Origin: a virus
Reading direction: 5' to 3' (one strand)
IMG/VR virus record: IMGVR_UViG_3300025669_000931
Span: 1 to 37,332 of that record
DNA length: 37,332 bases
The notes under the pieces were generated by a model. The model did no database searches, was not told the origin of the DNA, and saw only the letters and a list, made by a program, of their open reading frames with translations. Made by a program: the position numbers and the translations under genes. Position 1 is the first letter of the stretch. The number at the start of each line of letters is the position of its first letter. Positions 1 to 37,332 of this stretch are shown here, piece after piece.

Positions 1-1327
1 CGACTGCTAATGGGATATCAATCCAAGGCCATGCTTCTACTAAATCCTTTGTAGCAACCCTTTTCACTGTTTTAATCACATGCTCGCGCTCATTTGGGGT
101 TGTACTCAAAGTCAATTCATCATGGATTTGGATCACCGGTCTGCTTTCCCAATGTTCGACTTCATAAGAAATCCGGTCCGTTTCAATGAAAGTCCATAGT
201 AAACAATGAAAAGCAGCACCTTGAAATGGATAATTCCCGACTTGTTTTTTGTTCATAATCCCTTGACATCGGAATCCTGTTTTTAATTCAATGTATCCCT
301 TTTTCTGGTAATCTTTCCAGGTTCGGTCTTTCCATTTTGTGTATGTTTTGTAACGAACATTCCAGAATTGATCTTCAATATATTTACAATGCTCCACGAA
401 TTTCTTGTCATTCTTGATCGAACCATTCTTATTTAAAGTGATCAATCCGACATCTTGTAAATGAACAAGTCCCGGAGTACCGTCTTTTCGTTCTGCTATT
501 TTAGCCCATACCAAAAGACCCTTTGCACAATTCCCATAATAATCTCCATAGAATTGAGGAAAATTCCAACCATTTTTCCCACCTTGCCGGAAATTACTTT
601 CCCCTGGATCATGTTTGTCCAGACTGTCAAGTTTGTATAATTCAATGGCCATGTCTTTATGCATATCACCGTGAAGGGTATCATAGATCAATTTTTCATC
701 TTGAGTATAGACACAAGCCATCATGACTTCCACACCGGAAAAATCAGCAGATGTGAATTGTTGCCCTAGGGTCGGCGGATAAATGGCATGTCGGCAGATT
801 CGTTTTGCTTCTTTGTCTCGTTTCGGGATGTTCTGCATGTTTGGCCGATCCATGGAAGATCGGAAAGAAGCAACTAGATTCAAATTGATAAACGGGTGCA
901 TGATCCCATCTATTTGTTCCCGTATAAATCCTTTCAAATAATCTTGAACCTTTTTCCATTTCCGGGTTTGTAAGAGCATGTCAAGTTCTGGGATTTGCAG
1001 ATTGGAAAGGGCTTCAATGTCGGTTGATCCTTGGTTTCCTTTCTCTGCCATTTTCAGTGGTTCAATCTTCATCACTTTGTAAAGGATATGCGCGAGCTGC
1101 TGGTTTGATGTCAATTTGGTTTTTGCACCATAAACGTGTTCCCACTTTCGATAGAATTTGGTTTGTTGAATCTTTTCAATTTCCCTGGCGATTTTCCTGT
1201 CAAGATGTTTAATTTTCTTGTGACAATATTCTACATCCGTTTTCATGCCGGTTAATTCTGCCCTTTGAAATGCAAGGGTCCCGGCATGAAATAGTTCGTA
1301 TGCTTCTTTTGAGGATGGATAGATCAT
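1..1327 (-). CDS. polA: Family-A DNA polymerase, C-terminus beyond the window edge
   Basis: This is the replicative or repair DNA polymerase of the phage. I read it directly on the minus strand from the ATG at 1327, which overlaps the preceding stop as ATGA. Family-A motifs appear in order: RPNMQNIP at about residues 161-168, motif A as ADFSGVE near 194-200, a fingers helix with K-N-G and YG near 250-265, and motif C as QIHDEL near 425. The frame is open to base 1, so the last residues are missing. There are only about 155 residues before the polymerase motifs and no 3'-5' exonuclease domain. That activity is encoded separately in the fusion gene at 1577-2827. It is the last gene visible in the replication block. 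Confidence 0.93.
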   Translation of the reverse strand, partial: MIYPSSKEAYELFHAGTLAFQRAELTGMKTDVEYCHKKIKHLDRKIAREIEKIQQTKFYRKWEHVYGAKTKLTSNQQLAHILYKVMKIEPLKMAEKGNQGSTDIEALSNLQIPELDMLLQTRKWKKVQDYLKGFIREQIDGIMHPFINLNLVASFRSSMDRPNMQNIPKRDKEAKRICRHAIYPPTLGQQFTSADFSGVEVMMACVYTQDEKLIYDTLHGDMHKDMAIELYKLDSLDKHDPGESNFRQGGKNGWNFPQFYGDYYGNCAKGLLVWAKIAERKDGTPGLVHLQDVGLITLNKNGSIKNDKKFVEHCKYIEDQFWNVRYKTYTKWKDRTWKDYQKKGYIELKTGFRCQGIMNKKQVGNYPFQGAAFHCLLWTFIETDRISYEVEHWESRPVIQIHDELTLSTTPNEREHVIKTVKRVATKDLVEAWPWIDIPLAV

Positions 1328-1563
1328 TTCATTCCCACGACCATTCCCATATTTAAAAGAGTTATTTCATTATATTCTGTACGATCATATAAATGAATAC
1401 TTCCATTAATATTGTCGAATTCAGGGGACCACCATCCTTTTTCAATTAATGCTCTTTCAATAGAAAATGATAATTTTTCACTGGTTAAATCTGGATCTTT
1501 ACAACAAATAAATGCGCTTTTCCCATTTTCTAAAATAAGTTCTGTCCATTCATGTTTTCCCAT
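1324..1563 (-). CDS. Small hypothetical protein, 79 residues
   Basis: I do not recognise this protein. It lies between the glycosylase-exonuclease fusion and polA and overlaps polA by ATGA, so it is probably translationally coupled to the polymerase. The ATG at 1563 sits behind AAGGAGGGTTTGAAA. A TTG two codons upstream is in frame, but it is too close to the ribosome site to be the better start. The protein starts MGKHEWTELI, has a mixed charged and hydrophobic composition, and has no membrane segment or cysteine pair pattern. Coding support is the strong ribosome site, the tight packing and the overlap. Confidence 0.7.
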   Translation of the reverse strand: MGKHEWTELILENGKSAFICCKDPDLTSEKLSFSIERALIEKGWWSPEFDNINGSIHLYDRTEYNEITLLNMGMVVGMK

Positions 1564-1576
1564 TTTCAAACCCTCC

Positions 1577-2827
1577 TTATAAAATTCCCATTTCCTTCAT
1601 CATTTTAACAGCAATTCGATATTCAAAAAGGCTGTCCAATCCACAATAAATTTGCAACTTTTCAAGCCCGCCCGGTAACTTTATCAATTCATCAATCTGG
1701 TTCAAATCATTACTATGTGGTGCAATCAAATAGGGATGGACTTCTTCATCATATCCAGCAATCCCATGATGTCGATAATTCTGAAATTTCAATCCTGTAA
1801 TTCCAGTTCTATTGTCTTCCACATGACTACCAAGCATCGGATCGAACACCCATGGGAAAATATCATATCCAAGTTTGACTTTTGTCCACGCGTGTTCAAA
1901 TTTCATGTTCCAGGCCGTTTTCCCAATTTCAGGGTTCTGATAAATAGCTTTCAGCATTTTCAAAAGCCGTAGACTCTTTGGTTTCTGGAATACGATTGCT
2001 CGGTTTGGAGTATCACATAATGAAATAATCCTAAGTCTCTGTTCCTTTGAATGGGGTTTCAATCCAGTTGTTTCAAAATCAGTTGCTACAATATTTGGAA
2101 GATCATTCCCGATCTGGCCCATGTTCATACTCAACAATGAATCATGAATGTCTTTTGGATTGGAAAGGATCTGTACTTGACTTTCAAAATCCTCTTTTTG
2201 TGGTAATGCTTTTTTCCACATTTGTAGTGCTTGTTTCAAATCCTGTTTCCATATCGTTTCAATTTCTTGTTCAGATTGATCGATATAAGATGGATGGAAG
2301 GTCGGGCATACCCAAGCATTATAAGTTTGATCTGGGATACTCCATCCCCGCCATTTTGCAATCCCTCCCAATCCACTTTTCCAGACATTCCCGATTATGG
2401 ATTGAATGGAAGTAGCTCCGAGTAGAATAATTACCCTTGGGTTTCGTTCATAAATCACTTTTGATACTTTTCGTTTACAACACGCAATTTCATGATCTGT
2501 GGGTTTTCGATCTCTTCCATTTTCATCCAAGGGCCGACAACCAATTGCATTGATATTCAAGCAATCCTCGAAAAGATCAATACCTAATTTCTGATAAGTC
2601 CTTTGTAGAAGTTTGCCGGTTTTCCCTTGCCACGGTTTTCCTTTTCTATCATCCCATTCTCCAGGAGCATTCCCGATATTCAAAATCCGTTTACGGAAAT
2701 TGCCAAATGGTTTCATCCGCGGGGTATTGATATTTTTGTATAATCCGCAGGTTTGGCAGGTTTGACCCTTGACTCCGGACATACTCATATTTGCTTTGTC
2801 AATCTCGGCTTTGGAAAAGAAATCCAT
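1577..2827 (-). CDS. Uracil-DNA glycosylase fused to DnaQ-like 3'-5' exonuclease
   Basis: Two domains are visible in one 416-residue protein. Residues about 20-205 look like a family 4/5 uracil-DNA glycosylase, with GNAPGEWDD near 52-60, FHPSY at 177-181, and cysteines C24, C27, C97 and C116/C117 spaced as in the iron-sulfur cluster ligands of that family. Residues about 245-416 look like a proofreading exonuclease, with DFETTG (D250, E252), N-M-K-F-E-H and a terminal Y-C-G-L-D motif. The glycosylase would remove uracil. The exonuclease would proofread for the neighbouring family-A polymerase, which lacks that domain. A GAGGAG ribosome site overlaps the end of the upstream clamp gene, so the two are coupled. 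Confidence 0.88.
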   Translation of the reverse strand: MDFFSKAEIDKANMSMSGVKGQTCQTCGLYKNINTPRMKPFGNFRKRILNIGNAPGEWDDRKGKPWQGKTGKLLQRTYQKLGIDLFEDCLNINAIGCRPLDENGRDRKPTDHEIACCKRKVSKVIYERNPRVIILLGATSIQSIIGNVWKSGLGGIAKWRGWSIPDQTYNAWVCPTFHPSYIDQSEQEIETIWKQDLKQALQMWKKALPQKEDFESQVQILSNPKDIHDSLLSMNMGQIGNDLPNIVATDFETTGLKPHSKEQRLRIISLCDTPNRAIVFQKPKSLRLLKMLKAIYQNPEIGKTAWNMKFEHAWTKVKLGYDIFPWVFDPMLGSHVEDNRTGITGLKFQNYRHHGIAGYDEEVHPYLIAPHSNDLNQIDELIKLPGGLEKLQIYCGLDSLFEYRIAVKMMKEMGIL

Positions 2828-2828
2828 G

Positions 2829-3851
2829 TTACTCCTCAGATTTGATATTTTCCAAAGCTGTCAGATAGGTCCAGTTTTCACCCTCGAATTTCAGGACTCG
2901 TTCACTTTTGATCGCTGTGCTTGATGTGTCCAAGATATGCATAAGAAAAGATGGGACAACTCGGAAAGTCATATCTGCATCTTTGTAATCACATTTCACG
3001 GATTCGGTAAACCAGTCTGTTCCACTTTCACATTGAATCGTCAATTTGTCTTTGGAAAATGCAAGTTCAATCCATTCGTCTTCGGTGTGATCTGCTTTGG
3101 AAAATACTTGCGCACGCTGGATAATTTCCTTTATCCCTTTCGGGAACGTGACCTGCACACCATCACATTTGTAGAGTTCGGATGTATCAATGAATTTCCC
3201 TTCAAATGATCGGCACGAAATAATGGTATCTTCTTTAGTTCTGAAATGAACCCAACCTTTACCCCTGGCAACTTCAATCACTTTGTATTTGACTAATTCC
3301 CTTGCGGTACTTCCTGGTAAAAGAAAACCGGGAATGGGCAGGGTTTCAATTTGATACAAGGCAAGGCGGGATCTGTTTGTGGCTTCGATCCTTCCGTCCT
3401 TTGGGATATTCACGCAGGTAAGAATCGGGGATGTCATATCAGAGCTGCAATTTGGGAAAGTGAATTTCAAAGCATCACGGAAATTATCCGGTAAAGTTTT
3501 CCATTTCCCTTTGGTCCCAATTTCTTCATCCAGGGGAAGCCGGATTTCACTTTGAACAGCAAGTCCTGCTTTGGCTGATCCAGATACCAACTTGATAACA
3601 CCATCCTTGATTTGAATTCCGATTTCCTTTGTACTGCTTTTGGAAAGGAAACCATACAATTTTTCCGCTTTCACGGCTCCCGTCAATTTCATATCCGGGA
3701 CGGGATGGCTGATGCTGGTTTCATCGTTGTAAGTGACTACCCGGTTTTCGATGAATGCAAAGGAGGTCGATTGTTCTATCATTTCCTTTGTGGCAAGCGC
3801 GGGCTTGACGATTTCAAGAGCTTTCTGCAATTCTGCTTTGTTGATTTTCAT
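2829..3851 (-). CDS. Sliding-clamp-like protein (DNA polymerase III beta-like)
   Basis: This 340-residue protein starts MKINKAELQKALEIVKPAL, which resembles the first helix of DnaN-type clamps. Its alternating strand pattern and three-part layout fit a beta clamp, and its length is close to the usual 360-370. It would encircle DNA and tether the phage polymerase. Similarity is weak, and the call rests mainly on the N-terminus, the length and the replication context. The start at 3851 has AAGGAG seven bases upstream. Its first 38 bases overlap the end of the preceding short ORF in another frame. It ends one base before the glycosylase-exonuclease start. Confidence 0.62.
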   Translation of the reverse strand: MKINKAELQKALEIVKPALATKEMIEQSTSFAFIENRVVTYNDETSISHPVPDMKLTGAVKAEKLYGFLSKSSTKEIGIQIKDGVIKLVSGSAKAGLAVQSEIRLPLDEEIGTKGKWKTLPDNFRDALKFTFPNCSSDMTSPILTCVNIPKDGRIEATNRSRLALYQIETLPIPGFLLPGSTARELVKYKVIEVARGKGWVHFRTKEDTIISCRSFEGKFIDTSELYKCDGVQVTFPKGIKEIIQRAQVFSKADHTEDEWIELAFSKDKLTIQCESGTDWFTESVKCDYKDADMTFRVVPSFLMHILDTSSTAIKSERVLKFEGENWTYLTALENIKSEE

Positions 3852-4062
3852 GGTTAGACTCCTTGATTAGAATGTTGAAAAGGTTCTGACACTTGAAGGC
3901 GTTTGTTTTTACTTCATGATAACTCAGAAGTCGGTTTGCAATATCGTATTGCTCCCCTGGTTCCTTTGTCTCTTTTGCTTTAAAACTGGCAAGGTAAATT
4001 CTCATTTGGATTGAACACTCATTTTCCGTTCCAGGGGCGCTCGACGCTAGATAAATTTTCAT
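3814..4062 (-). CDS. Short MKIYLA-family protein with two in-frame start motifs
   Basis: This 82-residue ORF belongs to the repeated N-terminal family described in the findings. It contains two starts in frame: MKIYLASS at 4062 and, 19 codons on, MRIYLASF at 4005. The second is followed by E-P-G-E-Q-Y-D-I-A, then RLLSYHEV and a tail with F-N-I-L-I-K-E-S-N-H-E-N that resembles the tail of the copy at 5711-5911. The first start may be the remnant of another copy fused by deletion. Its ribosome site is weak (AGG, then TCAAA). The 3' end overlaps the clamp gene by 38 bases in another frame. Its function is unknown. Confidence 0.55.
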   Translation of the reverse strand: MKIYLASSAPGTENECSIQMRIYLASFKAKETKEPGEQYDIANRLLSYHEVKTNAFKCQNLFNILIKESNHENQQSRIAESS

Positions 4063-4214
4063 TTTGACCTGTTTCTGAATAGTGTTTTAATTGATTACTC
4101 TCTTTTTCTTCCTTGTGATGCCAGAAACTTAACAATCGATATTTTGATTTGGCTTTGGTTAAACTTTTGACCTTGCGTAGATTCCAGAAGCCAAGTTGAT
4201 AAATAGATTTTCAA
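4019..4214 (-). pseudogene. Frame-broken copy of the MKIYLA-family ORF
   Basis: A TTG at 4214 with AAGGA seven bases upstream opens a frame reading LKIYLSTW, which stops at 4095 after 39 codons. The family's second motif, YRLLSFWHHKEE, is present in the next frame (+1) over the same DNA, and that frame stays open to a stop at 4019. Reading through one frame change near an AAAA run (about 4145) would give a product of family length. The simplest explanation is a decayed copy. Programmed frameshifting or a sequencing error are alternatives. The 39-residue frame-0 product (4095-4214) could also be translated as is. Confidence 0.5.
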
Positions 4215-4215
4215 A

Positions 4216-4731
4216 TCAATTTCCTTCTTGTAATAATACATTTGGTAAATCTTGAATATATTTTTTGAGCCTATTGGAAAGAAAAAACCATTCACTATGA
4301 GAATCTATTCGTTCCTTTTTAAATTTATGATGCAAGAAATATTCTACTCCTTTATCTGGACAAGGCTTTATCGCTATTACCCGTAATTTATTTGGATTTC
4401 CAGTTTGTAATTGCTTTTTTCTGTCCTGTGGGTTTTGTGCCCATCCAATTTTGACTTGTCTTTCATTCCCATTTCGAATGAAATACACATATCCGCTTCG
4501 CTCCATTTCTTCATATCTTTTATTCTCCCATTCATCTGGATCTTTCATTCCAGAAATTTCTATAAGTTTATCGAATGCATTCTTGATAAACTTTGATTTA
4601 CCGGCAACATTATCAAAATAGTTAAAAGTCAACCGATGAGTCTTTTTTTGCCTCTTCACCAATTTATAGTTAATAAGAATTGGTTCGTAACCACTTGTAC
4701 AAAGTGAAGGCTCTTTAAAGTAAATTTTCAT
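4216..4731 (-). CDS. GIY-YIG nuclease-like protein (T5orf172/MUG113 type) with MKIYF N-terminus
   Basis: The C-terminal half carries a T5orf172-like GIY-YIG fold: YVYFIRNG near residue 85, V-K-I-G-W-A, a Q-T-G-N-P segment, and a late H-H-K-F-K-K-E-R followed by S-E-W-F. Proteins of this type are nucleases or phage proteins of unknown role. The first 40 residues are not part of that fold. They start MKIYFKEP and contain THRLTFNYFD at about 32-41, matching the N-terminal module of the neighbouring ORFs. I chose the ATG at 4731 because it overlaps the dpdA stop as ATGA and begins with the shared motif. The open frame extends further upstream into dpdA. Confidence 0.72.
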   Translation of the reverse strand: MKIYFKEPSLCTSGYEPILINYKLVKRQKKTHRLTFNYFDNVAGKSKFIKNAFDKLIEISGMKDPDEWENKRYEEMERSGYVYFIRNGNERQVKIGWAQNPQDRKKQLQTGNPNKLRVIAIKPCPDKGVEYFLHHKFKKERIDSHSEWFFLSNRLKKYIQDLPNVLLQEGN

Positions 4732-5750
4732 AGCAGTTGCCCAATGGTATTCAATGGTTTGTACAGCCAGGGCCATTCCGGCATGGAGTCTTCCAAATCT
4801 TTAAAATAGATAACATTCAGCTCATCCCTCTGCTGATAGATATTACATAAGCCGGGTTCAATAATGGTTTCAACTTCCCTTTTCCCATCACAAGCTTTCC
4901 CGAACCAGCGTTCCGTATCTTTCAATTCGTAACTATCCGATTCAGTATGAAACTCTGATTCCCCGACCTGATATCCCTTATGTTTGAAATAATCCAAGAC
5001 GATTCGTTGCTTGCCTTTGGAAAGTGTTGAGATATGTTTGCCCGCTTCCTTCTTTGATGGGGATCTGTCGGACACTTGAATTTTCCAACTGTTTGCATCA
5101 TAGAACCATTTCCCTTGAGCATACCGGGGAACATAAACCCCACCTAACCGCCCGGTCAAAACCCATGATGTCGAATCCACGGAATACCAGGGATACCGGA
5201 GCATTAATTTCAAGGAAGTCATTCCGAATCCGTGGACTTTGATTTTAGGCATTCCAGAAGGGTCACAGATATACTCTGAAAAGCAACGGTCAAGCCAAGG
5301 TATTAGGACTACACTCGACGATCCCACCATAGCCCCTAGACTGATATATTCATAGGTGTTACAATAGCGTTTCAGGTATTTAAAAGGTTCATGAAGATGG
5401 AAAACTGGCAAGGGATTCAAACCAGCTTTTTCCATTATCTTTTGGTTCTGATAAGTTCGCCGGGCGCTATCCTTGTTTTTCCCAATTACATCCAGATTGG
5501 CATAAACAGAAATGGCATCCTTGTGTTCTTTGATAAATGAAATATATTCCTGAATATCAATTTTAATACCTTGAGTGAATGCTGAGAATGCTCCGGAGTC
5601 AAGAAATAGGTCTATTTTGTGTTCCATTGTCAGTTTTCCTTTTGTAACCATTAAATGATAGTACGAATGTAATCGTTTTGGATTGAGCAGATTTATAATC
5701 TCTCTCTCTCTTACAATCCCCCGGCCTTCCTCCGCCCGGCACTCCTGCAA
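4728..5750 (-). CDS. dpdA: DpdA-like tRNA-guanine-transglycosylase homologue (7-deazaguanine into DNA)
   Basis: This 340-residue protein resembles the phage DpdA group of TGT-like enzymes, which exchange guanine in DNA for a 7-deazaguanine such as preQ0. Landmarks from the TTG at 5750 are LDSGAFSAFTQG at about 50-61, VYANLDVIG near 82-90, S-L-G-A-M-V near 137, K-V-H-G-F-G near 171, and VDSTSW at 191-196. The aspartates in LDSGAF and VDSTSW are candidate catalytic residues. The TTG has no good ribosome site. An ATG at 5763 reads MKIWFAG behind AAAGGAAC but is out of frame, so the natural N-terminus is uncertain (see findings). It lies directly downstream of the preQ0 genes and overlaps its neighbours. 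Confidence 0.8.
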   Translation of the reverse strand: MQECRAEEGRGIVREREIINLLNPKRLHSYYHLMVTKGKLTMEHKIDLFLDSGAFSAFTQGIKIDIQEYISFIKEHKDAISVYANLDVIGKNKDSARRTYQNQKIMEKAGLNPLPVFHLHEPFKYLKRYCNTYEYISLGAMVGSSSVVLIPWLDRCFSEYICDPSGMPKIKVHGFGMTSLKLMLRYPWYSVDSTSWVLTGRLGGVYVPRYAQGKWFYDANSWKIQVSDRSPSKKEAGKHISTLSKGKQRIVLDYFKHKGYQVGESEFHTESDSYELKDTERWFGKACDGKREVETIIEPGLCNIYQQRDELNVIYFKDLEDSMPEWPWLYKPLNTIGQLL

Positions 5751-5911
5751 ACCAGATTTTCATTTTGTTCCTTTATGTAATGAAAAGAGTCTTTCACCGC
5801 AAATTGTTCCTGTTGAATATCCCAGAATGAAAGTAACCGATGTTGATAAAATTCAATTAGCTGTCTCTCTCTCTCTACGACCCCAAGCGTTCCGGCTAAA
5901 TAAATTTTCAT
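5711..5911 (-). CDS. Short MKIYLA-family protein, 66 residues
   Basis: It starts MKIYLAGT, continues with V-E-R-E-R-Q-L-I-E-F coded largely by a (GA)6 run, and has HRLLSFWDI at residues 24-32. It then runs into F-H-Y-I-K-E-Q-N-E-N and a basic glycine-rich end. The ATG at 5911 overlaps the upstream ORF as ATGA. Its 3' end overlaps the start region of dpdA by about 50 bases in a different frame. The first half aligns by eye with the frame-corrected N-terminus of the transglycosylase. The function is unknown. It may be a stand-alone copy of that N-terminal module. Confidence 0.62.
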   Translation of the reverse strand: MKIYLAGTLGVVERERQLIEFYQHRLLSFWDIQQEQFAVKDSFHYIKEQNENLVCRSAGRRKAGGL

Positions 5912-6078
5912 GTTTTTTGAATCTCTTTTTTTAAGTTAATGATTTGGAAAATATTATTACCGGCGTATGTATCCCAAAATGATACCAATCTTTTGTAGTC
6001 TTTGAGTTTAAAAAATAACTCTCTCTCTCTTCCTGGAACATTCATAACGGAAAACCCGCTAGCTAAATAGATTTTCAT
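5908..6078 (-). CDS. Short MKIYLA-family protein, 56 residues
   Basis: I translated this ORF directly. It starts MKIYLASG, has V-P-G-R-E-R-E-L coded across an (AG)6 run, and YKRLVSFWDTYAGNN at residues 28-42, ending in a lysine-rich tail. The start at 6078 overlaps the folE stop, and its stop overlaps the next copy's ATG (ATGA at both ends). It is therefore locked into translation between folE and the transglycosylase. No ribosome site of its own is needed if it is coupled. The function is unknown, and it is the first of the repeated short ORFs in transcription order. Confidence 0.6.
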   Translation of the reverse strand: MKIYLASGFSVMNVPGRERELFFKLKDYKRLVSFWDTYAGNNIFQIINLKKEIQKT

Positions 6079-6941
6079 CTCGAAATTAACATCAGTTCGT
6101 TACGGGCGGCAATCCCCATGTGGCTATTTTCTAGGAAAACCCCTTTCAGACTATTATACCCCATTACGGAATGTTGCTTTTTGACTCCCCGGCAGGCAAT
6201 ACACATATGCTTGGCTTCGATCATACATGCTGCTCCTAGAGGCTTTAAATGGGTCATGATAGCTTCTGTGACTTGTTCGGCAATCCTTTCCTGCATCTGG
6301 AGTCGTTTGGCAAAGACATCCACCAACCTAGCCATTTTAGAGGCCCCGAGAACTGGACCATCTGGAATATAAGCAACCAGGGCTTTCCCGTAAAAAGGAA
6401 GCCAATGGTGCTCACAAGTGCTGAAAAATTCAATATCCTTCAGATAAACCAACCCACCAAACTTTTGATTTTCATCATCAAATGAAGTGAAGAAATCAGC
6501 AGGGTTTTGTTTATACCCGGAGAAGGTTTCTTGCCAGGCTTTGACCATTCGTTTTGGAGTATCTACAATCCCGGATCGTTTTGGATCTTCTCCAATGAAT
6601 TGGAGCTGCCGGACGATATTCTGTTCAATGGTATCTTCCCCATTTGGGTGATCCGCTTCCCACGGGAAAACAATCCATTCATTTTGATAGTGTTTGGTTT
6701 TGTCAAAGAGGGCAACGAAAGGAGTTTGCGAGAACTTGTCTTTGTAGAATTGCTCAGTCCATCCGGAGTCTTTGACATCATCCAAGAACAGGGTTGCTTT
6801 CGATGGATCATGCGTGGTCTTGGCATGTTTTAGAAATCCAGCAACGATCATTCCACCTTTTGGAATTCCATAAATTGTGGTTCCCATATTATCCACTAAA
6901 TCCAGTTCTTTAAATACTGTATCCCATGTTATGTTTATCAT
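6075..6941 (-). CDS. folE: Phosphoribosyltransferase-like domain fused to GTP cyclohydrolase I
   Basis: The C-terminal domain (about 115-288) is GTP cyclohydrolase I, which converts GTP to dihydroneopterin triphosphate, the first step to preQ0. The zinc ligands are visible as C176 and H179 in CEHH, and C247 in HMCIACRG. The N-terminal domain (1-100) looks like a phosphoribosyltransferase, with IYGIPKGGM near 23-31 and the PRPP-type loop TLFLDDVKDSG near 50-60. I chose MINITW at 6941, one base after queC stops. The open frame extends further but would run into queC. It is probably cotranslated with queC upstream and the short ORF downstream. The role of the fused domain is unclear. Confidence 0.9.
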   Translation of the reverse strand: MINITWDTVFKELDLVDNMGTTIYGIPKGGMIVAGFLKHAKTTHDPSKATLFLDDVKDSGWTEQFYKDKFSQTPFVALFDKTKHYQNEWIVFPWEADHPNGEDTIEQNIVRQLQFIGEDPKRSGIVDTPKRMVKAWQETFSGYKQNPADFFTSFDDENQKFGGLVYLKDIEFFSTCEHHWLPFYGKALVAYIPDGPVLGASKMARLVDVFAKRLQMQERIAEQVTEAIMTHLKPLGAACMIEAKHMCIACRGVKKQHSVMGYNSLKGVFLENSHMGIAARNELMLISR

Positions 6942-6942
6942 T

Positions 6943-7629
6943 TCATACCTCATATTGAATTGGGTCATAACAACAAATTGTGGCAAATGCTTCCAATCTT
7001 TCTCGGCACGATCCACATTTCCCGCAACTTAATTCCTGATCCTTATAACAGGTCCGAGTTAATTGATATGGGACAATTGGGTTGTATTTATATCCAAGTT
7101 CAAGGATCTTTGCTTTGTCAAAAAAAAGGAAAGGGGTAGCAAGGTGAACCCGTTTATCAGATGAATGATGAAGAGCCCATCTGGTAGCATAAATGAATTC
7201 AGGGCGGCAATCTGGATAGATATGATGATCTCCGGAATGCACGCCAAGTGAAATAGTTTCGATGTTAAGGGATTCCGCCAAACCGGCCATGATTGAAATG
7301 AAAATCAAATTCCGGCCAGGGACAACTGTTTGTTTCATGTTTTCGTCTTCGTAATTCCCTTCCGGGATCGGACCTCCTGTTTGAAGTAATGCAGATTTAA
7401 AAAGAGACATGACGGCAGATAAATCAAATTGATGTGTAATTACGACAGGCCCGGGAACTTGATTATAATATTGGATTAATTCTTTTGCGGCCTGCATTTC
7501 CCATTTTGCGTGTTTTGATCCATAATCAAAAAGACAGCAATGGATTTCTTGTGTGCTACTCTCCGAGAACAATTTTCCGAGAAGAGTAGCACTGTCCATC
7601 CCGCCAGACAGTGCTACAATATGTTTCAT
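6943..7629 (-). CDS. queC: 7-cyano-7-deazaguanine (preQ0) synthase QueC
   Basis: QueC converts 7-carboxy-7-deazaguanine to preQ0 using ATP and ammonia. The ATP-pyrophosphatase loop SGGMDS is at residues 8-13. A zinc-binding cluster of four cysteines, C-x7-CGKCGSC, is near the end. The length of 228 residues is normal for QueC. The ATG at 7629 has AAGGAG upstream. The gene is followed after one base by the folE fusion and preceded by an unknown 240-residue gene, which separates it from queE. It supplies the last step of the preQ0 pathway. No queF was found in the window, so preQ0 rather than preQ1 is the expected end product. Confidence 0.94.
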   Translation of the reverse strand: MKHIVALSGGMDSATLLGKLFSESSTQEIHCCLFDYGSKHAKWEMQAAKELIQYYNQVPGPVVITHQFDLSAVMSLFKSALLQTGGPIPEGNYEDENMKQTVVPGRNLIFISIMAGLAESLNIETISLGVHSGDHHIYPDCRPEFIYATRWALHHSSDKRVHLATPFLFFDKAKILELGYKYNPIVPYQLTRTCYKDQELSCGKCGSCRERLEAFATICCYDPIQYEV

Positions 7630-7640
7630 TGTCCCTCTCC

Positions 7641-8363
7641 TTATTCGTCCTTGAAATAGTAACCGGAATCAGTTTTGCTGACTTTGAATTTTTCCTTGGA
7701 AATGCGGGAGGGGATTTGAACACCGATGGTATTTTTCATGGATTTCTCTTCTCGGTCCGGGAATTCCCTTTTCAAAATTTCTAAGATTTCTTCTTTTTTG
7801 ATCCCATCTTTTCCGGCATTCTCGATACATTCCACGATGGTTTTGATGATACCCTTGCCTTTTGGTTTGGTCGAGGCCTTGGTTTTCTTTGTCGCAGCCT
7901 TCGCAGGCGCTTCCACACCCAATGCCGCAAACATATCCACCTTCAACAATTTCGGCCCGGTTAGTCCCTTGTATTCATCCAGCTTGGATACCAGGTCCGG
8001 GAAGAATTCTGAATGCTCACCGACGATACCTTTTAGGGTGGCGAGCTTGCCGGTGCCGTTGATCAGGGCAGTCATATCAACCGGTTGTTCTTCGGTTGAA
8101 GTTTCATGTGTTTCCGGCGGGTCCGCAGTCTCTTCTTTATTTTCTTCCGGTCCTTCCAAGGCGCCGATTTGGATCAGGGTTGCCGTCACTTCTTCTGGGA
8201 TTGCATCCTCCGGGGCAAGCATTCCAGCGGCTTCCGTCAATTTGACTTTCAGCTCTTTGACTTTCCCCTTTCCATCAATCGGGGGTTCCAGGCCCAGCAG
8301 GTCATTCAGGGTCTTGGCGCATGCACTCAGTTCACTTCTTTTCGGTTCTTTCTTGTCTGCCAT
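7641..8363 (-). CDS. Unknown 240-residue protein with C-terminal winged-helix-like domain
   Basis: I do not recognise this protein. It has an acidic middle (about 70-95, rich in E, P and T), a lysine/alanine-rich linker near 152-170, and a C-terminal block of about 70 residues. In that block a helix G-I-K-K-E-E-I-L-E-I-L-K is followed by I-P-S-R-I-S and a final G-Y-Y-F strand, the look of a winged helix. The start at 8363 has AAGGAG behind it. It sits inside the preQ0 cluster between queE and queC and has its own promoter-like site and long leader. A DNA-binding or regulatory role for the modification genes is possible, but this is inference. Confidence 0.75.
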   Translation of the reverse strand: MADKKEPKRSELSACAKTLNDLLGLEPPIDGKGKVKELKVKLTEAAGMLAPEDAIPEEVTATLIQIGALEGPEENKEETADPPETHETSTEEQPVDMTALINGTGKLATLKGIVGEHSEFFPDLVSKLDEYKGLTGPKLLKVDMFAALGVEAPAKAATKKTKASTKPKGKGIIKTIVECIENAGKDGIKKEEILEILKREFPDREEKSMKNTIGVQIPSRISKEKFKVSKTDSGYYFKDE

Positions 8364-8398
8364 TTTGTTCTCCTTATTTGGTTATTGATCTATGTTTT

Positions 8399-8485
8399 GA
8401 TTATTGATTAATGCTTTCGACTTGCCCGACCTAACCCAGGCAAGTCTGGAAAGCTTTCCTTACCATGATTTCATGATTTCCTCCT
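8399..8485 (-). promoter_or_regulatory. Structured leader with four-codon ORF upstream of the 240-residue gene
   Basis: On the minus strand a strong ribosome site (AAAGGAGG) is followed by a tiny ORF at 8474-8460 reading Met-Lys-Ser-Trp-stop. The palindrome GGAAAGCTTTCC comes next, then a stem of about 14 base pairs formed by GACTTGCC with GGCAAGTC, extended by GCTTTC with GAAAGC. The layout is like a translated leader followed by a hairpin that could influence expression of the downstream gene. No U-run follows the stem, so a classic terminator-attenuator is not shown. Confidence 0.4.
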
Positions 8486-8530
8486 TTATCAGGTTTGACA
8501 TTTTACTATGGAAAAATTAACTTGTACTAT

Positions 8531-8542
8531 ATTATACACCTA
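8531..8542 (-). promoter_or_regulatory. Repeated TAGGTGTATAAT promoter-like motif, copy 1
   Basis: TAGGTGTATAAT on the minus strand lies in the 226-base gap after queE and upstream of the 240-residue gene. The same 12 bases occur at 9953-9964 and 15429-15440. It contains a perfect -10 hexamer (TATAAT), but no -35 match is seen 16-18 bases upstream. An unusual sigma factor or an activator may be involved. Confidence 0.5.
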
Positions 8543-8589
8543 CCGACTGCGATTTTGCCTATTTATTTTCATTTCCCTGAATTTATTTT

Positions 8590-9300
8590 TCAAGGCAATC
8601 CAAGGATCTTATGAATCTGTACTGAAATCAAAGTGTTGTTTGAAATTTTCCGATTAATCATATTTAACTGTTCCCGCAAGAATCCCAGCATTCGAGGAAG
8701 TGGCATATTCCGTCCCGCATTCAATGGACTAAAAACATATCGGGGTCTTTGTTTAATTTCAACTTTATCTAAACCCATTTCTAAATTATTAATGAAATTA
8801 AACGCCATTGTCAAATCCAGATTTGTTTCAAAAACAAATTTTAGATCAATTTTGATATTTTGAAGTAACAATTCCCCAAACCCACCCCGCGCTCGTATGA
8901 ATTCTTCAACTGTAATGGCAATTTGATCTGAACTTGGAAGTTTAACATCAGCCGAAAATCCAAGATTAGGTGCCTCTTGAATTAAAGCATGGGTGACTGT
9001 TCCGTTTGTTTCAATTTGGACAATGTGATTTGCTTTCAAAAGTTCCGAAATTAAGATTTCAATTTCAGGTTGCAGAAGCGGTTCTCCTCCAGTGATCAAA
9101 ATATGTTTGGTTTGGCAAAGAGAAAGGATTTCATTGATACTCATTTCAATTCCATTTTCCCACGGTTGAGATTCTGGAGAATCACACCAGTTACAATGCA
9201 AATTGCATCCTTGCGTTCTGATAAATGTACACCACATCCCTTGCGGAATTACGGGACCAGCTTCACCGCTGATACTTTCAAATACAGAATTGATTCTCAT
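8590..9300 (-). CDS. queE: 7-carboxy-7-deazaguanine synthase QueE (radical SAM)
   Basis: QueE rearranges 6-carboxytetrahydropterin to 7-carboxy-7-deazaguanine, the third step to preQ0. The radical-SAM cluster C-x3-C-x2-C is C32, C36 and C39 in GCNLHCNWCD. An ITGGEPLLQ motif for SAM binding follows near 70. The length of 236 residues is typical. I chose the ATG at 9300 (MRINSVF) because GGAGG stands eight bases upstream. Two other in-frame ATGs overlap the queD end and are too close to that site. It is cotranscribed with queD. Downstream is a gap with a promoter-like motif before the next gene. Confidence 0.94.
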   Translation of the reverse strand: MRINSVFESISGEAGPVIPQGMWCTFIRTQGCNLHCNWCDSPESQPWENGIEMSINEILSLCQTKHILITGGEPLLQPEIEILISELLKANHIVQIETNGTVTHALIQEAPNLGFSADVKLPSSDQIAITVEEFIRARGGFGELLLQNIKIDLKFVFETNLDLTMAFNFINNLEMGLDKVEIKQRPRYVFSPLNAGRNMPLPRMLGFLREQLNMINRKISNNTLISVQIHKILGLP

Positions 9301-9302
9301 TT

Positions 9303-9710
9303 TCATGCCCTCCATTCGGCGTAACTGTTTGCGGTTTCATACAGGCGGATGAATGATAAATTTCTGAGTCTGGTGAATTCTGATTCTAAAGGGCCGTGTT
9401 CATCAAAAACATAATAATTGACAAGTCGATCTCGTATCCATTCGATCATATTCTCAGCCGTAGGCATGAAGTATGGAAAACCATACGTGCTGACTTTGTT
9501 TAAATAAGAATGATCTAATAAATCGACAATCGGCTGTACCATTTTTTTGAGTGTTTTGAAATCAATTATCATTCCAGTTTCGGGATTAATTTCACCGAAC
9601 ACCCCGACAAGCAACCGATAAGAATGCCCATGGAGATTTGCGCACGCTCCTTTATATCCAGGCAAATAATGTGCCGCTTCGAATGAAAATTCTTTGACGA
9701 CTGTTATCAT
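9303..9710 (-). CDS. queD: 6-carboxy-5,6,7,8-tetrahydropterin synthase QueD
   Basis: QueD converts dihydroneopterin triphosphate to 6-carboxytetrahydropterin. The zinc-binding histidines H14, H27 and H29 and the catalytic C23 are seen in FEAAHYLPG and CANLHGHS. A later LDHSYLN segment also fits the family. Its 135 residues are normal. The ATG at 9710 has AAAGGAG at good spacing. The stop falls within the ribosome site region of queE, so the two are coupled. It stands first of the preQ0 genes in transcription order. Confidence 0.95.
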   Translation of the reverse strand: MITVVKEFSFEAAHYLPGYKGACANLHGHSYRLLVGVFGEINPETGMIIDFKTLKKMVQPIVDLLDHSYLNKVSTYGFPYFMPTAENMIEWIRDRLVNYYVFDEHGPLESEFTRLRNLSFIRLYETANSYAEWRA

Positions 9711-9722
9711 TTCATTCTCCTT

Positions 9723-9932
9723 TCATCGAAAATACCGTAAAAACGTTAATCCTAAAAGCCCGGCCGTACAAAGAAAAAAAGCAATCCCAAGTATGGTCCC
9801 CTTATCAAATTTCTTGTTTTGGGTAAGATTAATTGATTCCTGGCGGTTTTCAAAATCTAATTCTCGAACTCTTTCCCTGGCTTGATAGTTAATTGGTTTT
9901 GGTTCTCCGTTAATCCATTCGACTGTTCCCAT
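9723..9932 (-). CDS. Small single-span membrane protein
   Basis: This is a 69-residue protein with a charged N-terminal half (many E and R) and one C-terminal membrane segment, about residues 46-65 (I-L-G-I-A-F-F-L-C-T-A-G-L-L-G-L-T-F), ending in R-Y-F-R. The ATG at 9932 lies behind AAGGAGGATTTGAAA. A TTG two codons upstream is also in frame. It follows the DnaB-like helicase after a repeated promoter-like motif and precedes queD. The function is unknown. A membrane anchor or a toxic early protein are both possible. Confidence 0.6.
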   Translation of the reverse strand: MGTVEWINGEPKPINYQARERVRELDFENRQESINLTQNKKFDKGTILGIAFFLCTAGLLGLTFLRYFR

Positions 9933-9952
9933 TTTCAAATCCTCCTTATTTT

Positions 9953-9964
9953 ATTATACACCTA
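9953..9964 (-). promoter_or_regulatory. Repeated TAGGTGTATAAT promoter-like motif, copy 2
   Basis: The TAG of the motif is the stop codon of the DnaB-like helicase. The motif is followed by AAAATAAGGAGGATTTGAAAATG, so promoter-like site, ribosome site and start codon are packed within about 35 bases. Copy 3 at 15429-15440 has the same arrangement. Confidence 0.5.
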
Positions 9965-11488
9965 TCTAAAACTGCCTATAAATGGTCTTCCCTTTTGTAA
10001 CCTTTGCAAAAGCCATATTTGATTAGTTGTATTAAAATCATCATCCCTGACAAACAGCTCATTTATTCGGATAATCCCGATTTTTTTCTGTTCATCTGAT
10101 TGATTTAGACCATAAATACTGGTGACATGTGAATACTTTCGTTTATCTTCGGTAAAATTAGAACGCTTAATCAGATCTGTATCATAACTTTTTGCATCCG
10201 CCTGGGTTGCTGTAACAATCAAACAGTGCTTTTCCTCAGACAATCCCCGGAGCCTCTGCCATATCTTGTTTGTTTGGTTTCTCCAATCCAATCTTTTCAA
10301 ATCTGGATCACTATCAAGAATATCAGCATAATCAATTATGATTACAGTTGGGACAAATCCCTCTGACCTTTCCCAGATTTCAAGCAAGGATCTGATTTTG
10401 GAGACGGACAAAGTTTCATTCGCATGCGTTGATAATTTGAAATTGGTGTTGTATTTCTTTTTGAATTGCTTCATTTTCTTATATGCCTGGGTCCAGGCCA
10501 ACGAATTGTATCCAGGTTCCCATTGAACCCAAGGGCTTCCTTTAATTTCAGAGCAATTTCGGCATGGTGAATAATCAGGGTTATTTTTGTGTGCAGCAAC
10601 CAACATTTGTAAAGTCAAATCCCTGCGGTCCTTCAATTCTGTGAATGGACCGTAATCACATTCCCGTTCTTGCTTTCGGCATTCATCTGTTTGATTCTTG
10701 AAACAATCCAGTACCGGAATCCAAAGCCCATTGCAATATTTTTGCTTGTCTGATTTCTTTGCAAGGTAAATCCCGAACCTGCGGATCTGTTGGTTTTCGG
10801 ACATATCCCCGGCTTGAAAGAAGACAGTCGGGTTCCCGGACATCACGGATCTGAAAGCAATCTCCATTAATAGAAATGTTTTCCCGATCTTTTCATGTCC
10901 CATCAAAGCCACAAATCCATCTTTGGTAAAACTATCATTCCAGAACTTGCCGAGGGCTTTTGGGAATTTGATCAGTGGTTCTTTATTTTCTTCGAATGCA
11001 CGCTTGACTATACTTGGATTGCTGAATGGGTCAATACTAGAATGAGAGTCTACGATTTTAGGTTTGAAGGAATACGCAATCTTTTCCGCTTCGGTTATGT
11101 CGCCGATCCGGAGGGCCTCTTCGATATCATCCTTATGGATGGCCAGACTACGTTCCAAGAAATACAGTTTAGTAGAATCTAGCAGGGCTTCGAAATTAAA
11201 TTTAGTATCATCGTGTTCCTGGCTCAACCCCTCCAGGATGAATTCAATATCCTCCGCTTGATCCTTGGTTAATCCATGCCGGAGCTTTTCGACATAGATA
11301 TCCTGGATATTATCCTTTGGCGCTGTCCTGTATTTATGGAAATGATCCAGGCACCAAAGGGCCAGCAGGGTTGCAGTGTTATCTGATAAAAGTTGGGGTT
11401 CCCAAATCTGATCAATTTCCCGGATGAATTCTGAGGAGACGATTAAACCAGTTACAATCCTGCGCTCAATAAATTCGTCATGTTCCAT
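9962..11488 (-). CDS. DnaB-like replicative helicase with cysteine-rich insertion
   Basis: This is a RecA-fold hexameric helicase of the DnaB type. An N-terminal helical domain (1-130) is followed by Walker A GHEKIGKT at about 197-204 and Walker B TVIIIDYAD near 390. A C-terminal segment has sensor-like T-A-T-Q-A-D and arginine-rich ends. Between the Walker motifs there is an insertion with at least six cysteines (C-x9-C-x7-C-x6-C, then CRNC) that could bind zinc. The ATG at 11488 has GGAA at seven bases. The TTG two codons before it is less likely. It would unwind DNA with the primase and be loaded by the DnaC-like protein upstream. Confidence 0.85.
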   Translation of the reverse strand: MEHDEFIERRIVTGLIVSSEFIREIDQIWEPQLLSDNTATLLALWCLDHFHKYRTAPKDNIQDIYVEKLRHGLTKDQAEDIEFILEGLSQEHDDTKFNFEALLDSTKLYFLERSLAIHKDDIEEALRIGDITEAEKIAYSFKPKIVDSHSSIDPFSNPSIVKRAFEENKEPLIKFPKALGKFWNDSFTKDGFVALMGHEKIGKTFLLMEIAFRSVMSGNPTVFFQAGDMSENQQIRRFGIYLAKKSDKQKYCNGLWIPVLDCFKNQTDECRKQERECDYGPFTELKDRRDLTLQMLVAAHKNNPDYSPCRNCSEIKGSPWVQWEPGYNSLAWTQAYKKMKQFKKKYNTNFKLSTHANETLSVSKIRSLLEIWERSEGFVPTVIIIDYADILDSDPDLKRLDWRNQTNKIWQRLRGLSEEKHCLIVTATQADAKSYDTDLIKRSNFTEDKRKYSHVTSIYGLNQSDEQKKIGIIRINELFVRDDDFNTTNQIWLLQRLQKGRPFIGSFR

Positions 11489-11605
11489 TAGCAATTTCCA
11501 GAATGATTATCCTTTTCATTTCAAATTCCCCTTTTTACATCTATGATACATGTTTAAAATCAAATCCTATTGGGTAAATCCTAATGAGACTAGACGGTAA
11601 TTAAA

Positions 11606-11631
11606 AACCTATACCCTGGTATGGGTTTTGG
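11606..11631 (-). terminator. Weak terminator-like hairpin after the loader gene
   Basis: On the minus strand CCATAC, loop CAGG, GTATAGG and then TTTTT follow the loader stop by a few bases. The stem is only about six pairs with one bulge. The same bases resemble the iteron sequence in the initiator gene (CCCATACCAGGG against CCCACACyaTGGG), so they may be a protein-binding site instead. Confidence 0.3.
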
Positions 11632-11633
11632 GT

Positions 11634-12275
11634 TTACTTGGGCTTGTCATGCTTTCTGCAACGCAAATCCTTATCCCCGAAGTCCAGATCACTGCACATC
11701 GCCATAATCCGAGATGGTATCCGGTCATTCCCTAACGCATTTTCCAATTCTTTGAGTTTGAAATTACTGGTAAAGATAGTTGTTTTCAAATCCTCATATC
11801 TCCGATTGATAATCAGATACAGAATTTGCAATGCCCATTCATTACTACGTTCGGCTCCCAAATCATCTAACAGAAGGAAATCCACATTGGTCAATTCTTC
11901 GATAATCTGAAATTCTGTTTCTGGTGGATCTGAATTATATGACCGTTTGATCCGGTGTAAAAGTTCCGGCATCAGCATAAAAATATGGGTTTGGTTTCCT
12001 CGATGAAAGATATGGTAATTGTGAATGGATTCAATGAACAACGCACATGCGTACATGGTTTTCCCAGATCCGACTTTTCCATGAATGTACTGACTTGCTA
12101 ATAAATTAAAATTTGGGTTCTTGAATTCGCAGGTACTTAATCCTTGGATAATTCGCTTTGTAAAATGTTCCTGGATTCGTTGTTGTCTGATTTTGGGCCA
12201 GCGTTCCTCCCGTTTACAAAATTCGCAATAGTCAATGGATTCATGTTCCCTTTTGCATACTTTACAAATTGGCAT
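11634..12275 (-). CDS. DnaC-like helicase loader (AAA+ ATPase)
   Basis: An N-terminal four-cysteine finger (CKVC and CEFC, residues 4-20) is followed by an AAA+ module. Walker A is HGKVGSGKT near 65-73 and Walker B is FLLLDDLGAER near 132-142. A sensor I segment F-T-S-N-F and an arginine finger region R-I-P-S-R follow. It would load the DnaB-like helicase, encoded next, at the origin recognised by the initiator encoded just upstream. The start at 12275 is two bases after the initiator stop, and the pair is probably coupled. The size of 213 residues fits the loader family. Confidence 0.85.
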   Translation of the reverse strand: MPICKVCKREHESIDYCEFCKREERWPKIRQQRIQEHFTKRIIQGLSTCEFKNPNFNLLASQYIHGKVGSGKTMYACALFIESIHNYHIFHRGNQTHIFMLMPELLHRIKRSYNSDPPETEFQIIEELTNVDFLLLDDLGAERSNEWALQILYLIINRRYEDLKTTIFTSNFKLKELENALGNDRIPSRIMAMCSDLDFGDKDLRCRKHDKPK

Positions 12276-12277
12276 GG

Positions 12278-13192
12278 TTAAACCCCTTTGCTGAGTGTGA
12301 GAAAATCTGTTGGGTCCATTTTTGTTGTCGGGATATTATCGTACTTGCCGGGTTCAGCGCGGAGACAGTCTGGAGTTTGCGGTTTGTTTTTAGATCCAAT
12401 CTTGAATTTTGAGACTTTCATTTCTTTTGGATCATCTAACCATCTTTGATTATTCAGCCAGGTTGTCGGGTGTGGAATGAATTGGCGATCTTGCCAGCGT
12501 TCGGATTGTTTTTGATAATGGATAGCTTTTCTAACTTCAACCCAAAGGGGACGTTTACCATTTTTGGATTGGCATAATTTATCCCATGTTGTTTTTGCTT
12601 TTCCTTTATCTGTCTTTCTTGGATAGTGTTTCCAAAATTCACCAAATTGGGAAGGTGTTATTTTTTTATTTTGCTGTAGCTGTTTTTTATACAGCATTTG
12701 ATTATTAGAACTTAAAGCATTTTCATTAATAGAACTTAAAGCATTTGGGGGAAAAATTCCCACAGGGTGGTCGATCCCACACCCTGGGTTTTTCCCTAGT
12801 GTGGGTTTTGTTGTATATTGGTTTTCCACACTATGGGTTTGACTCCATATAAAATTTACTTTAATGTAATGCCCGGTTATTGTATTTTTTGAATTCCTGG
12901 CGGTTATATCTTGAATCAGTCCTAAATGAATTAATGTTTTTTTCCTATTACGAATACGATCCGTTGACCATTTTAATCCTTTTGCTGCATACCCCGTTGT
13001 GGCTTTTGGTTGATTTGTCTTTTGCCATTTTGCGGTGTAGTAATAAAAGATATAAAGGGAAATCAAATCGGATGGTTTTTCCTGTGTGAGTAATTTATCT
13101 ATGACGGCTTTTGATAATACGATTGGTTCCGCTTGTATGTCATATTCAATATTACTTGTGTGTTTTTCTTTTGGGGGGATTGTTCGTTTCAT
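12278..13192 (-). CDS. O-like replication initiator with embedded repeats
   Basis: This 304-residue protein has an N-terminal winged-helix region (about 20-115), a low-complexity hinge (about 120-175) and a C-terminal domain. The C-terminal domain carries FWKHYPRKTDKGKAKTTW near 186-203 and FIPHPTTWLNNQRW near 240-253, a pair often seen in phage replication proteins. It probably binds the origin and recruits the loader. The hinge is coded by DNA full of short repeats (12706-12837), as in lambda O, where the origin lies inside the gene. The start overlaps the upstream gene as ATGA. Confidence 0.75.
   Translation of the reverse strand: MKRTIPPKEKHTSNIEYDIQAEPIVLSKAVIDKLLTQEKPSDLISLYIFYYYTAKWQKTNQPKATTGYAAKGLKWSTDRIRNRKKTLIHLGLIQDITARNSKNTITGHYIKVNFIWSQTHSVENQYTTKPTLGKNPGCGIDHPVGIFPPNALSSINENALSSNNQMLYKKQLQQNKKITPSQFGEFWKHYPRKTDKGKAKTTWDKLCQSKNGKRPLWVEVRKAIHYQKQSERWQDRQFIPHPTTWLNNQRWLDDPKEMKVSKFKIGSKNKPQTPDCLRAEPGKYDNIPTTKMDPTDFLTLSKGV
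12706..12837 (-). repeat. Iteron-like repeats inside the initiator gene (candidate origin)
   Basis: Two direct copies of TAGAACTTAAAGCATTT lie 24 bases apart at 12706-12722 and 12730-12746. Next to them are related elements of type CCCACACyaTGGG: CCCACACCCTGGG at 12776-12788, the inverted CCCTAGTGTGGG at 12794-12805, CCACACTATGGG at 12826-12837, and a weaker CCCACAGGGTGG at about 12759-12770. An AT-rich stretch (12655-12720) lies alongside. The layout is that of an initiator-binding origin with an unwinding region. Confidence 0.5.
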
Positions 13193-13596
13193 GGCAAAAT
13201 CTCCTTGATTGAAGGAAATGTTTGCCAGTAATTTTCTAACAATGTGGTTTCTTGTTGTCTGGTTTCTGTGAATTGAATTTCGGAGGATATGGAAAAATCA
13301 AACGGGATGGTAGTCCAGACCCAATATGCTCGGGTCCATAATTTTGTTTCTTTGTCTCTTCTCCTGATTTTTATTAAGTAACCTTTTTCGGTTAATTCAC
13401 GCAGTGCTGTTTGTAATGCCGCTGCGCCTTCTTTTGTCATTTCTGATAATAGTGGAATGTTCCATTCCTCACCACTACGATCAAATACCATGATTGAAAG
13501 GATACCTTTTGCTTTACTGCTTAGATTTGGGTTTTTTAGGAATTGGTTTATAGTCCAGGGGAAATATTCTGAATTTTCTTTTTTTGGAGCTTTCAT
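13189..13596 (-). CDS. Winged-helix DNA-binding protein (replication or regulatory)
   Basis: This 135-residue protein has a helix-turn-helix region: S-S-K-A-K-G-I-L-S-I-M near 25, E-M-T-K-E-G near 53, A-L-Q-T-A-L-R-E-L-T-E-K-G-Y-L near 61-75, then a basic wing I-R-R-R. It resembles the helix-turn-helix part of phage replication-initiation and DnaD-like proteins. I chose the ATG at 13596 because AGGAGG stands seven bases upstream. The longer frame lacks such a site. It is the first gene after the promoter and structured leader, and it overlaps the initiator gene by ATGA. Confidence 0.78.
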   Translation of the reverse strand: MKAPKKENSEYFPWTINQFLKNPNLSSKAKGILSIMVFDRSGEEWNIPLLSEMTKEGAAALQTALRELTEKGYLIKIRRRDKETKLWTRAYWVWTTIPFDFSISSEIQFTETRQQETTLLENYWQTFPSIKEILP

Positions 13597-13622
13597 TTTA
13601 AAACCTCCTGTTAAGGTTGTGG

Positions 13623-13689
13623 GGTGGAGACTTGTCCCCGGTGTAACAGGCACCGGGGACTATGACGGTTCGGCCAAACCGTGTCTACC
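13623..13689 (-). promoter_or_regulatory. Structured 5' leader, possible three-way junction
   Basis: Between the promoter and the AGGAGG site there are two perfect hairpins. GTCCCCGGTG pairs with CACCGGGGAC across 7 bases (13634-13660). ACGGTT pairs with AACCGT within an 18-base near-palindrome (13665-13682). Flanking GGTAGAC and GTCTCCACC can pair (AGAC/GUCU plus GGU/ACC) to close both into a three-way junction. No U-run follows, so it is not a simple terminator. The 18-base palindrome could also be an operator. Confidence 0.5.
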
Positions 13690-13715
13690 ATGTACTTATA
13701 CCCTACGAAAATTAT

Positions 13716-13744
13716 ATTATATTTTAATTGAATTAAAAGGTCAA
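13716..13744 (-). promoter_or_regulatory. Sigma-70-type promoter of the initiator operon
   Basis: On the minus strand TTGACC (13739-13744) is separated by exactly 17 bases from TATAAT (13716-13721). Transcription would start near 13709, giving a leader of about 110 bases before the winged-helix gene. Confidence 0.75.
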
Positions 13745-13778
13745 CTCTTTTATTTTCCCAATCAATTCAACAGTTTAA

Positions 13779-14075
13779 TTACCAAGTCCCGATTGCTTTT
13801 TCAGTTTTACCACCGCAATTTTCATAACATGTTTCGTATTTACCTTCAGCTATATCACAGGCAAGACTTTCAAGCTGCCAGTCCACCTTCCATTGTGCAG
13901 CAAGTTGTTGTTCCATCAACTTGATCTTTTCACATTCTATGATACATTTCTTTGCTTCTGTATTCTCTGGCGGGATAAATTTTGTGTATTCACGTTGTGT
14001 TGGGGTATATCTGAAACACCCGCTTAAAGAAATTATCAAAATCAATGCACTCAGAACCATCATAATTTTTTTCAT
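13779..14075 (-). CDS. Small lipoprotein
   Basis: This is a 98-residue protein with a lipoprotein signal: a lysine start, a hydrophobic stretch (M-V-L-S-A-L-I-L-I-I) and the lipobox SLSGC, with the acylated cysteine at residue 20. The mature part is short, charged and has five further cysteines that may form disulfides. The start at 14075 has AAAGGAGAG upstream. It lies between the primase and the promoter of the initiator operon. Phage lipoproteins often act in superinfection exclusion or lysis, but nothing here decides its role. Confidence 0.75.
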   Translation of the reverse strand: MKKIMMVLSALILIISLSGCFRYTPTQREYTKFIPPENTEAKKCIIECEKIKLMEQQLAAQWKVDWQLESLACDIAEGKYETCYENCGGKTEKAIGTW

Positions 14076-14085
14076 TTCTCTCCTT

Positions 14086-14997
14086 TCAATAAATCTTAGT
14101 AATTATCGACTTGACCAAATGATCAGCGTCATCCTGATCCATCCCTCCTGGATCACCTTTAATACATTTGATTTCTGTATGCACGCCTCGAAATGTCAAA
14201 GTATATCGAAGTTTAAATGCTTGTTCCACCGCCTGTGGATCATCGTCAAAAACAATCACAACCTTATCAAATGCTTTTCTCATTTCCTTGATTTGACTGG
14301 GTGTAAAATCAATCCCGAATGTTCCAAATGCTGATGGCCCTAATCGCCAGACATCTGTAATTCCTTCAACAGCAATTCCAACCTTTCCCCATTTTGATTG
14401 GTTCCCATATAAGATGGTTTGATGCTCGATTAATTCTCGTTTCTTCGGGCATGCCATATATTTCAGTTTATGCCGATTCGTGATGTCCCGGCATTGAAAA
14501 GAAACTTGTTTAGTATCCCATATAATAGGCGCCAGGAGCCTTCGACCATAATCAATACCATCTAGCATAGAAATTGGCCCGGTTCCGAATAATCCCCATT
14601 CTGCTTCAAGTTTATCAGGGTCAAAATTCCGATTGATTAAATATCGTCTGTGGTTTGTTTGTAATATTCCGATATTGGATGGGAGTTTGTGCTTTGCGAA
14701 TCGAATTTTTTGTTTTGGTTCCTGGGTACGGGCATGCCCTTTTCCGCCGTACTGTTTGATTATTTGTTTGGCTTCACTGTAATCCAGGTTCGTCAGTTTC
14801 ATAATGACTTTAACTTTGGATTTCCAGCCGCATCGCCAGCATTTATAATAATCTCCGGATACCGAATATCCGAGATGTAGTCCCGGATTGCCGACGCAGA
14901 ACGGGCAAGGAATATTCACCCATCCCGGCCGGGTGTGCTTATGATCCCCGGTTTGAAATGGAATGGAATGATCCTGGTAGAATCGGATTATGTCCAT
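14086..14997 (-). CDS. DNA primase, zinc-finger and TOPRIM domains
   Basis: The primase makes RNA primers for replication. An N-terminal zinc finger is seen as CPFC (about 31-34) and CWRC (about 53-56). A linker and a TOPRIM domain follow, with the catalytic glutamate in IAVEGITD near 208-215 and the acidic motif VIVFDDDP near 246-253. The length of 303 residues is in the range of small phage primases without a helicase domain, which fits with the separate DnaB-like helicase. The ATG at 14997 directly follows the stop of the upstream gene (TAA-ATG), so translation is probably coupled. Confidence 0.9.
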   Translation of the reverse strand: MDIIRFYQDHSIPFQTGDHKHTRPGWVNIPCPFCVGNPGLHLGYSVSGDYYKCWRCGWKSKVKVIMKLTNLDYSEAKQIIKQYGGKGHARTQEPKQKIRFAKHKLPSNIGILQTNHRRYLINRNFDPDKLEAEWGLFGTGPISMLDGIDYGRRLLAPIIWDTKQVSFQCRDITNRHKLKYMACPKKRELIEHQTILYGNQSKWGKVGIAVEGITDVWRLGPSAFGTFGIDFTPSQIKEMRKAFDKVVIVFDDDPQAVEQAFKLRYTLTFRGVHTEIKCIKGDPGGMDQDDADHLVKSIITKIY

Positions 14998-15207
14998 TTA
15001 CCGCATTCTCCGCATTGTCGTCCGGGTCATTGTTTTTGTCCTTTGCATTTTGGGTCTGGCTTTCAAAAGTTTTTGACTGCAATTCGAGCAGATAAAAGAT
15101 GTACTGGGTTTACATCTTTTCCCGGCGTTTGCGTATTGTACTGGATCATTTTGTTTCCCGGTTGGTGATGTTCTAATTTCTGGTTGGTAACATTCTGAGC
15201 AGTTCAT
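14998..15207 (-). CDS. Small cysteine-rich protein, 69 residues
   Basis: A pair of cysteine motifs is visible: M-N-C-S-E-C at the start and F-I-C-S-N-C-S near residue 40. It is followed by a very basic C-terminus rich in R, K and T. This suggests a zinc ribbon with a nucleic-acid-binding tail. The start at 15207 has GAGGAG six bases upstream. The stop abuts the primase start. The product is unknown, and a role with the primase is only suggested by the coupling. Confidence 0.62.
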   Translation of the reverse strand: MNCSECYQPEIRTSPTGKQNDPVQYANAGKRCKPSTSFICSNCSQKLLKARPKMQRTKTMTRTTMRRMR

Positions 15208-15221
15208 TCTTTACTCCTCAT

Positions 15222-15410
15222 TTATCTAATTATTTTCATCCCTTGTTGTAAACCGGAGATGATCCTGTCTTTTTGTTCGAGGACAAGCCTCACGAGTTCC
15301 GCTGGTGGTGTTCCCATCGGCCCATGCTTTTCGAGCGCTGATTCAGATAAATCAAGTTCATTGACTACATCATAGAGCATATTTCTATATTTTTCACATT
15401 GACATTCCAT
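15222..15410 (-). CDS. Small hypothetical protein, 62 residues
   Basis: I do not recognise this protein. It is helical in appearance, with two cysteines near the start (M-E-C-Q-C-E) and an acidic middle. The ATG at 15410 follows AGGAGGGTTTGAAA and lies about 20 bases after the repeated TAGGTGTATAAT motif. A TTG two codons upstream is in frame. It precedes the small cysteine-rich gene in the replication block. Confidence 0.6.
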   Translation of the reverse strand: MECQCEKYRNMLYDVVNELDLSESALEKHGPMGTPPAELVRLVLEQKDRIISGLQQGMKIIR

Positions 15411-15428
15411 TTTCAAACCCTCCTATAT

Positions 15429-15440
15429 ATTATACACCTA
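15429..15440 (-). promoter_or_regulatory. Repeated TAGGTGTATAAT promoter-like motif, copy 3
   Basis: The TAG is the stop codon of the sigma-like gene. The site is followed by ATATAGGAGGGTTTGAAAATG of the next gene, nearly the same arrangement as copy 2. No -35 match is seen. Confidence 0.5.
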
Positions 15441-15923
15441 TCCGTTTTGCAGTGCCCATCTGATTTGCCCGAATGATCTCCGAATGTCATGCCAGCCCCA
15501 TCCTTGTTCCCGAAGATAATTTACAACCTTCATCCGCATTCCCTGCTTTGTGGTGGTGCTGAACATGTCCGGGTTTTCCAGTATAACCTTACAGATTTCT
15601 TTTGCTTTGGGTTTAAGGGATTCGATCAGGTCAATTAGTTCTAATGTTTCCAGGGTTGTGTTTTCATTAACAGGTTCCGGGATGTCCGGTTGCCCGAATC
15701 CCACTGTACTTTTCTTTCTGGATATGTAATTTATCAAATGATTCTTGATAACCCAGTATGCATATGTGGTAAATTTTGCTCCATTGTCCGGATCGAATTT
15801 GTTCAGAGCAATGGAATAAGCCAAGGATGCTTCACCGATCAGATCGTCAATATCAAGTCCCGTTTTCATGAATGACCATGCGAGTCTTCTGATTAAATTC
15901 ATTTGTACTTGTTCTTTTTCCAT
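15438..15923 (-). CDS. Small sigma-70-like factor (region 2)
   Basis: The N-terminal half has a sigma region 2 pattern. LDIDDLIGEASLAYSIALNK (about 23-42) matches the core-binding region 2.1-2.2. FTTYAYWVIKNHLINYISRK (about 51-70) matches the -10 recognition and melting regions 2.3-2.4. The C-terminal half is less clear but ends in a short helix-turn-helix-like segment. The length of 161 residues is small for a sigma factor. It could direct host RNA polymerase to phage promoters such as the repeated TAGGTGTATAAT sites, one of which overlaps its own stop codon. A general region-2-like DNA-binding protein is the alternative. Confidence 0.72.
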   Translation of the reverse strand: MEKEQVQMNLIRRLAWSFMKTGLDIDDLIGEASLAYSIALNKFDPDNGAKFTTYAYWVIKNHLINYISRKKSTVGFGQPDIPEPVNENTTLETLELIDLIESLKPKAKEICKVILENPDMFSTTTKQGMRMKVVNYLREQGWGWHDIRRSFGQIRWALQNG

Positions 15924-15944
15924 GATTAGGATTTCCTTTCCTGA

Positions 15945-17969
15945 TTATGAATATTGATTTAAAAGTTCACTTAGTAGACTGGAGTCTTTCGTTTCTTTAC
16001 CATCAAGGATCGAATCCAGAACCATCTTTTTTTGATCCAGCATTTCCGCAATCTGTTCTTCGATGCTGTTTTGAGCCAGAAGGTAATAAATATTGACAGC
16101 ATTCTTTTGTCCGATTCTGTGGCATCTGTCTTCTGCCTGTGATAAATCTCCAGGCGACCAAGGAAGTTCAAGAAAGGCAACACTTGATGCTGCGGTTAAT
16201 GTAATCCCAATCCCAGCGGCTTTAATGTTCCCGACAAATAGACGGATCTTATCATCGTTCTGGAACTGATCAACCGCATCTTGCCGGGCCTTTTGTGAAA
16301 CAGAACCATCAATTTTGACAGCAATACCCTCGAACTCTTCCATGAGCATTTGGATGGTTAATTTGTGAGTTGCAAAAACAACCAGTTTCCCGTCAATATC
16401 CAGGAAGTCCTGTATCCATTTAATTGATTCTTTCATTTTCCCCTTGATGGTCAGTTGCTTCAGGGCTTCGATTTGGGCTAGGGCTTCAGCATTCTTTGCT
16501 TTTGTTGCAGCTTTATTTCCTTTGGTTTCTCGAACCCAGGCAATGAAATTACGCTCGGCCCTGCTATATTCTTTCCGGTTGGTTAGATCCATTGAAATGA
16601 CGGAATGGGTTTTGTCCGGTAATTCTGATAAAACATCGGATTTTTTCCTTCTGATCATAATCGTGTTTGTCAATTTCTCATGCAGTTCTTCCGTATTCTT
16701 TGACCCTGAGAAATCCCATCCGAAACCATTATGCTTGGCGTTACAATACCGGGTTGCATAATCCCAATAAGAGGGGACAACGGTATCATCTATCAGTTTC
16801 AGGATGTTATAGAATTCAATGGGTCGATTAACAATGGGAGTTCCTGAAAGCCCGATTATGTGCGGGATCTTTTTTCCGAGGGCCTTGATCGCCTTCGTGC
16901 GCTTGGCTTTATTGTTTTTAATGTAATGGATTTCATCCGTGATAAGGACCTTGGCTTTCAGGGATTGAAGCTTTCCAAGCCATGCCGGGAGGATGTCATA
17001 ATTGATAATTACGATTTCCCCGACAATGGGGGTGGTTGCTTTGGTCCCGGAAAGAATCTGTACTTTCGGATTAGACATCCACATGTGGGCTTCTTTTTCC
17101 CAGTTGTATTTTAAGGAAGCCGGAACGACTATGATAATAGGTTGATATTCAGGATGAAGTTCTAACCATGCAAGGGCTTGGGCGGTCTTGCCTAATCCCA
17201 TTTCATCACCGATCAATGCCCTGCCGTTTTTGGCTTCAATAAAGGATACCCCTTTTTTCTGAAAGTCCCGCAGTTCCATTTTCAGCCCTGGGACCTCAAT
17301 TTCAGGAACATCATTTACATGGATCTTTGATTTGGAAACAAAGTTGGTCAATCTCTGATCCATTTTGAAATCCCATTCTTGCAGCCGTTCTACTGATTCG
17401 ATGCTTAATGGGCAGGTCCAGTATTTCGGGTATTCATCTCCGTGGAATTTACGACCGGCGAGGGATTTCACTTTGTTCAGATCATCATGGCTAAAAGGGA
17501 AAAGGATCTTGATACCGGGTTTTCCGGAGGTTTGATATTCAACATACAAGGCTTCCCGTTTCGGCTGTGCGAGTTTCTTTTTCTGTAACATTTTATGATC
17601 CTCCGGCGCTGTAATTTTTTCATCGGAATTGGTTAAATTTTTAATGATTGATTTTGGAATCCAGCAATCAACCGCCTGTTCCTGGATAAAGGATTGAACG
17701 CGAGCCCTGTCAAGATCAGTCATATTATCCATGGTAAAATCCCGCATACCCCAATCACCCAAACAAACCGGGCCGATCCCCAAAAGGATTGATCCAGGGT
17801 GAGTAAGTTCCCTACCGCATTTACAGCAAGAGCCTTGCGGGTCGGTACAACCATGCCCGTAAACATAAAGGGCTTTCGCGGATTCAGCAAGTTTTATTGC
17901 GGTGAATGATGCTGGGAGGTTATTGTGACGAGCGAAAGTTCCATTGATCGAGTATGTTTTTGTTTCCAT
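15945..17969 (-). CDS. SNF2-family helicase with N-terminal zinc and HARP-like domains
   Basis: This 674-residue ATP-dependent DNA translocase has an N-terminal cysteine cluster (C41, C48, C49, C51, C69). A HARP-like stretch follows (about 140-205, with F-P-F-S-H-D-D-L and Y-W-T-C-P-L). The helicase core has Walker A GDEMGLGKT near 254-262, the DEIH box near 350, an SGTP motif III, and a C-terminal lobe ending in QAEDRCHRIGQ. This order recalls SMARCAL1-type annealing helicases that remodel forks. The start at 17969 has AAGGAG nine bases upstream. It probably serves replication or recombination. Confidence 0.9.
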   Translation of the reverse strand: METKTYSINGTFARHNNLPASFTAIKLAESAKALYVYGHGCTDPQGSCCKCGRELTHPGSILLGIGPVCLGDWGMRDFTMDNMTDLDRARVQSFIQEQAVDCWIPKSIIKNLTNSDEKITAPEDHKMLQKKKLAQPKREALYVEYQTSGKPGIKILFPFSHDDLNKVKSLAGRKFHGDEYPKYWTCPLSIESVERLQEWDFKMDQRLTNFVSKSKIHVNDVPEIEVPGLKMELRDFQKKGVSFIEAKNGRALIGDEMGLGKTAQALAWLELHPEYQPIIIVVPASLKYNWEKEAHMWMSNPKVQILSGTKATTPIVGEIVIINYDILPAWLGKLQSLKAKVLITDEIHYIKNNKAKRTKAIKALGKKIPHIIGLSGTPIVNRPIEFYNILKLIDDTVVPSYWDYATRYCNAKHNGFGWDFSGSKNTEELHEKLTNTIMIRRKKSDVLSELPDKTHSVISMDLTNRKEYSRAERNFIAWVRETKGNKAATKAKNAEALAQIEALKQLTIKGKMKESIKWIQDFLDIDGKLVVFATHKLTIQMLMEEFEGIAVKIDGSVSQKARQDAVDQFQNDDKIRLFVGNIKAAGIGITLTAASSVAFLELPWSPGDLSQAEDRCHRIGQKNAVNIYYLLAQNSIEEQIAEMLDQKKMVLDSILDGKETKDSSLLSELLNQYS

Positions 17970-17994
17970 GTGCCAGCTCCTTCAAAGGTTTTAT

Positions 17995-18011
17995 GGCGGG
18001 TTGTGGGTTTA
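17995..18011 (-). repeat. 17-base repeat in the SNF2 gene leader, copy A
   Basis: GGCGGGTTGTGGGTTTA (plus-strand reading) occurs here and identically at 19314-19330. A degenerate form (GGCGGTTTGGGGTTAT) is at 18881-18896. All lie just upstream of ribosome sites of minus-strand genes. Confidence 0.7.
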
Positions 18012-18051
18012 GCACATCAAATCGTATCCAACATTTCCGGGACGCGGGCCA

Positions 18052-18351
18052 CTACGGTAATGTTGCGGTGCAGGATTTGCCGATTACTTTTGTGGTATTT
18101 TTATGAACATGATTGCAAGCAAATCCATAGGTGTCGGAATAACAGTTTTTTATTCCTTGATGATTGAATTCTTTGGTTAAGTGAGTTTTGCGGATTTCAG
18201 CAGCAAGGGTGGGATTAACTGGTAAAAGCGTAACAGATAACCCTTTTGTGGTTTCTTTGTGGATTTGGGAAATAACGCCAATTAAACGGGTAGCATTTCC
18301 GTTTGACCATCTTCGGGTGATGGCAACAATTTGATTTTTTGTGTATTTCAT
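18052..18351 (-). CDS. Hypothetical protein, 99 residues
   Basis: I do not recognise this protein. It starts MKYTKNQIVAITRRWSNGNA and looks like a small alpha/beta protein, with three cysteines in the C-terminal half. The ATG at 18351 has AGGAG seven bases upstream and a short GC-rich hairpin (GCCCTTCAGGGC) before that. Its overall style is like the neighbouring 72-residue protein (short, basic, starting with a helix). It is one of the first genes transcribed from the promoter at 19521-19549. Confidence 0.65.
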   Translation of the reverse strand: MKYTKNQIVAITRRWSNGNATRLIGVISQIHKETTKGLSVTLLPVNPTLAAEIRKTHLTKEFNHQGIKNCYSDTYGFACNHVHKNTTKVIGKSCTATLP

Positions 18352-18434
18352 TTTCAATCTCCTTTCATGCCCTGAAGGGCTTTGTTTGTTTAAATCAACA
18401 ATGACCTCCCCTTGTTTTCAAAAAACACAAGGGG

Positions 18435-18656
18435 TTATTCGCAGAATGCCTCCACACATGAGGAACATTCCGGTGTGTCTGCCAGCCGTGATCGAAACGG
18501 ACGGCCACAGACACGACATTCTAATTCGTGCCATACTGTCTCAGCACGTTTTTTGGCCTTGTGATCGGCCCAATTCCTCCAGCCTTTCTCATCTTGCGGT
18601 GAGATGGCTGGCGCGTTTGTTTGTCTTCCAACATGTCTTCCAACATGTAGTCCCAT
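18435..18656 (-). CDS. Small zinc-ribbon protein, 73 residues
   Basis: Four cysteines form a ribbon-like pattern: C-R-V-C near 48-51 and C-S-S-C near 65-68. The N-terminal half is basic and lacks cysteine. The start at 18656 has GGAGG with seven-base spacing. It lies in the early small-gene cluster. Small zinc-ribbon proteins of this kind are common in phage early regions and often bind host factors, but the target here is unknown. Confidence 0.65.
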   Translation of the reverse strand: MGLHVGRHVGRQTNAPAISPQDEKGWRNWADHKAKKRAETVWHELECRVCGRPFRSRLADTPECSSCVEAFCE

Positions 18657-18667
18657 ATCCTACCTCC

Positions 18668-18850
18668 TTAGTTATGAAGTTGACAATGAGAATCGTTCCA
18701 GCTCTCGTTGTCAACACAATCCTCTTCAAGCGGGCAGCGTTCACACACTACCCTTGACTCTTCCAGCACCTGCCGACAACTATGGCAGCAGGTGAAAAAT
18801 TCGTATGTGGTCTCAAATGGACCACCGCATCTGAAACATCTTTGTTCCAT
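18668..18850 (-). CDS. Small cysteine-rich protein, 60 residues
   Basis: From the ATG at 18850 the protein starts MEQRCFRCGGPF and has at least eight cysteines arranged as C-x2-C, CC-x2-C and C-x2-C-x5-C, with one more near the end. It would bind one or two metals. An in-frame TTG two codons earlier is too close to the AAAGGAG site. The leader carries a hairpin and a degenerate copy of the 17-base repeat. The function is unknown. Confidence 0.62.
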   Translation of the reverse strand: MEQRCFRCGGPFETTYEFFTCCHSCRQVLEESRVVCERCPLEEDCVDNESWNDSHCQLHN

Positions 18851-18880
18851 TTCCAATCTCCTTTGCCCTCTTTTGCAAGG

Positions 18881-18896
18881 GGCGGTTTGGGGTTAT
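18881..18896 (-). repeat. Degenerate copy of the leader repeat
   Basis: GGCGGTTTGGGGTTAT (plus-strand reading) matches the 17-base repeat at 17995 and 19314 in most positions. It sits in the same place, just before a hairpin and the AAAGGAGATT ribosome site. Confidence 0.45.
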
Positions 18897-18902
18897 TTAT
18901 TT

Positions 18903-19049
18903 TTATTCTTCCTCTTCAAATTCAAAAGTTTCACCACAGCTTCGACAAACGGGTTCATTGTTTTCAGTGAATTCGGTAAAGTCCGTTCTCCATTCATGTT
19001 GACAATGGGGGCAAGTGACCGTTTCAAAAAAAGTGTTATTGAATGTCAT
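18903..19049 (-). CDS. Small zinc-ribbon protein, 48 residues
   Basis: I translated this short gene directly. It starts MTFNNTFFETV and has two cysteine pairs, CPHC at residues 13-16 and CRSC at 35-38, spaced as in a rubredoxin-like zinc ribbon, and ends in a run of glutamates. The ATG at 19049 has AAAGGAGATTGGAA directly upstream, the same site used by the 60-residue gene. It is very short, but the clean ribbon and the ribosome site support it. Confidence 0.66.
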   Translation of the reverse strand: MTFNNTFFETVTCPHCQHEWRTDFTEFTENNEPVCRSCGETFEFEEEE

Positions 19050-19062
19050 TTCCAATCTCCTT

Positions 19063-19281
19063 TTAAACAGCAAAATTTCCGGTGCGGTGACTATATAATC
19101 CTTTTGCTATGATTTCCCCGGTGCTGGAAATCCCGTAAACAATTTGCCATTTCCGTTTATTAATAATGTTTGCCATGAAAGCGGTAATTGTGATGTCCCG
19201 TTTTGAATAAGCCCAAAGTTTTTTGTCGGCTTGATCTTGCATTGCTTTTTTCATTTCATTTGGAATTGTTTGGTAATTCAT
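19063..19281 (-). CDS. Hypothetical protein, 72 residues
   Basis: From the ATG at 19281 the protein starts MNYQTIPNEMKKAMQDQADK. An alpha/beta segment W-Q-I-V-Y-G-I-S-S-T-G-E-I near residue 50 follows. I do not recognise it. AAAGGAGATTTGAA precedes the start, and a GC-rich hairpin (GCCCTC, loop, GGGGGC) lies before that. A longer open frame exists upstream but runs through the hairpin and lacks a better site. Confidence 0.65.
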   Translation of the reverse strand: MNYQTIPNEMKKAMQDQADKKLWAYSKRDITITAFMANIINKRKWQIVYGISSTGEIIAKGLYSHRTGNFAV

Positions 19282-19313
19282 TTCAAATCTCCTTTCATGC
19301 CCCCTTTTGCGAG

Positions 19314-19330
19314 GGCGGGTTGTGGGTTTA
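19314..19330 (-). repeat. 17-base repeat, copy B
   Basis: This is identical to 17995-18011. It overlaps the stop codon of the 52-residue gene and leads into the hairpin in front of the 72-residue gene. Confidence 0.7.
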
Positions 19331-19486
19331 ATCAGCGTTTGAACATTCTGCCTCATGTAATTCTGCGGCGAGCTGGGACAGAGCTTCTGCTATTTGCTTT
19401 TTCGTGTATTTACAAATGTCTTCAATATCCATGTCGTAAATTTCCATGTAATCTTTGCGGGCTAGTTTGTATTTCGTGTTTGACAT
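19328..19486 (-). CDS. First early gene, 52-residue hypothetical protein
   Basis: From the ATG at 19486 the protein starts MSNTKYKLARKDYMEIYDMD. An acidic amphipathic helix (I-A-E-A-L-S-Q-L-A-A-E-L-H-E-A-E) near the end follows. I do not recognise it. AAGGAG stands seven bases upstream. It is the first gene after the strong early promoter, a position often held by host-takeover or regulatory peptides, but nothing in the sequence shows such a role. Confidence 0.6.
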   Translation of the reverse strand: MSNTKYKLARKDYMEIYDMDIEDICKYTKKQIAEALSQLAAELHEAECSNAD

Positions 19487-19520
19487 TTGGTTTCTCCTTT
19501 TTTGCGGTGTTTTTGATTTC

Positions 19521-19549
19521 ATTATATAAGGTCCGAAAACAAATGTCAA
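19521..19549 (-). promoter_or_regulatory. Strong sigma-70 promoter for the minus-strand block
   Basis: TTGACA (19544-19549) and TATAAT (19521-19526) on the minus strand match both consensus hexamers exactly, with a 17-base spacer. The first start codon is about 28 bases after the predicted transcript start. This is the main early promoter candidate. Confidence 0.88.
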
Positions 19550-19653
19550 CACTTATTTTCATTTTTTTAAACTTTTTTAAAAATAAATACATATATATTT
19601 CATTAATTTACAAACCCATCCTCCCCATCCCAAATCTTTATCTAAATAAAACC

Positions 19654-19683
19654 TTGTTTTCATTCATATTTTAATAATAAAAT
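19654..19683 (+). promoter_or_regulatory. Possible promoter for the plus-strand block
   Basis: TTGTTT (19654-19659) and TAAAAT (19678-19683) are 18 bases apart in an AT-rich region before the terminase genes. The match is modest, and other AT-rich hexamers are nearby. A phage-specific or late promoter cannot be excluded. Confidence 0.3.
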
Positions 19684-19712
19684 ATCAACAATGGAGGCGT
19701 CATAAAAACATC

Positions 19713-20234
19713 ATGAAACGAACCAAATTCAACGGAACATCAAACCAACCCTCAATTCCCATAAAGAAAGTAAAGAAAGAGCTATGGGAAATCGCTCTAG
19801 ATAATTTCAAACGTTCTGTAGGAAAACCTCGTATATTCCCAACCCCCGAACATATGCTCCGAGATTGTACTGAATATTTCCAGTGGGTAAAAGACAATCC
19901 TCTATATGAAACAAAAGCATTCGCCTACCAGGGAATGATTACCCAGAATAAAGTACCGAAGATGCTCGTTATGACATTAACAGGTTTACAACTGTATGTT
20001 GGCATTACAGCACAAGGGTGGATAGACTATAGAAGTAAGGTAGAATATCTTGAAGTCATGGAACATATTGAGTCCTGTATTTATCATCAAAAGTTCAGTG
20101 GAGCCGCAGCAGATTTACTGAATGCAAACATCATAGCAAGGGATTTAGGACTCAGGGATTCCAAGGAAATAACAGGCAAGGGTGGTGGACCTCTTTCATT
20201 TAGCGTTACGGTGGGGGAGGACGATAATGGCTGA
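19713..20234 (+). CDS. Terminase small subunit (P22 gp3-like)
   Basis: The small terminase recognises phage DNA and starts packaging. The 173-residue protein has the pattern F-P-T-P-E-H-M, C-T-E-Y-F-Q-W near residue 52, A-M-T-type T-L-T-G-L near 88, and the signature FSGAAADLLNANIIARDLGL at about 130-149, known from gp3-type DNA-packaging proteins. The start at 19713 is chosen from the frame. The nearest GGAGG (19693-19697) lies 15 bases upstream, an unusually long spacing. That GGAGG follows a tiny ATG ORF (Met-Glu-Ala-Ser). The stop overlaps the large subunit start by eight bases. Confidence 0.88.
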   Translation: MKRTKFNGTSNQPSIPIKKVKKELWEIALDNFKRSVGKPRIFPTPEHMLRDCTEYFQWVKDNPLYETKAFAYQGMITQNKVPKMLVMTLTGLQLYVGITAQGWIDYRSKVEYLEVMEHIESCIYHQKFSGAAADLLNANIIARDLGLRDSKEITGKGGGPLSFSVTVGEDDNG

Positions 20235-21474
20235 TGTAAATGTCAAGATCCTTCCTAAAGTATTTAATCCAGTTTATCTTCCATATGTAAATGATCCAAC
20301 CCGTATTCAAATCTTCTTTGGTGGTTCCTCTTCCGGGAAGTCCTATTTCCTGGCACAACGTCATATTAAGGATGTAATGAATGGCCGAAATATCCTATCA
20401 GTTAGAAATACCGGGAACAGCATCCGAAAGTCCTCATTCAATGAAATCCGTAAAGTCATATCTAAGTGGAACTTAAACGAATATTTTAGCATTAACAAGT
20501 CGGACATGTATATGACATGCAGGAATGGCCGGCAGATATTGTATAGTGGTTTGGATGATACTGAAAAGCTGAAATCCATTACCCCGGAAGATTCCGTGCT
20601 GACAGACATTCATATTGAGGAAGCTACGGAAACTCAGGAAACTGATGTTAAACAACTGGAGCGCCGGCTTAGAGGTGAGGCGGATTTTCCTAAACGGATT
20701 TCTTTCTCGTTTAATCCAATTCTGAAAGCTCATTGGATATTCAAGAAGTATTTCACTGGCTGGGAAGACGGGGCCAGGGAATTGCGGAAGCCTGGTATCC
20801 TGATCATGCATACCACGTATAAGGACAATCAATTTCTGGATGATGCGGATCGGGAATTGCTGGAATCAGAGAAAGATCCTTACTGGCGAGATGTATATAC
20901 CCTCGGTAAATGGGGAACGCTCGGGGATGTTATCTTTAAGAACTGGAAAATTGAGGATCTTTCCAAGGAAACTCATTTCGATAATATCCGGAACGGTCTT
21001 GATTTTGGGTTCGGTGCTGATCCAGCGGCGTTTGACCATATGCATTATGACAGGAAACATAAACAGCTTTTCTTTCTTGACGAATTCAATGCACATGAAC
21101 TGACAAACCCGCAACTTGCGAAGGCAATTAAACCGATTGTTAAGAATCAGAGGGTGGTTTGTGATAGTTCAGAACCGAAAAGTATCAGGGAACTTCAAAC
21201 ACAACCTTTGGAACACCGGATTTTTGCTGTGGGAGCTAAAAAAGGCCCGGATAGTGTGAATTTTGGTATTCAATGGATGCAGCAACAGGAAATTATTATT
21301 GATCGAAAATGCCAGAATGTGATTAATGAGTTCCAGGCGTACCAATGGAAAAAGAATCATGCTGGGGAAACCCTGAATATTCCGATTGATAAAAACAATC
21401 ATCATATAGACGCAGCTCGGTATGGTTGTGAGGATTGTATGGAAGAGCGGAAAGTTGCTGGGAGAGTGATATAA
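20227..21474 (+). CDS. terL: Terminase large subunit
   Basis: This is the ATP-driven packaging motor and nuclease. Walker A is GGSSSGKS at about residues 32-39. A Walker B region IHIEEATE follows near 120-127. The nuclease domain begins with G-L-D-F-G-F-G-A-D-P near 251, continues with V-V-C-D-S-S-E-P-K-S near 310, and ends with an H-H-I-D-A-A-R-Y-G-C segment, the usual last acidic motif. The type resembles PBSX/Terminase_3 enzymes. I chose the ATG at 20227 with GGGAGG upstream. The open frame also includes a GTG 15 codons earlier inside the small subunit gene. Confidence 0.95.
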   Translation: MADVNVKILPKVFNPVYLPYVNDPTRIQIFFGGSSSGKSYFLAQRHIKDVMNGRNILSVRNTGNSIRKSSFNEIRKVISKWNLNEYFSINKSDMYMTCRNGRQILYSGLDDTEKLKSITPEDSVLTDIHIEEATETQETDVKQLERRLRGEADFPKRISFSFNPILKAHWIFKKYFTGWEDGARELRKPGILIMHTTYKDNQFLDDADRELLESEKDPYWRDVYTLGKWGTLGDVIFKNWKIEDLSKETHFDNIRNGLDFGFGADPAAFDHMHYDRKHKQLFFLDEFNAHELTNPQLAKAIKPIVKNQRVVCDSSEPKSIRELQTQPLEHRIFAVGAKKGPDSVNFGIQWMQQQEIIIDRKCQNVINEFQAYQWKKNHAGETLNIPIDKNNHHIDAARYGCEDCMEERKVAGRVI

Positions 21475-21609
21475 TGAAAACCTTATGCGCCTGTCAGTGG
21501 ATGACGACTGTGTGCTTGGTTCGGACCGAATGCGGACCAGATGTGAGTGTGAAGAGCATAGCATAAACCACGGTGGAAGATGAGAAACGGGGCGCATAAT
21601 TAAATAAGG
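21475..21609 (+). other. 135-base gap closed by a 9-base inverted repeat, candidate structured RNA
   Basis: TTATGCGCC (21483-21491) and GGCGCATAA (21591-21599) can close the whole segment as a long-range stem. Inside are smaller hairpins such as GTCA/TGAC, and TGGT/ACCA enclosing TTCG/CGAA. Two short ORFs also fit: a 30-residue frame from ATG 21474, which overlaps the terL stop, and a 34-residue frame from 21485. Neither is recognised. The gap lies in an otherwise tightly packed packaging region. I cannot decide between a structured RNA and a short peptide. Confidence 0.4.
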
Positions 21610-21618
21610 ATGATTAAA

Positions 21619-23022
21619 ATGGCAGAATCAACAATAGCAGAATTACAAGGTAAACTCCAAAACCTTGAAGCACTACAAGGAACGATGATTTCCAGGATTG
21701 AGCACTTTTCCCGGCTTGGATATCAGTTTGATGGTGACCGGGATCTTTATGAAGCTCTTGGGTATAAAGTGGTTTTGGACGGTAGTGATTATTACGCACA
21801 GTACAAACGGCAGGATATCGCCAATGCCATTATCAACAAACCCATTTCGGCAACCTGGCGTGGTCCTGTCAGAATTATTGAGTCGGATGATGATGAGGAA
21901 ACAGCTCTTGAAAAAGCCTGGGTTGATATGGAAAAGGAATTGCAACTCAAATCCAAGTTCAGCCGATTGGATAAGCTGGTTGCTCTTAATTGTTATGCTG
22001 TTTTGTTTTTGGGATTCAATGATGCGCAGAACTCAACAATGTTTCAAAATGCCGTTGCTCCAGGTAACCGGGAATTACTTTATGTTAAGCCGATTGCAGA
22101 ACAGAGTGCTCAAATTGCTACGTGGGAAAAGGATGTAACCAATCCAAGATACGGCCTCCCGGTATTGTATAAAGTATCTTTGATTCAACCGGGTGGGATT
22201 TCAAGTACGGAAGTGCTGGTCCATCATACAAGGATTCTCCATGTGGCTGGTGAGGATTTGCTTGATAATGATTTGGAAGGTTCGCCGAAGCTTGAAGTTG
22301 TTTTCAATCGTCTTAAAGATTTGGAAAAGTTGGTAGGTGGGAGTGCTGAAATGTTTTGGCGCGGGGCCCGTCCTGGGTATGCCGGAAAGGTTGATCCGGA
22401 ATTTCAAATGACACCGGAAACTAAAGCTGATTTGAAAGAACAGATATCCGAATACGAACACAACCTTAGACGCATTCTTGTTAATCAAGGTGTGGATCTT
22501 CAGGCTTTAGCAATGCAAATCGCGGATCCACAAAATCATGTGGATGTCCAGATTCAAATGATATCAGCGGTAACGGGTATCCCCAAACGGATCTTGACTG
22601 GAAGTGAGCGTGGTGAATTGGCGAGTACGCAAGACCGGGATAATTGGTTTGATTTGGTGCAGAGTCGTAGGGAGGAATATGCAGAGCCACGTATTATCCG
22701 ATTACTCGTTGATCGGTGTATGGAATATAAGGTGTTGCCAGAGCCCGTGGATTCTTACACAGTGGAATGGGCAAGTCTTTATGAGCAAAGCGATGCGGAT
22801 AAAGCTAATGTTGGGAAAACCAGATCTGAGGCATTAAAGAATTATGGATCATCTCCGACAAATCAAGATATCATTCCGCCGGAAGCGTTTATGAAACTGC
22901 TTTTGAATCTCACAGATGATCAAGTTGAACTAATCAATGAACAAAGGGAACAGGCGATTAATGATGAAGAAGCGGATTTTGAGGAAACTGAAATTATAGA
23001 TACCGAGGAGGAAGTGAAATGA
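21619..23022 (+). CDS. Portal protein (DUF1073-like)
   Basis: The portal forms the dodecameric DNA gate of the head. The 467-residue protein has the pattern Y-K-R-Q-D-I-A-N-A-I-I-N-K-P near residue 62, W-R-G-P near 80, and V-H-H-T-R-I-L-H-V-A-G near 200. A conserved C-terminal half follows, with I-P-K-R-I-L-T-G-S-E-R-G-E-L and Q-D-R-D-N-W-F near 320-345, as in DUF1073-type portals. The acidic end is typical. The ATG at 21619 is preferred over 21610 because AAGG then has normal spacing. The stop overlaps the next start. Confidence 0.88.
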   Translation: MAESTIAELQGKLQNLEALQGTMISRIEHFSRLGYQFDGDRDLYEALGYKVVLDGSDYYAQYKRQDIANAIINKPISATWRGPVRIIESDDDEETALEKAWVDMEKELQLKSKFSRLDKLVALNCYAVLFLGFNDAQNSTMFQNAVAPGNRELLYVKPIAEQSAQIATWEKDVTNPRYGLPVLYKVSLIQPGGISSTEVLVHHTRILHVAGEDLLDNDLEGSPKLEVVFNRLKDLEKLVGGSAEMFWRGARPGYAGKVDPEFQMTPETKADLKEQISEYEHNLRRILVNQGVDLQALAMQIADPQNHVDVQIQMISAVTGIPKRILTGSERGELASTQDRDNWFDLVQSRREEYAEPRIIRLLVDRCMEYKVLPEPVDSYTVEWASLYEQSDADKANVGKTRSEALKNYGSSPTNQDIIPPEAFMKLLLNLTDDQVELINEQREQAINDEEADFEETEIIDTEEEVK

Positions 23023-23390
23023 AAAAGATAGGGCTTATGTTCATGCTTATGGTTTTGGTTTTGATGTTTTTGTCTGTTCCCGTGTTTGCGAAGAGCGTGA
23101 CGCAGACGATAGCGGCCGCACCTCCAGTCGCAGGCATATGGACTTCTCAGCTTGCTCCTTTGCAGGGGTCTGGAAATGGTTACATGAATATCGGGGTATA
23201 CGGGGTCACGTGGTCCGGGACTGTTTTTCTTCAACGAAATTTCCAAAGTACAGGTTGGGTAGATGTAACATCATTTACCAGTAATACCCAAAAAGCCTTG
23301 TTGGATAAAGAGAGCGGTGTCGCTTATCGGATCGGCATTAAGACTGGCGGATATACCTCAGGGTCTGTCGCAGTTCGGTTGAGTAATTAA
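23019..23390 (+). CDS. Exported small beta-sandwich protein
   Basis: This 123-residue protein has a clear Sec signal peptide (M-K-K start, hydrophobic residues 5-20, cleavage after V-F-A near residue 24). The mature part has the pattern Y-M-N-I-G-V-Y-G-V-T-W-S-G-T-V-F-L-Q-R-N-F, F-T-S-N and a Y-R-I-G-I-K-T-G-G-Y-T-S-G-S-V-A-V-R-L end. Sandwich domains of this look occur in phage structural and receptor-binding proteins. The start overlaps the portal stop by four bases. The signal peptide is unusual for a virion protein. Confidence 0.75.
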   Translation: MKKIGLMFMLMVLVLMFLSVPVFAKSVTQTIAAAPPVAGIWTSQLAPLQGSGNGYMNIGVYGVTWSGTVFLQRNFQSTGWVDVTSFTSNTQKALLDKESGVAYRIGIKTGGYTSGSVAVRLSN

Positions 23391-23402
23391 AGGAGGGATA
23401 TC

Positions 23403-25238
23403 ATGAAACGATTTAATCTTATTCTTTTGCCCATTATCTTTTTCTTCCTTTCCAGTTTTGCAATTGCCGGGGATCTTGATGGGGTCGGTATTCTGGGCAT
23501 TCAGTCTGATGCGGACTTCTCAAGTGCCGTAGTGGTTGCCAAGAGCGGCGGTGACTATACAACTATACAAGGTGCCCTTGGTGTTGCGGCTGTAGGGGAC
23601 ACAATCCTAGTTTATCCTGGGACATACACTGAAACGCTCACGATTGCAGATAACAACCTGACAATCATCGGCATGGGGAAACCAGGGACGGTGATCGTGA
23701 CCCAGCCCGACGCCAATGTGGTGAATGGGTCAACGTTTACGGGCGTGCAGTTCAAAAACATGAAGTTTCAGGTGACGGCGGCAACTACAGCGATTAACAC
23801 GGTGCAAGTGTCAACCGGGTTGCTTTCATTTAAGGAATGTCAATTATCCATGACCTCTGCCGCTGCTATTGTGGCTTCCACCCAACCGGCAGTTGGTGCT
23901 TGTACTGGAATCGGAACGCTTGAAGTGAAGTTTGGCAAGGCGTTTTATTATCATACCGGCGCGTGTGGCGGGGGCGCTATCAAGTCCGCTTTCACAGTCG
24001 CAAACGGTGGTGAAATACATCTGGACTTTCTCCATGACATCACAATTACAAACAGCGGAACGGCGCTGGCATCTTCTCTGTGTGTTGATGCGGGTACAGG
24101 CATTATTGAAATGCACGATTGTGATTTAACCCTGACCGACCCCAATGCGACTATCGTGGCGGGTATGGGTTATCTGGGTGGAACCGGGACAACCCATGAG
24201 TTTATGCGGAATGAAATTCATGTGGTGGCTACGGCCAATACTGGATACGGATTCTTCGCCAGCGACACGGCATCGACCACAAGGACCTTTTACAACCATA
24301 TTCATGTTGAAGACACGGGCGGAAGTTCATACTCGTTCTCCATAGCTGCTTCTGCAACGGTTGTTTCGCACTTTGACGATATTATTTCTGACAATGGCGT
24401 GACTGGCGCCGGAACATTCACTCAGGTTTCAAGCCAGAATGATGGGGCTTTGACAGCTACCGGAGCCGTATCTGCTGAGTCTTTAACCATAACCCCTTCT
24501 GCCCTGCCTTCGGTGGTATTTGATGACAGTGACGGTGCGGATGGACTCATTTATGTAAACGCGAATGATGCTGATGATGCTGTCATGTATCTGAGTGTTG
24601 ACGATTCAAACGGTGATGATCAAGTTTATGTTGAACTCGATGGGGTGAATGAGCAGGTTGAATTAAAATATAATACCCTTGTGGCTGGTCGGCTTTCTGC
24701 CACTACCTATGGCTCTGATGGTTCCGTGTCTGATGCGGAATTGCTTTATATTAACACCCTTTCCAGCAATGCCCAGACGCAGCTCGACGCAAGGGCATTG
24801 GAAAGCGTGGTTGGTACATCCATCGGCAACGGCCTTAGATTAGACGGAGCAGTCTTGAAGGCGGATAGGGATTTCTCAAGCCAGGCCTACACTGCGTCCG
24901 GGAACATTAGCGCGGCGCATATCTTAGCAAACAAATTCCTTACTAATTACGGCGAGGATGCCGCTGAGAATGATTTAGTTTTGCCTGATATTGAATATTA
25001 TGCGGGTGTTATTTTCATTATTGAAGCAGCGTATAATATAGAAATCAATCCTCCTAACGCTGATGCTCATGAAGCACTTGACCTTGATGGCACTACCTTG
25101 GACGCGAGTTATTGCGTTGATAGTGATTCAACGATAGGGAGTAAAATTGTAGCGACCCGTGTGCATTTAGCCGGTGGTTGGAAATGGTCCTTGGATACTA
25201 TAAGAGGTGTTTGGACTGATACCGGCGCCAGTGATTAA
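23403..25238 (+). CDS. Exported beta-helix fibre-like protein
   Basis: This 611-residue protein has a signal peptide (M-K-R-F start, hydrophobic run I-I-F-F-F-L, cleavage after A-I-A near 22). Residues about 40-320 look like a right-handed beta helix of the pectin-lyase type: G-G-D-Y-T-T-I-Q-G-A-L near 50, D-T-I-L-V-Y-P-G-T-Y near 65, then repeated short strand-turn rungs. A C-terminal part contains DAELLYINTLSSNAQTQLDA, a segment type often seen in phage tail-fibre-like proteins. It may bind or degrade surface glycans. AGGAGG-type spacing before 23403 supports the start. Confidence 0.78.
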   Translation: MKRFNLILLPIIFFFLSSFAIAGDLDGVGILGIQSDADFSSAVVVAKSGGDYTTIQGALGVAAVGDTILVYPGTYTETLTIADNNLTIIGMGKPGTVIVTQPDANVVNGSTFTGVQFKNMKFQVTAATTAINTVQVSTGLLSFKECQLSMTSAAAIVASTQPAVGACTGIGTLEVKFGKAFYYHTGACGGGAIKSAFTVANGGEIHLDFLHDITITNSGTALASSLCVDAGTGIIEMHDCDLTLTDPNATIVAGMGYLGGTGTTHEFMRNEIHVVATANTGYGFFASDTASTTRTFYNHIHVEDTGGSSYSFSIAASATVVSHFDDIISDNGVTGAGTFTQVSSQNDGALTATGAVSAESLTITPSALPSVVFDDSDGADGLIYVNANDADDAVMYLSVDDSNGDDQVYVELDGVNEQVELKYNTLVAGRLSATTYGSDGSVSDAELLYINTLSSNAQTQLDARALESVVGTSIGNGLRLDGAVLKADRDFSSQAYTASGNISAAHILANKFLTNYGEDAAENDLVLPDIEYYAGVIFIIEAAYNIEINPPNADAHEALDLDGTTLDASYCVDSDSTIGSKIVATRVHLAGGWKWSLDTIRGVWTDTGASD

Positions 25239-25253
25239 AGGAGCAAGCGACTG

Positions 25254-26612
25254 ATGATGAAAAAACTATTCTTAACAATCTTGTTGGTCTTGATGCTGCC
25301 TGGGTGGGCTTGGGGTGCTGTCTACTATGTAGACAAAACCACAGGTGATGATAGTGACACGGGCTTGACCGAAGCTTTGGCGTGGGAGACATTAGCAAAA
25401 GTTGAGTCGTTTGGAGCGGGTACTGAATTTACCGCCAACGACCAGATATTGTTAAAACGTGGCGAGACGTGGGTTGAAACTCTGAAATTGTACGGGACAG
25501 GAACAAGTGGCAATGTCGTCACTTATGGTGCCTATGGAGCAGGAGTTGACCCAATTATAACGAGAATCTACCACCGAAACGCAATGCACGGGAATGTTGC
25601 TGGAAGTAATGAGTATGTAACCGTTGAAAACATGAGAATTAGTAACGGTGCAGGGATTGGTGGTGATATTAAAACAATTAATTATCTGACACTCAAAGAT
25701 TTATACATTTATGATTGTAGTGATAGAGGTATTAGTGTTGGTGATGAAGTTGGAGGCATGACAGGTTTTACGGTCCAAGATGTTGAAATTGATAATAGTA
25801 CTGGCTTTGGGATTATATTTGACCAAGTTGTAACTAGCGTTTTGTTAGAAAGGGTCGTTGCACATGACGGAGACAGGGATGGTATAAACGCTAGGAGTGC
25901 GACAAGTGTTATCGTGAGAGATTGCGTCACTTATAACAATGTCGAAGATGGTTTTGATGCAGGTGGAGTTTCTGGGACTGTACTATTTGACAGATGTTTA
26001 GCCTACGACAACACATCGGCGGGTTTTTCAGCCAAAGCCACTAATGTGGCAGTCACGGTCACATATGATAATTGCATTGCTTATGGTAATAATGAAGGAG
26101 TTGAGACAGGGAACACTTGCAATGTTAATATTCATAATAGTACATTTTATGACAATGACAAAATAGGAATATACCTGACGAATGATGACACTTTCATCGT
26201 CAAGAATAATATTATTTTTGGAAATGGGGAAACTCCCGCAGTAGATGGACTCCAGGTTTCATATTTAGTTGCAGGTCAGACTTTAACTGCGGATAACAAT
26301 TTTTATGGCGTTCACTCATTAGGACGTTCCATTTACCTTTCTGATGAAGCCGCATTTAAAACTTTTGCTGAATGGCAGGCTTGGGATGGGGGGGCATATG
26401 GTCAAAATAGTCTGAGTGGAGACCCACTCTTCACCAACGCAGCCGGGGACGATTTCACCCTCAAACCAGGTTCCCCAGCACGTAATTCCGGCGACACAAG
26501 CATATCCTCAACCAGGATAAAACCTGGTTCAACCTGGCCGGATGGAGTAGTAACAATGACAGATAAAACCATCGGGGCTTACGGGTCCATGCGCGGTGCT
26601 GCGGGGCAATGA
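25254..26612 (+). CDS. Exported right-handed beta-helix protein (polysaccharide-lyase-like)
   Basis: A signal peptide (M-M-K-K, hydrophobic core L-T-I-L-L-V-L-M-L, cleavage near W-G-A at 22) is followed by YYVDKTTGDDSDTGLTEALAW, the usual opening of extracellular beta-helix proteins. Repeated rungs follow, with asparagine-rich turns such as V-T-V-E-N-M-R-I-S-N, D-N-S-T-G-F-G-I and V-I-V-R-D-C-V-T-Y-N-N. A C-terminal D-P-L-F-T-N-A-A-G-D-D-F-T-L-K-P-G-S-P-A-R-N-S-G motif is typical of such proteins. It probably acts on or binds polysaccharide. The start at 25254 has AAAGGAG about nine bases upstream. The stop overlaps the next open frame. Confidence 0.8.
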   Translation: MMKKLFLTILLVLMLPGWAWGAVYYVDKTTGDDSDTGLTEALAWETLAKVESFGAGTEFTANDQILLKRGETWVETLKLYGTGTSGNVVTYGAYGAGVDPIITRIYHRNAMHGNVAGSNEYVTVENMRISNGAGIGGDIKTINYLTLKDLYIYDCSDRGISVGDEVGGMTGFTVQDVEIDNSTGFGIIFDQVVTSVLLERVVAHDGDRDGINARSATSVIVRDCVTYNNVEDGFDAGGVSGTVLFDRCLAYDNTSAGFSAKATNVAVTVTYDNCIAYGNNEGVETGNTCNVNIHNSTFYDNDKIGIYLTNDDTFIVKNNIIFGNGETPAVDGLQVSYLVAGQTLTADNNFYGVHSLGRSIYLSDEAAFKTFAEWQAWDGGAYGQNSLSGDPLFTNAAGDDFTLKPGSPARNSGDTSISSTRIKPGSTWPDGVVTMTDKTIGAYGSMRGAAGQ

Positions 26613-26629
26613 TGAAAAGGAGTTACAAA

Positions 26630-27997
26630 ATGAACAAACTACATAAAGGAATTCTAATAGCTCTGTTAATTACGCTACCGTTCTGGGGTTGGGTTGGGTC
26701 TTACGCTTGGGGTGCAACACTGGAAGGGGTTACGCTTTCAGGCGTGACAGTAAACCCCAACATGCCAAGCTGGTGGTGGCCACTGGAGAAAGACCTTGTT
26801 TCTACATCAAGTTCGGATACCTACATTGGCACCGTAACCCATGCAGGAACAAACCGCACAAGGGTCAACCCTGACACCGGCCTGATTGAAGCTGTGGGCG
26901 CTAATGTAGCACGTTTTGAGAGCGTTGGTGGGCATCTGGCAACCCTCATCGAACCGGCAGGGACGAATCTGGTCCCGTTCTCCGAGGAGTTTGATAATGC
27001 GGCTTGGACGAAAACCAGAGCTACGATTTCGGCTGATGCGGTTGTAGCGCCTGATGGGACTTTGACGGCTGATAAATTGGTTGAGGATGCTACGGCTGCG
27101 AATAGTCATGGAATGAAGGACACAGTTGCCAAAGAATCATTCACTGACAATTCCGATGTGACATTTTCCGTGTATTTGAAGCCGGAGAGTCGAACTTGGG
27201 TTAGATTGCAATTAGTAACAAAGGCCAGTGGATACAAGAGCGCTTATTTCAATCTTGCAACTGGTGCTGTTGGGACTCAGAATGTTGATGATTATGGGTC
27301 TGAATCTATAAGAGATGGTTGGTGGCGATATTGGGTTACAATGGACATCGGTAGTGGAGCAACTAACCCAAGTTTCTTTATTACACTGGCCGAAGCCAAC
27401 AACGACATTACCATAGACGGCGACGGCACCTCCGGCTTCTACATCTGGGGCGCAATGGTTCAAGAAAGCCCCGTGCCGACCTCCTACATAGCCACCTCCG
27501 GAGCCGCTGTCACCCGTGCCACAGAATCAGGTGAGCCGCACTTCACGCTCCCTCCGGATTTGTTTGATAGCGAGGGGACGGCTGTGGTTTGGTGGCGGCC
27601 TGGGTATTCAAAAGCAGATGTAACTACTAGAAGTGGAATAGTTGCAATAGCATCTGGTTCTAATAATTTTTCATACCATACTAATGTAGGACAGCTTAGG
27701 TCAAAAGATGACGTAACCGATGCCACCAATGACGCAAATTTTACCGTCAACACCTGGTACAAACTAATAGTCAAATGGGGTTATCTTGTAGCCGGTGTGG
27801 AGAAATTCCGTGTTGGTGTGGACTCAGGAAGCGGGGTTGTTTGGGGAACGGAAGCCACGTTTGATGGCTCCTACAGTCTCGGCACTTACCTCCGCCTCGG
27901 CTACGGCTTATTCGGCCCAATGCACATGAGGCAGCTTTCGCTGTTTCCCACGGTGCTGACGGATGCGGAGATTGACGCATGGACAGGAACACCATGA
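26630..27997 (+). CDS. Exported laminin-G/concanavalin-like protein
   Basis: The ATG at 26630 has AAAAGGAG at normal spacing and begins a signal peptide (M-N-K-L-H-K-G-I-L-I-A-L-L-I-T-L) with cleavage near A-W-G-A, about residue 28. Two sandwich-like regions follow: one around 100-280 with N-L-V-P-F-S-E-E-F-D-N-A-A-W-T-K, as in carbohydrate-binding modules of phage proteins, and a laminin-G-like region from about 310, ending in the typical L-S-L-F-P-T-V-L-T-D-A-E-I-D-A-W-T-G. It may bind surface glycans. A longer frame from 26609 lacks a ribosome site. Confidence 0.75.
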   Translation: MNKLHKGILIALLITLPFWGWVGSYAWGATLEGVTLSGVTVNPNMPSWWWPLEKDLVSTSSSDTYIGTVTHAGTNRTRVNPDTGLIEAVGANVARFESVGGHLATLIEPAGTNLVPFSEEFDNAAWTKTRATISADAVVAPDGTLTADKLVEDATAANSHGMKDTVAKESFTDNSDVTFSVYLKPESRTWVRLQLVTKASGYKSAYFNLATGAVGTQNVDDYGSESIRDGWWRYWVTMDIGSGATNPSFFITLAEANNDITIDGDGTSGFYIWGAMVQESPVPTSYIATSGAAVTRATESGEPHFTLPPDLFDSEGTAVVWWRPGYSKADVTTRSGIVAIASGSNNFSYHTNVGQLRSKDDVTDATNDANFTVNTWYKLIVKWGYLVAGVEKFRVGVDSGSGVVWGTEATFDGSYSLGTYLRLGYGLFGPMHMRQLSLFPTVLTDAEIDAWTGTP

Positions 27998-28116
27998 TAA
28001 TGCCCCTAATAGACGCCATCCTGCTAACCATCCTGATTGTCTTGCTGTGGAATATCAGGACGATTATCGACTTGTGGTGCCGGTGGCGGAACAGCAAGGA
28101 TAAAAGGATATTTTAA
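27994..28116 (+). CDS. Small membrane protein, 40 residues
   Basis: I translated this short gene directly. It starts MIMPLIDAILLTILIVLLWN, giving one membrane segment over about residues 5-20. A basic tail follows with W-C-R-W-R-N-S-K-D-K-R. It overlaps the preceding stop as ATGA and is followed without gap by the next gene. A holin-like or anchor role is possible, but not shown by the sequence. Confidence 0.6.
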   Translation: MIMPLIDAILLTILIVLLWNIRTIIDLWCRWRNSKDKRIF

Positions 28117-28449
28117 ATGATGAAAAATATAATCTTGGCAATCGTAATCTTGATGTTTTCCGCAACGCAGGCACTCGCTGATGATGTGAAACTCAAATGG
28201 GACCCTACGATAAACGCGACCGGGTACAAGATATATTCCAGTCAGGATATGGGGAAGACCTGGGACACCGGTATTGACACCAACGGGGCCACAGAATACA
28301 TCATGATGGGCGTTTCGGACACGGGCAAAGTGTTGTTCAGGGTCTCGGCTTATAACGAGCATGGAGAAGCGGTTCGGTACACGGCAGGTGTGTGGTTTTG
28401 CGGTAGCTGCGCACCTCCTCTCGCACCTTCCGGCGTAGGTATAGAGTAA
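28117..28449 (+). CDS. Exported fibronectin-III-like protein
   Basis: This 110-residue protein has a signal peptide (M-M-K-N start, hydrophobic I-I-L-A-I-V-I-L-M-F, cleavage after A-L-A near 21). One fibronectin-III-like domain follows: V-K-L-K-W-D-P-T-I-N-A-T-G-Y-K-I-Y, then V-L-F-R-V-S-A-Y-N-E-H-G-E-A. The end has C-G-S-C-A-P-P and may form a disulfide. It is the last of five signal-peptide genes. The region just after its stop contains a short unexplained frame in the same phase. Confidence 0.78.
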   Translation: MMKNIILAIVILMFSATQALADDVKLKWDPTINATGYKIYSSQDMGKTWDTGIDTNGATEYIMMGVSDTGKVLFRVSAYNEHGEAVRYTAGVWFCGSCAPPLAPSGVGIE

Positions 28450-28516
28450 TGGGTATGACACAGATGCTATGGGGAGTTAATCGAGTGGGATGTGTATGGC
28501 ACACGGATAAAAATTA

Positions 28517-29398
28517 ATGGCCGAGCTACAACTACAATCGTCAATCCAGATTCTCCAAACGTATAATAATTTTTATGTTTATTGTCTTCATAGACCAGAT
28601 AGGCGTGATCCTTTAACTTTGACAGTTGGGCAACCATTTTATGTTGGTAAGGGAAGTAATGGACGTTTATCCGATCATCGGCATGAAGCTGAAAAACTTT
28701 TACATACACCTGGAAGAAAAATATACAAAATCAACATTATTCATTCTCTTTGGAAACAAGGGCTAGATTTTAAAGAGGTGATTATTAAAAATAATTTGAC
28801 GGAACAAGAAGCCTTTGCCATTGAGAAACGCTTAATCAAGATATATGGCCGGGTGAACATGCAGACAGGATGTCTTTCAAATATGACCGATGGTGGGGAT
28901 GGTCCAGCAGGCAGGATACCATGGAATCAAGGGGTTCCGCGCTCAGAAAAAGTAAAGCAAAAAATAAGAGAAACAAATCTTGGAAGAGTTTTAACAGAAG
29001 AACATAAAAGAAAAATAGGGCAAGGTTGTAAAGGGAAAGTATCTTGGATAAAAGGTAAAACCCACAAGGAAGAAACCAAAAGAAAAATAAGTCAGACTTT
29101 AAAAGGTGTTGCGTGTCCGGCAAGAGGGAAACCTTGTTCAGAAGAAAAAAAGGAAAAGCTCAGAAAGTCACTGAAGGGTAGACCCAAAGAGTTAACCCTA
29201 GCACAACGAAAAGCAAAGAGTGATAGGATGAAAGGGAACAATTTTAATGTAGGCAGGCGTCATTCAGAAGAAACAAAGCAAAAAATGAGAAAAGCACAGA
29301 TGGGGCATGCTGTTTCAGATGAATCACGGCAAAAAATGAGTGATGCTAAAAAAGGATATATCCCGTGGAATAAAGGGAAGAAACTTTGTAATGGGTAA
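28517..29398 (+). CDS. GIY-YIG homing endonuclease with NUMOD3 repeats
   Basis: The N-terminal nuclease domain shows F-Y-V-Y-C-L-H-R-P near residue 18, F-Y-V-G-K-G-S-N-G-R near 42, and the catalytic glutamate in A-F-A-I-E-K-R near 100. The C-terminal part has several NUMOD3 motifs, such as H-S-E-E-T-K-Q-K-M-R-K-A-Q-M-G and T-E-E-H-K-R-K-I-G-Q, which bind DNA. Such enzymes spread into intergenic sites. The gene is richer in A and K codons than its neighbours and sits between the signal-peptide cluster and the MuF gene, so it is probably a later insertion. Its end overlaps the MuF start. Confidence 0.92.
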   Translation: MAELQLQSSIQILQTYNNFYVYCLHRPDRRDPLTLTVGQPFYVGKGSNGRLSDHRHEAEKLLHTPGRKIYKINIIHSLWKQGLDFKEVIIKNNLTEQEAFAIEKRLIKIYGRVNMQTGCLSNMTDGGDGPAGRIPWNQGVPRSEKVKQKIRETNLGRVLTEEHKRKIGQGCKGKVSWIKGKTHKEETKRKISQTLKGVACPARGKPCSEEKKEKLRKSLKGRPKELTLAQRKAKSDRMKGNNFNVGRRHSEETKQKMRKAQMGHAVSDESRQKMSDAKKGYIPWNKGKKLCNG

Positions 29399-30995
29399 GC
29401 CCGCTTTAATTAATATTGATTCTAGTGTTTCTGTGTTTATGGCTCATAGAGATCCGACAAGGACAACGACTCTCCGGAATCAATTTGCATCTGAGATGGG
29501 TCGGAAGTTCAAATGGCTTCGGGGTCAGATCAGGAAAGCTGTAATTGATCGGGATTGTTTTGGATTGAAAAATAAGCAGGCTTTCCCAAATGTTTTTCAA
29601 TTACCGAATCACAGGGAATTCAATTTTATACGAGATGCCGCAAAGTTAAATGCTTTTGAACAATGGTTGAATGAACAGATTGAACAAGGGATTTTAGAAA
29701 CATTCAGATCACCTCAATTGGGCAGTGGTATTGAGGATGTCTGGACAAATAGATATATCCAAACTTCATATCAAAAAGGGATTGTCCGGGCAAGGAATGA
29801 GCTGAGAGCGGCTGGTATTAAAGATCTCGGTGGAATGGAAATACCTTCACTTGGGACTGATACTGCAATTCAAACGGCATTCAATCAGCCATCCCATTTG
29901 GATCGTGTTGGTTTGTTGTATACCCGAGTGTTTAATGATCTGAAGGGTATCACGAATAATATGGATGCGCAGATCAGTCGGGTGCTTGCGCAAGGGATGG
30001 CGGATGGAAAAGGACCGTATGAAATTGCTGAATTATTGACAAAGACGATTAGTGGACCTGTCGGGGATCTGAGTTTAACCGATACTTTAGGCCGATTTAT
30101 CCCTGCTGAAAGAAGGGCAAAGATCCTAGCCAGAACAGAAATTATTCGAGCGCACCATGCAGCTACAATCCAAGAGTACAGGAATTGGGGATTAGAAGGG
30201 GTGAAGGTTAAAGCGGAATGGACGACAGCGGGGGATTCGAGAGTTTGTGAAAGGTGCAGAGCACTACAAGGAAAAGTATTTACATTGAAACAAATTGAAG
30301 GGAAGATCCCACTTCACCCTCAGTGCCGATGTATAGCTTTACCAGTGGTTGCTGATGGGGAGAGAGAAGAATCCCAATCAATTATTCGTATTCGCCGTCC
30401 TTCTAATTCTATAAAGGTCGAGGCTGTCACAGGTGTTCCGAGGGAGCATGTTTTAAAAATCCAAAAATTAACAAATGATTTACCTGTAAATTTGAGATCT
30501 GCATTGTTACAAACAGGATATAAAATTAAAGCGGCAAACTTTTTAACGGATGGGTTTCCAAAATTAAAAGGGAAGCACCCGCGGGGTTGGTCAAAAGGGT
30601 CAACTTGGGATAATGTGGATGGGCTACATGACCCATCCACGAAAGTTGTCCTTTCCGCTTACCGGTATACTACCCCACATTCTACGATGTCAAGGGTAAG
30701 TAATAGAGTTAATTATGTATTTCACCATGAAGTTGGGCATGGTTTTGATTTCACGGCAAAAGGGCAGATATATAGTTCTCGTTCTGTATTTCGAAGAGCG
30801 TATAAAAGTGATGTTAAGAAAATAACAAGTCAACGGAAAAAAGAAATTAATTATTTTTTACAAGCTGGGGGTGCCGGCCCGAAAGAGATTTTTGCGGAGA
30901 TTTTTGCTAATCTGATGGGCGCTCCAGGACACATGGAAATTTTGAATGACTTTCCAAGAGTTACCCAATACGTTAAGGAGGTTTTGAAAATATGA
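29391..30995 (+). CDS. MuF-type head protein with C-terminal metallopeptidase-like domain
   Basis: The central part is a phage Mu F/SPP1 gp7-like minor head protein: A-R-T-E-I-I-R-A-H-H-A near residue 248, then C-E-R-C-R-A-L-Q-G-K-V-F and H-P-Q-C-R-C near 285-315. The C-terminal ~180 residues are separate and carry HHEVGHGFD, with H446, E447 and H450 as a zinc-peptidase HExxH motif. A glutamate in P-K-E-I-F-A-E-I-F-A near 500 is a likely third ligand. MuF proteins with variable C-terminal toxin or enzyme domains are known. I chose the ATG at 29391. The frame is open 17 codons earlier inside the endonuclease gene. Confidence 0.85.
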   Translation: MGKPALINIDSSVSVFMAHRDPTRTTTLRNQFASEMGRKFKWLRGQIRKAVIDRDCFGLKNKQAFPNVFQLPNHREFNFIRDAAKLNAFEQWLNEQIEQGILETFRSPQLGSGIEDVWTNRYIQTSYQKGIVRARNELRAAGIKDLGGMEIPSLGTDTAIQTAFNQPSHLDRVGLLYTRVFNDLKGITNNMDAQISRVLAQGMADGKGPYEIAELLTKTISGPVGDLSLTDTLGRFIPAERRAKILARTEIIRAHHAATIQEYRNWGLEGVKVKAEWTTAGDSRVCERCRALQGKVFTLKQIEGKIPLHPQCRCIALPVVADGEREESQSIIRIRRPSNSIKVEAVTGVPREHVLKIQKLTNDLPVNLRSALLQTGYKIKAANFLTDGFPKLKGKHPRGWSKGSTWDNVDGLHDPSTKVVLSAYRYTTPHSTMSRVSNRVNYVFHHEVGHGFDFTAKGQIYSSRSVFRRAYKSDVKKITSQRKKEINYFLQAGGAGPKEIFAEIFANLMGAPGHMEILNDFPRVTQYVKEVLKI

Positions 30996-31174
30996 CTTTC
31001 TTTATCACAGAAATAACATCTGACAAGATTGGGATTCGTGCTTTAGCGGAAGGTCCGGGCGGGATGATAGGAGATGGAATTTGGGATATCATGCCAGGTG
31101 AATTCTTTCTCGAATTTTATTTTGATGAATTAACAAATCTTGGAGTTGGTCAGCATGAGAGTGTGGAGCAATAA
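30992..31174 (+). CDS. Small acidic protein after MuF, 60 residues
   Basis: I do not recognise this acidic protein, which starts MTFFITEITSDKIGIRALAE and contains G-D-G-I-W-D-I-M-P-G-E near 27-37. It overlaps the MuF stop by ATGA and has TAAGGAGG upstream of its start at 30992. Because it directly follows a gene with a peptidase-like C-terminus, an inhibitor or immunity role is conceivable, but this is only inference from position. Confidence 0.55.
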   Translation: MTFFITEITSDKIGIRALAEGPGGMIGDGIWDIMPGEFFLEFYFDELTNLGVGQHESVEQ

Positions 31175-31175
31175 A

Positions 31176-32615
31176 ATGAAACCAATAATTTATCAAACAA
31201 TAAAAGTTAACAATTACACGCCGGAAGTCAAATTGCATCAAGGACGAAAGCATCTTGTTGTTCCGGTTGTGATGATGATAGAAGGTGTTCACAATGGGAG
31301 CAATGGCGCAATATTCCATTCCGCTGATGAATTATCCAGACATGTAGGATCATGGAATGGAATTCCCATTGTTATTCAGCATCCAGCAGAAGACGGACAG
31401 GCAATATCGGCCAATTCCCCTGATGTAATTGATCGGGAAAGAGTTGGTCGTGTTTATAATACTCGTTTCGAATCAGGCAAGTTAAAGGCGGAAGCTTGGC
31501 TGGATGAAACGCAGATGGGCCATGTATCACTGGAAGCCTTTACTTATATCCGAGATAAAAAACCCCTTGATGTTTCAGTCGGGGTTTTCACGGATGATGA
31601 GGTAATCGAGGGAACATGGAACAATGAAGCGTACACTGCAATTTCAAGAAATCATAGACCGGATCACCTTGCTCTCCTGCCTGGTGGAGTAGGTGCATGT
31701 AGTTGGTCTGATGGTTGTGGTGTGCGGGTAAACTCGAAAGGGGGTGATGATTTGACCCAGAAAGAACAGCACTTAATTGAGCTGATTAAGAATTACGAAT
31801 CTGGGATGAAAGAAAAAATAGAAACACTTCAACAAAAGCTTGATCAGATGGATACGAATTCCGTAATGCATTTCCTTGAGGAAGTTTTCAAGGGGCATTG
31901 TATATACAGGATTTCTAAAGATATTGGGGAAGGCATCCCGATGGAGCAGGAATATTATAAACGCGTGTATTCCATGAATGCGGATGGTCTGATTGAGTTT
32001 AGCGGGGAGCCGATTCCCGTGCGAAAAAAGATCGAATATAAACTCATTAACAACAATGCAAAAGGAGGGACAGGAGAAATGGCTGATAAGAAAGAGAAAA
32101 AACCCTGCTGTGAGGAAAAGGTGAAAATCCTTGTCCAGAGTAAAGGGTTCACTGACAAAGATCAGGATTGGTTGTCCGGACTTGAGGAAAGTCAGATTGA
32201 CAGCTTGATTGCGGTCAATGTTCGGGCAGAGAAAGTCCCGAAGGAAAAGGTGGTGGAAAAGGAAGTGCCGGTCCAAATGAATAAGGAACAACTGGCGGCT
32301 TATATGAAAGAAACCTTTTCCAGTCCGGAGCAGTTTATGGCAATTTTGCCGGATGATTACAAAGCACAAATGACGCATGGGATGCAGCTTTATCAACAGC
32401 ATCGGGATGGTTTGGTTGCTAGAGTCAAGGAAGCCGCACCGGATGTTTATTCCGATGCAGAGTTGACCGGAATGGATATGTCAGCCCTGGAAAAGCTCAC
32501 TCGGTTGATTCCGAAGACCGCTGATTATTCCTTGAATGGGAATCCCCCGGCGCCTGTGATTAATGCAAATGAAGTTAAACCCTTGCTTCCGCCTGGCGTG
32601 AAGGAAGCAGAATAA
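31176..32615 (+). CDS. DUF2213-like prohead protease with scaffold-like C-terminus
   Basis: The N-terminal ~170 residues resemble DUF2213 proteins: L-V-V-P-V-V-M-M-I-E-G-V-H near 26, W-N-G-I-P-I-V-I-Q-H-P near 60, and E-R-V-G-R-V-Y-N-T-R-F near 85, the prohead protease type. The middle has a coiled segment (K-E-K-I-E-T-L-Q-Q-K-L-D-Q-M). The C-terminal half is charged with V-P-K-E-K-V-V-E-K-E-V-P, as in scaffold proteins. The ATG at 31176 has GGAG seven bases upstream, directly after the small acidic gene. It precedes decoration and capsid genes, as expected for a protease-scaffold. Confidence 0.75.
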   Translation: MKPIIYQTIKVNNYTPEVKLHQGRKHLVVPVVMMIEGVHNGSNGAIFHSADELSRHVGSWNGIPIVIQHPAEDGQAISANSPDVIDRERVGRVYNTRFESGKLKAEAWLDETQMGHVSLEAFTYIRDKKPLDVSVGVFTDDEVIEGTWNNEAYTAISRNHRPDHLALLPGGVGACSWSDGCGVRVNSKGGDDLTQKEQHLIELIKNYESGMKEKIETLQQKLDQMDTNSVMHFLEEVFKGHCIYRISKDIGEGIPMEQEYYKRVYSMNADGLIEFSGEPIPVRKKIEYKLINNNAKGGTGEMADKKEKKPCCEEKVKILVQSKGFTDKDQDWLSGLEESQIDSLIAVNVRAEKVPKEKVVEKEVPVQMNKEQLAAYMKETFSSPEQFMAILPDDYKAQMTHGMQLYQQHRDGLVARVKEAAPDVYSDAELTGMDMSALEKLTRLIPKTADYSLNGNPPAPVINANEVKPLLPPGVKEAE

Positions 32616-32636
32616 AGAAAAGGAGGTATTTGAATA

Positions 32637-33113
32637 ATGGCTTACAATACGATTAAGCTGAAAAGTTATGTGGACAACATTGTTGAGAAGGTTGCGAATG
32701 CTGCAATTACTCCCGGGATGCTGATTGAACTTATGAGTACCGGCAAAGTCCGAGCACATGCAATTGCGGAAGGAAATGCGGTTACGATGTTTGCCCTTGA
32801 GGATGAATTGCAAGGGAAGGCAATTGGTGACAACTATGCTGCAGCTGCTCAGGTTCAGTGCTGGAATGCTGTTCCCGGGGATGAAGTTTATGCGATTCTC
32901 GCGGATGGGTACGATGCCGATATTGGGGATTTCCTGGTTTCGAATGGAGACGGTTATTTGAGAACCCATACCGGAGAAATTCAATCTGAAGCGGAAGCGA
33001 CTGCCCAGATTGTCGCACAAGCACTTGAAGCGGTTGATACTTCGGATTCGAGTGGCGGTGAATCTAGCGGTGCTTTGGCATACGCGAGACGGATTAAGGT
33101 CCGAATCAAATAA
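32637..33113 (+). CDS. Head decoration or stabilisation protein
   Basis: This 158-residue protein has a beta-rich pattern: P-G-M-L-I-E-L near residue 26, A-E-G-N-A-V near 45, and a repeated acidic turn D-G-Y-D-A-D-I-G-D-F-L-V-S-N-G-D-G-Y near 90. A serine-glycine-rich linker precedes a basic end. Small genes of this type directly before the major capsid gene usually encode decoration (capsid-stabilising) proteins. AAAGGAGG precedes the start. The family assignment is by position and look only. Confidence 0.65.
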   Translation: MAYNTIKLKSYVDNIVEKVANAAITPGMLIELMSTGKVRAHAIAEGNAVTMFALEDELQGKAIGDNYAAAAQVQCWNAVPGDEVYAILADGYDADIGDFLVSNGDGYLRTHTGEIQSEAEATAQIVAQALEAVDTSDSSGGESSGALAYARRIKVRIK

Positions 33114-33141
33114 TAAAACTTGAAAGGAGGTACAAACAGAT

Positions 33142-34233
33142 ATGGAAAATGTGGCTGTTGATTTTATTGGTCAAAATGGGGTGCAGGGTGAAATGGCATC
33201 TTATATGACCGCAAACGGAAGGCTCGATCCCAGTACAATGCGTCCGTTTTTGGATGTAAAGACGGGAAGGGCTTACATTTCGGTTTATACTGGGGGAGAT
33301 CCTAAGGATCCCGGGAATTACAAAGCCAAGGAAGTTCCAATTCAGCACAATGGAACCTTGCGCCGAGATGAATGGAAACGGGTTGATGATGCTGTTTTGA
33401 TGATTTCAGAAAATCGTCTGAATGGAATTGCGGATCTGATTTCCAGTGGATTAACCTACAACATCGGTTCCGGGATGAATTCCACTGTCCTGGAATACGA
33501 GGATGTCAGTGACGCTCTTGAAGCAGAAATGACAATGGATGGTGTCACTCGGGCAAACAATGACCGGCAGATTTACAGTACCAAATATTTACCCCTGCCG
33601 ATTATTCATGCAGATTACCAGATCAATACCCGCGTCTTGGCGAATAGTCGTAATCGGGGAAATCCGATGGACACGGGCCTGGCGGAAAGAGCGGCCAGAA
33701 AGGTGAATGAAAAGCTGGAAGCCATGCTCTTCACGAATACGAGTTATGCTTTTGGTGGCGGGACGATTTATTCCTACATCAACCAGCCGGACAGGAACCT
33801 TGTAACCTTGGCCGTGAATTGGGATGATAGTGCAATGACCGGGGCTCTGATTATTGCGGATATTTTGAGCGCAAAGCAAGCCAGCATTGATGCGTATCAT
33901 TACGGCGACTGGATGATCTACATTCCGACTGCGTATGAAACGGTCTTGGATGGGGATTATGATGCAACCACGCCGGGAACCACAATTCGTGAGCGTATTT
34001 TGAAGATTGCCGGAATCAAAGGTATCAAAGTGGTTGATACTTTGACGGCAAACAACGTCCTTTTGGTTCAGATGACCTCTGATGTTGTCCGGTTGATTCA
34101 GGGTATGGGTATTAACAATGTCGAATGGCAGACCGAGGGTAAAATGATTACTCATTACAAGGTGATGACCATTCAGGTGCCGCAGGTTCGCGCCGATCAG
34201 GATGGGAATTCCGGCATTGTGCATTTGTCGTAA
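33142..34233 (+). CDS. Major capsid protein (HK97-type fold inferred)
   Basis: The 363-residue protein has the size, position and composition of a phage major capsid protein. It shows R-P-F-L-D near residue 31 and L-R-R-D-E-W-K-R-V-D-D-A near 73. N-E-K-L-E-A-M-L-F near 188 and P-T-A-Y-E-T-V-L near 268 fit an A-domain with helical spine. A strand-rich end has I-T-H-Y-K-V-M-T-I-Q-V-P-Q-V. The family is probably related to encapsulin-like or DUF6260-type capsids, but I did not confirm it. AAAGGAGG stands upstream. It would form the shell matured by the protease encoded two genes before. Confidence 0.8.
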   Translation: MENVAVDFIGQNGVQGEMASYMTANGRLDPSTMRPFLDVKTGRAYISVYTGGDPKDPGNYKAKEVPIQHNGTLRRDEWKRVDDAVLMISENRLNGIADLISSGLTYNIGSGMNSTVLEYEDVSDALEAEMTMDGVTRANNDRQIYSTKYLPLPIIHADYQINTRVLANSRNRGNPMDTGLAERAARKVNEKLEAMLFTNTSYAFGGGTIYSYINQPDRNLVTLAVNWDDSAMTGALIIADILSAKQASIDAYHYGDWMIYIPTAYETVLDGDYDATTPGTTIRERILKIAGIKGIKVVDTLTANNVLLVQMTSDVVRLIQGMGINNVEWQTEGKMITHYKVMTIQVPQVRADQDGNSGIVHLS

Positions 34234-34279
34234 AATAACAACTTCTAATCAAGGAGTTTCTTAAAAGGAGTTCATAATC

Positions 34280-34807
34280 ATGGAAAGGACAAAGAAAGTA
34301 GAATCATTCAAAGGGACGGATGCTGTACTTCTTTTACAAGAAGTAGACCCTGAAGATGGTAAAGTCAAATACCGAAAGATTGGCGGCGGCACTTTTCGAA
34401 TGAGTAAGAATCGGATCATCAAACAGAACCAAACTTTCATGGCCCATCCGGATGAGATCCCAAAGCAATTCAGGGATGTAGTTGTACCGGTTGTACCATT
34501 ATCGCCGGAGAAGGTTCTGAAAGCAGTTTCCCAAACATACGAAGTCAAATCCGATAAAACTCCTGGATGGTACAATGTTTTCGATGGGAATGGTAAGCAG
34601 TTGAATGAAAGGCGCATGAAACAAGATGCTGCTGAAGCTTTGGTTAATAGTCTTGAAGATGAAACCGTTACTATTCAAAAACGGGTAGTCAAGCCAGATG
34701 ACACTGCAGGGTGGTTCAATGTCTTCGATGAATCAGGGAAGAAAATGAATGTACGCAGAATGCGGAAAGGCGCTGCCGAAAGGTTAGCTGGGAGTCCTGA
34801 AGAATGA
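34280..34807 (+). CDS. Hypothetical protein with tandem repeat
   Basis: I do not recognise the family. The C-terminal half is two copies of a ~40-residue unit: one with P-G-W-Y-N-V-F-D-G-N-G-K-Q-L-N-E-R-R-M, the other with A-G-W-F-N-V-F-D-E-S-G-K-K-M-N-V-R-R-M, each followed by A-A-E-A-L or A-A-E-R-L. The N-terminal 70 residues are separate and contain K-G-T-D-A-V-L-L-L-Q. It lies just after the capsid gene with AAAGGAG upstream, so it may be a structural accessory protein. The stop overlaps the next start by ATGA. Confidence 0.7.
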   Translation: MERTKKVESFKGTDAVLLLQEVDPEDGKVKYRKIGGGTFRMSKNRIIKQNQTFMAHPDEIPKQFRDVVVPVVPLSPEKVLKAVSQTYEVKSDKTPGWYNVFDGNGKQLNERRMKQDAAEALVNSLEDETVTIQKRVVKPDDTAGWFNVFDESGKKMNVRRMRKGAAERLAGSPEE

Positions 34808-35496
34808 GTACTTGGACGGTTCCTAAAATGTGGGAAGGTGGAGATGCCTGGATAATTGGGGGCGGTCCTTCAATGCCACGGCAATTCAATGTTCCGGAAG
34901 ATACTATTCAAGACGTCTGTTCTGGTAAACAATTCCCTGAAGTTTATTCCCCTTTCTTGGAACCTATCCATAAAAAGCATATCATCGGTGTTAATAATGC
35001 TTACCAAATCGGGACTTGGATGGATGCCATGTTGTTTGGTGATTCAGGTTGGTATTTAAGATACAGGAAAGCAATTGCACAATGGCCGGGTATCAAAGTT
35101 TCATGTGCCCCTCGGTTTGCGAATTTGCCGGATAAGAAGATGGAAGGGATTAAATACCTCGCCAAGGATCCACAACATAGCAAGGGCCTTACGAGTAATC
35201 CAAGAAAAGTGTCTTGGAATTCCAATTCCGGGGCCGCTGCAATGAATCTGGCTGTCCATTTCGGAGCAAAGCGTCTTTTTCTCCTGGGATTTGATATGGT
35301 AAAGAACGGCAAAAGTACGCATTGGCATGGGAGTCATCATAAAGGTCAAAAGAAACTTCCGTATTTTCGTCATTTAAAAGGATTTCCCATTATTGCAGTG
35401 GATGCAGAGCTTTTGGGTGTTAAAATTTTTAATGTCAATTTGCACAGTAGGATTGAGGCATTCCCTAGGATTACTTTGGAAGAGGCGTTGAACTAA
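34804..35496 (+). CDS. DUF115/sialyltransferase-like protein
   Basis: This 230-residue protein starts with the nucleotide-binding look A-W-I-I-G-G-G-P-S-M-P, as in DUF115/MptE-like and CstII-type glycosyltransferases. Next come I-I-G-V-N-N-A-Y near 60, D-A-M-L-F-G-D-S-G-W near 73 and S-G-A-A-A-M-N-L-A-V-H-F-G-A-K-R-L-F-L-L-G-F-D-M near 143-166. An H-W-H-G-S-H-H motif follows. Members in other phages lie in structural regions with unknown job. Transfer of a sugar or sialic-acid-like group to virion or host glycan is possible. It is coupled to the repeat protein upstream. Confidence 0.65.
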   Translation: MSTWTVPKMWEGGDAWIIGGGPSMPRQFNVPEDTIQDVCSGKQFPEVYSPFLEPIHKKHIIGVNNAYQIGTWMDAMLFGDSGWYLRYRKAIAQWPGIKVSCAPRFANLPDKKMEGIKYLAKDPQHSKGLTSNPRKVSWNSNSGAAAMNLAVHFGAKRLFLLGFDMVKNGKSTHWHGSHHKGQKKLPYFRHLKGFPIIAVDAELLGVKIFNVNLHSRIEAFPRITLEEALN

Positions 35497-35497
35497 T

Positions 35498-36649
35498 GTG
35501 GATAAGAACACATACAAATGCAGACGGTGCCAACATTCCTTTGAAATTCCGTCAGAAGGTCTATCCGGAAGAAGCACAATCGTTTATTGTCCAGAATGTG
35601 GCGGATACACAATTCAATGGCCTCCGATTAATAAAAACAAAAGCGGAGTTGGAAGCATGAGAGCTGCAGTTTTGGAAAGACTGAATAAACCTTTAATCGT
35701 GAAAGAATTGGCGATTCTGGAATTGAGTTTCGGTCAAGTTCTGGTCAAGATTCATGCAAGTGGGATTTGTGGTGCTCAGATGGGGGAAGTTTGTGGTGCG
35801 AATGGTGTTGATAAATATTTACCGCATCTGCTGGGGCATGAGGGCGGAGGAGAAGTGCTTGAAGTTGGTCCTGGTGTCAGTACAGTTAAGCCCGGTGATC
35901 ATGTAGTTTTGCATTGGCGGAAAGGAACAGGGATGGAAGCAAACCCGCCGGTTTACATTGATGCAGATGGAAATTCAGTGGGTGCTGGCTGGGTGACAAC
36001 TTTCAGCGAAGCTGCTGTAATTTCAGAGAATAGGCTTACTGTAATAGATGATGATGTCCCATTTGATATTGCCGCTCTTATGGGGTGCGCGGTCACGACT
36101 GGCCTTGGACTTATTAATAATGATGCACAATTAAAAATTGGGCAATCAATTGCTGTTGCCGGATGCGGAGGCATAGGATTAAATGTTATTCAAGGGGCGC
36201 GTATTGTTGGGGCTACTCCAATTATCGCAATTGATATTCATGATTCTAAATTGGAAATGGCTAAAAAGTTTGGTGCAATTTATACTTACAATTCTAGTGG
36301 TTGGTCTTTTGGTGATGTTGACGTTTTTGTTGACTGTACCGGTAATCCTGATGTCATTGCTTTTGGGTATTCGATTGCTAAAAAAACGATTCTTGTCGGT
36401 CAACCAAAAAAAGGAGAATGTCTCACAATCCCAAATGTGCGGAGCTGCTACTGTGGCAAAACAATCATGGATAGCCAGGGAGGGCAAACAAATCCCTCAG
36501 TGGATATTCCAAATTATCTAAAATTGTATAAATCTGGACGGTTAAATCTTATTGATTTAATTACGCATAGATTCAAATTGGAAGATATTAATGCGGCAAT
36601 GAGTATGGCCTTTTCCGGCAAAGCTGTCCGATGTGTATTGGAGATGTGA
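35498..36649 (+). CDS. Zinc alcohol-dehydrogenase-like protein with N-terminal zinc ribbon
   Basis: The first ~53 residues, from a GTG at 35498, form a ribbon with CRRC (about 8-11) and CPEC (about 31-34). The rest is a medium-chain dehydrogenase. Its own start motif M-R-A-A-V-L-E lies at 35657, followed by a catalytic cysteine in S-G-I-C-G-A-Q, G-H-E-G-G-G-E-V-L-E-V-G near 110, and the NAD loop A-G-C-G-G-I-G-L-N near 215. The two parts may be one fusion or a reinitiated pair, since GGAG stands eight bases before ATG 35657. Such enzymes oxidise alcohols or sugars and are rare in phage head modules. Confidence 0.8.
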   Translation: MDKNTYKCRRCQHSFEIPSEGLSGRSTIVYCPECGGYTIQWPPINKNKSGVGSMRAAVLERLNKPLIVKELAILELSFGQVLVKIHASGICGAQMGEVCGANGVDKYLPHLLGHEGGGEVLEVGPGVSTVKPGDHVVLHWRKGTGMEANPPVYIDADGNSVGAGWVTTFSEAAVISENRLTVIDDDVPFDIAALMGCAVTTGLGLINNDAQLKIGQSIAVAGCGGIGLNVIQGARIVGATPIIAIDIHDSKLEMAKKFGAIYTYNSSGWSFGDVDVFVDCTGNPDVIAFGYSIAKKTILVGQPKKGECLTIPNVRSCYCGKTIMDSQGGQTNPSVDIPNYLKLYKSGRLNLIDLITHRFKLEDINAAMSMAFSGKAVRCVLEM

Positions 36650-36650
36650 A

Positions 36651-37332
36651 ATGAACAAACAAGAATTAATCAAATTCGAGAAGAGCATGGCACAGCGATT
36701 TGACAACGGGGAAATTCCATATCTGACCCATTTTTCAGGTGGGAATGAGGATCAGTTAATTGAGATTTTCAAGGACATTAAACCAGGGGATTATGTGTTT
36801 AGTACTCATCGTTCCCATTACCATTATCTGCTGCATGGAGGGCGTCCGGAACGGTTGGAAGAATTGATTCTTAATGGAAAAAGCATGTTTGTGTTTGATA
36901 GAAATGCTAATTTTTATTCATCTTCCATCGTTTGTGCAACGCCCTCAATCGCTGTTGGGGTTGCCTGGGCATTAAAGAAAAAAGGATCTCTTCAAAGGGT
37001 TTGGTGTTTCATTGGGGATGGTGCTGAGGATGAAGGTCATTTAGTAGAAGCTGCGCGATATGTGGATGGTTGGAATTTGCCGTGTACTTTTATCATTGAA
37101 GATAATGACCGATCTGTATCAGCAACAAAATCGGAACGATGGGGCAAATACGAGCCTTTGTTTTTTAAATGCGTTCAAAGATATGGGTATACCCCGACAT
37201 ATCCGCATGGAGGATCTGGCACTTCTGGGTGGTTGAAATTTACAAAAGAACCGGAAAAAGAGTCATTTCTGTGGGAAGGTCCACGTCAACTTACCAGTGT
37301 TTCGACTGAGATGGAATACAAAGATGGTGTAA
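36651..37332 (+). CDS. Thiamine-diphosphate E1-alpha-like dehydrogenase, C-terminus beyond the window
   Basis: I read this ORF directly to the window edge. It resembles the alpha subunit of 2-oxo-acid (pyruvate/acetoin) dehydrogenases: S-T-H-R-S-H-Y-H-Y-L-L-H-G-G near residue 49, S-S-I-V-C-A-T-P-S-I-A-V-G-V-A-W-A near 90, and the thiamine motif G-D-G-A-E-D-E-G-H near 122, with E-D-N-D-R-S closing it near 151. The last N of the usual N-N pair is replaced by D. Only part of the protein is present. It starts two bases after the dehydrogenase stop, so the two probably work in one pathway. The substrate is unknown. Confidence 0.82.
   Translation, partial: MNKQELIKFEKSMAQRFDNGEIPYLTHFSGGNEDQLIEIFKDIKPGDYVFSTHRSHYHYLLHGGRPERLEELILNGKSMFVFDRNANFYSSSIVCATPSIAVGVAWALKKKGSLQRVWCFIGDGAEDEGHLVEAARYVDGWNLPCTFIIEDNDRSVSATKSERWGKYEPLFFKCVQRYGYTPTYPHGGSGTSGWLKFTKEPEKESFLWEGPRQLTSVSTEMEYKDGV

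Follow-up and report, generated by a model that had tools for sequence, protein, structure and literature searches.

The stretch analysed here, called the window throughout, is the whole 37,332-nucleotide viral record IMGVR_UViG_3300025669_000931 of IMG/VR. On its minus strand, short open reading frames (ORFs) surround a dpdA gene between folE and a gene that occupies the place of the DNA polymerase processivity factor (Table 1). Seven starts on this strand, at 6078, 5911, 5763, 4731, 4214 (TTG), 4062 and 4005, encode variants of M-K-I-Y-L-A, as had been reported in a preliminary description of the sequence. All lie in the array, and no other start codon of the whole window, on whichever strand, begins a match to the pattern [MLV][KR]I[YWF][LF][ASK]. 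Markov-resampled windows contain 0.12 such starts on average and two at most, so that about 0.1 would be expected by chance. An R-L-L-S-F-W-like motif was said to follow all of the starts except 4062; at 5763 and 4214 its R-L-x-S sits in the +1 frame relative to the start.

A module profile (HMM) built without any window sequence matches six of the seven starts, and all six are homologues of the N-terminal part of DpdA, a DNA transglycosylase that inserts 7-deazaguanine bases. The exception is the ORF at 4731, which had been taken for a module heading a GIY-YIG nuclease. It was rejected as a module fusion (3.4 bits, E = 5 at Z = 1000) and has little beyond M-K-I-Y-F in common with the modules; it is likely a homing nuclease gene that has inserted downstream of dpdA, ahead of the module that follows. 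Another GIY-YIG gene, which has four NUMOD3 motifs, lies among structural genes at 28517-29398 (+) and is likely a homing endonuclease.

Table 1. Features of the dpdA locus in the window; bits are scores against the module HMM built without window rows.
Feature	Position	Strand	Support
Protein in DNA polymerase processivity factor position, downstream end of the array	2829..3851	-	synteny with CAjan, BcepGomr
Standalone module, APGNE/APGTE clade (MRIYLASF...NRLLSYHEV...), 63 aa	3814..4005	-	41.6 bits; clade support 95%
Truncated APGTE-class module start (MKIYLASSAPGTEN), runs into next module	4006..4062	-	15.0 bits, first 14 residues only
ATW-class module, second half (KSKYRLLSFWHHKEE...), +1 frame	4019..4171	-	iE 1e-5
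ATW-class module, first half (LKIYLSTWLLESTQG...), TTG start	4095..4214	-	18.0 bits
GIY-YIG (T5orf172) gene, not a module	4216..4731	-	PF10544 E 2.1e-10
DpdA catalytic body from probable internal ATG (MEHKIDLFLDSGAFSAF...), 299 aa	4728..5627	-	phrog_887 E 1.4e-59
dpdA own N-terminal module, first half (MKIWFAGVPGGG...RER), frame 0	5599..5763	-	14.8 bits, residues 1-24
(AG)6 tract, overlap of the two frames of the dpdA own module	5699..5711	-	
Standalone module, class 'PGxxEREREW', 66 aa	5711..5911	-	66.6 bits
Standalone module, class 'SVMNVxGREREL', 56 aa	5908..6078	-	35.4 bits
folE (GTP cyclohydrolase I), upstream end of the array	6075..7016	-	PF01227 E 2.4e-58
queC	6943..7629	-	PF06508 E 3.1e-54
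queE-like radical SAM protein	8590..9315	-	PF04055 E 1.9e-14
queD-like PTPS protein	9303..9710	-	PF01242 E 6.4e-31

The ATG of the first module of the array overlaps the folE stop codon (ATGA), and this module groups with modules of seven other contigs in a tree (clade support 99%). The second shows 67% identity to a module of contig L022 and falls in a 95% supported clade that also contains the fused DpdA N-termini of L030 and L092. Two modules of the window are frame-broken, that at 4214 and that belonging to dpdA itself (5763). In the latter, the ORF carrying the first half continues out of frame past it, and the second half is encoded in the +1 frame inside the dpdA ORF, which is open upstream to about 5759. 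The DpdA body probably starts at an ATG inside this ORF, at 5627, which is preceded by AAGGA. The ATW class, to which the module at 4214 belongs, directly follows dpdA in 24 of 51 loci having a module in that place.

Other genes of the window have unusual features of their own. At its N-terminus the folE ORF is extended by about 125 residues, which include GIPKGGM and LFLDDVKDSG segments and look phosphoribosyltransferase-like, while Pfam gives GTP cyclohydrolase I only; L020 has a similarly extended ORF on the upstream side of dpdA. At 1577-2827 (-), an ORF that has no polymerase domain combines a uracil-DNA glycosylase superfamily domain with a 3'-5' exonuclease domain (Pfam UDG 4e-20, DNA_pol_A_exo1 8.5e-6). 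The protein encoded at 35498-36649 (+) resembles zinc-dependent alcohol dehydrogenases and has a zinc ribbon at its N-terminus; it is an unusual cargo near the contig end.

The enzyme of the window is identified as DpdA by barrel similarity, motifs, the fold of its relative L041 and linked genes, and base exchange is its predicted reaction. It is 43% identical to CAjan-type DpdA over 237 residues, and the motifs LFLDSGAFSA (DSG strand) and VDSTSW (the D-S-[ST]-[ST]-W aspartate motif) are conserved in alignments. Linked to it are genes of preQ0 synthesis, namely folE, queC and queE-like and queD-like genes, and its place between folE and the processivity factor is the gene order of Queuovirinae.

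In profile comparison, the module matches the DpdA N-terminus of the same clade with 97% probability (E 7e-11) and a profile of mainly Queuovirinae DpdA with 77% (E 2e-5). The AlphaFold2 model of a fused DpdA, that of L041 (pLDDT 90, pTM 0.86), places the module strands (residues 2-5 and 24-28) before the strand LFLDSG (51-55). According to this model, the module is strand 1, helix 1, strand 2 and helix 2 of the DpdA barrel, ahead of the catalytic DSG strand. The best structural matches of the model by VIA-align are tRNA-guanine transglycosylase (TGT; Z 17.7 over 259 residues) and DpdA 7ui4 (Z 17.4), and its residue 1 onward aligns from residue 40 of Z. mobilis TGT; Foldseek against PDB returned generic barrels only (E ~0.01). 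A standalone module modelled alone folds moderately well (pLDDT 74) and has helices but no strand of at least three residues, and the comparison of this model with viral structures gave no useful match. Sequence comparison of modules with E. coli TGT gave no match, and sequence alignment with this enzyme covers the DSG region only, with weak support. No family in Pfam, PHROG or NCBIfam covers the modules.

Relatives of the locus were recovered only after a broader DpdA alignment was used; scans with the single window DpdA or a three-module alignment gave no confirmed match, and a search of isolated phage genomes with P0002 found nothing. Three viral scans and six-frame HMM searches yielded a non-redundant set of 109 sequences, among them the window, that encode a DpdA body, and 92 non-redundant contigs (IMG/VR and the window) were scored as the modular clade, a large group of bacterial viruses known from uncultured material. 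Standalone modules lie within 4 kb of dpdA in 81 of these 92 contigs, one to six per locus and usually one to five, which answers the earlier suggestion to look for the same short ORFs next to dpdA in other phages. They are neither mutually unrelated nor missing from related genomes, the two outcomes on which the preliminary description would have given up the shared motif as chance or local decay. All 254 module matches are on the strand of dpdA and none on the opposite one; 101 of 130 junctions overlap, 65 of the 130 by exactly ATGA. A scan with the ATW-class pattern, independent of dpdA, found 24 viral contigs; 15 of them had already been recovered as dpdA loci, and each of the remaining nine likewise carries a DpdA body. 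Three GTDB matches to this pattern were rejected; they look like chance, having no DpdA body and weak or absent module scores. Some loci are further elaborated: a second, partial or complete DpdA body lies beside the first in L036 (1935-3805), L150 (3084-5024) and L021 (2863-3411), a module ORF in L045 (4467) is followed by a second RERERERE stretch, and in L072 (4416-6959) the open dpdA frame spans 847 codons and matches the body twice.

The modules form several classes across phages. Between orthologous modules of different contigs (65-91% protein identity) synonymous sites are saturated, and pN/pS is 0.29 over 131 module pairs, indicating strong purifying selection. It was rightly noted from the differing codons of the window copies that a protein is conserved rather than a DNA repeat, and the effect is far stronger across relatives. 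Of the readings first offered, partner proteins and a shuffled domain have both gained support, the former from the modules being conserved standalone genes and the latter from the different module classes fused to DpdA in different phages.

Exchange between the fused and free states is seen at the level of classes, as the class that L064 carries in fused form occurs as free modules in L061-L063, L071 and L082. In a tree in which many forks are unresolved, fused N-termini nest inside several free-module clades. Upstream of 33 DpdA bodies the open frame is too short for a module, and a standalone one is present at 31 of these loci; the exceptions are L066, which has only a weak candidate just downstream, and L179, which has none. 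All 14 Queuovirinae-like loci have a fused enzyme and no free modules. Most loci with an in-frame module have additional modules too, so completion of the barrel would not be the sole role of the modules.

These loci are best explained by a split DpdA, in which a small subunit forming a quarter of the barrel has been multiplied into a paralogous, exchangeable set working in trans; the probability of this reading is put at roughly two in three. The body and the standalone modules probably work together. DpdA is a (beta/alpha)8 barrel predicted to insert preQ0-type 7-deazaguanine into DNA, and its first quarter is a module of 50-65 residues, either fused to the body or made from a separate, translationally coupled small gene, and in this phage clade multiplied into several conserved classes. 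The small proteins would pack onto the catalytic body in trans, to complete the barrel or to replace the fused module. By analogy with TGT, the module would supply a pocket wall for the sugar and phosphate of the target nucleotide and part of the dimer contact, a mapping based on the range of the structural alignment rather than on a residue-by-residue alignment. With such a role, different modules could alter activity or sequence context.

Simple sequence repeats (AG, TA, G) are more frequent in the modules than coding would require. The density of repeat tracts is 2.08 per kb there versus 0.12 per kb elsewhere. When the modules are clustered at 50% identity, strict tracts are present in 16-19 of 77-87 representatives, against 7.0-7.6 expected from synonymous codon resampling; the observed count was reached by 0, 0 and 1 of 500 resamplings in three trials. 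Among windows of other genes, 43 have tracts versus 87 expected, so repeats are avoided there. Every one of the 17 frame-broken modules detected, the own module of the window dpdA included, has a repeat in the overlap of its two frames, and strict tracts are present in 14 of the 17 versus 41 of 202 intact modules (p = 4e-7, Fisher). The repeats at the frame breaks suggest phase variation, in which slippage at the tracts would let single modules and the N-terminus of the window dpdA go in and out of frame. The few near-identical contigs available show no repeat-length switch at any module repeat; L040 and L052, 98.5% identical over 8.5 kb, differ by one indel only, in which 29 bases are deleted from a module around 6139. 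It is conceivable, though rather doubtful, that the modules are phase-variable exchangeable small subunits, each setting target context or activity, and that slippage varies the modification pattern against host restriction.

Alternatively, the mid-module breaks might be programmed ribosomal frameshifts at the repeats instead of on/off switches. Both halves of the broken modules stay conserved, and the shift is +1 in 12 of the 17 cases, among them all three detected in the own module of dpdA. On the other hand, the remaining five shift the other way, the tracts are of various kinds (AG, TA, G, C, A), and most tract-bearing modules are in frame, as the 41 intact ones with a strict tract illustrate, which makes frameshifting unlikely.

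The fusion of different classes in different phages and the nesting of fused N-termini among free-module clades would also suit free modules that are mainly a reservoir, from which recombination, possibly at the conserved starts and repeat tracts, occasionally swaps a class onto a DpdA body, with no role in trans. This seems improbable: the free copies are under purifying selection and translationally coupled, and body-only enzymes would be left without an N-terminus unless a free module provides one. Nor is there much probability that the modules are small proteins of DpdA N-terminal origin with a separate role, such as blocking host restriction or binding DNA, apart from the enzyme; the several strongly conserved classes and the presence of modules even where DpdA has its own N-terminus fit such a role, but the strict linkage to dpdA, the fused/free exchange within classes and the free module nearly always found where a body lacks an in-frame one do not. 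Decaying duplicated remnants of dpdA, a further reading offered at first, are very improbable, since although the window copies 4214 and 4062 do look broken and L040 and L052 differ by a deletion in a module, purifying selection excludes general decay, the protein is conserved in cross-phage classes despite saturated synonymous divergence and recurs in many contigs, and more than 200 intact copies stand against the 17 detected breaks.

The closest known system to this putative split DpdA is the phage DpdA of Enterobacteria phage 9g and of Queuovirinae such as CAjan (Hutinet et al., 2019; PMC6884629). The 9g/CAjan enzyme is of the same family as that of the window, with a homologous N-terminus and with queC, folE and the processivity factor as neighbours, whereas its N-terminus is fused and its loci are without standalone modules. 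TGT has the same barrel fold as the DpdA described here, but it is a single full-length chain and acts on tRNA. We know of no TGT with a split first quarter. The preliminary description named no system with this layout, and in the literature searched no description of it or of a split DpdA was found. DpdA enzymes guard phage DNA against restriction, and their choice of target guanines is not established in the literature searched. If true, a (beta/alpha)8 barrel divided in nature between a catalytic body and interchangeable subunits for its first quarter would be an architecture seldom seen and would give a direct handle on specificity. In bacteria, phase-variable restriction-modification genes include mod genes with repeats and HsdS specificity subunits. 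They resemble the modules in combining exchangeable small parts with simple repeats in a DNA modification system, whereas their enzymes are unrelated and bacterial rather than phage-encoded, and module switching and an effect on specificity are putative here. If the repeats do switch modules on and off, the array would be a phage counterpart of these bacterial phase-variable modification systems.

Follow-up and report, generated by a model that had tools for sequence, protein, structure and literature searches.

The locus described here raises the question of why the transglycosylase gene of a phage should open in one reading frame and continue in another. The window, by which we mean the whole stretch of DNA that was analysed (37,332 nucleotides [nt]), belongs to a tailed phage, because terminase and portal genes are present. 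On its minus strand, an ATG at position 5763 that is preceded by a ribosome site (AAAGGA) opens MKIWFAGVPGGGRPGDCKRERD... and a frame of 54 amino acids (aa) that ends at a stop at 5599; this frame (5599-5763, minus strand; MKIWFAGVPGGGRPGDCKRER...) encodes the enzyme-fused N-terminal module, of type 4. The frame of the DpdA-like transglycosylase (4728-5750, minus strand; phrog_887, E = 1e-59), which includes the module's second half (RLHSYYHL), is offset by +1, and its first start codon is TTG 5750. A sequence-only reading had reported both the frame conflict and the ribosome site, as we found them, and had placed the break at either a (GA)6 or a G5 tract, with coordinates correct to within one base. 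We found that the two frames meet after the GA tract (13 nt, 5699-5711; CT on the plus strand). The other candidate, the G5 run (5718-5722; C5 on the plus strand), is not the break site, because related type-4 N-termini (i.e., those of contigs L032, L044, L025, L043, and L056) keep the ATG frame beyond its equivalent, up to C-[KR]-R-E, just like the N-terminus in the window. The spelling of RERE as AGAGAGAGAGAG has a probability of 0.0014 under the phage's own codon use, and two more GA tracts, of 12-13 nt, lie at the same position in both mini-genes just upstream of the enzyme start. The frame break in the window is not an isolated one and is unlikely to be an error.

The first ~40 residues of the enzyme belong to a family of mini-genes of 50-60 codons (MKIYLA...RLLSFW) that lie on both sides of the enzyme gene, an array of which the tract noted by the sequence-only reading, which did not see the array, is one of many such sites. 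The mini-genes are arranged in tandem, start with ATGAAAATYTAYTTRGC or alike, and carry the motif RLLSFW/Y ~25 codons on; about half of them have a G/C run or a (GA)n tract between two conserved halves. In the window, where all of the following features are on the minus strand, the array comprises W1 (5908-6078; type 1, SVMN, in frame, GA tract at 6019-6030), W2 (5714-5911; type 3-like, in frame, GA tract at 5864-5876), the enzyme N-terminus at 5763, W5 (4019-4214; type 5, TWLLE, TTG start at 4214, second half at +1 without a long tract), and W6 (3814-4062; in frame, with MRIYLAS... starting at 4005 after a type 7 fragment at 4062). A module-like start (MKIYF...RLTFNYF) at 4731 is, in addition, fused to a T5orf172/GIY-YIG-type domain (4216-4731; PF10544, E = 2e-10). 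Given this gene and an HNH-like reading frame between module and enzyme in L043 (354-576, plus strand), homing endonucleases may invade the array.

The array is bordered upstream by FolE, i.e., GTP cyclohydrolase I (6075-7016; PF01227, E = 2e-58), and downstream by a sliding clamp (2829-3851; phrog_947, E = 2e-30); these and the other genes named in this paragraph are likewise on the minus strand. Together with FolE, genes for QueC (6943-7629; PF06508, E = 3e-54), a QueE-like radical SAM protein (8590-9315; phrog_2076, E = 2e-29), and a QueD-like protein (9303-9710; phrog_2389, E = 2.5e-17) place preQ0 synthesis beside the DpdA-like enzyme. FolE is extended at its N-terminus by ~120 residues that weakly match a phosphoribosyltransferase family, phrog_8995 (E = 3e-5). 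The gene at 7641-8363, between QueE and QueC, matched no Pfam or PHROG family below E 0.1; it is conserved at this position in many relatives and is a candidate for a new component of the 7-deazaguanine pathway.

We scanned IMG/VR with an alignment of the enzyme body and with four mini-gene families; a scan with a single enzyme body had returned no relative, and neither an alignment of all module types, which was too varied, nor a 44-aa query, which was too short, was suited to scanning. Mini-genes were found in 36 other contigs, i.e., 35 viral ones from these scans and one (L066) from a genome scan. A tblastn search of 50,697 phage records with three mini-genes gave no convincing match. Wherever the flanks suffice, gene order is conserved as QueE-unknown-QueC-FolE-[mini-genes]-enzyme-[mini-genes]-clamp, and mini-gene types recur across phages, each with its own conserved tail. 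The sole hint of a host comes from L066 (MWCI01000084.1), a phage-like contig in a metagenome-assembled genome of a Spirochaetes bacterium, which carries the enzyme, four modules, and the clamp. L069 has two tandem DpdA-like genes (2638-4440, plus strand), the first apparently broken in several places and the second with a run of G at which its N-terminal module loses the frame.

Simple repeats are strongly concentrated in these genes. Mini-gene interiors make up 3% of the 312 kb covered, and they contain 47 of 65 long simple repeats (83-fold enrichment, p about 1e-56), while some of the other 18 sit in mini-genes that the scan pattern missed. By an automatic motif scan, uncorrected for shared ancestry, 119 mini-genes were counted in 34 contigs, 53 of them with a tract; 27 of these 53 were broken, compared with 6 of the 66 without a tract (60/66 intact; Fisher p = 4e-7). 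The offsets of the tract-bearing copies (26 in frame, 18 at +1, and 9 at +2) led us to reject the idea that all broken copies share the +1 offset. The in-frame share (26/53) is above one third (p = 0.02), and therefore the sampled phase is not random. GA and poly-G tracts substitute for each other at the same place, and (AT)n tracts take the place of GA or G/C runs in L064 (at 4430 and 5705), L029 (4680), L023 (2054), and L037 (4195). Even at its lowest threshold, Tandem Repeats Finder missed the GA tracts, whose length is insufficient to reach the required score.

Four closely related contigs (3300001041, 3300025010, 3300025011, and 3300001242), about 88-92% identical to one another (8-12% apart), allowed tracts to be compared in orthologous genes; a variable-gap DNA scan for further strains of this group returned only the four already known. 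Several alignments of QueC and of the clamp among them are free of gaps. The type-2 mini-gene has C9, C8, and C7 in three of the four, which corresponds to frames +1, 0, and +2, respectively. Likewise, the type-4 mini-gene is in frame with G9 in one contig and out of frame with G8 in two, and the tract of the enzyme itself is GA8 in two contigs and GA9 in another. Pooled over orthologous modules of seven types from this group, two of which lack a tract, dN/dS was 0.14 before the tract and 0.17 after it. Such low values indicate that both halves are kept as protein, though in many assembled copies the frame changes between them.

The linkage of breaks to repeats, the single-unit differences, the occurrence of all three frames, and the purifying selection make slipped-strand phase variation a better explanation than error, decay, or one programmed frameshift, and of the three options raised by the sequence-only reading, a switch by strand slippage is thus the best supported. 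We consider it probable that this is a phage-borne contingency array, in which the site in the window is one switch. In the mechanism we propose, a row of mini-genes resembling the N-terminal module of DpdA flanks, and is partly fused to, a dpdA-like gene; the simple repeats between mini-gene halves would change length by slipped-strand mispairing during replication, each change would shift the frame of the second half and thereby turn a module on or off, and switching would take place within one phage population. Three observations count against this model. All nine tract-bearing enzyme fusions are in the off phase, with a single offset among the five of type 4, a pattern that random switching by itself predicts poorly; the in-frame copies among the tract-bearing mini-genes exceed one third, as given above; and the second half of W5 has lost the frame although no long tract is present.

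The first of these observations bears on an alternative in which the halves of the enzyme-fused copies, if not of others, are joined at the repeat through programmed ribosomal frameshifting or slippage of the transcript. The nine fusions in question are those of the window, L006/L039, L032, L044, L069, L003, L004, L008, and L012, the tract being GA in all except L069, where it is a run of G; the +1 offset is constant among the type-4 members (i.e., the window, L039, L032, L044, and L069). Such recoding would also agree with the conservation of both halves as protein while out of frame. What speaks against it is the spread of offsets across the family, with type-2 orthologues in all three frames, the presence of both offsets among enzyme-fused copies within the close group (GA8 versus GA9), and the interchange of GA and poly-G at the same place. 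We therefore regard programmed joining as unlikely, and a single programmed frameshift, which the sequence-only reading had also offered, is disfavored by orthologous mini-genes in frames 0, +1, and +2.

A further alternative is that the module in the window is not used at all, the enzyme starting at an ATG of its own and the upstream module being a decaying gene fragment. The body was said to open only from a TTG without a ribosome site; TTG 5750 is indeed the first start codon of the frame, but it is not the sole one, since an in-frame ATG at 5627, preceded by the ribosome-site-like AAAAGGA (5637-5643, minus strand), begins MEHKIDLF (MEHKIDLFLDSGAF; 4728-5627, minus strand). Each of the 29 bodies checked has a Met a short way ahead of the LDSGAF motif, and a Shine-Dalgarno-like core accompanies it in 10 of the 29, versus 16 of 220 internal ATG codons (p = 1.5e-4). 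The distant homologues L015 and L017 begin at this place, and L028, L029, and L035 encode the module in a gene of its own, which overlaps the enzyme start. Comparison with relatives that lack the tract, a check of the kind that the sequence-only reading had proposed, gave a mixed answer, in that the module either is fused to the enzyme in frame, as in L056-L058, which have the same N-terminus without the GA tract, or stands apart from an enzyme that starts at the ATG. Nonsense codons in the in-frame modules of L034 (at 3004, after MKIYLA) and L025 (at 2977, mid-gene) show that inactivation by point mutation occurs too, and the window's own copy could be decaying. Decay, however, agrees poorly with the purifying selection that acts in the close group on the two halves alike, with the conservation of the N-terminus in distant relatives, and with the clustering of breaks at repeats rather than along the genes, and we judge it rather improbable that the window module is a decaying remnant. 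ATG 5627 is nevertheless probably used as the enzyme start in the window, to judge from the sequence features above. The conserved Met, the Shine-Dalgarno-like cores, and the separate modules indicate that the tract most likely switches the module and not the whole enzyme. Under slipped-strand switching, the enzyme-fused module of the window would be in the off phase, with the body probably still made from ATG 5627, and the tract probably acts on the N-terminal module.

Sequencing or assembly error at low-complexity tracts is very improbable. All the sequences are metagenome contigs, and some platforms tend to make errors in homopolymers; however, nine contigs (the window and 8 others), whose GA or G tracts vary in length, share an enzyme-fused start that loses its frame at one and the same point. 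Moreover, GA tracts (11-19 nt) fit easily within a read, the breaks are concentrated in one gene family, and neighboring genes are almost always intact. The only broken neighbor is the sliding clamp of L027 (3300025154; 2359-3344, plus strand), which is split into two overlapping frames and may reflect a sequence error.

The body of the enzyme is that of a phage DpdA-like protein, and 70% of it aligns with Seuratvirus DpdA at 42-44% identity; ordinary phage DpdA has a like piece fused before VFLDSGAF (MNVFMAA...LESYHYV). Because ordinary DpdA bears the same module fused to the body, the module, as judged from sequence comparison, most likely acts by altering DpdA. A structural model made for the fused relative L022 (i.e., not for the window protein) had the DpdA crystal structure 7ui4 as its best match (Z = 12.1, rmsd 4.0, 230 residues aligned), and matched TGTs with Z of about 11, which gives this relative a TGT-like barrel fold. 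In AlphaFold predictions with 17 and then 69 alignment rows, the N-terminal module (first 50 residues) was of low confidence both times. Sequence searches of solved structures gave no match, and hhalign to E. coli TGT produced a weak alignment from the DSGAF region onward only. In the TGT fold, two barrel strands come before the DSGG strand, and the module would, by this comparison, supply barrel strands 1 and 2. A bolder idea, which we hold to be doubtful, is that of a split combinatorial enzyme, in which a body without its first two barrel strands would be completed in trans by whichever mini-module is on, such that a lineage would randomly change the specificity of its DNA hypermodification.

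In bacterial phase-variable restriction-modification genes, repeats control a DNA-modifying activity. The window differs from these in that the repeats lie in many small modules, and not in one methyltransferase or specificity gene, and in that the enzyme concerned is the virus's own predicted base-exchange enzyme. More generally, the array resembles the slipped-strand contingency loci of Neisseria, Haemophilus, and Campylobacter (PMC2651432, PMC6321876), where repeats within genes have a unit that is not a multiple of three, frames differ among close relatives, and the genes are conserved as protein; unlike them, this putative array of switches is phage-borne and consists of many tiny tandem paralogues around one enzyme gene. 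Among phages, the DpdA of Seuratvirus or 9g-type phages (PMC6884629) is the closest counterpart that we describe here, being a member of the phrog_887 family with the same two N-terminal motifs before LDSGAF and with FolE before and the clamp after it, in the order found in the window (FolE-DpdA-clamp); it differs in that its module is fused in frame without repeats and that there is no mini-gene array. The words frameshift and phase variation are absent from the text of that paper, and in the open-access literature we found repeat-based phase variation described in bacteria, none in phage genomes, and no multi-gene switch array in a phage.

Phage DNA into which DpdA has inserted preQ0 or related bases is protected by these modifications from restriction (PMC6884629). 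Random on/off switching driven by repeats is well known in bacteria, and this virus probably switches parts of its DNA-modification machinery in the same random way in which some bacteria switch surface genes. If confirmed, this would mean that phages hedge their own DNA modification, a defense against host restriction.

Follow-up and report, generated by a model that had tools for sequence, protein, structure and literature searches.

A block of five consecutive genes in the head operon of an uncultured tailed virus of bacteria encodes proteins with predicted Sec signal peptides (SPs), whose mature parts are related to virion adhesins. Assembly of tailed virions takes place in the cytoplasm. 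A sequence-only reading of this DNA had already placed such signals on adhesin- or polysaccharide-type proteins among the head genes; a calibrated test supports the signals, and the homology of the mature parts supports the type of protein. Because the versions of attachment proteins in related viruses occur with or without an SP, the data suggest that some viruses export such proteins while the particle is still incomplete. Our preferred interpretation, to which we give somewhat less than an even chance, is that the five genes form a cassette of attachment proteins (of the fibre, spike or lectin type) that has been re-routed to the Sec pathway and whose products would be exported, most likely joining virions after lysis.

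Within the window, that is, the whole 37,332-nucleotide stretch analyzed, the cassette is an insert of five plus-strand open reading frames (ORFs), coupled or 12-119 nt apart, between the portal and MuF-like genes. Gene calls and starts come from our own script; for 26630, the longest frame begins at 26609, and the start backed by an RBS was adopted. The genes of the cassette, named here by their start positions, and their neighbors are:

19713-20234, plus strand: small terminase (phrog_606, E 2e-46)
20227-21474, plus strand: large terminase (Terminase_3; Pfam E 3e-45)
21610-23022, plus strand: portal protein (Phage_portal_3, phrog_146); the last 4 nt are shared with 23019
23019-23390, plus strand: 23019, 123 aa; SP and beta-sandwich phage module of about 99 aa
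23403-25238, plus strand: 23403, 611 aa; SP, probable beta helix and fibre-like C-terminus
25254-26612, plus strand: 25254, 452 aa; SP and right-handed beta helix (PF13229)
26630-27997, plus strand: 26630, 455 aa; SP, body like the RcGTA head-spike fibre, and C-terminal part under a tail profile
28117-28449, plus strand: 28117, 110 aa; SP and Fn3/Ig-like domain
28517-29398, plus strand: GIY-YIG/NUMOD3 homing-endonuclease-like gene, beside the cassette but not a member of it
29391-30995, plus strand: MuF-like head morphogenesis protein (PF04233, E 8e-15), the right border of the insert
31155-32615, plus strand: DUF2213, protease-scaffold-like (domain and profile matches)
32637-33113, plus strand: head decoration protein (phrog_766)
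33142-34233, plus strand: major capsid-type protein (phrog_771, phrog_264)

The first gene opens inside the end of the portal gene (-4), the gaps that follow measure 12, 15 and 17 nt, and the homing-endonuclease-like gene separates 28117 from MuF. Portal adjoins MuF in 43 of the 65 loci of the portal family, so that the insert is unusual there; the nearest relatives (L002, L004 and L015) retain SP genes at the insert site. The GC content of the cassette (0.45-0.49 vs 0.39-0.43 just upstream) suggests that it was acquired. Acquisition would fit lysogenic-conversion ('moron') genes with which a prophage decorates its host, in the manner of surface-displayed bacterial targets of diversity-generating retroelements (DGRs); cellular DGR targets usually carry SPs or TM segments, according to portions of PMC8144416, and an integrase is present in L208, one of the phages with an SP-bearing target discussed below. 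We consider this explanation improbable given the overlap with the portal gene and the short gaps, the promoter-like and terminator-like sites in 19000-37332 (33 and 10), which show no excess over shuffled sequences (37.5 and 16.7), and the lack of an identifiable integrase among the window genes profiled, a subset of the total.

The assignment of Sec SPs to all five N-termini held up in a home-made test that looks for a positive n-region, a hydrophobic core and small residues at -3/-1: 5/5 pass, compared with 1/38 other gene calls in the window (13779-14075, lipoprotein-like; Fisher p = 6e-6). Each of the five has a positive n-region, a hydrophobic core, an AXA-like site soon after the core and an upstream RBS, features that make these proteins predicted substrates of Sec and signal peptidase I. 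For calibration, the strict rule was applied to 42 E. coli K-12 genes, with localization labels that we assigned ourselves with the help of the annotation; it was positive for 0/19 cytoplasmic, 1/12 membrane and 6/9 exported or lipoprotein genes, the other two, of unsure place, being negative. A lenient rule passes 3.3% of residue-shuffled window N-termini and is also positive in 4/43 decoration proteins; because it yields such false positives (L101 is another example), the stricter rule was used for counts where stated.

The first 40 residues of 23019 are very hydrophobic and 45% of its own shuffles pass, and therefore the case for an SP in this protein rests on its orthologues. In the four of them, identity is 30-48% in the SP region vs 63-69% in the mature part, the SP being conserved as a feature although its letters diverge. 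That the N-termini are meaningless hydrophobic stretches, produced by chance or by gene calling, is very improbable and largely refuted: although the test is home-made and its lenient rule errs on decoration proteins, an RBS precedes all five genes, no cytoplasmic E. coli gene was positive, orthologues retain the SP, and among 40 DGR-type ORFs without an SP (3 open at the 5' end) no alternative start creates one. A different possibility is an uncleaved anchor or membrane tether that serves virion assembly: assembly is cytoplasmic, an N-terminal helix could stand in for the usual fibre anchor, and the AlphaFold model of 23019 (pLDDT 91) has its N-terminal segment as a helix. We regard this as improbable too, given that an AXA-like site lies shortly past the core in 5/5, that the segment has diverged more quickly than the remainder of the protein without losing its SP features, unlike a protein-protein anchor, and that the same feature fronts unrelated folds. 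Cysteine parity was also tried as an independent sign of export and rejected: 101 SP proteins comprised 20 with zero, 37 with an even and 44 with an odd number of cysteines, with no even bias and therefore no sign of disulfide folding.

The mature parts point to several kinds of adhesin. In 23019, predicted cleavage after residue 24 would leave the beta-sandwich module, the model of which resembles XepA (VIA Z 10.1, rmsd 2.3 over 92) and YomS (Z 9.8, rmsd 3.6 over 97), with the next row in this comparison at Z 8.2; at 11-16% identity, the predicted similarity holds at the level of the fold only. Foldseek found no match to the model in the PDB at E <= 0.001 and 24 in a viral library at this threshold, the named ones being uncharacterized phage proteins. 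SP-bearing orthologues occur in L002, L004 and L015, and the domain occurs without an SP in dozens of phages, either standalone or within tail-type proteins of about 900 aa; no relatives were matched among cultivated phages. On the tree of this module, the SP state changed at least 2 times, with too few columns for dating the changes. A genome scan with the 23019 family yielded 4 loci, 3 of which were examined gene by gene, with an SP only in L180 (a Desulfarculaceae MAG); among genomes of the phylum of L180, the 23019 profile was matched in 2/395, the portal profile in 1/395 and the DGR-target profile in 1/390.

The domains inferred in the sequence-only reading fared unevenly. The beta helix was confirmed in 25254 (PF13229 repeats, E 1.7e-23), which also weakly matches K1 lyase (7w1c; local, E 3e-5) and alginate epimerase, and the Fn3 domain of 28117 is weak (Pfam E 0.054, below cut-off), with an SP-bearing Fn3-like relative at 32% identity in L104. 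A laminin-G domain in 26630 was not recovered with Pfam, and residues 86-301 align instead with residues 60-275 of the RcGTA head-spike fibre Rcc01080 (PDB 6tb9; E 3.9e-36), whereas the C-terminal part falls under a phage tail-protein profile. Three isolate homologues of 26630 are without an SP. The body of 23403 is probably a beta helix (weak pectinesterase match), its C-terminus is fibre-like by eye, and neither a search of 50,697 phage records nor a scan of viral sequences turned up a relative. Its N-terminal 'AGDLDGVGILG' head is common to an otherwise different SP protein of L002; GDLDGVGILG as a general anchor was rejected, the 4 viral stretches that contain it being the L002 contig and three enzyme-like genes from viruses otherwise unlike the window.

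SP-bearing adhesins recur in other phages. The siphophage L104 has a run of SP proteins, some of the same kinds as in the window, behind tape-measure and other tail-end genes. SPs are present in 7/49 ORFs of the DGR-target type (L207, L208, L234, L220, L229, L239 and L002); no recognized DGR target was found in the window. An RT gene follows the SP target in L207, L208 and L234; the target itself comes shortly downstream of a portal gene in L207 and, in L208, behind the genes for tape measure, tail assembly and a tail protein. The 592-aa SP protein of L002 is 53% identical to the target of L194, a complete DGR with target, RT-like gene and template repeat (94/113 bases match the variable repeat), and is a homologue of this DGR target with assigned repeats and RT; neither RT nor template repeat was found within the 19.9-kb L002 contig, a fragment.

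The gene upstream of the target has an SP in 6/7 cases for SP-bearing targets vs 2/33 for those without one, the one exception among SP targets being L239, where the closest upstream call, of 72 aa, has no SP; this test covered 40 ORFs of at least 350 aa, under slightly looser SP limits, after removal of near-duplicates, of genes that open a locus and of cases with a neighbor on the opposite strand. Adjacency of SP genes to each other (36 vs 3.7 expected; 213 loci) carries little weight, since SP queries had been used to fetch some of the loci and some overlapping or redundant ones were omitted. The target of L234, with an SP, and that of L249, without one, are 65% identical along almost all of the mature protein and have colinear neighbors, so that the protein was retained when the SP was gained or lost. 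The SP label changes at least 4 times on the tree of SP and no-SP targets (short or distant rows dropped, L239 among them), with 3 changes forced by well-supported branches. From this recurrence with and without SPs in unrelated phages, we infer that phage adhesins alternate between cytoplasmic and predicted exported forms. SP-bearing versions were not found among cultivated phages in the searches made, and the SP proteins of L208 (159 aa), L022 (257 aa) and L104 (1129 aa) matched no cultivated-phage relatives.

The sequence-only reading had left two branches, exported effectors and virion proteins that keep the signal. The evidence leans to virion-type attachment proteins because of the homology to a head-spike fibre and to tail proteins, the relatives without SPs, and the occurrence of SP versions at receptor-binding-protein positions. 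In this scheme, the cassette would be expressed late, along with portal and the head genes; the five proteins would be exported via SecYEG, cut by signal peptidase and folded outside the cytoplasm; and at lysis, when the periplasm meets the virions, the mature proteins would bind head or tail, resulting in sugar-binding appendages on the particle. Points against export followed by attachment are the cytoplasmic assembly of tailed virions and the fact that fibres usually attach by the N-terminus, as described for Rcc01080 in sections of PMC10218006, and this is where the SP sits. The contigs of SP phages are incomplete, and an ordinary cytoplasmic fibre may therefore lie elsewhere in these genomes.

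In the main rival explanation, the exported adhesins never join the virion and act as decoys or soluble lectins; located in the periplasm or at the surface, or set free by lysis, they would cover receptors or polysaccharide of the dying cell and of its debris, block superinfection or loosen exopolysaccharide. The Sec SPs are unaccompanied by any recognized virion-retention signal, 25254 is weakly similar to a polysaccharide lyase and an epimerase, and the fold of 23019 is like that of lytic-cassette proteins, XepA being titled 'exported protein' in PDB 6i56. Nevertheless, we favor attachment of the fibres to virions following export or lysis and judge the rival less likely: several SP proteins occupy receptor-binding-protein positions and are near-complete homologues of phage proteins without SPs, and an RT adjoins some of them (L207, L208 and L234), fitting the evolution of host recognition.

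More broadly, and with more doubt than we attach to our reading of the cassette, we propose that maturation of some tailed phages takes place outside the cytoplasm: their host-recognition proteins, in some cases still diversified by a retroelement, would be exported through Sec and attached to the finished particle either in the periplasm or post-lysis, and whole adhesin cassettes would be able to switch their export status. The usual view is that tailed virions are assembled in the cytoplasm, and parts of PMC6199706 state that phage DGR proteins are without SPs, an absence used there to argue that variable proteins come from phages. Searches of the open-access literature brought up no description of SPs on the fibres of tailed phages, which is not proof of absence. 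If phage fibres can be exported, adsorption, debris binding and superinfection control need rethinking, as does the way in which secreted proteins are annotated in viromes; pairs such as L234 and L249, with the same protein and the same neighbors, make the question directly testable.

Among known systems, the closest to 26630 is Rcc01080, which passages of PMC10218006 link to capsular-polysaccharide binding and describe as anchored on the spike base via N-terminal residues 2-10. The fibre body is homologous, but 26630 has an SP in place of the anchor peptide and an extra C-terminal part; it may function in the manner of an RcGTA head-spike fibre without belonging to that family. Phage DGR targets (BPP-1 tail fibre, Hankyphage) are related through the L002 protein and the RTs retained by L207, L208 and L234, and differ in being described, in the same parts of PMC6199706, as free of the SPs seen here. 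The surface-displayed bacterial DGR targets (Legionella and Treponema, in portions of PMC8144416) are likewise adhesin-like and exported, as predicted here, but are cellular genes, with lipoprotein-type export in Legionella, whereas the present ones are phage genes within structural blocks. XepA and YomS share the fold of the 23019 module but belong to lytic cassettes of B. subtilis prophages, with a Gram-positive host. Filamentous phage pIII and pVIII are virion proteins with a cleaved Sec SP, but their particles are extruded at the membrane, whereas the present phages are tailed. Finally, polysaccharide-degrading beta-helix tail spikes such as K1 lyase share the right-handed helix of 25254 and differ from it by the SP.

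In the window, a single linear IMG/VR entry, five open reading frames (ORFs) form a cassette behind the portal gene, in the following arrangement:

+ strand, in order: small terminase, large terminase, portal, five ORFs, homing-endonuclease-like gene, MuF, DUF2213 protease/scaffold-like protein, decoration protein, capsid-type proteins
Starts 23019, 23403, 25254, 26630 and 28117, + strand: the five cassette ORFs, named here by start coordinate
28517-29398, + strand: GIY-YIG/NUMOD3 homing-endonuclease-like gene between the cassette and MuF, with an 8-nt overlap with the MuF start

23019 shares its first 4 nt with the end of the portal gene, and the successive gaps after this ORF are 12, 15, 17 and 119 nt. 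GC content over the cassette (22501-28500) is 0.45-0.49 versus 0.39-0.43 immediately upstream, as if the cassette had been acquired. Three ORFs follow the capsid gene (34804-37331, + strand): the first belongs to phrog_4603, a family named sialyltransferase, the second encodes a zinc alcohol dehydrogenase, and the third is E1-dehydrogenase/transketolase-like. At least the first two are kept in the same order in the related locus L002. The window also encodes a GTP cyclohydrolase I (6075-6941, - strand; PF01227, E 2e-58), which may serve 7-deazaguanine DNA modification.

The sequence-only reading had assigned Sec signal peptides (SPs) to all five genes. Signal-peptide prediction with a home-made, calibrated rule that combines n-region charge, an uncharged hydrophobic stretch and small residues at the cleavage site bears this out: 5/5 cassette ORFs were positive versus 1/38 of the remaining gene calls (Fisher p 6e-6). 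The sole positive call outside the cassette is a 98-aa ORF (13779-14075, - strand) with a lipobox-like N-terminus (LSGC), for which a Pfam search returned no match. Applied to 42 genes of E. coli K-12, the strict rule was positive for 0/19 cytoplasmic, 1/12 membrane, 6/9 exported or lipoprotein and 0/2 genes of unsure place. In portal-family loci, 17 of 838 genes of at least 80 aa fell within the strict limits, including all four homologues of 23019 and 23403, and the lenient rule was positive for 0/80 portal, 0/33 capsid and 0/47 protease genes. Cleavage is predicted after residues 24 (23019), 20 (23403), 19 (25254), 26 (26630) and 19 (28117). Four orthologues of 23019 show 30-48% identity in the SP segment versus 63-69% in the mature part, and each retains the SP design; that such N-termini are uncleaved anchors appears less likely.

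The mature parts resemble virion proteins. In 26630, residues 86-301 match Rcc01080, the head-spike fibre of RcGTA (E 3.9e-36), and more weakly a tail fibre, a triplex protein and a baseplate protein; tblastn found relatives in 348 phage records, and many among the matches listed are annotated as tail or structural. The three isolate homologues examined (S-CAM4 192, P12024L_10 and RcapMu58) lack an SP. Of the anticipated extracellular-type folds, two were recovered: a right-handed beta helix in 25254, weakly matching K1 lyase and alginate epimerase, and an Ig/Fn3-like domain in 28117 that resembles the C-termini of major tail proteins. The start of 23403 is weakly pectinesterase-like. The predicted structure of 23019 is a beta sandwich of ~99 aa (pLDDT 91), nearest to XepA and YomS, which are described in the accessible part of PMC6834076; the same domain was found in 76 loci (78 ORFs), for the most part as ~93-108-aa proteins without an SP or as parts of ~850-1400-aa tail-type proteins.

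The insert is kept in the nearest relatives (L002, L004 and L015), where an SP-bearing 23019 orthologue lies directly or one gene downstream of the portal, and is unusual across the family. Among 84 portal-family loci, portal and MuF are both visible in 65; they adjoin in 43 of these and are separated by other genes in 22, with an SP gene among the latter in three (L002, L018, L042). Four more loci without MuF have an SP gene after the portal (L004, L015, L008, L010), a common 546-aa one in L008 and L010. A 109-aa SP protein in L042 takes the place of an SP-less relative in L018 (42% identity), and L058 and L021/L022 carry SP-bearing fibre-like genes on the opposite side of the portal. In L005, a 1364-aa MuF fusion (12381-16475) has inserted domains flanked by repeated GSGNFGHAGRPGAVGGSGGG-type linkers.

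Similar runs recur elsewhere. L104 is a contig from a siphophage, with a tape measure recognized by PHROGs. Downstream of its tail-end genes it encodes SP-bearing proteins related to 23019 and 28117, further SP-bearing proteins of 186, 440 and 546 aa, and a 1129-aa protein whose start is SP-like but scores 'TM?' and which weakly resembles Rcc01080 (E 0.008). In L180, a Desulfarculaceae MAG locus, an SP-bearing 23019-type gene follows a 560-aa gene that by eye looks like a podovirus connector. Short SP-less proteins stand immediately upstream of SP runs (L208:7021-7350, L096:7113-7430, L104:7357-7806), with a fibre N-terminal domain recognized by PHROGs in L208 and by eye in the others, an arrangement suggestive of a cytoplasmic base followed by exported distal parts.

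The second SP gene of L002 encodes a 592-aa protein with 53% identity to an SP-less protein of L194, a locus of the same phylum as L180 and the same portal family as the window. L194 carries a complete diversity-generating retroelement (DGR), comprising target, small accessory gene, template repeat (94/113 bases match) and a reverse transcriptase (RT)-like gene. A viral scan with this target family yielded 54 loci and, by blastp, 49 ORFs, seven of them with an SP (L204 (= L002), L207, L208, L220, L229, L234, L239); RT homologues occur in the loci of 34/49, L207, L208 and L234 among them. No alternative start gives an SP in the 40 SP-less ORFs of at least 350 aa (three open at the 5' end). The upstream gene has an SP for 6/7 SP targets versus 2/33 SP-less ones (p 5e-5), and the tree (39 rows, 6 SP) requires at least four changes of SP state, three forced by starred branches. 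Genes for a tape measure, tail assembly, a tail protein and a small tail-fibre-like protein precede the SP target in L208, and those for a head protease and a major head protein precede it in L220; in L207 it lies two genes downstream of a portal, much like the window. L207 also encodes a 348-aa SP protein near head/neck genes (14691-15737); by eye it resembles a head decoration protein, and a PHROG search gave no match. In the best pair, L234 (SP, RT) and L249 (no SP) are 65% identical over residues 29-660; the genes at -2, -3 and -4 are homologous, and the -1 gene carries an SP only in L234.

These comparisons show that virion-type adhesins, encoded from the portal gene end onwards with an overlap, carry export-type N-termini, and that these N-termini are present or absent between related phages. 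The proteins would be exported late by Sec, and two fates then fit: they may join particles at lysis, or they may remain apart from them and act as decoys, receptor masks or polysaccharide-active lectins. We prefer the joining of particles because the near full-length L234/L249 conservation and the RTs still kept point to a continuing role in recognition. Lysogenic conversion appears less likely than either. Cysteine parity lends no support to particle joining, and the N-terminal attachment of fibres such as Rcc01080, as given in the accessible part of PMC10218006, counts against it. Among the open-access papers listed by our literature searches, none described SPs on the fibres of tailed phages. 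As far as the accessible text of PMC8144416 goes, cellular DGR targets are assigned SP or TM segments, and viral targets have tail-structure predictions. According to the accessible part of PMC6199706, phage DGR proteins are without signal peptides, whereas here 7/49 DGR-target-type ORFs carry one.
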